Shown here one piece after another: positions 1-64,000 of a DNA stretch of 64,000 bases. Numbering within the stretch: the stretch's first letter is position 1; each line of letters opens with the position of its first letter. Under the pieces are notes generated by a model. It saw nothing but the letters and a program-made list of their open reading frames with translations, did no database searches and was not told the origin of the DNA. The stretch spans positions 10,400,001 to 10,464,000 of the forward strand of contig NC_091112.1 in the NCBI RefSeq assembly GCF_024713975.1. Direction: 5' to 3'. The stretch comes from Paralichthys olivaceus (taxonomy: Eukaryota; Chordata; Actinopteri; Pleuronectiformes; Paralichthyidae). The position numbers and the translations under genes were made by a program.

Positions 1-1028
1 ATTTAGATTGTGAATATTTGGGATACATACAAAATGTAGAATAGGCCTCTTAGATTTGCAGCCTAACTCATTTTGTAAGGTCTCAACTATACCCAGGTCA
101 TGATTTGGTGTTGTACAAATTAAATTGAATTGAACCAAATCATAGCCTAAACCGATCTGGTTCCAAATAATTTCATTCAAAGAAATAAGTGCAGTAAAGA
201 ACTATATACTATAGAAATATAAAGTAATACAAATTTGGACAATGGAAAATACTAGAAATTGCACTTCTCACATAATCATGATTTCTTTAGGCCTTAAATA
301 TGTTTTTAAATGACCAAGTAGGGTATATTGTTTTACACAGGAACCTGCCTGTCTTTAAATGTCAGTGACGTCACCATACTGTATGGAGTCTTGCGGGAAG
401 TCATGCAAAGTTAATCAATATGTCTACTTAGTGGTAGCATTGAAGCACTAATGCATTACGGGATTCGACATACAGATTTTTGTTTAGCACGTCACTGCTG
501 CCTCCTGCATCCAGACATTGTAAGACTGTAAACATAACTCCCAGATGAATCTGAGGAGCTGCAGCCTGAGATTCATGAAGAGACTGTGTAAACCTGGTAC
601 AGATCTACATGTACTGCTGCACAGTTAATGAGAACACCATTAGGGCTACTTGAGGAATTTGCCTTTAACAAGGTTAAGATGCCTGAGCTCTGTGGCATGT
701 CATCATCGTGTTCTTCACTGGGATACATTTCAAGATGTGCTGCACACAGAGTGAAATGAATCACCACATAGTGACTATGATATGTAGAGTTCTATTTTGA
801 GATTATTTTGATTTGCTCGAGATCCTTTCTTCCATCCTCCTCCCCCTCCAGCTTGAGGAGGTACATCCCACCTCCTGCACGGTGCGGAGGACCATCTTGT
901 ATAACAGCTCCAATTGCGGGTTCACTGCACCACAGAGGATGTCCCCAACACACGTGCACGCACACACGAAACCGCACCGCACAAACAAATACACACAACC
1001 AATACGCATATTGAATTATTCACCTTAC
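1..1028. other. AT-rich non-coding sequence with one palindromic CRE
   Basis: No convincing coding exon is seen on either strand. A perfect TGACGTCA cAMP-response element lies at 366-373. If the leftward promoter at about 1.1 kb is real, this stretch would be the first intron or 5' untranslated region of a gene whose coding part is off the left edge. The short leftward open frames at 573-767 and 803-1009 do not resemble a family I recognise. Confidence 0.5.
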
Positions 1029-1320
1029 CTTTTTTTATGCGGGATTGCTTTAGAGATTTTCTCTTATAAGATCCAATCCGAACGATGGAGATGAGTTGAT
1101 GCTGATGTCCGTGATGCTCGGCCCCGGTTTAAATAGAAGGACAGTCCCCGTGCGTGTGTCGCGCCAAACTCTCACTCTCTGGCATCCCTTCTTCTTCTTC
1201 TTCTCCTCCTTCGCCAGTCTCTTCGGAGCGCCTATGGGAGGCAGAATGGATGCTCTTGCGCGCGGACTCATCCACAAGAGAGGCTGTCTGACGTCAGAGA
1301 CAAGGAGGCTCGACCAATCA
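1029..1320 (-). promoter_or_regulatory. Leftward TATA/CRE/CCAAT promoter with a non-coding first exon
   Basis: Read on the minus strand, the order is a CCAAT box (ATTGG; plus-strand ccaat at 1314-1318), a full CRE TGACGTCA (1289-1296), a GC-rich purine stretch, and a TATA-like TATTTAAA (1128-1135). About 30 bases later comes a probable start site near 1100. A short exon then ends with a good donor, AAAG|GTAAGG, at 1029/1028. This is the layout of a cAMP-responsive TATA promoter. The human neighbour divergent from CD164L2 is GPR3, a single-coding-exon receptor with an upstream non-coding exon, so gpr3 is the best guess. That assignment is synteny inference; no GPR3 coding sequence is inside the window. 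Confidence 0.45.
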
Positions 1321-1453
1321 GGGGGGCCGGCACTGAGGATGCGGGAGGTGGGGTGGGGGGGTGTATATGGAGTAATTTCATTCAGAAAAATGCGGCATCT
1401 CTCGCGCCCCTCCCACTGCGGCTCACTCCTGCTCGTTGTTTTTGGTATTAAAT

Positions 1454-1454
<1 letters not shown>

Positions 1455-1492
<38 letters not shown>
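1455..1492. repeat. (AC)n microsatellite
   Basis: An uninterrupted AC dinucleotide tract of about 38 bases, just upstream of the leftward promoter. Spurious open frames arise from it on both strands. Confidence 0.95.
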
Positions 1493-1494
<2 letters not shown>

Positions 1495-1699
1495 ATACAC
1501 TCATAATTTCTCAATAAGACCCCGGGGCCTGGTTGGGGGGGTTGAATGGGAGGTTCGTGTGTTTGATGCCGGGCACAGGGCCTGCGCTGTCCACGGTGCT
1601 GAAACGCATCTGGATGAGTCATGGGGAGAAGAGGAACCATTTTTTCCCCACTCATTTATGCATATTCAAATGAAACATATAAAGAAGAGGGAATAAAAC

Positions 1700-2187
1700 T
1701 AACAAACCATAAAAACAAAGAGAAAAAAAAAAACAGTAGCGAGGCTTTCTTTTTTTGATGTTTTTGATGTCTGTTATTTACCTCAGGAGTTTTTTTAATC
1801 TAATATTAATATTAAATATTTTTATTGACAATAGTGTTATGCAAAGCTGATATCTCTAAACCTTATAATTGTTTCCAGCTTTAGTCTTTCTTGCTTTTAT
1901 CCCAGAATATTTTATTTTATTATCATTAGTGTTTTGATATATTACATATTGCTCTTTTCTTGTTTTACCTTTAACATAGAACAACGTTTGGTCCACCAAA
2001 TTATTTTAAATGTGCTGTATAAATGATATAATGATAACAAGCATTATATAACATTATATTTTATGTACTTTATCACGATATTTTATCTTCAATAATTTGA
2101 GTGAATAGTGTTTGAGTGAATAGTGTTATGCATAGCGGATACCTATCAGTTTGGTCTTCTTTTACTCTAGTACTATTATTTATATAT

Positions 2188-2222
<35 letters not shown>

Positions 2223-2560
2223 AAGGATTCAGCTAAAAATGTGATATCATTTCTCATCTCCATTGCCAAATGTTGTGTGCAATCGTGTATGTGCAGAGGT
2301 GGGCAGACACAGGCTTAAACATAATACATCAGTGTAACATCTGAACAAAGAGGAGCATCAAAATAACCACTGATGTAATGAGCACTTCATTTAGTAAAGC
2401 ACATGATGTAATTGCCCCAAAATGGTTGAGAAATCTTACGGTGCAGTCTGAACAATTTGTGTGTTGATGTAAGTCGAGTACATGGATCCTATTTGTTTTT
2501 GATCATTGCCTTACATAATAATCCATCCTGTATTCCATCTGATTTAATCTTGCAACATCA
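1700..2560. other. AT-rich intergenic stretch with a (GT)n tract at 2191-2221
   Basis: Very AT-rich sequence with no coding signal. A pure GT microsatellite of about 30 bases starts at 2191. A short local duplication of the motif gagtgaatagtgtt is visible near 2098-2127. Nothing else is recognised. Confidence 0.6.
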
Positions 2561-2726
2561 GTTGACACAGACAGGAGCCCCCTCCGTGCCCTAACATAAC
2601 ACCGGCAGGGGGGATTCGTGGCTTCTCCGGTTTGATGGGGGAGCGTGGGCGCTGCATGCGGGAGTGTGTGCTGGACGTGTCTGCGCATATCAATGCGTGA
2701 ACGGAGGGAAAGTCGTCCTGTTCGAG

Positions 2727-2770
2727 CCATATTAGGGCACGCTTCCGGTTGATAAACCCCTCCTACGTCA
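2727..2770. promoter_or_regulatory. SRE-like cluster: CArG box, ETS core and CRE half-site
   Basis: CCATATTAGG at 2727-2736 is a perfect CArG box (CC(A/T)6GG), the core of the classical c-fos serum response element. Six bases on is TTCCGG (2743-2748), an ETS core on the opposite strand, and then TACGTCA (2764-2770), a CRE half-site. SRF plus a ternary-complex ETS factor plus CREB is the known logic of activity-induced genes. The cluster lies in a locally GC-richer island (about 2570-2800) between the leftward promoter and cd164l2. Which gene it serves cannot be told from sequence. Confidence 0.4.
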
Positions 2771-2829
2771 CGCAGAGAGGATGTGAAGTGCAGCACTGAA
2801 CTCAGTGGAGCTGCTTTTTTTCGTATGAC

Positions 2830-4860
2830 TAAGAACTCCGAGACAAATCATTGCTCACCACTATAAAACAATGAAAGAGCATATTTTTGAAGGATGGTAT
2901 TGAACAGCAAATTATACTAATGAAGGGATTTTGTAAGGATGTGTTGATTATTACTGCAAAAACACACTACATTATTGTGTATTCTTCTTCTTCTTCTTTT
3001 TTAGTTGGACTCTTATCTTTCATTCAGTAACATCATATATTCTGTGCACGTATTTTTATTAATACCAACCAGTCTATTCGCCCCAGGCTGTAAATTGCAG
3101 CATTATTCCCTCATTTCTTGCCGGTGCATCGATTTTTATGGAGGAGCATCAGTGGGAGGAAATCGTGTTCGGCAGGACTGCGGAGTATCCTTCTATTTAT
3201 TCTATTTTTGTTTCATTTTATTCCTTTTAAATGACGCCGACACACCAGGTCCCCCGTGGATCCGCGCCTCTCTCAGCCAGACAATGTGTGAGAACACAGA
3301 TCGACACGTGGGCGCGCACACAGGAGCATGATGTCGGTGTGATCTCAGGAGGTGGAGGGGATGGTGGGATTCACTGCGTTTAGATGACAAAGTGTGTCGT
3401 GATGCAGGACTGGATTCACCTGGTTCTCAGGGCTGGTGCGTGTTTGTGTACAGGGGCGCAGCTACAACAGGGAGGTATGAGCCCTTTTCAGAGTAGGGCC
3501 CCCCGAGCCCCCCCTTTAAGGCTTATTTATGCTGCCTTCATGTACAAAAAGAGATATGTAATATCTGCGTCCTTTATGTTTCCATGGTTGTTTAGCAATA
3601 TATCCACCAGAGAGCAGCAAAGAGTCTAGAGTTCTGACAACAAGAAACATGGTGACGTCTGAGAAAGTTGTGATAATGTACATGTTAAGAAAGAGGCACA
3701 AGTGTCTGTTTGTAACGTCATATGTTCTGCCATTGTTGAAATTTCTTCCACTTATGGTGGTCGGACTTGAACTATTGGCTACATTATCCCCAACAATTTC
3801 CCAATTCGTCCGTATCCATAAGCTTTCTTGCTTTTGAACGCAGAGTACAGACAGATACATATCTAACTATGAGCATAATGGGCTCAGTGAGTTTTCTCTC
3901 TGGTTTGGATGGTTTCCTACAGACTGTCGCCAGTGCTACACTTTGAGTTGATGATGGACGTCTATACTACTGTACTACTGAGTACGGGCTGTACATAGTC
4001 ACATGGAATCTGACAACCTCTACTTCCCACACCAACGTCGTTCACACTGAGAACTGTTTGAAGCATTCATATCACTAATTTTGATAAACTGAAAATGAAC
4101 GTATATTGAGTCAAGTGACAAATTGGCTCAACAACACAAATTTGGCTGATTATGTGACTGTTAAAAATGTAGCAACCCAGTGTCATGTTGTCATGTCAGA
4201 GCGGACAAAAGTTGGGATCAGTTGGATTAAAGTGATTTTTCCTTTCTTTAGGTTGTTTAATTGTAAGTGTATGAGAACTGCATAGTGGGACATGTCTTAT
4301 ATTTTAAAAGAAAAATAAAAAAGGCAGATAAACGTAATACGTCGTGTAACAGAGATAAATTGTTAGCAAAGGTAGCAGAGTGTCTTTCGGTGTCTGTCAG
4401 TCGCTCCACCAATTTGGTCTTAAAATACCTCAACAACTGTTGGATCGATATCCATAAAACTTACTACAGATGTCATCGGTCCCTGAAGGGACAGCTTGTA
4501 AAAACCTTGATTGCCTGACATTCTTTACACCCTAAGTTGTTTTGAGACCCAGGTTCTGAAGCAAATACCCTCGAACAAACACTCACATGTGTGTAGGTGT
4601 GCGCGTACACTGCCTGCTGAGGTAAGCAGGTGTCAGTCTGTCCTTACTGGTGTGTGTTTCAGGGGAGGTGAGGTGGGCCAGTTGGTTGCCTGGGAACCAA
4701 GTTTGGGTGTCGCTCATGTTACACAGATCTCTGTGTCTCCTGTCCTTTTGTCTGTCTCTCTGTGCCCTGGACAGGAACTGTTTCTCCATTCGCAACTCTT
4801 GGATACTGTTTTGAGGACTTACCAAAGACATTTTTACTGACAACTTCTGTCGTCTGTGGC
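2830..4860. other. Intergenic region upstream of cd164l2
   Basis: No recognisable coding exon. A GC-richer patch lies at about 3120-3380 and a short simple tract of TTC at 2982-2998. The 5' untranslated region and promoter of cd164l2 should lie towards its right end, but no TATA box or clear start site is visible. Open frames of 60-115 codons here have no family resemblance. Confidence 0.45.
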
Positions 4861-4867
4861 TGTCAGG

Positions 4868-5487
4868 ATGCAGCAGTCTGTGTTGAAGGTCCTGTGTTCC
4901 ACACTGCTGCTTCTAGCTGGGGTGACCTATGTGTACTCACAGTCAGGTAATGAGGCATCCACCTTTTACAATACCCTTAATTGACAGCACAACCTTAAAT
5001 GGTTGTTGACTTGTGAGTAACCTGTTGGTGTCTTCCTCCTTTTTGTATCTTTCCTCAACTAAACCCAAGCCTGATTTGAATCTTTCCACAATCATTTCGC
5101 TCCTCTGATTTCTGGTTCGTGTTTTTTCTCCAGTATTTCGCACAAACTGACAAGAAGTGAAAGTGTGAGAGGTGAATGAGAATCTAAAATCCTTCCTTTG
5201 GCACAACTCCTGTTTTTTCCCACTCAGTTTTGCCTATTCGGACACCATCCAGACTGTCCCACCAGTTTTCTTGCAGTAATTATACTTTTAACATTTATTT
5301 CTCTGTGGGAAGATAATTGTGCATCAGCCGATCACTTGGCAATGACTGACACTTCCAATTGACTGCCAGTTATTCCTCCTCCTCTTCCAGATTGTTCCCA
5401 AGCTGAGTCATGTGACTTGTGCGTTGGAGACTCCATGCTCAACCTGACAGGCTGCGTCTGGAGGCTTTGTCCAGATGGTGACGTGCC

Positions 5488-5547
<60 letters not shown>

Positions 5548-6644
5548 CATGCACACATGCACACCCACCTGTGACCTCTGATAGTAATTAGTAATTCAAT
5601 CATCACGGCTACTGTAACATAAGCTTCCCCGGTTTGTACACGATGACTGAATTATTAAATATGCTGGGAATGTGCACATGACACACACACACACACACAC
5701 ATTAAAATGCCTGTACTTTCTGTCTTAGGTAATGATACGGGGATGTGTGTGACTGATGAGGGCGACTCAGCAGACACCTCCATGAACTGCAGCTGGACCA
5801 GAGTGTCTGAACTGTGCACAGGTATCAAACAGTTCCCTCTGACACTGACACAAATCACAGATCATCTCCCTGCATCATCTCTAACACTCGTCTCGTTTGC
5901 ACGTTCCATTTCCCAGTTGTAGAGACGGTGGCTGAGGGAGGAGGCGAAGGTGACTCAGGTAAATTATATCCGCTCCACTCCAGCATCCCCTCCCTCCCCC
6001 TCCTCTCCCCTGCCTTTTGCGTCAGACATTTATTATTCCCAGAAGGAGCTGAGTAAAATGTGCCCCTGATGCCATTCATAAACTCACTCACTCACTCACT
6101 CACTCACTTACTCACTCACTCACTCACTCACTCACTCACTCACTCACCAGTTAAGTGCTTTCCCAGAACCTGACACTGATTGTTCCCCTCCCTCTCTTGC
6201 TTCTTGCAATTTCACCCATTGAACCCATAAACACACTAAATCCGTCCTCTGTCTGCAGGTGATGGCAGTAAGTCGTCTCCAGAGTTCTCCCAGGCCAAGT
6301 TTGACATGTCCAGTTTTATCGGTGGCATCATCCTGGTGCTGTGCCTGCAGGCGGGCGGCTTCTTCGCCATGCGTTTCCTCAAATCCAAAGAGCAGAGCAG
6401 CTATGACCCCATGTGAGTATATGCATGTAGGTTCCAGAGGGCAGAGAATATAACTATGTGAGTGTAAATCTGTGTGCAGTGATAATGTGTTGGTGCAGCA
6501 GCAGCCTCTAGTGGCAGGAGTGACCAACAGCACCAGCATGAATCACCTTCAACATCCCCCTGGGTTGTATTTTGATTCTCATCACTAACCTCATCCGTCC
6601 ATATCAAATTCTGTCTGTCTTCACACAGAGAGCAGCCGCAATGA
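4868..6644 (+). CDS. cd164l2: CD164 sialomucin-like 2 protein
   Basis: Six coding exons: 4868-4946, 5391-5477, 5729-5821, 5917-5958, 6259-6412 and 6629-6644 (471 nt, 156 aa). The start gives a signal peptide (hydrophobic core around residues 7-20). A cysteine-rich ectodomain follows with three N-glycosylation sequons (NLT, NDT, NCS), then a Gly/Ser/acidic stalk, one membrane span at about residues 118-140 (starting SSFIGGIILV) and a short tail ending YDPIEQPQ. The FIGGI..VL.LQA membrane motif is the hallmark of the CD164 family. Assignment to the L2 member rather than CD164 itself rests on the tail, which lacks the YHTL endosomal signal, and on the neighbouring sytl1, as in human 1p36. It is probably a small type I surface mucin of unknown partner. 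All introns are GT-AG. Introns 2 and 4 carry long microsatellites. Confidence 0.8.
5488..5549. repeat. (CA)n microsatellite in cd164l2 intron 2
   Basis: A long CA tract begins about 10 bases after the exon 2 donor. A second CA tract (5681-5701) sits about 25 bases before the exon 3 acceptor. Both are CA on the sense strand, so they cannot pair with each other. Confidence 0.95.
6077..6148. repeat. (ACTC)n tetranucleotide microsatellite
   Basis: About 18 copies of ACTC with one TTAC interruption, in cd164l2 intron 4. Confidence 0.95.
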
Positions 6645-7607
6645 AGTCAAGGCGTGTGAAGGACAAGCAGATGAGTGTGCAGGACGTCAGAGCAGTGACT
6701 CATCGACTTGTGACCGTGAGATATTTATTTCTCTCCTCCTGAGCCCCTGTCATTTTCGGTGTGGTCCCCAAGTGTACCCCTGGGGGATGGGTGTATTTAT
6801 AAGATGCAAACTTTCTTCAGATTGCAAATTTGTGTAGCGAGTGTGTGCATGTGTTCACTGTGTATAGCACCACATTTCTACTTCAGAAACATTTTGGCTG
6901 CAAGTAGTCATACAGTAAGACAAATGGGAAACAAACAGTCTCTGATTGTTTCAGCGAATTAGCTTTGCGATTGGAACTCAACATTAATCTTCACAGAAAC
7001 TAATTTAACAAGTTAAGAGTTTGTCCTCTTACAAACAACAAGGCTGTATCAAATGTTTTAACTGTGTAAACAATACAGTGCAACAATGGGAAAGGGTGAT
7101 ATGTAGACAAGAGGTCAGACAAGGTTATTAAAGGCATTTTCAACTTTTCCCAAAATGAGATTGTGAAACTCAGTTTTGTCGATGAGTACTAGTCTTGTTT
7201 TTTTGAAAGCAAAAGTTAAAATAATGTCTCTTATGTATGTATTTTATGTATTAACTTGTAGTCAGTGAAATGTTTTGTCTGGGGATGTTTAGGAGACATC
7301 TTGAGGATTAAAGGTTTAAACTTTCTAACCTAACATCTAAGACTTATCAGACATCCTTCAAACTTGAAAAGCTCGAATGTGACGTTAGTACTGCACTGCT
7401 TTGATTTGTGTGTTTTTGAATTGTCAAGAGCTTTTTTGTAAGTTTATTTTCATGGAGACGTCAGTTTTAATTGCTCTGATTGACATACCAGCTCTAACCC
7501 TTTGATAACAGATCACAGAAATATGATGGGACACTGTTCACTTGTGTTCATATTGATTAGTTTGTTGATAATGAAATGTTTGGATTTTTTGTGATGCTAT
7601 GACAATG

Positions 7608-7617
7608 AATAAATAAA
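7608..7617 (+). terminator. Overlapping polyadenylation signals of cd164l2
   Basis: AATAAATAAA gives two overlapping AATAAA hexamers about 965 bases after the stop codon. They are followed by GT-rich sequence (gtgtgtgtc) suited to be the downstream element. The 3' untranslated region would run from 6645 to about 7635. Confidence 0.65.
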
Positions 7618-8329
7618 TACCTGTTTCTCTCAGTGTGTGTGTCATATCTCTTCTCTTAGATGCCAGTGAAGAGTTAGTAACAGAGTTTGTTCAGTACATT
7701 ATGTATTGAGTGCATATTTACCTGAACTGATTTGACTGTGAACTGGGTGCGACCACAGACGTGCAGATAAGACCGACCTATCCATGGATATGTGGGTGTC
7801 AGTGTGGATCGCAGCGTGCAGTGGGAACACAGCGATGGTGGAGGCCTTTAGGGGAGCAGCAGGACGGCTGGCTGGATGCACCGCCCGCTGTCAGAGCCAG
7901 AACCCACAGGCTTGAATAAGCCCACACAAAAAAAGCCTCCCAACTGGGCAGACTATGGCTGTCGTCCAAGTCTGTTGACAAAAGACAGGACTGAATACAA
8001 GTCTTTTTTCCTCCACTCGGACCATCCCCCCCACACACACAAGCACAAACACATTTCCAGTGAGAGAAAGGAAAGTCCAGCACACATTACCACACACTAA
8101 ATTGTTGGCTGCTGGCTATTCTGTCTCCCACTTTAAATCAAGCAGGAAGTTATGTTTGTGTGTGCAAGACTCTGTGTGTGTGTGCGTGTGTGTGTGTGTT
8201 TGTGTGTGTGTACATAGGACTAGGTGCAGCAGTAGCCTCAGTGTGTGACCGAGTGTGTGTTTAGCAGGTGTGGACGGCCATAAGCAGGAAAATGACATCC
8301 CACCTCCAACCTGCAGTTGGTGTTGATAC

Positions 8330-8565
8330 ATCTGTGTGTGTGTGTGTGTGTGTGTACTTTTATCTGGGACCATTTTGAGGAAAGACTTTGAGTCAGGACA
8401 TTTTGGGAAAGTGAGAGCATTTGTGAGGGTTGAGATTGGTTATAGTGTTAGAACCAGGGTAGAGGTAAGGGTTGGGCATGGTTAAGGTTATGGGACAGAT
8501 GTGAACTGTGGTGAGGTTAAGGTTAGGCATGGATTGGTCTTGGTTAAGGGTCAGGGATAATGATT
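8330..8565. repeat. (GT)n plus degenerate GGTTA/GGTTAAGG minisatellite
   Basis: A GT tract (8333-8354) is followed by a motif related to the common fish repeat containing 'aggacattttggg', then an irregular array of ggttagg/ggttaagg units to about 8560. It resembles degenerate interstitial telomere-like sequence, but the units are too irregular to be telomeric. Confidence 0.55.
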
Positions 8566-8689
8566 CAGTGAAGCTGTCCACAATGAATGCAAAGTCCTCA
8601 GAGTTTAACAAAACCCTTGTGCACTTGTCACACTGACATATGTTGGTATGGTGTGCTTATTTCATTACATGCCCCCCCGCCGCCCACAC

Positions 8690-8780
8690 ACCCCCACCCA
8701 CACACACACTCAAACACACACTCACGCAGACTCACTGACTCTAGAGGGCGTGTCCTCTCCGTTTACTCTGCACACAGACC

Positions 8781-8811
<31 letters not shown>

Positions 8812-8894
8812 ACACACTCGCACATCCACCGCACTCAGGACAACTTTTCACCAAACTTTTTCACACATGGAGCCGGCGGAAGCTGTCAAGTAAG
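8690..8894 (+). promoter_or_regulatory. Candidate 5' untranslated exon of sytl1 with a short upstream ORF
   Basis: A good donor, TAAG|GTAACA, lies at 8894/8895. Just before it an 8-codon ORF, MEPAEAVK then TAA, occupies 8867-8893. Joining 8894 to the acceptor at 10450 would place the sytl1 start three bases into the next exon and leave the small ORF upstream of it. The 5' limit is unknown. The CA repeats at 8775-8812 lie within or just upstream of this exon. Moderately speculative; RNA evidence is absent. Confidence 0.3.
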
Positions 8895-9061
8895 GTAACA
8901 GAGTTTAGTTTTGGTTCATTGTGCGTGTGTGTGTGTGTGAGTGTGTGTGACAGAGTGTGTTTTCTGGTACAAGAGAGAGAGTGGTGACAGGTGTCCTCTC
9001 TCTCGCGGTGCTCATGATGAGACGGGACTTTTTTTCTCTATCTATACACTTCCTGTCACCG

Positions 9062-9095
9062 ATAATAATAATAATAATAATGATGATAATAATGA
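9062..9095. repeat. (AAT)n trinucleotide microsatellite
   Basis: An imperfect ATA/ATG trinucleotide tract between the candidate sytl1 first exon and the first coding exon. Confidence 0.85.
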
Positions 9096-9099
9096 CCAG

Positions 9100-10450
9100 A
9101 CACTTCATCTTTCAGAAATGTAAACTGAAATAACACTGACTCCTGACCCTGTGTAAATAAGATCAGCAACCTGTTGTGTACATTTTGTGCAAATATGACT
9201 CGGCTGTAAGAATACTGTCAGACTATTAGAAGACTATCATACGAGCCTGCTCTATGTCTTCTACTCTGCACTGTAATATAATCGTTGTCTGTGTTGGTTT
9301 AGCTGTCAGGTTATGAGATCTGAGGTGCACCAGTGTATAATATCCTGTTTGCTTAACTTCTAACCGCTTTGACAGGAGATTCGCTCTGCGCATGCGTTAA
9401 CTACTCAAACGTAACTAGCCTCCAGGCAGAGGAGAAACCTTCACACACCCGAAGACAAAATAATATATCCATGCAGTGTAGGAGGGGAGATTGTTCTATA
9501 GTTTAACATTATGAAACATTTTCTCAGTATCACTCCTGGAAATGAGTGCAAAGTGATTGTATCTTGTGTGGTATAGTATTCAGGGTATATAGGCATAGTT
9601 CCTCTGAGCTGAAGATGGTGGTGGTTCAGTTTGTTTTGGTGTAGTCACACAGGTTCCTTTTGCCTTGTGTGCCCAAAGACTCTTGAAATGCTCCAGGTGG
9701 TATCGTACCGTTTATCCTTTGTATCTTTCATGTTGCATTGTGGTGTATCATATTGTATCACATATTGTATCATATTGGACTGTTTCTTCTATAGTATCTC
9801 ATACAGGTTGTGCAACATCATGTTGTATTGTATGGTAATAGCAGCTTAAATGTTATAATTTTAAACTTATTATCATAGCTTTCTGTGATGTTATAGTTGT
9901 CAGTCTACATTAGACAGTGTTTGGTGCAGGGGGGGATGAAAGTCACAACAGCAGACAGGAATAGCCTGCGTGGACCAGCATGTCTTGTCGCCCGCTGAGT
10001 TAACAGAGCCACAGGAGGACACTTGATTTCAAAGTGTGTATCCTCAAAGCACACAGTGGTTACCAACCACCTCAGTATCCCTCTGAGGGGTATTGAGAGA
10101 ATAAGAGATTCAAAAAGAATATCAAAACATATGTATTTTTGTCTGACATTTTCTTTTTTCTAAAAATCTCTGATTATTTCTTGTGGGAAAACCAAAATCT
10201 GAGGCCTGAAGATTTATTGAATGATAATGAGAAGGACAGAAACTCACTCCCTGGTGTAACTACTCACAACTCACTGACATATGCAACATGTGATGGGCTC
10301 ACAACTGTGCTTCAGTGTAACGCACCGCTTTCACCTTGTCACCACCTTCTGAATGACTCCAAGCAAAAAAGTAAATCAAGTTCATTTAGGTTCCTGCAAT
10401 GTCGATTTCTTCTCTTTTTAAAATACTGTGTTTGTGTTTCCTTCTCTCAG
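9100..10450. other. Probable sytl1 first intron
   Basis: Non-coding. At 9725-9840 there is an irregular run of units like TATTGTATCA (short diverged minisatellite). No exon is recognised before the acceptor at 10450. Confidence 0.45.
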
Positions 10451-10452
10451 GG

Positions 10453-12528
10453 ATGGAGGGGGAGCAGGTTGATTCTTCTCTTGACCTGAGCCACCTGACG
10501 GACCAGGAGCAGTCACTTATCCTGCAGGTCTTACAGCGGGACTTGGAGCTGCGTCATCGTGATGAAGGACGTGTAAGGTCAGGAGGTGATTGTTTATCTT
10601 TTCAGGGGCCACTTCAGTCATGAACTCAGTACAGAAAGGGGACAACTTGATGGGGAAATAAAAATAACATACATTTCATATCAGGCACTGGACTATCACA
10701 AGCTTCCATAACAGCTGTGGGGGATGAAAATACTTCTTTAACAATATATTCCCTCATCTGGAGTTAGAGTTTTGAAATGGGCCTTTTAAGTACAATTGGG
10801 TTGATTTCTGCCCATTTTCATATACATCAAATCTTTCAGAGACTTTTTGTTCACCATTGAAAATGCTTTTTCTGAAGGTGACCTCTAAAATGGGATACAT
10901 TACAGTGGAGTCAGAGAGCATGATGTGACATTTATGAATTAAAAACACATCTGTATCTTTTAATCTTGAGGCCATGACTGTTTACATGATCCTGTACTTC
11001 AGAAACCTGTTTATGTTTACTCTGTTAGATTTATCACTATGTTGCTATGTCGTCAATAAAGGAAAATAGTTGTGACAATGTAATTTCTAATCTGATTTTT
11101 TAGTTTTCCTAACTGCACACTGCAGTGGATGATGCTACAGTATCCTCATGTGAACATGTGCCACACATAATCATGATATTCCCAAGACCCCATCATAACC
11201 ATATAATCCTATATAAACACACCACGTTGGCACAGCTCAACACTGAGAAAAAGCTGAAACCACAGAATTTTAGGGTTAATTTTCAGTTAACTTACTCCTA
11301 TTGTCAGGGTGATGAATGTACATATATATATATAAAGTCTAATGCCATATTAAATTATTATATATGTTAAATTGACATGTATTTGTCTATGACATGCTGA
11401 CTGACATACAGTACATGACACCAGTGACAGCAGTGACTACAAACCCTGTGTTAAGTTTCAGATGTCGGTCCGACACCAGCTGACGTTTGCAAGCAGGAGG
11501 TTGTGATTGTTTCCTCTTTTAACGCGGCCCTGTGTAACCACTGCAGGATCCTCCAGCAGACAGAGACCGACCCGACACGTCTGCGCACACAGTCGGGGGC
11601 ATGGTTCAGCGAGGAGTGCAGCAAGCGCCATTACAACCGGATGTCAGTCTGCGATCTTGTGCACGCCACCGTTCGCCACAGGAAGACGAAGAGCAGAGGT
11701 CAGTTTCCAGTTAATGTAGTGCTGCTTTTACTGGCTTGTGAGGCGGTTTATCTGATGTTACAGGGATATCCCAATGATGGGTCTGTGGTTGTTGCCATGG
11801 TTACAGATGTGCCCCTGAGCGGACTGTTTAATGGAGATGCGACAACACAACTCAACGACTCCTCTCCTGATGCAGAGGGTAGACTGAAGGATGAATATGG
11901 ACGGTTAGTGATGACTGGGAAACAACTTGTTCTGAGATTTTAGTGAAACTGAATTTCCTTCTCATTCTTGTTTGTTTTCTCAGGAGTCAAGGAAAACCTA
12001 GAACAAAAAGCCCTCTATCACAGGTGTGTGTGTGCATTAATATTTCTAGTTTCCATGCAGGGATTTATTTCCTAAGCAATCATCCAAATATGAACAAATC
12101 ATCTTTAATTCCAGAGTCTCCAGCATAGAAATAGTTCCTTGTCATCCAAAGGTATGAGAGTTTCTATCTCACTGTCTCTGTACCTACATAACTGTGTCTT
12201 CGTACTAATATTAAATATGAACTCATAATTCTATTCATAGACTTTGAAAGGAGAAGTGCTGGCCACTCAGAGGAACCAGAGGTGATTATAACACATCCAC
12301 TGTCACAGATTATCGTGACAAATAATTAGATTAACACTGTTTTTAACTGGCAAGTTATTCCCCTTTCTTTTCTGATGCTGACACAGAGTCGATATTCTGT
12401 ATTATTTAAATGCATATATCAATCACATGTTTCGTCAATAGTAAGTTATATTAGGAGTCTTCATAGGGCACGACATGAGGGTGTCATCTGATGGATGATT
12501 AGTAGTGACGTTGTATCTTAAAATCGTG

Positions 12529-12561
<33 letters not shown>

Positions 12562-12699
12562 AGGATGACTTTGACTGCCACAACGGAGACACAGACTCTC
12601 TGAGCAGCAACCTGACAGAGCCAGACCCAGCCTCTCTGAAAACCAGCAGCTCCACCAGCAGTCTTCAATCAGGCTACACTGTAAGCGTGCACGTATGCA

Positions 12700-12751
<52 letters not shown>

Positions 12752-14239
12752 CGCGCACACACACAGTCGCAATTGATTAATTGGCCATCCAGTCACGAAA
12801 GATGACTCAGCTATGACGTAGGTGCTGATCTTTGTCAGCATGTGTGTGTGTGTGTGTGTGTTGTAGCTCAGTGGCAGCATGATGAGTCTGTTCAGCTCAG
12901 GAGATTTCGGGATGGTGGAGGTGAGGGGCCGTATCCAGTTCTCATTGGTTTACGAGACGCAGAAGGAGGAGCTGCAAGTGAAAGTATTTCGCTGTGAGGA
13001 CATTGCTTCAGGGCGCAAGAACCGCTCTGACCCGTAAGTGACAGTGCATGCATATACATGAACTTGAATATGCATATTGCAATGGCAACATAGCAGTCAT
13101 CATCAGTCATAAAATGTATGTGTGTGTGTGTGTGTGTGTGTGTTTCACAGATATGTTAAAACCTATCTCTTACCGGACAAGTCAAGTCACAGTAAGAAGA
13201 AAACTTCAGTGAAGAAGAAGACACTCAACCCGGTCTATGATCAGACACTCCGAGTGAGACTCTCTCATTTCCATATTACATAAAGTCGCAGCCATCACAT
13301 AATTCCTCTAGCAGCTGTTTGTCCTTCAGCTCTGCTCCAAGTGTCCTGCAACATGCACTGCAGCCACTTACTTCCTTTTTTTGAAGATGCCTTACAACAA
13401 ATGATCACATTTAAAGTTAATTTCTTATAGCTTTTGCACTGTTGATAGGGCCCATAATACTTTGACCTGCCCTTCCACCCTGTCAAGTATCTGGCTGAGT
13501 CCAACCATATGATTTCAGTATAAAGTGAGGATTGGGGAGCTGCGGAGTCGGACCCTGAACCTGTCGGTGTGGCATGCCGAGCCCCTCAGGAGGAACTTGT
13601 TCCTTGGTGAGGTGGAGGTGGCTCTGGATCTCTGGGACTGGACCCACACACAGCCACTGTGGCAGGACCTGCAGCCACGGGTAGGGACAAGAAGAAATAA
13701 ATGACATGCATGCAAATACACACCCATGTAGTCACATAAGTTATGTTGTAGCATTTAGTACTCCCAGACTGATATTTACCAAAAGAAATATGATGCCTGC
13801 ATGTACATTTGCTTGTTTGTCGGTGTAGCAGCACTTTTGGCAGCTTTGTCAAAGACGAGGAATACAAGGAGGAGTGCCTCTTGTGTCTGGGAAAGCTGAA
13901 GGGAGAGGAAGACACACTGTGAATATAAACTAAGGTTTTATGTAACCTTAATCTTTTACTGCTTCCACACTTCTGCTTCCCTCCTCCCACCTGTCCGCTA
14001 TCTTTTTCCTGCTTTGTCTTTTCCTCTTCCTCTTGCATTTTGTTTTCTCTGCTCCCCTCCTCTCCTGTCATCACAGATTAATTTGAATCAAGACTCCATC
14101 AGCAGTCGTGGGACCATCATGCTCTCTATAAAGTTCATCCCAAACGGATCAGAGGGTGAGCAGGAAGCATACATCATGGATGCACAATATGTCCTACCCT
14201 AATATCGCAATCATGTCAGTCTGATACATATTTGTGTGT

Positions 14240-14299
<60 letters not shown>

Positions 14300-16262
14300 A
14301 GGTAATGGTCTGCCCCTGACAGGAGAACTTTACATCTGGCTTCGGGAGGCTCAAGGCCTCCTGACCAACAAAGGAGGCGCTATAGACTCATTCGTGAGAA
14401 GGTGTGTCATTTCTGCATTAAAATTGTTGATATTTTGTCATTGATCATCAACTGATACCAGCAAGTATATTGTCATCTCCTAAATACAGCAGGAAACAAA
14501 AGTGTTTTTTTACTGTTTCAAATGAAATACACTGAAGTTAGTTTCCTTCCACATAACCTGTTTAAACATGACCATATTTTTAAATGACTCTCGTGAAACT
14601 CCTGATATACCATGGCTGTTCAAAGTAAAAACCACAGTTAAAAAAAAAACTCATAATACATAATGTGTCCTCTCACTTCAGTGGATCCTGGATTTCATTT
14701 TAGATTGACTTAACACAAACATCTTTACTCAAACAAAAAACATATTGTTCATTCTGTCTTGTATTATGAAAAAACTAGTGTTTCAGTTTCAAATTACAAA
14801 AACTCTGAGCGTTAATGTATTTCTCATCCTCATTTTCAAGATCCACAATTCAAATACTGAGAGAATCCGATTCACAATCCACAACATTCATAATCGTATC
14901 ATTTTTTTAAATCCCACAAGCTACATACTCCCAGATGCGAGCAGTCAAAGTGGTCAGAAGACGCGTGTGGTGAAGCACTCCATCAGCCCCACCTACAACC
15001 ACACCATGGTGTATGATGGCTTCCACACCAGCGACCTGAGAGAGGCCTGCGCAGAGCTGATGGTCTGGCAGCGTGAAGGGTTAAAGAGGCACGTCTTGGG
15101 AGGGATTCGTCTGAGCTGTGGAACTGGTGAGAGTCTCTCCGCTGTTCGCTTTAACACTTTTATTTATATTCCTATCAAGACTTATGGTGAAAGACAAATT
15201 CACCTTCACATCCTGACATTTTGACATCTTGATATCTGACACCTCTGGTGATAAACATGGGTTTTGTATTCGGTATAAACTCCAGTTTCTTGTTTTTAAA
15301 CTAATGGCTGATTTTGCTTCCATAAATGTAACACACATCACAATCTCGCTTAATTTTCTAAGAAGTAGGAGCCCCAGCAATTAAGAATTTTGTAATTAGT
15401 ATGAAGAAAGTAAGCTGAAACAGTTGGCATGAGAAAGCAGTAAACATTCATCAAATCAACAGATGTGCTTGTACTACACTTATACAGAAAATCATATCAA
15501 TCACCCGCATGTCTTTGTGTCTTTCTGGCATCATAATTATGCATCAGTGAAAAATGGGAAGGCCGACTGATTATGGAGACTCCTTCCTGTTTTAGTGGCA
15601 GATAGTTAGGAAGGGAACCAACACTCTTCGCCCTTGTCAGAAAAGCTTTTCACCTACAATGGTGTTTCAGAGTGGAAAATGGTGACAGTATCATTTAGTC
15701 CAGTGGTTCACTTTCGTTTGCATTCTGTTCACTTGGCATTTCAGGCATTTCAGGCATTTCAGAGGGTCATGTTATCAGAGAGAGGTCATTTCTAGGTCTA
15801 TTTTCTCAGTGTGACATTTGCGGTTCACAGCAAAATAGTAATTGTACTTGCCACAGTTTCCCTGTCTGTATCTGTCAAAAATGTCACAAACATAAATATT
15901 TGCAACACTTCCTGGACCTGTTTCAAAGTAAGAGCAACTTTTCTGTTGACTTAATCCATTCATTTGTTCTAACAAGGTTTTTATTGTTACTGCAGGATGG
16001 GAAGATGCACAGCTTCATTCCGTAGTTTCCTGGCATTTAATACATTGACATTAGAGTACATACTCTACCTTTGGTTGAGTCAATAATGAATAAGGTATTG
16101 TTTTTGTTTTCAATGGCAGGTCAGAGTTATGGCGAGGACGTCAGCTGGATGGACTCCACTGAACAGGAGGTCGCCGTGTGGACATCCATGATTGAAAACC
16201 CAAACCACTGGATCGACGCAAAGCTAACGATCAGAACTAACCTCGCTCACAGGTCCGAGTGA
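10453..16262 (+). CDS. sytl1: Synaptotagmin-like protein 1 (Slp1), Rab27 effector
   Basis: Fourteen coding exons: 10453-10577, 11547-11698, 11807-11903, 11984-12023, 12115-12151, 12241-12281, 12564-12680, 12867-13033, 13151-13253, 13519-13680, 14077-14155, 14302-14401, 14921-15126 and 16120-16262 (1569 nt, 522 aa; human Slp1 is about 560). Residues 10-92 form the Slp homology domain, with an acidic helix ([16 protein letters not shown]) and the Rab27-contacting SGxWF motif at 58-62. There is no zinc finger, as expected for Slp1. A short Ser-rich linker follows (exons 3-7), then C2A (about 222-330) and C2B (about 360-495). Most calcium-coordinating aspartates are missing in both C2 loops, so membrane binding should be calcium-independent. 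It tethers Rab27 vesicles to the plasma membrane. The exon 3 donor, CG|GTTAGT, is weak; it was chosen because it alone keeps the frame through exons 3-7. Confidence 0.88.
12531..12559. repeat. (TG)n tract abutting the sytl1 exon 7 acceptor
   Basis: An uninterrupted TG run ends four bases before the AG of the exon 7 acceptor (TTAAG at 12559-12563), so it occupies the place of the polypyrimidine tract. Confidence 0.95.
12701..12749. repeat. (CA)n tract at the 5' end of sytl1 intron 7
   Basis: About 24 CA units starting 21 bases after the exon 7 donor. It is perfectly complementary, at RNA level, to the TG tracts before exon 7 (12531-12559) and before exon 8 (12841-12862). Confidence 0.95.
12841..12862. 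repeat. (TG)n tract at the 3' end of sytl1 intron 7
   Basis: A TG run ends four bases before the exon 8 acceptor AG (12865-12866). Together with the CA tract at 12701-12749 it puts complementary repeats at both ends of a 186-base intron. Confidence 0.95.
13119..13142. repeat. (TG)n tract next to the sytl1 exon 9 acceptor
   Basis: The TG run is followed directly by TTTCACAG and exon 9 at 13151. Confidence 0.95.
14232..14297. repeat. Long (TG)n tract next to the sytl1 exon 12 acceptor
   Basis: About 32 TG units with one TA interruption, ending four bases before the acceptor AG at 14300-14301. It is the longest of the four acceptor-linked TG tracts in this gene. Confidence 0.95.
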
Positions 16263-16996
16263 CACTGACGCACAGACGCGCATGTTCAAAAAACAGTCGG
16301 ACTGAACTCTCAGCACAAAAGCACATTTAACCTCTTCACTGATACACACATTGTTTATTTCCGCTGTTTATTCATAGACACACACTTGGAGTCAGTAGTG
16401 GTGCAATATTGTGAATTAATGGCGTAGATCAGAAATATTTAGTTTTGAAACTCTGAAATCTGCTTTCGTTTCAAATGTCTTATTTGTATATTTTTTTCCC
16501 TATTTGAAAAAAGTGCATTTGTAATAGTGTTCTGTACTTACTGATATTATATTAAAGTGAAATTATTTAATGTTTAGAATTAAATTACCCCAGGCTAATT
16601 TACTGTTATTGTTTTATATTTATTTCTAGTTTTAACTCAACCCTTTCAATCACTTTCGAATACCTGTGCGTCAGAAAAATAGCACTAATCCCTGATCACT
16701 TCACTGTCTTCACTGTAACTGGATGTGATGGCAAAGGCATTCAGCTTTTCATTTTAATGGAGTCGCTGACTACCACCTTGTGGTCAGACCTTGTAGGTAT
16801 TCTGTAATTCATTAAGCAAATTAAAGAAGAGAAAAGGGTCAAGAACACAAGAAGAAAAGACAGTTTCATTTAATGTGTCCACTCTTTGATTCCATCTGCC
16901 ACTTCACTCATCAAAGGAAAGTAGAGGATCATTAGTGGACTCTTTATCACAAGAGGGATTACCCCTGTCGAGCAGAGGGTGTTATTTGGTTTCTAA

Positions 16997-17002
16997 AATA
17001 AA
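16997..17002 (+). terminator. Candidate polyadenylation signal of sytl1
   Basis: AATAAA about 735 bases after the stop codon, followed by a GT-rich segment (gtgtttgtgtcttgt). An earlier variant ATTAAA near 16551 is also possible. Confidence 0.5.
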
Positions 17003-17019
17003 GTCTTAATATTGCTTTA

Positions 17020-17460
17020 TGTGTTTGTGTCTTGTAAGTTAAAAATCTATTTTAATGTAAGGTCACATCAGCTGATGTTTTGCAATGCTGTGCTTATTCA
17101 AAGTAATACTCATTCAATATTCTATGTGAAATGCTCTGAATGGACTGGATATATTACTGGGTCTTGAGTCTCGCTTATTAACTTGTAAAACATAAATCAT
17201 TAAAATAAATGTAAAAAATGAGTTGAAATGTAGTCAATTTGGATTCTTTTAGGATTCCTCTGGGTCTGGTTGCCAACTTTGCCCTTTCAGGTTTTATGCT
17301 TTTTTGTTTGTAGTGAGATTAAGTGACCCCACAGCTTTGCCCTGCTCAGTGATGGTGTCTGTGATGGACTTTGTGATTTGTGTGAGGGTTGTCAGTCAAA
17401 ATGTCATCAGTGAGCATCAGAGGAAATCTTCACAGTGGTGCAGAGGATGATGACATGAGA
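17020..17460. other. Intergenic stretch between sytl1 and calaxin copy 1
   Basis: AT-rich spacer with no coding signal. It grades into a GC-richer promoter area from about 17460. Confidence 0.5.
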
Positions 17461-17694
17461 GGAGGAAGCACGGAACTCTGGCGCCCCCTAGGGGAGGCGC
17501 GCCCCACACTTTGAAAAGCCCTGTCATTTATTATTAACACACTCCGTTTCCTGCGTATGCGCCCTCTTGTAGTCTACGTTGTTGCCATGGTGACCTCGTG
17601 TATCAACGCCACAGCCAGCGGAGGAGCCACGGACTGTAAATAAAAAGTCCGGATCTCACGTGTCCTGATCGTCCTGGTTCTGAGCAGGTCACAG
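17460..17694 (+). promoter_or_regulatory. Calaxin copy 1 promoter with RFX X-box
   Basis: GTTGCCATGGTGAC at 17581-17594, about 100 bases before the start codon, fits the X-box consensus GTHNYYATRRNAAC at 13 of 14 positions. RFX factors bind such boxes in promoters of ciliary genes, and calaxin is a motile-cilium protein. The ATG inside the box opens an upstream frame of 18 codons (17586-17642, stop included) if transcription starts before it. The flanking sequence is GC-rich and lacks a TATA box. Confidence 0.6.
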
Positions 17695-19819
17695 ATGTCT
17701 GCCATGAAGAGAAAGTCGCTCCACACTCTGGCAGAAACTCTGTCTAAACAAGTGCAGCACTGTGAGTACAAACATCTGTCCGATTCGCTCAGGCTAGGCT
17801 AAACTAAGCTAAGCCATAGTTTCCGTTACGCGCCACTGCTGTGATTGTTTAACTGACACCGAGAGCTAAAGCTAATGTTATAGATGGCAGGAGAAAAGTG
17901 ATCGATTATTGTTTTGGTCGCAGTCAGCAAGACAGAGGTGGAGGCTCTGATCGGACTGTACCATGACCTGCTGGGGGAGTCAGCTGCTCCGGGCAGAGCA
18001 GTCACAGGTCTGGACAGAAGCAAGTTCAGGAATTTCCTGTTCAAAACGTTCGAGATGACTGATAGCATGATCATGGACGAAGGTATTTAATAGTTCCTAT
18101 TTTAGTTTGTTACTTTCTTCTTTGATCTGTTGATCAAAGCTTTTACAAATGATTGACATTGGCTCTTATTTCCACTGACCAATCCTATTTGTATAATTCT
18201 ATATGTTACTTATAAATGATACAAAGAGAAGTGCTATATGATTAAATACTATTATGATTAGTTGAATTATATGTTTTTGTTATTGAACTCCCATTTGCCT
18301 AAGTCTTACTCAGAGAAGTCTTGCTCATTTATTATTGGAAACTTTACTCTTCATGTTCCCTTTTTGAAGACACATTTTACATGCTCAAGTTATCTGCTAT
18401 CATCCTAATAAAAGTCTCAAGCTTTTGTTAGCTTAGCATTTAGAAGTAAGTGTAACTGATCGCTCTCTATTTGACCCATAATACGTACCAAACTACTAAG
18501 AAACCTCTTTGAGGATTTGGGAATGAATTTAAATTAATTTATGGACCTGTGAAATAAAGCGTTGCCTAAGATTCAGTAATAACCCGCAACACTTTGGACG
18601 CAGAGCGCTATGGCTGTTTGATGACCTGAGCATGTCCTGCATTTCACTGACTATCTGTCCTGCAGTCTTCAGGACATTTGACAAAGACAACGACAGCTTC
18701 ATCAGTAAGAAAGAGTGGGTCGAGGGACTTTCTGTTTTACTCCGAGGGACCTTGGAGGAAAAAATTAAATGTAAGCTGTCAGATTCTCACATATAAAAAA
18801 ATCAGTTAAGAGGCATTATCCAGGTAATAACTCTTCTCTTTATGCAGACTGCTTCCATGTGTACGACTTGAACGGTGACTACTACATCTCAAAGGAGGAA
18901 ATGTTTCACATGCTGAAGGACAGCCTCTCCATGCAGCCCACAGATGAGGACCCTTACGAGGGAGCCAGAGAACTGGTGGAGATCACACTCAAGAAGATGG
19001 TGAGGGGATACAGTTACAGCTCTGACCCTATACCATTATTATTATTATACCATTATATTGGTGTAATATGTTAAGTTACGTCTGCAGACAGTAACAACTC
19101 AAACCTTAAAACTCACTTGTACTATTCAATTTTTTTTTCGGAACATTTTTATCGTAATTTTATTCTCAGTTCTCTCTTTTATTCTGTTCAATGTATTATT
19201 ACTGATTTGGAAGATGGCAGTGTGCACAGACGCAGAGGTTTTGCTCTCCCTGAAGTGGATTATTGGAAGAACTGAGAGGTTCTTAGTAACTTGCACTTCC
19301 AGACTGTAAACAAGCTCTTATCCAAGTACCATTAGAGAACTTAAAGTGCAATAATATCAAGCTCTGTATGTTCAATGTTTTTGTTGTAATACTCTGTTTA
19401 TTTTTATTTTTGCCTGTTTTTTATATTTATGTATTAGACTGTAATGTCTTTATTTGTCTAAATATTATTTTCTGTACCACTGGGACACTTAATTTCTTTG
19501 TACACTTATCTATGATTTCATGCCAAAATGGCTGCTAAGAAAAAACTCTATGGTCATTTTGTTTTTCTATGGGCAGGACCATGACCACGATGGGCGGTTG
19601 TCATTTGACGACTTTGAGAAGTCAGTGAGAGAAGAGAATCTGTTACTTGAAGCTTTTGGAAACTGCCTCCCTGACACCGAGGTAAGAAGGAATTAAAGGA
19701 TGATGGGAAATGTATTAACTTAGAAATGTTTAAATCAGAAGTTCTTAATCTTACTTCCTGTTTTTCTTCATTTCCAGAGTATTGAGACATTTGAACAGAA
19801 TGTATTTCAGAAGAAGTGA
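17695..19819 (+). CDS. clxn: Calaxin (EF-hand calcium-binding protein 1), copy 1
   Basis: Six exons: 17695-17761, 17924-18082, 18666-18770, 18848-18999, 19577-19681 and 19778-19819 (630 nt, 209 aa; human calaxin is 211). Calaxin is the calcium sensor that binds axonemal outer-arm dynein and its docking complex in motile cilia and sperm flagella. Three EF-hand loops are visible: 81-92 ([12 protein letters not shown]), 117-128 ([12 protein letters not shown]) and 162-173 ([12 protein letters not shown]). Loop 1 has Ser and loop 2 has Tyr where Gly is usual at position 6. Loop 3 ends in Asp rather than Glu. All junctions are GT-AG. The start follows an X-box promoter. A near-identical paralogue lies 6 kb downstream, and rbm48 converges from the right, its stop codon only 132 bases away. 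Also known as efcab1. Confidence 0.92.
19150..19520. repeat. Old transposon-like insertion in calaxin intron 4 (copy 1)
   Basis: The segment contains the phrase 'ctgtaccactgggacacttaatttc', common in 3' tails of fish retroposons (two pieces of it are visible here), and the segment reappears at 24800-25180 in intron 4 of copy 2. It was therefore present before the duplication. Exact ends and family are not determined. Confidence 0.5.
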
Positions 19820-19913
19820 AACCATGAAGAAATCATATTCATGTTGGATTTTCAGATGTATATTTAATAATACAAACGTATATTGCTGTTTACATTGAGA
19901 TAAAAAATGTTTA

Positions 19914-19919
19914 AATAAA
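19914..19919 (+). terminator. Polyadenylation signal of calaxin copy 1
   Basis: AATAAA 95 bases after the stop codon, giving a short 3' untranslated region that ends within a few tens of bases of the 3' end of the converging rbm48 coding region (19952). Confidence 0.6.
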
Positions 19920-19951
19920 ACAAGTTGCCACAAGAAATCGAGCTGGTGATT

Positions 19952-22900
19952 TCAAATCCGACGACGTGGTTTCATCTTTTTCTCCACTGGTTTGACAACA
20001 GGAACTGATTCCACCTGAGAAAGATGACAGGGATTTTAACTGGTCTGAATCAGGAAATCTAGACTACGTTGATGGAATATTGTCATTTTGATCAGTTCAG
20101 ATTATAGGTTACCTGTTTCATTGTGTTCCTGATGAGGCTGACTGTTTTGTTCAGCGATTCATCCTCCATGTTTAGTTTAGGTGGTTCAGGTAGCTTTGGA
20201 CCAATCAAAGGCTCATTTTTCCCAGAAACAGCTGTCTGTGTTTGGCTTGCTTGTATTTTGCGTTTCCTGTTCTCCAGGTTTGTAGTCCTCGGGACAAATC
20301 TGACTGCAGGAGCCTGATCTGGAGTCAGTCTGAGTTCTGTGTCTCTGTCTGAAGAGGTTTGACTGAAACTTAAATCCTGCGCTGGCTCCTGTCTCGTGTC
20401 AATTATGGCATTGTGTAATGTTCCCATTTTATCTTCTGTTGGTACAGTCCCATGTTGATTTTTATGTCCATAATAATGGCATTCCTGGGGAGGTAATGGC
20501 AGTAAGGGAAAGCCTGAATAATGGCTTAAGTTTAAATTCTCTCCTGTATTATCATTGTCAGGCCTTCGATCGTGTCTGGAGATGATCTTCTCTGATGTGG
20601 TGGCTGTGTTTGATGTTGTGGGCTCCTCCTTTCCTGCCTCCTTCTGTTCCTTTTCTCTCACTTTAAAATTATAGGGAAAAAAAGGCAAATATTATACTGA
20701 GGGTTCAATTCAAATTGGTAATTCCAGCTATATTACAACAATAAAATACAAATAAAGAGCAATTTTTCCTCTGTTATATGAAATGATAGAGCTGGAACAT
20801 TTGAAATGTCCCAATGTTTTAAAAGATAAGTTTACACAGAAAGATTTTATATATATATATATATATGTATATAATTGATGTTAAAGTGTACCTTTATTCC
20901 GAGCAGCCCTCATTATGTATCTCCTTCGGTCCTGCAGTTTTAACTTGGTGTCTTCCACACTTTCATATTCTGGGACGTAGCACACATGGAGAACACCGCC
21001 ATAGAAACTCTTCTCATCCATGTGTCGTTTGGCTGCTCTGAAGAAAAAAAAAAAATGAATTGGGGTAATTTTTAATTTTTTTTTAAGTTCTGTTCAACTT
21101 TGCCAGTACGGTATATTGAAAATGAGGTTGAGTCAGATCCTGAACCTGGCACTGGCGAGTCTCTGGAACTTGACCAGGTAGACCTCCGTGAATTCCTCAG
21201 CAGGATACTCATCCAGGGGCCTGTACTCCTCCACAGCTCCGTACAGGGCACATCGCTGGATCAGCTCCGTCATCACTCCGATGGCGGGGACTCCTTGGAC
21301 CATCAGGTACGTGGACTCTAAATTGATGGTGTACACCTGATGATCATACACAAGACAAATTATCACACTATGCATCATCAAAACACTTGGCTGAGATATC
21401 TGTTTGCCCAGTAATAAGGGAGATAAAGATGTTTTTTTCTTTGAGCAACTGCTTTTATAATTAGTGAAATTCCATATCCACAAGAAAAGATGGACAGATT
21501 TTTCTATGAAGAGCTGCATCAATATGGCACCAAGCAGAAAATAAGGCAATTAAAACAAAAGTTTGGAAAACACTCATGGACTGATGACACATGACATTGA
21601 AAGTTTGAAATTTTACTCCATTTTCTTTAATTAAATTTACTTATTTTGTATGTCTTTTCTCATTCTCTTCATCATTTCAATTGAACATTTGACAATTTAT
21701 GTCTGCCTGCCAAGTTTTAGAAGATTTTACTGTAGAATGTCTGAGAAAATTAAAGGGTACTTTTTCATTATGGCACCAAAACTTGCTGATTTGAGATATA
21801 ATTATAAAAAACTCCTTGGGAGGTGACACATATATTTCACCTCACTCTTGTTCATGGTGACATGCAGACACTGAGAATCACCGTGAAATATCTGTCACCT
21901 CTAAAGGATTTAAATACATATAAATATATATGTATATTTATATTTAAAAACCTCTGGAGTGTCCCAAAAGCTTGAATTACTTCCTGAAGATGCCGCCATG
22001 TTTCTGGAAACACAATTCCGTTCGGAGAACTTCAAAATAAGAGGGCATTCTCCATCACCTACCCCTTGCCTCCAATGCATACCGGAGTGAAATATCTTAT
22101 TTTGAAAAGGAGGGGGTGAAATGATGACGGTTGTTGAGGATTTTTTGACCATCCTTACACATTACTGCATATGCCACTGTATGTTATGTATATTTCACTA
22201 TATCTGTACAGGAGAATAGTGCCTGTCTAATCCACAGATGCTTCCCTCTTTCTCTAAGCAGTACGCAAGGTCAGGTTATAGATAAAGGACCAACCAACAG
22301 TACATTGTGGTGTCTACGCTCAGGGACTTTCATATCTACTGTAATTCAGATGCGCCAGACAGAGAGGCACCAACTTCAACTCTCACCAACTTCAACTCTT
22401 TTCTAAATTACACCAGGGGCAAGATGCAAGGACATAATGTGGTTTAGGAATGCATATTTAGACTTAACTTTCCGATAGGATGCAAACACCTACATGTTGC
22501 ATAGAGAGTGACAGCAATTCTAGCCATTCATGGACGTGCTGTTAGAATGGGTGACGCAAGTAGAGGAAGATACATGGGGATGCTGTGGGAGACATCTTCA
22601 GACTTGGGGGTGACAGTTGCTCATGATACTCTGTTAGCATTTGTATATTGTTCAACCTTCTGGTCTCGTTGATGCATCAAGTCAATATTAAACTCTTTAG
22701 ACATCAGCTGCTGCCTAAGTTCTTCTTTTACCAGCTTCCAAAAAACAATGGTGAGAAGCTGTTGTTAAAGTATCATTAGCCAATTAATGTTCGTGCTCTG
22801 TGACCTTCCAAGATTTTTTAAATATTGAAGTCACTTTAACCCAGTCCACTGAAATACCTTTGCTCTCTTTGACACATGTACAACCTGCTGTTTGTGTCTG

Positions 22901-25900
22901 TTATTGCAGGTCTGTAGCCCCTTTTAAGGTTCCATTATTAACATTAACCATCACTGACACAATATGTCATTACAATAGACAATGCTATAATTTAATGCTT
23001 TAATTTAGTTATTATGGTCTGCATTTGCACAAATTACTCAAACATAAAATAAACAAAAAGCGATTATTTACACAATTCGAATGTCTTTCATAAGAAGCAA
23101 CAGGAAAGTAAAAATAACAGTTTGCTTCAATATTAGTTCATTTCCCTTTATTTTAACAGGATAAGCCAGCCTGTATCAATATTGCTGTCCGAGGAGTCAT
23201 TCATATAAATACTGAAGACACGAGAATAAAACTTGGTTAAAAAGCTTGTACAAAAACACAGAATACATTTATTCAGCCTAGAGAGAACATAAATATTAAT
23301 GAGTATGCCTTATTCTACTGTTAATAAAAACTTTGATCCTTTGAGGTTTTTCGATCTACTTTGGTACAGTTGTAGTCAATAAATTGCTACATGAGTAGTG
23401 GCATCTCTGTGCATCATTGCTATTACTATTCATCATCTTATGTAGCGGTCTCCAAATAGTGTGGCATCAAAGGCAGCTGCTTCATAACAGTGTGGCATCA
23501 AAGGCAGCTGCCTCGAAACAGAGTGGCGACAAAGACAAAGACTTTACACATAAGTGACAGTTTCTGTTGCCACTCGTATAGGCAAGTGCGATACTGCCAC
23601 GATTTTATTTTGCCCTTACTATTTCCTATTTCCAACTATGTCACAAATATCTGCTTTGCAGAGAAAGTCGATCCTTTCTCTGGCAGAAACTCTCTGTAAA
23701 CAAGTGAGGCACTGTGAGTATAAACATATGCCTGATCAGCTCAGGCTAGGCTAAGCTAACTATGGTTTCCGTTTAATGCTACTACTGTGATTTTTTAAAC
23801 AAGCCTGAGAGCTAAAGCTAATGCTATAGATGGCAGGAGAATAGTAATTATTGTTTTGGTCGCAGTCAGCAAGACAGAGGTGGTGGATTTGATCGAACTG
23901 TACTATGAGCTGCTGGGGGAGTCAGCTGCACCGGGCAAAGCAGTCAAAGGTCTGGACAGAAGCAAGTTCAGGTATTTCCTGTTCAAAACGTTCGACATGA
24001 CTGACAGCATGATCATGGACAGAGGTAAGTCATGTGTTTTACTATATATTTATATTTGTTTACTTGCTTGTGCCAGATTAATACCTAATTCCTGAGTTTC
24101 CTTGAAACAATATGGTTTCTATAGTTCCTATTTTAGTTCTGAAACAAATTTTTTCTCAAGTCTGTTCTTAAATTGTCTTTTAACCAAAGCTTTTACAAAT
24201 GATTGACATTGTCTCTTAATTTCCACTGAACAGTCCTATTAATATAATTCTATCTATTTATTATTTATGAATGTTCATAGAAAAACACTTATTGACATTG
24301 TAAATCGAAGTGCTACACAAATAAGCTGTAGCACTTTTGCTGTTTGATGATCTGAGCATGTCCTACATTTCACTGACTATCTGTCCTGCAGTCTTCAGGA
24401 CATTTGACAAAGACGACGACGGCTTCATCAGTAAGAAAGAGTGGGTCGAGGGACTTTCTGTTTTACTCCGAGGGACCTTGGAGGAAAAAATGAAATGTAA
24501 GAAATGTCAGATTCTCACATATAAAAAAATCAGTCACGAGGCATTATCCAGGTAATAACTCTTCTCTTTATGCAGACTGCTTCCATGTGTACGACTTGAA
24601 AGATGACAATTACATCTCGAAGGAGGAAATGTTTCAGATGCTGAAGGACAGCCTCATCATTCAGCCCACAGATGAGGACCCTTACGAGGGAGCCAGAGAA
24701 CTGGTGGAGATCACACTCAAGAAGATGGTGAGGGGATACAGTTACAGCTCTGACCCTATACCATTATTATTATTATACCATTATATTGGTGTAATAGTTT
24801 TTTTATCGGAACATTTTTATCATAATTTTATTCTCAGTTCTCTCTTTTATTCTGTTCAATGTATTATTACTGATTTGGAAGATGGCAGTGTGCACAGACG
24901 CAGAGGTTTTGCTCTCCCTGAAGTGGATTATTGGAAGAACTGAGAGGTCCTTAGTAACTTGCACTTCCAGACTGTTAACAAGCTCTTATCCAAGTACCAT
25001 TAGAGAACTTAAAGTGCAATAATATCAAGCTCTGTATGGTCAATGTTTTTGTTGTAATACTTTACATTTAATTTTATTATCGCCAGTTTTTTTTATATCT
25101 GTTCATTAGGCTGTAATGTCTTTATTTGTCTAAATATAATTTTCTGTACCACTGGGACACTTAATTTCTTTGTACACTTCAAAATGACAATTTGTTTACC
25201 TACTATTTCATGCCAAAATGGCTGCTAAGAAAAAACTCTAAAGTCATTTTATTTTCTATGGGCAGGACCATGACCAAGATGGGCGGTTGTCATTTGACGA
25301 CTTTGAGAAGTCAGTGAGAGAAGAGAATCTGTTACTTGAAGCTTTTGGAAACTGCCTCCCTGACACCCAGGTAAGAAGGAATTAAAGGATGATGGGAAAT
25401 GTATTAACTTAGAATTTTTTAAGTCAGAAGTTCTTTATCTTATTTTCTGTTGTCTGTTTTTTTCCCCAGAGTATTGAGACATTTGAGCAGAATGTATTTC
25501 ATAAACAAGTGCAGTGAAACCATGAAGAAATCATATTCACATCAGATTTTCAGATATATTTTGTAATAGCCACTAAGCAGCCTGCATTTGTGGGGTACTA
25601 AATATTAATGTTGATTTGACATGTCACTTATGTTCTGAAGTTATTCAAATTTTTAGTTTTATTTTACTTATTTTTCTAATTCCTCCTTCTATTTCCATTC
25701 TCTTTTTCATTTTAAAAAGTTTGTAACTGTGCCCTCGATACTGTTATTGTACAAACTATAAAATCGTCAAAAAATAAATAGGTGACTGCAAGTTATACTG
25801 ATACTGTAAAGTTGTCCAAAATGATGAAAAACTAGTTGGTTTACAACTGTATCAGCCTTTGTTAGAAATTATGGATCCAAGAGATTTTACAGTAGAGTAA

Positions 25901-26579
25901 TAAAGAAAGAGCATAATGCCCTTTTCAATTCAAAATAATGAACTTTGAGGCTGAATTTCTCAAAAGATCATACAGTAAATATACTTGATACTGAGTGAGT
26001 GAACAGTCAGGATGGTCTTGAGGACAACTTTTGACTACCTTTGTAGGAAATTAAAGGGATTTTACAGTGGCAGAAAAGATTGGCTCGCTCCGTATCATGG
26101 ACTACCTGCATTTGCCATACATTCTGTAATACGGGCGCACTTGAAATCAGGAAAAGACGAACGTCTGCTCACCTGACCGCAGTGTAAAATCCTCTAAAAA
26201 CTTGACATACAGACAGTGAGCGTCACCATGAACAAGAACCAGGTGAAATGTCTGTGTCACATCTCAAGGATTAAAAAAAAATAGATTTATTGAATATGAT
26301 CTTTTATCTAAGGTGGGTTTAATCTTTATATACAGTCTAAACCATAGACTGTGGTTTAAACAAACGACAGAGCACACCATCACAGTGTCGCTCGGGTGTC
26401 TCTGATCTTGAGACCCAGCGTTTCCTTCACAGAGAGGAACATGTTCTTACCTTTACTGCTTTGGCGTTTCTTCCCTCTCGGTACTTGGGTCTAGAAATAC
26501 AAACTTTTCTCTGTTCGTGGTGTTTATAAACCTCCGGAGTGTCCCAACAGCTTGAACTGCTTCCTGAAGATGCCGCCAT
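19952..26579 (-). CDS. rbm48: RNA-binding motif protein 48
   Basis: Five coding exons in gene order: 26579-26451, 21336-21146, 21037-20892, 20660-20113 and 20014-19952 (1077 nt, 358 aa; human about 367). Exon 1 encodes the conserved N terminus starting MAASSG and ending [12 protein letters not shown]. Exons 2 and 3 encode an RRM (about residues 44-125: [40 protein letters not shown]). The rest is a charged, low-complexity tail ending in KPRRRI. RBM48 works with ARMC7 in the minor (U12-type) spliceosome. Intron 1 is 5.1 kb, far larger than the others, because it contains a complete calaxin gene on the other strand plus a broken copy of exon 1. The exon 1 donor is AAAG|GTAAGA. The gene is divergent with pex1, an arrangement also found in mammals. 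Confidence 0.9.
20850..20868. repeat. (TA)n microsatellite in rbm48 intron 3
   Basis: A short run of TA dinucleotides near the donor of the 146-base exon. Confidence 0.8.
21820..21900. repeat. Short inverted-repeat (hairpin) segment in rbm48 intron 1
   Basis: AGGTGACACATATATTTCAC at 21821-21840 and GTGAAATATCTGTCACCT at 21883-21900 are inverted repeats with a two-base indel, around a loop of about 42 bases. A related sequence at about 26208-26265 lies in the same relation to the intact exon 1, so it probably belongs to the duplicated intron 1 flank. Confidence 0.45.
21943..22115 (-). pseudogene. Truncated duplicate of rbm48 exon 1 and its upstream region
   Basis: On the minus strand an ATG at 21999 begins [19 protein letters not shown], matching the first 19 residues of the intact exon 1 at 26579 (three differences). 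The match then stops in AT-rich sequence: the second half of the exon and its GTAAGA donor are missing. Upstream, about 110 bases of the 5' flank are also duplicated (22000-22115 matches 26580-26695). The only in-frame GT, CAGAG|GTTTTT, is a poor donor. It could, in principle, yield a shortened protein joined to exon 2 in phase. Most likely it is a non-functional relic of the segmental duplication. Confidence 0.8.
22130..23440. other. Intronic spacer between exon 1 relic and calaxin copy 2
   Basis: AT-rich sequence inside rbm48 intron 1. I see no coding exon; it probably consists of diverged mobile-element remains, but no family was identified. Confidence 0.4.
23458..23534. repeat. 31-base direct repeat upstream of calaxin copy 2
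   Basis: Two 31-base units (23458-23488 and 23489-23519), each beginning agtgtggcatcaaaggcagc, followed by a partial third beginning agagtggcgacaaag. The array ends about 105 bases before the copy 2 start codon. Confidence 0.85.
23638..25517 (+). CDS. Calaxin copy 2, nested in rbm48 intron 1
   Basis: Six exons: 23638-23713, 23866-24024, 24392-24496, 24576-24727, 25266-25370 and 25470-25517 (645 nt, 214 aa). It is colinear with copy 1, with the same exon phases and highly similar introns. Protein differences are concentrated in exons 1, 2 and 4. The ancestral start aligns with an ATA here (ISALQRKS against MSAMKRKS), so translation must use the ATG three codons upstream. EF loops are at 84-95 ([12 protein letters not shown], canonical), 120-131 ([12 protein letters not shown], Lys at position 3) and 165-176 ([12 protein letters not shown]). 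All splice sites remain GT-AG and the frame is open, so it is not an obvious pseudogene. Its upstream region has lost the X-box core. It may be expressed differently or be decaying. Confidence 0.82.
24800..25180. repeat. Old transposon-like insertion in calaxin intron 4 (copy 2)
   Basis: Colinear with 19150-19520 in copy 1, with small differences and an insertion near 25183-25200. It shows that the intron was already occupied before the gene was duplicated. Confidence 0.5.
25773..25778 (+). terminator. Candidate polyadenylation signal of calaxin copy 2
   Basis: AATAAA about 255 bases after the stop codon. The short-range signal used by copy 1 is not conserved at the equivalent place. Confidence 0.4.
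26048..26196. mobile_element. Possible miniature inverted-repeat element
   Basis: GGATTTTACAGTG near 26055 and CAGTGTAAAATCCTC near 26181 are inverted copies about 145 bases apart, with unrelated sequence between. This is the layout of a MITE. No convincing target-site duplication is seen, and no transposase is encoded. Confidence 0.35.
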
Positions 26580-26830
26580 GTTTCTGGAAACACAATTCCG
26601 TCCGGCACACTTCAAAATAAGAGCGTATTCTCCATCACCTACCCCTTGCCTCCAATGCGTACCGGCGCGAAGTATCTTATTTTGAAAAGAAAAATGTAGC
26701 TCATTATCATCTACTTTGGTCTGGCTGGGCAGAGTCAGAGACATCGATCGAATATGAACTTGTTGCACTTCTTACGTTAGCAGTGGAACCTGTCCGGTTG
26801 TTACACAGCTGTTCAGGCTATGTGGACATT
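26580..26830. promoter_or_regulatory. Bidirectional promoter between rbm48 and pex1
   Basis: Only 251 bases separate the rbm48 start codon (leftward, 26579) from the pex1 start codon (rightward, 26831). There is no TATA box in a suitable place. A few CpG-containing motifs lie at 26650-26675 and 26740-26755. The head-to-head arrangement is the one known for the mammalian orthologues, so a shared promoter is very likely. About half of it (the rbm48 side) is duplicated at 22000-22115. Confidence 0.65.
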
Positions 26831-36578
<9,748 letters not shown>

Positions 36579-36626
36579 ACAAACACATTTTTTTGACTCA
36601 CTTAATTCCTTATTTTGATGTTTATG

Positions 36627-36632
36627 AATAAA
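36627..36632 (+). terminator. Polyadenylation signal of pex1
   Basis: AATAAA 48 bases after the stop codon, followed by a GT-containing stretch. A second possible site lies further on (ATTAAA near 36804). Confidence 0.55.
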
Positions 36633-37254
36633 CTTGGAATTGTTGAGTAACTAATTAATTATCAGTCAGTGGAGTTGATCAGTTTCAGGGCTTTAAAGAC
36701 AATGTGGATTAATATAATAATATATGTATGTTTTTCTTCTTGAATATGAATGAGACATATAATTGTAATTAGATGTAATTACTGTACATATGTATGATGG
36801 CATTATTAAATACAGAGTTCTTGACACTTCCAATGTTGCCTTTATCATTGTGTGAAGATTGTAACTTGGTTTCTTTATTTTCTGTTTACTGTGTCGCCCT
36901 CTGGTGGTTGTAAAATGTTTTTAACTCTTGTTTACTCAATAGCTCTGGTTTAAACTTTTTAGTGAGTTATAAAATGATTTAGATGTGTTTTTGAAATTAT
37001 GTCACACAAATATATGATTTGCTAACAAAGATAAGAATCGTCTCACGTGGATTATTAAAGGCACTGGGAACCCACACAGGCATTTTCAACAATAGCCCCA
37101 CCTAGCCCTCTGCTCAGGTTACAGTTGGGTGGAGCTATGATGCGAATTATATAAGGTGACCAAACTTCAGTAACTAATGAGAATGATTTATATGTTAACT
37201 CAAGAGAGAGAGTCAGGGGAAAAGTAGCAGCAGTAAAGCCGTAAAAAACTCCAG

Positions 37255-37510
37255 ACATCCATAGATATTAGTTCCCTTAAAATGATTTTTTTGTCAAAAT
37301 CCATGAATCATTCTCTGGAAAAATTGTTCAAAAAAAACATCACCTATCTCACAATGTTGAAGAAATGCCCCGAAAAATACCTGGATTTGCACCTTTAGTC
37401 ATATTCCAAAACTTAATGGTTATTTATTGGCCTATGTCTAATCCTTCTACCAAGTTTTGTGGAAGTCCATTCAGTTGTTTCTCCTCGTGGAGGTATTAAT
37501 ATTTCTTCTG
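37255..37510 (-). repeat. Dispersed teleost repeat, family A, reverse copy
   Basis: Reads in reverse as the widely scattered fish element whose plus strand contains phrases such as 'agcaggattacgcaaaaac' and 'ttccacgaaactt'. Here 'accaagttttgtggaagtcc' and 'catgaatcattctctgg' are recognisable. Family name not known to me; no coding capacity. Confidence 0.6.
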
Positions 37511-38549
37511 CTGGTGCTCTGCATGTGGATTAACTGAATAATAATAACTAATAGGCAATGATCCAAACTAACGATTTTACAAACACAGTAACAAGAGGGT
37601 TTCAATCTATTCAATCAGCTAAACATTGACATTAAGGAGTTTGCACTTGAAGTAATGAGATCAAGAACAGTCATGGTGATGGTAAAGAAAGAAATGATTT
37701 TAATCTTCCTGTATTAAAACCACTAGGGTTATTAGTGAGTGTGCTAAATGTTCTAAGTGGACAGATATTTTCTCCTTCACGCATGTTGATTTAAAGTTTA
37801 ATTTAGTAAATAAGGCACAAACCACTGTCTGTAATAGTCACAGTCACTAGGCACATGAGTTGTATTTAAGGCTGAATAACTATTGGCAGCATTTGTCAGC
37901 AGTGTGAGGTCCAATAATTAGCACATTAATATGTCAGCTAGTATTTATTTTATTCTGTTAAGCTTTACCTCCCTTCCTGACTGGTTTTAAACATTTGGAG
38001 CTGAAACTTTCTGCAGCTTCTGTCACTTTTCTCATTGAGGCTCCCAGGGCACGCACAACATCTGAGAGTCTTACCTGAGATTGCAACAGTCGTCTTTATC
38101 CCATTCCATGGTGATGGCAGTGTGTCTTGACAATATTTCCCAGTTTGAAGCACTGTGCCAGCTGTCATCCTACACACAATGGCAGCAGCAGGTTCTGCAG
38201 ATGGTAAATATAGACAGAGCTGCATTTGGCTCGCCTTTAAGTCTTGTGTCAATCCCACACAGTGCAGCTTGGGAAAAAAATGTTCCAATGAGAGACTTCT
38301 CTTGCTTTCTCACTTTCCCCTGCAGACCTGTGCAGGATGAGAAAAGGGAAGAAATAAAGAAAAAGAATCAAAAAGTGACCGGATGAGAATCTTTTCTGAT
38401 CATTGAGTCAGTGGATCCAGCATGGGAGCAGCACCAAGAGGGGGTGGGGCCTGACCCAAAGAAATACAAAATAAATAAATTAGATTTTAGCCCAAATTTT
38501 TCTTAGTTTTCACTTTCTCCACTTTATGATTTTTTAAATAATTCATGGA

Positions 38550-38700
38550 GCTCTGTGAAAATAATATTAGGGGACTAATATTTTAAGTGTGTGCAATTTG
38601 GTGCAGATCTAAAAAAAAAAAAACAGAGCTAGTGAATTACAATGTGTTTTCAAAAGGGGAATGTTGGGTCTTCTACTGAGGGGCCTTCTTCATTTGGTGC
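38550..38700 (+). repeat. Dispersed teleost repeat, family A, 3' fragment
   Basis: Carries the family phrases 'gtgtgtgcaatttggtgcag' and 'gtgaatta', and a form of the 'ggggactgttgggcc' tail. Confidence 0.5.
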
Positions 38701-41700
38701 CTCCTTGCATGGGGCCGACTGTAAGGGAAATCCAACAGATTCAGTTTGTGCATTAGATGTCCCCTGTGGTCTTCAGTGTATCATTATCCATTGTTCATTT
38801 CTCCCATGTCTTCTCTGTCACAGCCTGACACTTTCAAACGTGGTGACTTTCCAAAAAGAAGCAAACCTCCAGGTCCAAAAAGAGACATGAGGTAAAACGT
38901 CAGCTCATTTGTTGTCACATCAAAAGTGTCTCCTCTCACGCCTCAGTGGTGCTCCAGCCCTTCAAAGCCACACTGAGTGATCCCAGTTTACAGCAGACAA
39001 CCCGTCCATTTCACAACATCAAGAGGCGCCAACCTTCACCAGACTAAGATCCCGAGCGACGCAGAGCAGAACAAAAGACTTGCACATGAAATGTTTACTT
39101 GCTGAGAGGGCTTTTCACCGGAATAGAACAAAAGATTATGATGTGTCTGTTCAAGTGGGAACAGAAGGGAAGATGGGGGTGTTTAAGTGATGTGAAGAGA
39201 ACATCAAAAACAGAAAACGTCAAGGTAGGGTTTGAATAAAACGTACATGTTAAAGAAACAAGTGAGAGGCAGAGATGACAGGGGACCGCGGGACAGTTTT
39301 GGCTCTGTTAGGTTTTGTTTCTTCTTGACAGACGTGTTTCCTGACACACAGGGATACGACAAAAAGTGCCAAAGAAACCCATAAAGCAGCTGAGAAATAC
39401 TGACACCATTATTCTTTATTCTAACTAGACGAAGAATTTTATCCAGTTTTTCACTTTTTTTTTGACACCAGATTCAAACTTTGAGGAGAGAATTTGTATT
39501 ATTTATTGTGCCAAAGGAAAGCTCCAGAAAAGATATTCTAACACCAACCACTTGACAATTTGTAAAAAGATTTGAGCCTGGTGAAACAAATACATTTGAA
39601 TTTTCCAGTCACACTGAGTGAATGCACCTGGACAGATGACTCCTCCTGCAGCTTCACCTGTGTGATGCCTGGAAACGCTGACAGATCGCAGCACCTCTTC
39701 AATCAATCACCACACAACCACCAGTGAAGATAAGCCTTTCACATAGAGATAACTGAGATCATAGGCGACTGCTGGGGTGAACATAAAAATCAATTTCAGA
39801 GTCGTATCCACATGTTTTATCAGAGTCACAGTTGCCCACTCTGTCGGGACAATCTTCGTCTGGGTTAATGAAATCATTTCGCTCTGCTAATCCTGGCCCC
39901 GGGGCCTCAGGAGCCGCAGCTGGAGGAGCCGGAGCTGTCGCTTCATGGAAATCTACCTACCAACTGTGCAAGGTTACTGTGCAGCCCAAGCTTTTTGTAA
40001 CTGTGACAACATTTGTTTTTTCACAATAGCTGCAAGGCTCTATGTTGATCAGCTGCTTGACTGCTTTCCTCCAGACTAAAGTCTTTCTGGATGAATTACA
40101 GTTTCAGAGTCCCCAGATGATGAATCCTTCTGAATATGGTGACCCTCTGACTTTCCATCTAGCATCCACGAAGTCCACATGGGTTTGGTTTTTTAGTGAA
40201 TCGATGGACTGTCATGAAATTTGTTTCTACTATTCATGGTGACCAGAGAGTGAACACGAACAACTCTTTTGATTTTTGACAAATTTCACATTTGTGGTCA
40301 AATACGATGACAACTCAATGATTGCTGGACTGAAATGAAAGTATGCTCTTAACATTTGCTCTACAGCGCCATCATGAGGTGACATTTTAATTAGTTTAAC
40401 ACTTTTGATTAGGCAATACTGTGCCTGATAACATCCGCACAGAGCTGCTCACATGAGCAGTGCACTGTTGGTTTTAAAATGTATTCACAGAATTACCATT
40501 GAAATGTGGGAGAATAAATCCCATAAATATCCCCTACACCAGTTCCTACATCAAAATTACATGAGATATTAAATTTACATTTGCACGGTGGATACAAAGA
40601 AAGTGACGCTCTCACCTACTGAATATTGAAAAAGCTGTTCCGAGCATATTCTGTATTTAAAATAGATTGAAAAATGTTTTATATATATATTTTATTTATT
40701 TTTATATAAGTATCTGTGGTCTATTTAGATTTCAACAGTTAATAATCAATAACGTGGACGTGTCCATCACACTGATGCGCTCAGCACCAGCCTGTTTCAC
40801 GCTGCCTGAAGATTTCTGCCCTCAGGTCAGGTGAATAATATATGGGTCCGTCCCTCCGGTCATCAATAAAATCAGTGTAGCACAGCTCGTCTCCGCGCCC
40901 GCTGATGCATCCACATTGGGCAAATGTCTCCAGTAATGAGGGACCAGCAGAGAACAAGCCGAGAAAACACGTCAATATAAATGATGAGCAAGAAAAACTT
41001 AGAGCTGCCCTCACACATAGTTTTTTGTCTCTGCCTGTTGAGCTGTTAGTCTGGCACCATTAGATTTGTGATTTACGTGACTAAGACGACAGTTTGTCAA
41101 TAACGGCCTTTGGGAACAGCTGAACTATGGCGGGACATTTGACAGTAAAAGATGAGGCAAGTACAAGGCCAGTCTCTTTGTTTGCAATGGTTTCACCCTT
41201 TGTTTTGTCCTACTTTCAAGACATTTTGGACATAAGTGTAAGATCTTTCAAAAGGTCCTGAACTTCCTCAACTTAGGTTTGACGCTACTAAAGAAGAAGC
41301 ATCAAAAACCCAAACAAGATCTAATCCAACTTTGAGGGAGGTTAAAGGATATTTTGATGATGCTCACATCACAGTGATGTGAAAAAATATCTTGAGTCGT
41401 CCACAGACCCAATTGGGTACCTTGAAAAACCCTGTATAAATTCAAGTTATTATTTTATTATCAGTTGTAGTATTAGCAGTATTTCAATCTGTGATTAATA
41501 TATAATTTAAAGATTAAGCTAATGGTTTATGTTATTTTGCTCAGGATGTTTCTGTCCTTCCTTTAAACAAACCCCTGCTCCCCTTATCCCTCTCCATTGT
41601 TTTCTCTCTTTCTAACAAGTGGCTAATAGAGTCTCATCAAGCCCATCAGCTCCAGTGAATAACTCACTCCACAGACTGGCTCTTCTCGGCCCATAACACA

Positions 41701-43319
41701 CTGCAGCTTCTCCTCCCAGGAGGGGAACCATTTAAATGTGACCGTTCAACTATCTGCAAGCTGTGTGTGAGCGAGAGACGAGGCTAACTGAATAAAAGAA
41801 GGGAAGTTTTCTTGTTTTGCCTAAGAGAGTGTGAGACAGATGCTGTTCGACACTGGCTTACATTTCTAATGAGCACATGAGGGCATCATCAGTATACATT
41901 AGTGAGAGAACAATCTTCCCCAGAAGACGGAGCTCAGTGGAGGTCCTGGGCCTGGTGGTAGATAGAGCCATCAAGCAGGAAATAGTGTCACAAACAGTGG
42001 AGTGTAGGGGACTGCTACGACCTGTGTGTGGAGAAATAAATATCCTGTGACACAGTCAGGCATGTAATGGGAAAACTCAGGAAGCAAATCCAGGGAAACA
42101 CACACACACACACACACACATGAAAAAAAAGGCAGATTCTTGTTCATTCTGGGTCATAAAACTCTTTTCTAAAAAATACAGTTTTCCTCATAAATATTTA
42201 AAGATGATGCAGGGATGGATCTGAGAACGATTTCAGTCAGGTATTCAAATTCTCCTCCATCTACTGCAATGCAGAGCTGTTACCATTTCAAATTGCATTT
42301 TCTGCCTAACCTAAGAAGAATAGAGCCATTTTGTTGAGGTTATTCAGCTCTAATAGCTAAAATACTTGAAATGTTTGCTCTCAGAGATTTAAGACACTGT
42401 GAGTGTACACCAGGGTATCTTTTTGGAGATGACAGGTCTAAAATGGGATTCAACAGAGGCGGGTGAGGATTTTTCAACACATGCACTTGTTTTTTCTGGC
42501 CTGATTTTTGTGGTTTGGCTGCAGTAGCGGCTCACAGGACACCTGCAGCCTGTGTGAGCTGGACAGATGGAGAGGAAGCTGGAGTTTCTGCAGGAAGAGG
42601 TGGTGGGATCATGAACTGTGCACAAAAGCTCCCGTCCATCCAACCATGAGGTGTGTGTGATGTGGAGCACATAATTTCAACATGTGCCATAGGATTGTGT
42701 GTTTTCCTCCACAGTCTGAGTCAGTGAAAGAACTCGTGCTGCTGACATTTAAAATCAAAACGTAAAAGAGCCAGTATCCTTACATTTGTTTTAATATTTA
42801 GTTTTTCTTGTACTTCTCACTGTAATTTCAAATTCAATGAGTTTAGTCTGAGTTCTATTCAAGATTAAAGTTCAGAGTACAATGAGAAAGGTTCAGATGA
42901 AGTTTATAATATTGCAAGATACATTTTGTATGTTGGTTGAACAGCCTTGCAATTTATTGTGGTTATTTCTGTAGTATTTTGTATTTTTATTTCTGCCGAG
43001 ATAAGTTAACATATGTTAAGATAGGATGTACCGTTATTGAAATTCACAATCGACACAGCAGCACAAGGAAGTAGCAGCGCAAGGGGAAAATGTAGTAAGA
43101 ATAAAAGTATGAATACTATAAATTAAGTTGAAAATAATATGTACAAGGATGTTTTTTAAAATTTGATATGTAATATAAAGAAAAGAATAAGGTTTTGCAG
43201 TTGTCCAAATATACAGTGTACAGAATGTGCAGCAGTTCTTTCTTGAAATATAGATTCTAGTGTTTGACTGTTGATGCTTTGGCGGTGTGCAGTCTGGTGG
43301 CTGAAGAGCAGGTTCTGAT

Positions 43320-43625
43320 TTCACCTGTGTCTGTTGGTTGGATGGTTGTTTGTCAGCAGGATTACACAAAAAACTACTTTCCACGAAACTTGGAGGAACA
43401 ATGGGACATGGGCCAGAAAGAACCTGTTAAATTTTGGGGAGGATCCAGGATTTTTTGTTCTCAATTCCTTTAACATTACGAGACAGGGTGCACAGATTTC
43501 CTGGAGAATGAAGCATGAAATCAAGCACATTTAGGGAACCGATGAGTGTGTGCAATGTGGTGCAGCTTGATTGAATTTAAGGGGACTGTTGGGCCTTGGC
43601 GGAGGTATGTGCACCACTGAGTGCC
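43320..43625 (+). repeat. Dispersed teleost repeat, family A, near full copy
   Basis: The most complete forward copy: 'gtcagcaggattacacaaaa' near 43354, 'ccacgaaacttggagg', 'atgggacatgggcca', 'gtgtgtgcaatgtggtgcag' and 'ggggactgttgggccttggc', ending 'ggcggaggtatg'. The small open frames here are by-products of it. Confidence 0.65.
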
Positions 43626-44744
43626 TTTCTTAATTTAATGTTGCAGGCAAGACGGTGCTTATAAAACCTAAAGGCTTTTTTTCTAGCCTTGTTTTGTTCT
43701 AGGGCAACATCTGAGCTGAATGTGCACACTTTAAAACTCCTGTTGGAAAGACAGATTGTATTTTGTATTTGTTGTCTGTGGATACTGTGTTAGCACACAG
43801 ATGACAGATGATAAGAAACTTTAGTTTAGTTAGGTTTTTTTTTTAGGTCAGGTTGGTTGGAGACAGTAGGTATGAATGTGAGGGTGAGGGAATGGTTGTC
43901 TCTGCTTGCCCAGTGAAGACCTGGCGATATGTCCAGGCTCCCAGTATGGTGTAGAAGATGGATGGAAGTATAGTTTATTATGAATACATGATGGATGATT
44001 AAAGTCTTTCCAAAGTCACCTGTTTGAGGGACACACGTCTACTGGAGTGTTGACTCAGCACAAATTAAAACATTTTGTGTAAGTAGTTGAAAGTGAAAAT
44101 TGTTGTGGGCTTTCATATTTTTTAAAACAATCAAGATTCACCTTTCACTTCCATGTCACAAGCACTTGATCCTGTATGTACATGTGGTTCATGAATGATG
44201 ACAGGAAATGGAAAAAAGTGCTTACAGTTCTTAAATCTTTAATGTAAACAGCAGTTTTGAGGGGCTCTGAAAAATCCTAAAGAAAAAAACAAACATCTGA
44301 AAGTATTAAATATCAAGGGGAAAATATATAACTCATATTAGAAATAAAAACCATGATCTGTTTTTAAATTAGAAAATACATAAACTTTCAATTTAGTGGC
44401 CATACAGTCCCGAACACACGCATGAAAAAAAACATCTTCCCTTAACCGAATACAAACATCCTCAACTTGGCAGTTTCACAATTTTAAAATCACTAAATTA
44501 TGACCATCTTACAAATGATAAACAAAAATAAGCTCAAATATTGCTTAGGAATGTTGTGTACAGCAGTTGTTACAACGAGAGAGACTCAAATGAGGGATCG
44601 ACGAGTGTGTTTGTGTGTGTGTCTCACAATGGGAGTGTTTATATGGTTGTTTCTGGCAAAGCCACTGTGTAGGTGTGTACAATATATGCAATAAGCAGCG
44701 GTGGGATAATAACATCACATTAGGATATTCAAGAAAAGAGGCTT

Positions 44745-45454
44745 TTTATTTAATGTGGTGCAGTGCCTGGATTTTGAGGATCAACTTATTCTAACAGTCT
44801 TCAGTATATGTGTAGCAGGACAGAGCGGATATAAGAGACTATTTCTCAGAAGTGTTCGTCTTAAAATGTACGTCATCCTTCCGTTCAGCCTCGTGGAAAA
44901 CATTTAGCTGCCACAAATACTGTAAGTGAGAGCGTGATGGGAAAATACTGCTGGGAAACTGACGACAAAACACAGAACTCCCCGTGTCCCTCCCTGCTCC
45001 TGAACCACACGGCCTCCATCCCTCCCCACACAAAAGCCCTGAGGAAAATCAATAAAATAATCATAAACATGGTCGACAAGGAAGCTGAATAAAACAGAAA
45101 CTTCTTTAGCATTTGTCTACAATGATCTTCAAGCAAAATGACAGCGGGCACCTCAGCTGAGGAGAAGAAGAAGTGAAACGTTCAGAAACGTCAGAGACAG
45201 GAGGAGAGCGAGGAAGAAGATGCAGGACGACCAACGACAGGCCAAACCAAATACTTCCTGGTTTCTCATCTCCACGGCAACCCGATGACTCCGCATTGCC
45301 CCAGAGTCCCTTGAGTGCACATATGCACCATTATCTCTCTTATAGAGGTCTGGCAAGAAGCAAGAGGAAAATAGTTCAATAAATCCTATTTCTTTCAATC
45401 ACAGTTCTTTTTTTTCCTTTTTTTTTTTTTTTTTTTACATCATATGGTTTTATT
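44745..45454 (-). terminator. Candidate polyadenylation signals of elmo1
   Basis: Minus-strand AATAAA hexamers lie at 45449-45454 (85 bases after the stop) and 44745-44750 (about 790 bases after the stop). The longer untranslated region seems more usual for this gene, but sequence alone does not decide. Confidence 0.4.
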
Positions 45455-45538
45455 CATTTTTTGTTCCAGTTTATAAGAAAAGGGGGATTGGTCCAGTGGG
45501 TACAGTAGGTGCTGGGTGGGTCTTGTACTGGTGGTCGT

Positions 45539-48500
45539 CTAGTTACAGTCATATACAAAGTCATAGTTGCTAGGTTCTTTGGGAATGGGGGGCGGGGCCT
45601 CTGGAATCTGGATGTTCTCTAGATCCAAGAGGCGGAGCTTCATCTCCATGGAGAGCAGGGTGTCCATGTCCGATTTGGTGTAATCGCTGGTCATCTCCTT
45701 CCCGAGGAGGGCGTTTAGACCGTCTGTCCACACGCAGTACTGCAGAGACACGGGTACATCCACAATACATCAAACACATCAGCACCGAAGAGATAAACTT
45801 AATTCTTTTGAAACTCCTCAAACTATAATTAAACATGAAATGTTCCCAAACCGACAGGAAGCCGCTGACGTACAGACGCCATCTGCTTAAGAGACATGCG
45901 GGCATAAAAAGAACTTGAGCACCAAGGGAGAAAAGACTTTGTTCACTGTGACTCAGGAGAAATGGAGCAGGGACACCGTCTTCTCTCATGTCCTAATTAC
46001 AAACTTCTTAATTTCATTTTTTTTTTTAATTTTTTTTAAGTTTCTGGATACAAGCAGATACAGCTTATCTTCATAGGAACTCACAGGAAGGTTCACTTTT
46101 ATTTTGCCAACTTTTCAAAGATTTTATTTGATTTCTAAAACCAAAACCATGAAACTGTCAAGTCCTTGAGTTGGACTGGTTGAGTAAGATACCAATATAT
46201 GCCATCACATATCACCTCAGCCATGATTCTTCAAAAAACTCTGAGTGTATTAAACCATTTAAGTGGTAAAACAAATAAATATTATATTATATGTTGTCAG
46301 TATTGTGGATTTTATTAATTTAGCTTCATCTAATCTTAATTAAGTGCTTGTTAATTGATCATATTTATTCTTTGATAAAGTAATAAAGTTCATGAACATT
46401 AACTACCAGAGAAAGAGTGTTCACTGTGCATGTTGCATATGAGCCACTTGAAAATGCTGTGGTGATCATTTCCACTACATATCACTTGCATATAGATTTT
46501 ACTCGCATATTAAAAAAAAAAAAAAATCCTCTCTGTGCAATCCCACTGGTTCATTCTGTGTGAAACTGTCAACGACCGCAGGGCCGGACAGCGCTGCCTT
46601 ACCTCGTGCTTGTCAGGAGCGATAAAGTTTAAATACTCGTCGGACTCGTAGAGGACAGAGAAGGCCAGCTCTAACACCTCCTGGGGAGAGGAAAGTGAGA
46701 GAGGCAGGGAGAGAGAGAGACAAAATGGTGCAAAGACAGCAGGAGATGCAGATAGTGAGTGTGAGGAGAGAAAAAGAGAAGGGAGAACAGGTGAGATTTG
46801 CATCGCAACATAACCTCCCTCTGCTCCTCATGTCTCATCTCCATCTGTTACATCAGCTGCACATCAGGTAAGTCAAAGAGAGAAAAACACCTTTAGATAC
46901 CAAATATTAAAGAGGACATTATTTTAGGTACATTCTGTCCAAATCCACTTCGGTCTTACGGCGGGAAATAAAATTGTTGCGGTGTGAGGACAGAACGGGG
47001 ACACAGAGATCCAGATTTGTATACATGAAAGCAATTCATTAAATGTGTGCTGGCAATCTGCGTGAAATTAGGATCTGATTTAGTACGGCAGAAGGCAATT
47101 ACACAATCTGGGTGCACGACCTAGACACGCTTAATGAGGCAGAGCTCAAAAGACGCAGCTCAGTGGTGGGTTCAGGAGGATCAGAAAAGAAAACCGTGTA
47201 GTGATGCTGAATGGAAATATTTCTCACTGATGTAATGTAGGATCAAAACATTTCATGGAGGAAGAAGAATTCAATTCAAGCAGAACTTAGGTATCTGAGC
47301 ATATTCTACTAATACTAAAGTCTGAGTCTTATAGTATTGTAGTATTGTCAACTGTTCTGTATAGAGGTTTTTCTGCCCATTTACTAAAAGAAAAAACTGC
47401 ATAATACAGCTCTGATGTGATCACGTTTTTAATTATCAATATCAAAGAATAATTTTTTGGTTGTGTTATTATCATTGTATGATTTCAAATATAATCATTG
47501 CCCCTTAACCCTAACGCCTGCATAGAAGCACAAGCTAACTCCAACCAATACCAACTTTTTCATGAGTATAATCTCCGCATTGCATTGATGGGTTTGTTTG
47601 CAGCACAAGTCTATAACCACAAGGACTTTTCTCATGTTTTGGCGTAATAAAAAAGACATTGAGTTTATTTGTTAATGCTCTTTTTAAAGTACTGTCTTCT
47701 GCACCTGCTTTTTAGATTTCCACACAGATCTGAGCCGCTGTAAATTTAATGAACATTCGTAAACACGGCTAAGGGTGCACTCATCCACACTTATCATATA
47801 TCCACCAGTCATTTGCGTGATCCTCCTTTTGAAAAAGCACATAAAGCAGAAAAGGGCTTCGCTTCAGTAATGAGATGCGGCGCAGATGACAGGCGAACGG
47901 CTCTTCCAGGTCGCTGCACCTGTTCTCTAAACGACACGCATTACTTGAGGCACAGGCGGTGGCGGAAACGAGGGAAATGTGGCTATGTGCTATCAGTGGT
48001 ATAATTGCAAAAAAATATCATAATGACAGAGATCAGAGTGCTGCTCATGATGAACACATTTTGGAGGAATTGGGAAACTGAAATTTGTCTGAAAAACACA
48101 AATGGTGCACAAGCCAGCTCTGTTCGGATGCCCGCAGAGGTGACTTTGGGCTGGCCTTGTAACAGTGAGTAATGAAATGTGCTTGTGCTCTCATTCACAC
48201 GTCTGGGACAGGCCCGCAGATCCCCGCCGGGTCATTCTTCTCGACCTGCGCTTATCGACAAGGTAATAAAAGAGACAAAGCAGGGAGGAGGCATGCACCT
48301 TTGTCTTCATGGCTATTTTCCAAGATCCAATATATCAGAGTCCCATGGGTGGGAGCGTGATTGAAGGTTTGGAGAGGCAAAGTGCCGGAGAATAAGAGCT
48401 GATGTGTACACAGACGTGGAAAAGATGCCTCTCTCATCCTGGTTAGGGTACCGCTGTGTTAATCTCAAATTTAAGCAGGGCAAAGAAAGGATGTCAGTGT

Positions 48501-48877
48501 GTTCTGGCATCTCTTTGGTGATTTGCTTCTGCGGCTAAAGGACGATTCTGTTATTTATTTCTAAACAATGCCACCGATGACTATGTCTTTCAGCGCCGAG
48601 CCCCAAGACACAAGTTGTTGTGTTATTTCCCAAAGCAAAATGATGTTACTGACACTTTTTTCTGTAACACTAATGCACACATGAACACACTCTCCCCCCA
48701 CACAAACTCCACAAACATGCATACACACGTGTACACACACCTTGTTTTGCTTCAGGGCTCCCTTCTCCTTCATGTGAGGACAGTCTTTGCCGGTGATAAC
48801 AGCTTTGATATCAGCCACGGGCACTGCAGAGAGAACAGAAGTGAGTTCACAACAACAACAGCAACAACAACAACAGC

Positions 48878-48933
<56 letters not shown>

Positions 48934-51900
48934 CGCTGTGACAACTGTTTCACCCCAGGTGGACGTCTGGTTTATTCAAGTGATTTAAACTTAAAAGTCC
49001 TCAATTCTGTCACTGTGCAAGAATCATGTGTTATCAGTGACTCTTGGTGTCAGTGCTGGTTGTGTTTTGGGAATATGTATACCTTCAGTAGTATACACCA
49101 TAGATAGACTGTATATAAAGTGTGTCTTCGCTTCATCCCACTATCCAGAAATGAAGCTAAAATGTGGACATTTGGAGCCAGAGTCAGTCATGATGTTTCA
49201 CTTCTATTTGAAGCAGCAAATGACTTATTGTTTATATAATTGTTTATTTTTCAACAAGAGAACATGCATCAGCGTGATAAGAACTAACTTAAGTTACAGA
49301 AACCATATTTGGATAAAAATTTATTTGACGTTTACTTTGACTTCTTAGTTTGGCCTATGTCCTATCCACTAACAATTAGGAGGCAGGGTTCATGACCTAT
49401 ATTGCAGCCAGCCACTAGGGGGTGATTAAGACACTTTGGCTTCATTTTTGGGGAGCAGTTGTCATCCATCTTAACATCCAGTCTATGTTATACATTTAAA
49501 AAAATATAATGAGCTGCACATCAGCACCGCGTCACTTGACACTCACGTTTGTCCTGTAAAGAGTCGTGGGGCACCTCGCCCTGAGGACTCTCCTCCAGAT
49601 CTCCATAGTGCAGGACTTTATGGTTCGGAGACAGACGGCAATACCAAAATTTATCTGGAGGAAAAGATCAGGAGAGAAGAGCAGAGGGAAAGGAGGAGAC
49701 AGATTTAGAAAAGAGTTATGAAATAACTCGCTGGTAGAGGACTTCATATGAGGTTGGATGACTCATCAACAGTAGAGGAAATTATCATGCTCAAAAAAAT
49801 TCTGTGACAAAAAACGGAAAAAGAAAACGGCCTTGAGGAAAAACCACAGATGGGCTGCAGTGCGTGAGGGAGGGCAACAAAACAGACAGTTGGCCTTCAT
49901 CATTTTAACAATGATTCAACAACAACAACACACTCGAGTAAAGATCAGGAGACAACTTCCTGGGCTTTGTCTGGCAAAGCTCGCAAACCTCAACTCTGCC
50001 TTGATTTATTTTAAAAACGAAAAACAAAATTCAAGTATGAAGCAGAGACACAAAATGTTTGCTTTGCCTACAGAAAGCAACAATTATTGCCCACATCATT
50101 TAAAACCCTCACAGCTCTCTGGTATTATAAGACGTTTTAATCTAAAGTAATAAAATGCTGTTGACAAGAAGTTAAACAAGAAAATTGTTCCAAGTTACAC
50201 ACAGTTTAGTACATAAACCAGCAGATGTATTTGTAAGTTTACTGTACAAAAAGCCAAAGAAGAGTTTAAAGGACATTACTATTGCTGGGGTGAAATTGTG
50301 GAATATATTGGAATGATGTGAATAATTTCTTTCTTTGTAGCATTTGATTCTAGCCTCAACCATTTGTTTACACAGTTACTTGTACTTATTGTACAATGTC
50401 TGATGAATATAATGGTCTTATTTTGTTGAAGGTGAAATATAACTTAAGTCATACATTGTTTCTAGACTAAGAAGACATAGGTTGGATGTACTTTTCTCTG
50501 GGCTGATATCATGACTAATCCTCCAGTAGTGTGAGGTCTGTTTCTACCAGCTGAGTCTATGAAGCTGCCTCATGTGGCCGACCCGCTGCTCTTTAGGGGG
50601 TTCCCTGCCAAGGTGGGCACGGAGCTGAGCTGGCAGTGACTAGGGAGATCTGGCTGGCGTGTTGAAGGGGCGGCACAGTCCAAATCCTAATTGCTGAAAA
50701 CAGACAGTTGTTGTTGCCAGGCTGGTGCAGAGCGGCATCAGTCCACAGGGAGCAGATAGAGATGCGAGTTGCAATCAGCTGCTCAGCCCAACTGATGGCT
50801 TGTGCTGTTGTGCATCTGAATCCAAGCACATATGTTCCTCCTCTGCCTGGAAGACGCAGCGTCTCCAGTTTGAATTTAATGTTAAATCTTGTATCGTTTC
50901 AAACTATAACCATCCTAATTTGAATCAAACTCAAGTATGACAACATTCAACATAAAACTTCAAGGTTCACTTTTGCAGTAGTGCCACGGTTACACAACAC
51001 TCACTTCCCTGAGCCCTAAATGGTGACTCCTGCCAGTGCTCTGCACTTAAAGAAGACTGTGCTGCGCAGGTGGCACTCTGTCTTCCAAATATCAAAGCGC
51101 CATCAACCTGAGCTTTTAGAGAGAAGCTTCCCCTTGAAATGGCCGGACTGGCACTTTGAGAGACGAGTCATCTGCAGTGAAGTCAGCTAAATTAATATTG
51201 GATGTCGATGCTCGAGTCCCTGCAGGCTGGAGAACTTTGAAATAGTTGTAGGAGATGCTGAGGGAAGAGAGAGGGAGCGGGAGGAGGGGTGAATGTGAAA
51301 AAAGATGGGTCAAAACACAGAACAGCAGAAAGAGAGTTGTCATACGAAAGTATGAAAACCGAGAATGTTCATCTGAGGAATGCAATTTAAAGACAAGAGG
51401 ACAAAGAGACAAGGATGGGGGAGTTCATACCTCCACCAAGGACCAATCAGTCCCCTTATGAAACCACATTGATATTCATTAGATCCAGATGGTTACCAAA
51501 TTGCACAGACTCAGAAATATCGATCCCCTAAACATGTCAGATTTTCTTTAATCATGATCCATGAATTATTCTCTAAAAGATGTATGAAAATGTTGAAAAA
51601 GGAAATTTAAAATAATTCTGGATCCGCTCCTTAAACCAAATCTGCATCAAAATTTAATTGGTTCGTTCCTGACCCATATTGCATCCTTCCACCAAGTTTC
51701 ATGGAAATCTGCCCAATTGTTTTTGCATAATCTTGCTTAAAAACAAGGGTGAAAAAAACCCTCCTTGGCTGAAGTAACAAACCAAGGTTCAGCTTAAATG
51801 CAACACCCTCGTCTTGATTTAACTCCCCATTTCATGTGAGCAGGAACTTGCTGTAGGGGCTCCTTTATTCACGTTCAGCCTAAAAGACCAAGTCCTCTTT

Positions 51901-54900
51901 ACATGGATGGATGCATGGATATACTATCAGTACCAGTAGGAAAACGACTGCTCAGAGAGGAGAGAGAAGCGAGATCCGAGTGGGGGAGGTAGATAAAGGT
52001 CAGGCATGTGAAGCTGGTTTACATCAGCACGAGGGAGAGAGATACAAAGCAAAACGGTAAAAAAAGAGGTGAGGAGCGGCAGAGATAGGGAAGGAGTTTC
52101 AACGAGTGATGTGAAGAAACAGCATGTCCTTGAGTTCGAGTGTCCTCAGAGGGAAAAGACAGCTGCAGCTAGCTCGTAGCAGGCAGCAGACAGCTCCCCC
52201 ACAGTCAGCGTTCTGTAGCAGCAGATTAAAGCCAGTGTAACCCTACAGGCTATTGTGCTAAATTAAATCCAGCGAGGCTCATGAACTGCTTTATAAACCG
52301 AGTGTGGGTCCACTGTTCCTGAACGGCTTAATAGTCATGTTACTGTGTTTACTGTGCATGTGTGGCTACATGTGAACATGCACACGCCTTTGACATCATC
52401 TGGATGACAGCTGCCAAGATGAATCGTGATCAGGATTTAAAATGTCAGAACACATTGATGTTAGACAGAAAAAAACCCCACCAGGTTTTATTCCCTATTT
52501 GATTTGAGTTATTGGAAAGAACAGTTCCTGCAGGGAGGCTGACGACTGAGAGGTTATGTTTTCCCTGTTTGTTTTTAAGGAAGATGACGCAAAAACTCCT
52601 GGATGGATTACAACAAGACGTGGTAGAAGGACGAAGGAAGAATCCATTAAATTAGGTATATGATCTACTGAGTGCCATTCTAGTTATTTCATGTATTCAT
52701 ACATGTGAAAAGGGACAGAGACGGGTGAAGAGAAGTGGAAGAGGGAGGACGGAGGAATGAATAGATCAGGTCTCAATTCTTTTTGACTAAAGTGCAGTGT
52801 AAATGCTGCTACTGTAATCTCCTTCCTTCTCTCTCTCCTTCTCTCTCCTGGCAGCGAGACACGATACTAGGCTGAATGAACACATGCTTCACTGAGCTGG
52901 CTGCTGTGTTTTCCCTCTGTGTCGCCCTCCCTCCCCCCTCTTTATGTGTCACGAGGAAGATATACATCCATATTTCCACTAAATTAAAGCTGCAGCAGGT
53001 GAGATCAATAGAAAAATAGTTAAATGAGTCTTTTGAGCTGCAAGCTAAATTATATGACTGTTTTAAATGAAATACATGGTTTTAATATCACATTTATTGC
53101 CAAATTTATACAAAAAAATCTACATTTTGGGGTTACACACAGCTCATCATCATCAGCCAGCGTTTCAATCCTTCTTGGACCTTGGAATGCAAATGCTTAC
53201 GTAGATATCAACCATTTGGTATGTCTCTATGTGGTAGATTGACATAACATGGCGCCACCAATGAATTTAAATGTGAGCCTCTAAAATATCTACTGTGGCG
53301 ACAACCGATTTGTGTAATTTCAAGTTACACTGCTTTCCACCCTGAGAAGGTGTAGAGAGCAACTAGAGTTTAACACAGTCTGTCATTCTTTCCTTTCTTT
53401 TCTCAAAGCGTTCTCCAGAATCTATCTCGACAAGTGCAAAGTATGAATGTGTTAATGCTTCTAGGCCTTGCATTTTTTTTAATGTCATATATCTGTGTTT
53501 GCACGGGTGAGAGTAGAGAAGGCAACGCCATTGTGCATCTGGACACTGAAAGATAAACTGTATGTTTTTATGTATGTGCTCAAATTACAGTGGCGGCATG
53601 TCTCTCTATGTCTGCGCCTTGAAGCCTGGGAGCGCAGAAAAGCAGCGGGAGGAAATCATGACAGCAGCTTCAAAGATCCCCTGTGATAAAATTATCTCCT
53701 GTGAGCTTTTGATATGGCAAAGGGAATACGGCAGTGCGAGGAGAGGCAGAGGGCAGGGATGAAGGAGAGACAGATAGAGGGAGACGAGGGGGAGGAAGAA
53801 GAGAGGAGTTCAAGTGGACACAGAAGATGGAGATATGAATTTCAATGCTTATGATCTGTGGGTGAAGGTGGTGTCACATCAGGGTCGTGTACATGATGAG
53901 TGTGAGTCTCACCTTGCCTCCTGCGACTACTGATTTTCCTGAAGCAGGTTCCCTCGCACAACCTGTTGAGCCTCTGCTGTTTGATCAGCTCCATGATCTC
54001 TGGCTGGATCTTCTCCCTCAGCTCCCTGTGGATAAACACAACGCCGCATAATTGGTTTATCTTAAATTTTGTAAACCATACCCTCCCACTGTGGCGAGCA
54101 GTCAACAACAGTGAGCTACACAACTGCTCTGAGGCCTGGAAGTGAATTCCGTTACAGTTACCCTCGTTTTCTGGCAGCGAGCAAAATCCATCTGATAGTG
54201 AGTGTCAGGAGTGAGCGGAGGAAATGAAACACACTCGCATACATGAACGCACACATAGAGGGAACACACTCAGAAATGTGTCATACAGCGTCTCAGCAGG
54301 CTGATCAGAGGAAATCTAAGCTGCTCCGGCTCCTAATTAGATCTATCATTTATTCAAGCATCTACATGTATGTGTGTCTGTGTTGCATATGAATGTGAAG
54401 TGCACAACACTAGTCAGCATGAATTATGGATATTATCTACCAGCAGTGCTGCTCCACATCTTTTTCTTGCCACAAAGTTGGGTCATTTCTCCTCCAATTT
54501 ACTTTTTATTTTTACTCTACTAGAAGTATGCAGGATAAGTGGAACCCAGCAAACAAGTTTCTATTTGAGGTGCCTTAAGAAAAACTCACATATGATTAGG
54601 TTACTATAACATCCAGCTGGGTACTCAAATAACCCAGCATTACATTAAAGGTACTTTAAGTAACCATTTCTTAGGATGAGGTTCCTGGAAGAAACGTCCA
54701 TAACCTATTAGCTCTGCACAACACAGTGGGTTCCTGCCATAGACTGTATATAAAGATGGAAAACAATTGCTCTCTTTGTTTCTGGATAATGGGAGGAAGT
54801 GGAGTTGCATCACGTATCTTTATATATATATATATGTAGAGAGAGTATGGTTCCAGCGAGCAGTTTCTTGTGCTAGAGCTCAGTTCCATTTCAGGATTTG

Positions 54901-57900
54901 ACAATTACCCTTTTTACTCAAGAACTAATGCTTCTCCATTGATCTACAGTGTTTCCCTCACAGTGTAGATAACACACTACTACATAAATTTCTCGATATT
55001 TAGTCTAAGGATTTTCATTTCTAACAGGACATTTACATTTTCAATTTTCTCTAACTGATGTTCATGATCACATTTTTGTCTTTCTTTCTCCTCCTTGTCT
55101 CCTTCAGTCTCTTCCACACCCCTACCATTCATCTGTCTCTGCACTCGCCCTCCCGCTCTGTGCGTTTGCCTCATCTGTGACTCCAGTCATTACATTGATC
55201 TGTGGTTGAACATTCACCCTGACATCTCTAAAGATACAGCGAGTGGGGAAGGCGTGGCTCATCGCACGAAGGATGGATGTTGATGATCGCTCGACTTTGC
55301 CGCCTCACATACCATCACTCTGACGTTTTGTCTTAAGACTTTCAGAGGGTCCTGCTGCTCTGTCTTCTGAGGAAGAGGCTATAGTTTCCAATTTAAACTC
55401 ATTTTTCACAGCACATGCAGAAAATCGCAGGTAAATGGATTAAAGGGCTGAGGTGTTGCACTGGTAACAGAAGCACTCCGGTTGGTATCAGGTGTTAAAG
55501 TAAGGAACTTAGTGAAGCACTCAAATCCCATTTAAAACCTTGTGGAAATGTACAGTACATTCAAAGTACAATACGAGGAAAATATCGCCCGGCACTGATG
55601 GAGAAGGGAATCAATAATGAATTAAGTGAAACCACTTTTCATCCTAATTTTCTGGGGGCTGCATTAAAACTAAGTGGAGTGTTAACATTTTCTCGATGTG
55701 TATCCTCAGCAGTTCTGACCTAATGCAGGATTTTCACCTCAGCACAGGAGGTTATGTTTCCATCTGCGTTTGTTTGTTAGTGAGCAGGATTACGCAAAAA
55801 ACAGCTGGATGGATTTCCACGAAACTCAGGGAAAGATGCCGTGTTGGTCAGGAACGATTTTGGTGCAGATCCGGATCAGGGTGCAGATCCAGAAAATATT
55901 TTTTCATCACTTTCTTCAACATTTTGACCATTTTCCCCAGGAATAATTCATGGCACATTTTGGGAACCAATATCTATGATAGTGTGAACTTTGGTGGAGC
56001 TTTATTGAATTTAATGGGGACTGTTGGGCCTACTAAGTGACATTTGAATGTAAGCTATTTTGTATTTTTTAGACAAATCAATTACATGATGTCCAATTAG
56101 CAAAAAGTGACCATCACAGTTCCTAAAAACCAAAGTTCAGATTGCACGGTATTCAATCTAAAAAGATATAAAACAGAAAAAGCAGCAGATCTGTACATTG
56201 AAGGAGCTGGAACAAACAAAAATGCTTTTTTTCTTAATAGTCAGGGCATGTTGGAACATTTTCATCGTTTTCCCAGAGGAAAAAAATCTGGCACATTTAG
56301 GGAACTGATATATGCGAGTGTGTGAAATTTGATAAAATAAAGGGTTAGGGTAAGTGTTAGAGGGTTATTGTTTAATTATATTAAAGCATCTCCAACTCCT
56401 GCCACCAGGAGTCAAAAGGACAAAATATATTCTCAGCTCAGAGACACAGCTTTGCTCTGAAGCTTTAACGGCTCCTCTTCACCTTCTCCTGATCTATGAA
56501 GCTGTTCCCGACGTAATTGGTTGCAGAAAATTGGCAGCAATTGTAGCAGGTAATACAAAGTGCCTTTAAATCTGCAGTACATGCTGTGCTCATTATGTTT
56601 ACAAGTCATGACTGCACTGTATTGATTAGAGGAAAATTCCATCCTCGGGTCGTCTCACACTGCTGAGGAGAGACTCATCGTTCTGAGATGCTCGGTGCTT
56701 TCCAACAGTGAAATGTTCAAATGAGCTTTTTTATATGTCAGCATCAGAATAGATCTGGGTGTGAGCTAGATATCACTTCCCTAAATATGCCAGATTCTTT
56801 TCATCAATATCCTTGAATTATTAGCCGGAATATCTGTGAAAATGTCAAAAAACGCTCTTTCTCACTATGTTACAGAAAATTAGAAAATATTCCTGGATCT
56901 GCCCCCTGGCCTGAATTTGCATCAAAATCTATTATGTTCTTCCCTGACCCAGACCACATACTTTCACCAAGTTCTGTGAAAATCCATGCAGCAGTTTTTC
57001 TGTAATTAACAGATGGACAGGAATGAAAAACGTAATAACCTCCTTGGCGAAGATACAAATGCACTTTATATTAAAAACAACATTATCTACGTTTAGTTTT
57101 CTTTTTTTTGTTTTTAACATGTCCACTATCTTTTATTACAGTTTTCCATAATTTCCTTCCCTTTTCTTCCGCTCTCACCATTGGGAATAATCGACTGCAA
57201 AAGTTTGGTCTCTACCTTGTATTGATTTAATAAGCCCTTGGCTCAGCATTGATTCCTTCTCAAAGGGACAAGCTCTTTATGTGCAACCATTTTTCAATAG
57301 TGCTTGCCACTCCATTAAATACAGGCAAGACAAAACAATGTTCCCCATTACAGAGCCTGCATCCATGATCAGACAGTGAATGATCTATTGCACAGTGGCT
57401 CTCCATACTTAATGAGCTGCAGGGCTGTTAATGGAGTATTCACTGGGAATGCCATTTGCAGACAATTTGAATTGAATGCATATTTTCAATCATGAGAAGA
57501 AAAGCACAGGTGCAGCCTGCATTAGGCCAGTAGCTGACATTTAGTGGACAAATGGAAGGAGGAAAGAACAGATCAAATTACAAGCATATTGATGACAATG
57601 TCTCTTTTTGTAAACTCAAATTATGTCCTGGTTTCAGTCTTCAGACCTAATCAGGGAAAAATATCACCAGCTGTTCAGAAAATGTATTTCATTGTGTTCA
57701 GAGCAACTTTTCTTCTACAGCTCAGAACCACAGTAAGCATGAATTAAATTGTTGGAAATATTTATCGGATTTCGGTAAGAAGACCAGGCTATAAGTAAAA
57801 ACCTTAGATCAGGCCTATTCAACTAGTGGCCTGTGAGCCAGACCGTTGCTCCTCTAATCTGCCATGTCAGATTCTCTAAATCCGACACATTTAGGGAACT

Positions 57901-58189
57901 GATATATGCGAATGTGTGAAAATTGATAAAATAAAGGGTTAGGGTAAGTGTTATTGTATCGACTAATGACTTTGTGGAGTTAACACTATGACCTCTCTCT
58001 GCTGGCTACTGGTTGGTTGACTCACAGGATCGGGCGGGACTGGAAATCTTCCTGATTCATTCTCTCGGACTGGCGTATCTTCAGGATCTCCGTGTAGCTC
58101 AGATTCTGCAGGCGACTCTTGAACTGGTCCAGGGAATTAGGCTTGAGAGTGAGCGCTCGCATTATCTGCTCCCTCACCACCTGCATTAC
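45539..58189 (-). CDS. elmo1: Engulfment and cell motility protein 1, C-terminal part
   Basis: Partial: six coding exons in gene order, 58189-58026, 54025-53913, 49654-49547, 48823-48741, 46680-46603 and 45739-45539 (747 nt, last 248 residues; human ELMO1 is 727). ELMO1 binds DOCK1-family proteins to form a Rac exchange factor used in engulfment of dying cells and in migration. The first exon here starts VMQVVREQI and contains [14 protein letters not shown], downstream of the ELMO domain. A helical segment and the atypical PH domain (KFWYCRL through the KHE/YCVWTDG region) follow. The end is a proline-rich PxxP tail (APPPIPKEP), the DOCK SH3 ligand. The ending [10 protein letters not shown] is what points to ELMO1 rather than ELMO2. 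Earlier exons are not found before the right edge, so the intron upstream of 58189 exceeds 5.8 kb. Confidence 0.9.
48850..48934. repeat. (CAA)n trinucleotide microsatellite in elmo1
   Basis: About 28 CAA units with two CAG interruptions, which is (TTG)n in the sense of elmo1. It ends about 26 bases upstream of the acceptor of the 83-base exon (48823). Confidence 0.95.
49095..49500. mobile_element. Non-autonomous DNA element with 'agactgtatataaa' ends
   Basis: It begins 'catagatagactgtatataa' and ends 'atccagtctatgtta', with an internal 'tccagaaatgaagc' phrase. This matches a very common teleost terminal-inverted-repeat element. It lies in the elmo1 intron, a few tens of bases from the next exon (49547). 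No coding capacity. Confidence 0.6.
51425..51775 (-). repeat. Dispersed teleost repeat, family A, reverse copy
   Basis: Reverse copy in an elmo1 intron: 'acctccaccaaggaccaatc' at its left end, then 'ccatgaattattctct' and 'accaagtttcatggaaatc'. It is close to full length. Confidence 0.6.
52570..52665 (+). repeat. Dispersed teleost repeat, family A, 5' fragment
   Basis: Forward fragment with 'gacgcaaaaactcctggatgg' like wording and 'gaagaatccattaaatt', then the similarity stops. Confidence 0.5.
54735..54840. mobile_element. Fragment of the 'agactgtatataaag' element
   Basis: Starts 'catagactgtatataaagat' and includes 'ggaggaagtgg', then runs into a TA microsatellite. A second, truncated copy of the family at 49095-49500. 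Confidence 0.5.
55740..56340 (+). repeat. Dispersed teleost repeat, family A, tandem pair
   Basis: A near full copy (55740-56035: 'gagcaggattacgcaaaaaa', 'ttccacgaaactc', 'ggaataattcatgg', 'ggggactgttgggcc') is followed by a partial copy at about 56190-56340 ('cacatttagggaactgatat'). The last part recurs at 57880-57955, including a ggttagggtaagtgtta tail. Confidence 0.55.
56745..57055 (-). repeat. Dispersed teleost repeat, family A, reverse copy
   Basis: Reverse copy with 'gaattattagccggaat', 'aaatattcctggatctgc' and 'tcaccaagttctgtgaaaat', ending 'taacctccttggcgaag'. Confidence 0.55.
57175..57540. promoter_or_regulatory. Candidate conserved non-coding element in elmo1 intron
   Basis: A low-repeat, balanced-composition block between two dispersed repeats, with several TAAT/ATTA homeodomain-type cores and octamer-like 'atgcatattttcaatc'. 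There is no coding potential. Its compositional difference from its repeat-filled surroundings suggests constraint, but conservation itself cannot be seen from one sequence. Confidence 0.25.
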
Positions 58190-60789
58190 CTGCAGAGGAG
58201 AACAGAGACACAGAGGATGAGTGAGGAGAGTCTTTGTATCACGCAGAGATGTTAAAAGTACACTCATGAACTTAAAAGTAACCCCCTCTCTCTATTTTTG
58301 GGGGTCTTGGATGCATAAAAGCTTCTGTTCCGTTCCAGACAGGATTAATGATGTGATTTTTCTTTTTTTTTTTCAGAACCAGAGCCTTAAGAGGAAAAGA
58401 GCAAAGCAGAATAATTCATCAGTGGCTCCTCAACTGTTCGCCCCAGTATCAAGCGTCAGTGAAATGCATGACAGAACTTTCCTATAATACCCAGGCGAGC
58501 TAATACCATTAGTCTGGCTGCAGAAGCACGACATGAGCGATGTTCCGAGTCATCAATCCCACTCAAGGGCTCTTGGTGATCAACGGACTTAACAATACAA
58601 TGAGAAAGCACTCCGCAACAACACATAAAAACACATCATGCGTATCCAGATCAATTAGCCCGGTGCATATGCATTACAGTCAGGAGGTAATTAAAGTCTA
58701 CACACACTCTCTCAGCAGTTGGACACAAACACACTCACACACATACACACTCACACACATTATACCGATCCCGTCAATTAAAATAGACCCCAACTGCAAA
58801 ATACATCATATTGCATTTAAGCAGATAAAATGGGAATAGAATTAGAAAACTGTGAAAAAAGATCAGAAATGACCAGGAGGTTTGTCTGTCTGTGTTCAAC
58901 AGTCTCTGTATGTACATGCATACCTGTACACGTTTGTACATGTATACATGTATGTTTACATCTGGTGATCTTATAATGTTGCATTTGTTTCGTGTTGACC
59001 TTAGAAAGCATTTTGTGCTTATTTGCTTGAAAACTGTACTATAAAATTATTACTATTCATATCGTGAAACATCTGATCTAAATAAACTAAACAATACATC
59101 ACAAAGAAGAAAATCAAATCTTACTAATTTGCTGACATTTGAAGCATCACTTAGTACAGAGCAGCTTCTCCAGTTGAGTAGAAATGGGTATTAAGGCTAA
59201 TAAATTGAGATTTTCTTTCACCCTGAATGAGACTAAAACCTGGGACCAAACAAATCAAGGGTCCACACACAAAACTACTCAAACTTATAGTTTATCATGT
59301 TTGTTGGATAGTTAGCAGAATTACACCAAACCTATAGGGCTGCACCACAAACAAAGTCTTTTTTCCACATTTTTTGACTTGGCGAAATAGGCCATTGGTG
59401 GAGCTTTGTGTTGTGTGCCCTTTAAGATATGTCAGCACTACATTGTGTGTGATTCTTTATGTTTGTGGGTAAAGGAAAAAAAACAAAACAATCACCTCAA
59501 GCTTCAGCATGCGTAATAACTCCTGACCTGATATCTGCGATGACAGCTGCTTCCCTTTGGCTTTGGAGTCTGACAAGTGATTTGCATTTTGCATTGTCAG
59601 GACAGGACAAATATAGGACAAATATAACTCAGACAGATTCTTTGTTTGTGAAGGTATCCAATTTAACTCACAAGAGAATTGACTGAGAGCAGACGTCGCT
59701 GCGAATGTGCTTCAAACAAACCGAAACAGCCCCTGAAACTGCGGGTTTCTTGTAAAAACTGGGGGCAGTTTGCAGAGCTTGGGCTGCAGCAGATCTGTAA
59801 ATCCTGCAAACGTTATATCTTTAAGAATAAACTTGACATGGCTTCTTCACATTTCTTTTGTCGAGCTGAGCGGTGGCGTTGCAGTGGCTGCAGACCGGGT
59901 GGTGGCAGACGTGACGAGCAGCCCTGACAGTGGATCAGCCTTGTTAGCGGCTGCCTCTGGGCCTGTGAATGCTGATTCACTGGATGAGATGATACTGAGG
60001 TGACAGAAAGAAATAGACCGCCTCCCCCTCTGTTCCCTCTAAGTTTGCTCTGTTGTATTTTTCTCCTCTCTTTGCTTGAGTTGTTTATCAAATGCTCCAA
60101 GACTTGCAAGTATTTCCAGCCTCTGCAAACTCACTTCCTCACAGTTCAATGACTATTGTATTAAGAGACAACAATGATGGTGTTTCACGTTTGTCTATTT
60201 ACACATGAGCAGAAAACCTCCCTTATAATTGGCCTGTTCTCCTGTTCTGCACAATTCAGTTTCATCTCCTCAGCTTTTACAACTGTGCCAAAACCCAGTG
60301 AGCCACGATCCCAAATAAAGTCTTATGTAATATTGTTCTTGTGTATGTGTGTATGTGTGTTTGTGTGCGTGTATGTGTGTTCACTGCAAGATGATTACTC
60401 ATCAACTCGCAAACCTCTGGACGCTCACAAGTCAGACTAAAGTCAGAGGCTGAGAGTATTAAAGTAAGAAGCGGCTGAAAATTAAACATCTCCAGGACAA
60501 ACCTTGCCCTAGCACTAAAAATGCAGAAAAACTCACAACAACAGAGGCGATCAAAGATAATCCTGTTAAATCAGTGTTAGATTTGCTGTGTTTGAATGTA
60601 TAAATAAGTGGTGGAGACTCTCAGCGCTCTTGGTGATGTTGGGGCTGAACAGTGAGAGCAAAACAGGGATCTGATTATAATACTCAGCTCTGACCTTAAA
60701 AAAACCAAAAAAAAACAAAAGATTTTTAACAAATGGGACTATTTGACCTTGAATAATAAACACATGCTCAAGCCAGAATGGTGGTCATA

Positions 60790-61065
60790 GAGCGCATCCT
60801 TCTGCCAAGCCCCAAGAATCCCCTTGTTTGGGGCTTAGCACACTCATAGATATCAGTTCCCTAAACATCCGTACATTATTCCCTGTGAAATTGCGTGAAA
60901 TTATAAAAAAACCCCACCCTCGTTTGACAAGTTCTTTCTTGGCCCATGTATGACCTTTCCACAAAGTTGAATGAAAATCTATTATCTGCATAATCCTGCG
61001 GACAAACCAACCAACCGACCAACGGATGGGGGTGAAAACATAACCTGCTGGGTGGTGGTACAAAG
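60790..61065 (-). repeat. Dispersed teleost repeat, family A, reverse copy
   Basis: Reverse copy: 'atagatatcagttccctaaa', 'cattattccctg' and 'gcataatcctgcggacaaac', with the 'ataacctgctgg' end. Confidence 0.5.
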
Positions 61066-61974
61066 GGAAAACTGCAGAAATATAGGTTTATTTAGCATTA
61101 ATGTAATAGTCTTTAAGCTTAGATTCAGGAGCTGCTGAGAGCAAAGCTGCAGTTGAGCTCTAGAATTAGTTTTAGTGAGATTAGGATCTTGTGTAACCCT
61201 GATTTACTTGCTAAGCTCAGACACAAACCCAGACCAGCGCACACGATGTCTTCTCTAATCTGATCCCCATCAAACAGGTATTAAGGCTGATACAGAACAT
61301 TAGGGACTGAGCACAAGTACCAGTGTGGATCAGGATTTCAGTTCAGAAGCACTATTCTGTTCAGACATAAAGTCTCTGAAAGCAGATGTTAAACCTCATT
61401 ATCATTCTCAAAATAACCCTGACAGCATCGTAGAAGACATAATGAGATACAAAGACATGAGATGAGGGGGGGAGGGATGTCCACCACTGCTGCAGTTTAA
61501 CATCTGACAATACAATCAGAGAAAAAGCTGAATGATTTATGATTTCTTCATGAAGACGATCACTTTTACTTTGTTCCTACACTCATGGATCTTCATCATG
61601 TTTCAGCAGCACAACAGAGTAAGAATGCAGCCTCTAGAGGGCGTAGGTCAACACTTTCCCTCTCTACCAGTCAAGACTTGCTCTGGGTCGAGTGTCCAGA
61701 TGAGATGCAGGCTTGTTGAAGCTGGTAGTAAGAAGGAGGAGTTTGTCTTTTCATTTGGTTCATACATGCACACAGACCAAGGCTGTCATTTTTTATTTGA
61801 AATTCAAACATTCATTCAAATGTGGGGGGAAAAATTCATATTCGATATGAAATGACCCATTCAACTAAATATTTAGGTTAGAAGCAGATCATTCAGACAG
61901 TCTTAAGTAGTTTGTGTTGTGCTACAGCAGAGGGCCATCACTATTGGCTAGACATATTGCATGCCCTCTTGACT

Positions 61975-62090
61975 TAAAGGTTCAGTGTGTAGAATTTAGG
62001 GAAATCTAGGGTGAAGTTGCATGCTGCAGCTAATTACCCTTCACCTCAACCTCCCCTAGATCCCTTTCGCCTAAATCTTAGAGCGAATTT
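61975..62090. mobile_element. Fragment of a common fish MITE ('aaaggttcagtgtgtaga')
   Basis: The left end reads ttaaaggttcagtgtgtaga and the right end is an inverted form (gatccctttcgcctaaatct). These are the known terminal repeats of a small non-autonomous element frequent in teleosts. The right terminus looks truncated. Confidence 0.5.
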
Positions 62091-62479
62091 TGTGTCATGT
62101 CAAATTTGTTCAAACTTGATTTTTGGAAAACTGACAGCCCTTATACAGACAGACATCCATTCCTTCCTCAGCTGTAACGACTAGGAACATATTTATCTAA
62201 ACGCTCACGGCTGACTCTGTGCAAGGCCGTTTTCTGTCCTCTGTCCTTGTCTGCGCCTCTCTGTATCCTCTAAGTCATATTTTTCATGGGGAGAAAAAGG
62301 TGTCCGCCTAACAGCAGATTTACAATCCCCAGGACTGAACTTTCAGCCGCAGCCTCCCCGAGCTCCTGCTCCCCCCGCTAAGCTGAAAAACATCCAGACG
62401 AATGGAAGAAGCTGCGGCTTGCAATCAAGCTGGGAGAGATTCATCACTCCTGTCCTGTCCACTACTTTTAATCACAGCT

Positions 62480-63110
62480 TCACCCAGTCACCGATCATAA
62501 ATTTTCACACACATCCCCTCGCTTATAATCCTGATAATTAAGCCTCAAATCAATTTATTTTCCCATTAAGATTACAAATGGTCTGTCAGAGCATCACGAA
62601 GGAGCATTATTCCCTTAAGAAGCAATTTAAAAATTATACGGCACTAAAAACAAAGGCTGAGCTTTGATGACCTCAGTTTTAGCTGTAATGTGGAGCAGAT
62701 TGTAAACAACAAGAAACACTCTCCTATTTAAAAAGGCAGCTCTCTCATTGGTCACCTGCAGTTTCCCTTCCAACCGGATCCTGGTCTCCGGAGAGCGACT
62801 GACGCTCAGCCCCGATGTTTCAGCAGAGCCCGTCCCAGGGGAATGTTCATTAATATGCCTTGTTTGCAGTCATGTCTCTGGCAGGAAAACAATCCTGTTG
62901 GCCCATGTGGCTGCACTCATGCTAATTAACACTGCGAATATTCATCACATTCAAAACGAACACATGGTCCTTTCACAGCAGGGCGGGCAGTGGAGGGGGC
63001 CATTATGAATATTTTATCCTCATCCATCTTTTTCATGTGCTGATTGCTCAGAGAGCACCTTGGCAGAGGTGAGATGTCGTCAGCACTGAAACTTTGCATG
63101 AGCTCACTCT
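62480..63110. promoter_or_regulatory. Candidate conserved non-coding enhancer block
   Basis: No repeats and no exon. It is dense in TAAT cores (gataattaag, gctaattaac, cattaatatgcc) and ATTCAT/ATGAAT inverse motifs, with two GC-richer islands. This resembles vertebrate developmental enhancers hosted in large introns such as those of elmo1. Function is inferred only from composition and motif density. Confidence 0.25.
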
Positions 63111-64000
63111 CTCACAGGATAAATATAGGTGTAGGTTTGCGCTGGCGTCACCTCAGCTACACTCTGAATGATCTATGTGAACAACTCTTTGTCTTGTGTT
63201 CTTCTCGTTGATCCGAGATTGATCGCTTCTATCTTGTCCACCTTTTATTTCTGCCTCTTTCCCTCGCACGCTCCCTAATCTCTCCCAGACAACAGGCCAT
63301 CATTCTTTCTTGCAGCTCCTTCACAGGGGGAAGTTAGAAGGCAGACCGAGTGTCGGCAAAAGTAATTAAAACGCTGTCCCACGAGCCATCTAGTACATGT
63401 AATGAAGAGATGGCTGCAGCGACTCGTCAGCCACACTCCCTCACCCTCCTCTTTCTTTCACTTTCTCCTCAAACGGGACAGTCGGGCAGTTCCTTTCTCC
63501 TGGTGTCGCCTCGCCATCCATCATTGACAACGTGTCAGCCATAACAAATTGCCGTGCCCTTCTCGGCGACCAATCGACTGTCGCCACTGCTCCATTTACC
63601 TAAGAGGATGCTAATGACATCATTTACCAGCTGCCAGTCAAACGCTCATCTGCCACTCAAAACCAAGGCAGAGAAATCTGGGGACTGTGATGCAGAGAAT
63701 CTTTGGTGGGTAAATAATAAGGCTGTAATCACAGAGTAATGACTTTGCTGATATTCGTTGAAAGCAATCAAAAAGTCAATCTCACGTGGTGATAATGGGA
63801 GCACCGTGAAAATATATGCCCGCTTGCACACATAGGCAAGGAAAAAAAAAAATCACACAAACAAAGGCAACACGCACTCTACTGTCAGAGGCCTGCTTTT
63901 TTAAAATCCAGACAAAAAGAGAATACAGGGAATCCATTTCTGCGCTATTGAAATGATAATTACATGTTCCCTCCTCGCCACAATGTCTCACATTCAATTA

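Follow-up and report, generated by a model that had tools for sequence, protein, structure and literature searches.

We analyzed a stretch of 64,000 nucleotides from Paralichthys olivaceus (assembly GCF_024713975.1, contig NC_091112.1, positions 10,400,001 to 10,464,000 of the forward strand), which we call the window and whose first base is position 1. Between 17 and 27 kb of the window lie two six-exon genes for calaxin (clxn, or efcab1), a gene of the sperm tail and cilia, in the same orientation. Self-BLAST finds them as direct repeats: 17688–18085 with 23640–24027 (84.4%), 18126–18219 with 24176–24270 (84.2%), and 18604–19869 with 24330–25568 (87.1%). Copy 1 spans 17695–19819 on the plus strand (exons at 17695–17761, 17924–18082, 18666–18770, 18848–18999, 19577–19681, and 19778–19819; 209 amino acids), and copy 2 spans 23638–25517 on the same strand (exons at 23638–23713, 23866–24024, 24392–24496, 24576–24727, 25266–25370, and 25470–25517; 214 amino acids). 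Every intron of both genes is bounded by GT and AG, and the translation is open through all six exons. The original prediction that two six-exon calaxins stand on either side of the body of rbm48, an RNA-splicing gene, is thus borne out. It also held that both copies are complete. This is so for copy 1; copy 2 is complete only via a different start codon, as both ancestral ATGs have changed (to ATA and TTG). A new in-frame ATG is located at the duplication junction.

Residues 4–207 of copy 1 have their best PDB match in 7rro (E = 2.3e-83), the bovine calaxin chain, and also match 8j07 (E = 2e-80); residues 7–206 match 5x9a (E = 1.9e-64). Outside the calaxins, no match is better than E = 3.9e-20. 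Near full-length similarity to solved calaxins, above that to other EF-hand families, identifies this as calaxin. Copy 2 is 60.6% identical to the human protein (123/203), and Pfam detects EF domains in both copies. A genome search with calaxin gave 31 matches, of which 9 are at the two loci described here and the other 22 are at 26–53% identity; no third calaxin was found among them.

The exons of rbm48, on the minus strand, lie on both sides of calaxin copy 2. The intact exon 1, with the start codon and a splice donor, is at 26451–26579. Exon 2 (21146–21336, with a weak donor, GTTCAG), exon 3 (20892–21037), exon 4 (20113–20660), and exon 5 (19952–20014, including the stop codon) occur beside calaxin copy 1. 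Joined, they form a single open reading frame of 358 amino acids (1077 nt). Residues 10–351 of the product match RBM48 of 7dvq, presumably the human chain (E = 4.6e-74), and no Pfam family was found in it at E = 0.001. With a near full-length match and a complete reading frame through consensus splice sites, this is RBM48. The 5.1-kb first intron (26450–21337; donor AAAG/GTAAGA, acceptor CATCAG/GTG) houses copy 2, whose coding exons (23638–25517) fall entirely between 21337 and 26450 on the other strand, just as had been proposed. By gene position, this is a nested pair, with the guest's coding region wholly in one host intron. Splicing of exon 1 to exon 2 across copy 2 is predicted from the splice sites.

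Between the two calaxins lies a relic of rbm48 exon 1 (21943–22111, minus strand), which keeps about the first 19 codons and about 112 bp of 5' flank and lacks the 3' half and the donor. It is 91% identical over 167 bp to 26523–26689 (self-BLAST, 21943–22109, 91.0%, E = 4e-62). A genome search with rbm48 gave six matches at E ≤ 1: exons 2–5 once, the intact exon 1 once, and the relic, which matched over residues 1–22 with E = 0.3 on its own. One whole rbm48 is therefore distributed over a left unit (copy 1, exons 5–2, and the relic) and a right unit (copy 2 and the intact exon 1), in agreement with the original prediction.

To the right, rbm48 is head-to-head with pex1. The interval between the two start codons (26580–26830, 251 bp) has a CpG observed/expected ratio of 0.87, versus 0.40 for the window, and about 112 bp of it is retained at the relic. 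The first coding exon of pex1 is at 26831–26944 on the plus strand (Pfam PEX-2N, E = 1.8e-10), and the next lies within 27954–28163 (E = 2.5e-23). Rfam gave no matches at gathering scores in 14000–30000. Figure legends of a study that compares GrnC regions between human chromosome 7 and the elephant shark and zebrafish genomes include efcab1, rbm48, and PEX1 among the genes drawn (PMC4527844). The legends leave unsaid which gene belongs to which species, and the names fit an old calaxin-rbm48-pex1 neighborhood.

The junctions are rich in repeats. The middle junction (22112–23637) consists of repeat A (22132–22746; long copies elsewhere are mostly 77–87% identical among the 40 best candidates scored), repeat B (22748–23620; query positions 2 to about 877 are covered piecewise by copies elsewhere), and about 40 bp, so that without the repeats the upstream sequence of rbm48 would nearly abut the calaxin start. 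Each broken edge also adjoins a dispersed repeat. On the left, family D (21482–21949) abuts the broken edge of the relic, with genome-search matches at 21700–21861 and 21883–21940 and local BLAST matches to other copies over 21482–21949. On the right, the calaxin 3' UTR homology ends at a stretch (25561–25842) that opens with repeat E (about 25561–25696), for which there are three other copies in the genome, with similarity beginning at 25559–25562. It is followed by the short, many-copy repeat C (25843–26184) and another member of family D (26184–26314).

These repeats account for several candidate homologies that we rejected. A shared rbm48 intron 1 between the units was dropped because 21700–21940 and 26185–26307 are one dispersed repeat family; the inverted self-BLAST match of 21813–21861 to 26222–26270 is likewise a dispersed repeat. 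The stretch 25569–25842 was rejected as intron-1 homology because it opens with repeat E. Aligned directly with the left intron 1, it outscored all 200 shuffles; the inverted score was reached by 4 of 200, and in three of four scoring schemes the stretch scored above all 268 window-segment controls. For 26185–26450, the direct score was reached by 176 of 200 shuffles (not significant) and the inverted score by none of 200, and all 264 controls were exceeded in all four schemes. For both stretches, inverted scores equaled or exceeded direct ones in most schemes. Because the similarity of 25569–25842 is about equally strong in either orientation, it is unusable as evidence for intron 1. Homology of 22747–23637 to the upstream sequence of pex1 (score reached by 103 of 200 shuffles; ranks 33, 1, 4, and 47 of 256 controls under the four schemes) or of calaxin copy 1 (1 of 200 shuffles, but ranks 79, 121, 184, and 49 of 256) was dropped as inconsistent between tests, and this stretch is mostly dispersed repeat.

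Between the calaxin copies, 43 of 298 sites (14%) are different in the 3' UTR and introns 1 and 5 taken together, and there are indels and different repeat insertions. The rbm48 exon-1 pair differs at 15 of 167 sites, and the two divergences are compatible (Fisher P = 0.11). About 1.1 kb of the calaxin copies is more similar: from 18626 to 19725 (copy 1 coordinates, plus strand) there are 42 differences in 1039 aligned bases (4%), versus 77 in 551 (14%) outside. None of 2000 permutations matched this contrast (sites 18083–18603, most of intron 2, were left out); Fisher's test gives P = 4e-12, which is anti-conservative, since the tract was picked on the same data. The block was probably homogenized by gene conversion.

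There is good sequence support for tandem duplication of a segment that starts at the calaxin start codon and stops a little way upstream of rbm48 exon 1, because both parts lie in the same order and orientation with compatible divergence and the middle junction is filled with repeats. The ancestral order would have been calaxin (plus), rbm48 (minus), and pex1 (plus), with calaxin and rbm48 tail-to-tail and rbm48 and pex1 head-to-head. A duplication of about 4.4 kb, with its end in the 5' flank of rbm48 about 110 bp from the start codon, would have produced a left rbm48 with a truncated promoter (about 112 bp of the 251-bp interval that lies between it and pex1) and a right calaxin without any of its upstream sequence. 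At the outer edges, the flanking sequence looks original (an X-box-like motif on the left and pex1 on the right). Afterwards, the 3' half and donor of the left rbm48 exon 1 would have disappeared, as would exons 2–5 of the right unit. Once those right exons and the 3' end were no longer there, transcription starting at the pex1-linked promoter could run through calaxin copy 2, and splicing of the right exon 1 to the left exons 2–5 would give a single rbm48 across the units, with copy 2 intronic. We infer this order of events, along with the transcription and splicing of rbm48 in it. Of the duplication and complementary loss that had been proposed, the duplication and the loss of the left exon-1 3' half and donor stand; on the right, the genome search (E ≤ 1) found no match to rbm48 exons 2–5, and that they were once there and later lost is the simplest reading. 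In terms of duplication-degeneration-complementation, the left loss is seen, and the right exons 2–5 were possibly never copied.

We put the probability of the whole history (duplication, reciprocal loss, and one rbm48 surviving across both units) at roughly 0.6. The same map, including the missing match to right exons 2–5, could arise in one step if a complex replication event (template switching of the MMBIR/FoSTeS type) skipped exons 2–5: the fork would pass over them, copy calaxin, and return to the rbm48 upstream sequence, and only the extra exon 1 would have decayed later. However, this takes two switches, the middle junction by itself is already consistent with plain tandem duplication, and there are repeats at the broken edges, which is what later losses would be expected to show, so we think this route unlikely, with some real chance of being right.

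Calaxin might instead have been copied alone into rbm48 intron 1, with the exon-1 fragment coming from a separate small duplication. Gene duplication and retroposition are listed among the sources of overlapping genes (PMC2151771). Retroposition of calaxin is ruled out by the introns common to both copies, and the fragment and calaxin have the order, orientation, and compatible divergence predicted by a single duplication, which makes separate events improbable. Repeats at every junction examined might also point to mis-joined or uncollapsed haplotypes. But the 14% difference (43/298), which is far above the usual heterozygosity of fish, comes with indels and different repeat insertions, and exons 2–5 were found once in the whole assembly, contrary to a haplotype duplication; an assembly artefact is very improbable.

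Copy 2 differs from copy 1 in more than its start codon. About 100 bp upstream of the copy 1 ATG is an X-box-like (RFX) motif, GTTGCCATGGTGAC (17581–17594, plus strand), with one mismatch to the X-box consensus, GTTGCCATGGNAAC. Allowing up to two mismatches, the window has eight strand-wise matches at five places (the mean over 100 shuffles is 1.72, and no shuffle gives eight), with none between 17595 and 31709 and so none upstream of copy 2. A looser pattern gave one site (760–775) versus 1.31 expected. As read from the sequence, a key calcium loop of copy 2 is altered: its 12-residue middle EF loop has Lys in place of an Asn that is present in 3 of 3 outgroups. The E130A mutation of calaxin is reported to abolish calcium binding and to leave dynein docking in place (PMC11178939), and by residue arithmetic its loop would correspond to the altered one.

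Substitutions give no evidence of purifying selection on copy 2. The dN/dS ratio of the pair is 0.71 (NG86), 0.86 (YN00), or 1.00 (LWL85), there are 31 amino-acid differences versus 30.5–31.9 expected under neutrality, and a stop-free frame under neutrality has P = 0.17–0.27. With coding divergence near neutral, copy 2 may be decaying. The 630 aligned coding bases have no internal indel (there is one 6-nt in-frame change in the tail and a 9-nt N-terminal extension), and noncoding sequence has 10 indel events in 891 bases, with intron 2 left out; the frameshift-free coding sequence is no more than suggestive of constraint. Nine amino-acid changes were polarized to copy 2 and three to copy 1 (19 of 31 could not be polarized), with no clear asymmetry.

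About 63% of human nested genes are on opposite strands, according to a figure cited in PMC3192792, and calaxin copy 2 in rbm48 intron 1 resembles them in this respect. The nesting here apparently came about by joint tandem duplication of host and guest rather than by insertion, and the host draws its exons from both units. In monkey king gene fission, partial loss in duplicates reportedly left complementary parts of one gene, as seems to be the case for rbm48. The difference is that there the halves become two genes, whereas the rbm48 halves would remain one transcription unit over both duplicates, and only one set of rbm48 exons was found in the genome. A passage citing Wang, Yu and Long 2004 describes the monkey king family as retroposition followed by fission (PMC2684099). 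Two tandem calaxins with one homogenized block are also like other tandem duplications with interlocus gene conversion. Unlike in those, deleting one calaxin by recombination would also remove rbm48 exons 2–5, so the pair is possibly hard to lose. We found no report of a calaxin within a split rbm48 in the titles and abstract openings of the open-licence papers listed.

A broader reading, which we hold as doubtful, is that the duplication became locked. The essential gene rbm48 would be built in cis from reciprocally broken duplicates with calaxin copy 2 in its intron. Unequal crossing-over between the calaxins would delete rbm48 exons 2–5, so the pair would be protected from loss while being homogenized by gene conversion. 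Starting from a different codon, lacking the X-box-like motif, and altered in a key calcium loop, copy 2 could then evolve freely into a dynein-docking variant insensitive to calcium. If the proposed route is true, then a gene can become nested, and its host acquire a long intron, without any insertion, by duplicating two neighbors and then losing opposite halves of one of them, and such pairs are predicted to resist loss. The locus also supplies a natural calaxin paralog with a putatively changed calcium loop.

Self-comparison of the region reveals direct repeats of two kinds. The first is a calaxin unit, at 17688-19869 and 23640-25568; the second is a unit of rbm48 exon 1, 167 bp long, at 21943-22109 and 26523-26689 (matching at 91%). 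In each calaxin copy (copy 1 to the left, copy 2 to the right), six exons can be read through with matching splice sites, and the identity of both copies as calaxin is established by sequence. On the opposite strand, rbm48 encodes a 358-amino-acid protein, provided that exon 1 (26579-26451) joins exon 2 (21336). When we searched the 588-Mb, 25-contig assembly, rbm48 exons 2-5, an intact exon 1, and a broken exon 1 were each found once. The corresponding search for calaxin gave 31 matches, nine of them at the places of the two copies and the remaining 22 at 26-53% identity. The original prediction had the anatomy right: two six-exon calaxin genes, with a single rbm48 spread over both units.

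Judged by their flanks, the outer edges of this arrangement appear to be old, and the middle junction is the new one. The intact rbm48 exon 1 lies head-to-head with pex1 (start codons 251 bp apart), and the stretch between them has a CpG observed/expected ratio of 0.87, versus 0.40 for the window. (pex1 runs on the plus strand from about 26831 to 34600, with the PEX-2N domain in two exons and the AAA domain in two more open reading frames; its 3' end is an estimate.) At the other edge, an X-box-like motif lies about 100 bp 5' of the copy 1 ATG, and an upstream X-box is expected for a ciliary gene. Another strong X-box-like site, GTTGCCATGGTTAC, is at 11791-11804, away from any assigned gene. 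In PMC4527844, where GrnC neighbourhoods are compared among elephant shark, zebrafish, and human chromosome 7, the figure legends list efcab1, rbm48, and PEX1 with the other genes shown; these legends do not give the gene order and are compatible with an old neighbourhood.

Elsewhere in the window are minus-strand exons at 45542-58291 that look like elmo1, including a C-terminal stretch of 15 residues; the one exon tested had no Pfam hit. There is also a long trinucleotide run at 48778-49104, whose plus strand reads as about 28 glutamines and whose minus strand reads as poly-Cys, and a weak FYVE_2 match at 10390-10620 (22.0 bits, under the Pfam cut-off of 27.2), presumably of the synaptotagmin-like or rabphilin type.

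At the middle junction, rbm48-derived sequence stops at about 22111 and calaxin-derived sequence begins at about 23640. Between them are two dispersed repeats, A (22132-22746) and B (about 22748-23620), and about 40 unassigned bases, as would be expected if repeats had later opened up the junction of a tandem duplication. Dispersed repeats also lie at the broken edge of each unit. Of exon 1, the left unit retains about 19 codons plus 112 bp of 5' flank and lacks the 3' half with the donor; an array of repeat D terminates at the break. By a crude consensus count, the best leftover donor-like site downstream scores 7/9, versus 8 for the true donor, so its cryptic use is possible. In the right unit, homology to the calaxin 3' UTR runs to 25568, and the match to repeat E sets in at 25559-25562; beyond this repeat are repeats C and D and then 136 bp of intron adjoining exon 1. 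The genome search found no match to exons 2-5 in this unit.

We put the probability of tandem duplication of calaxin and rbm48, followed by loss, at roughly 0.6. The original prediction of duplication with complementary loss is mostly sound, and its second half, the loss of exons 2-5 from the right unit, is unproved, as these exons have no match there. The same absence, in this one genome, would be expected if a single complex event, with template switching that skipped exons 2-5, had made the locus, which we consider unlikely. Between the calaxin copies, intron 1 has a noncoding divergence (K) of 0.189 and intron 5 one of 0.15. Given neutral rates in fish of about 3-10e-9 per site per year, the duplication would date to very roughly 8-30 million years ago, so the structure should be present in some related genera and absent from others.

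Calaxin copy 2 has lost both ancestral Met codons (ATG to ATA and ATG to TTG). A new in-frame ATG lies three codons upstream, at the junction, where copy 1 has AGG. Upstream of copy 2, a search allowing up to two mismatches gave no X-box-like motif. The copies differ by 4% (42/1039) across a block from exon 3 to intron 5 (18626-19725) and by 14% (77/551) in the rest; in an analysis that excluded most of intron 2, this clustering was reached in 0 of 2,000 permutations. Gene conversion is the likely cause, with local constraint as the alternative. Coding differences between the copies showed no departure from neutral expectation.

The middle EF loop of copy 2 has a Lys at the third residue, a substitution relative to copy 1. 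By residue arithmetic, this appears to be the loop for which PMC11178939 reports that the last Glu (E130 in zebrafish, E118 in Ciona) is needed for calcium binding and not for dynein docking. Copy 2 may be a calcium-blind docking variant, a decaying pseudogene whose frame has stayed open by chance, or a gene that conversion has preserved; the data do not discriminate among the three.

We found no description of the same arrangement in the literature searched; the locus belongs with known modes of nested-gene formation and duplicate degeneration, as a variant of them, and is not a new kind of system. Transcription of rbm48 from the pex1-linked promoter would cross copy 2 in antisense and would have to traverse 11 sense-oriented AATAAA hexamers in intron 1. 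(A possible rbm48 polyadenylation signal, ATTAAA, lies at 19863-19868 on the minus strand, in the 3' UTR of calaxin copy 1; at the aligned position, copy 2 has a disrupted form of it.) According to PMC3192792, nested genes can cause their hosts to undergo intron retention and exonization and to be polyadenylated early. The protein-coding cases described there are pairs in tandem arrangement, so they offer no parallel, and a reduced or tissue-dependent output of rbm48 is a prediction. Because exons 2-5 sit between the two calaxins, we infer from the map that rbm48 would be destroyed if unequal crossing-over between the calaxins caused a deletion.
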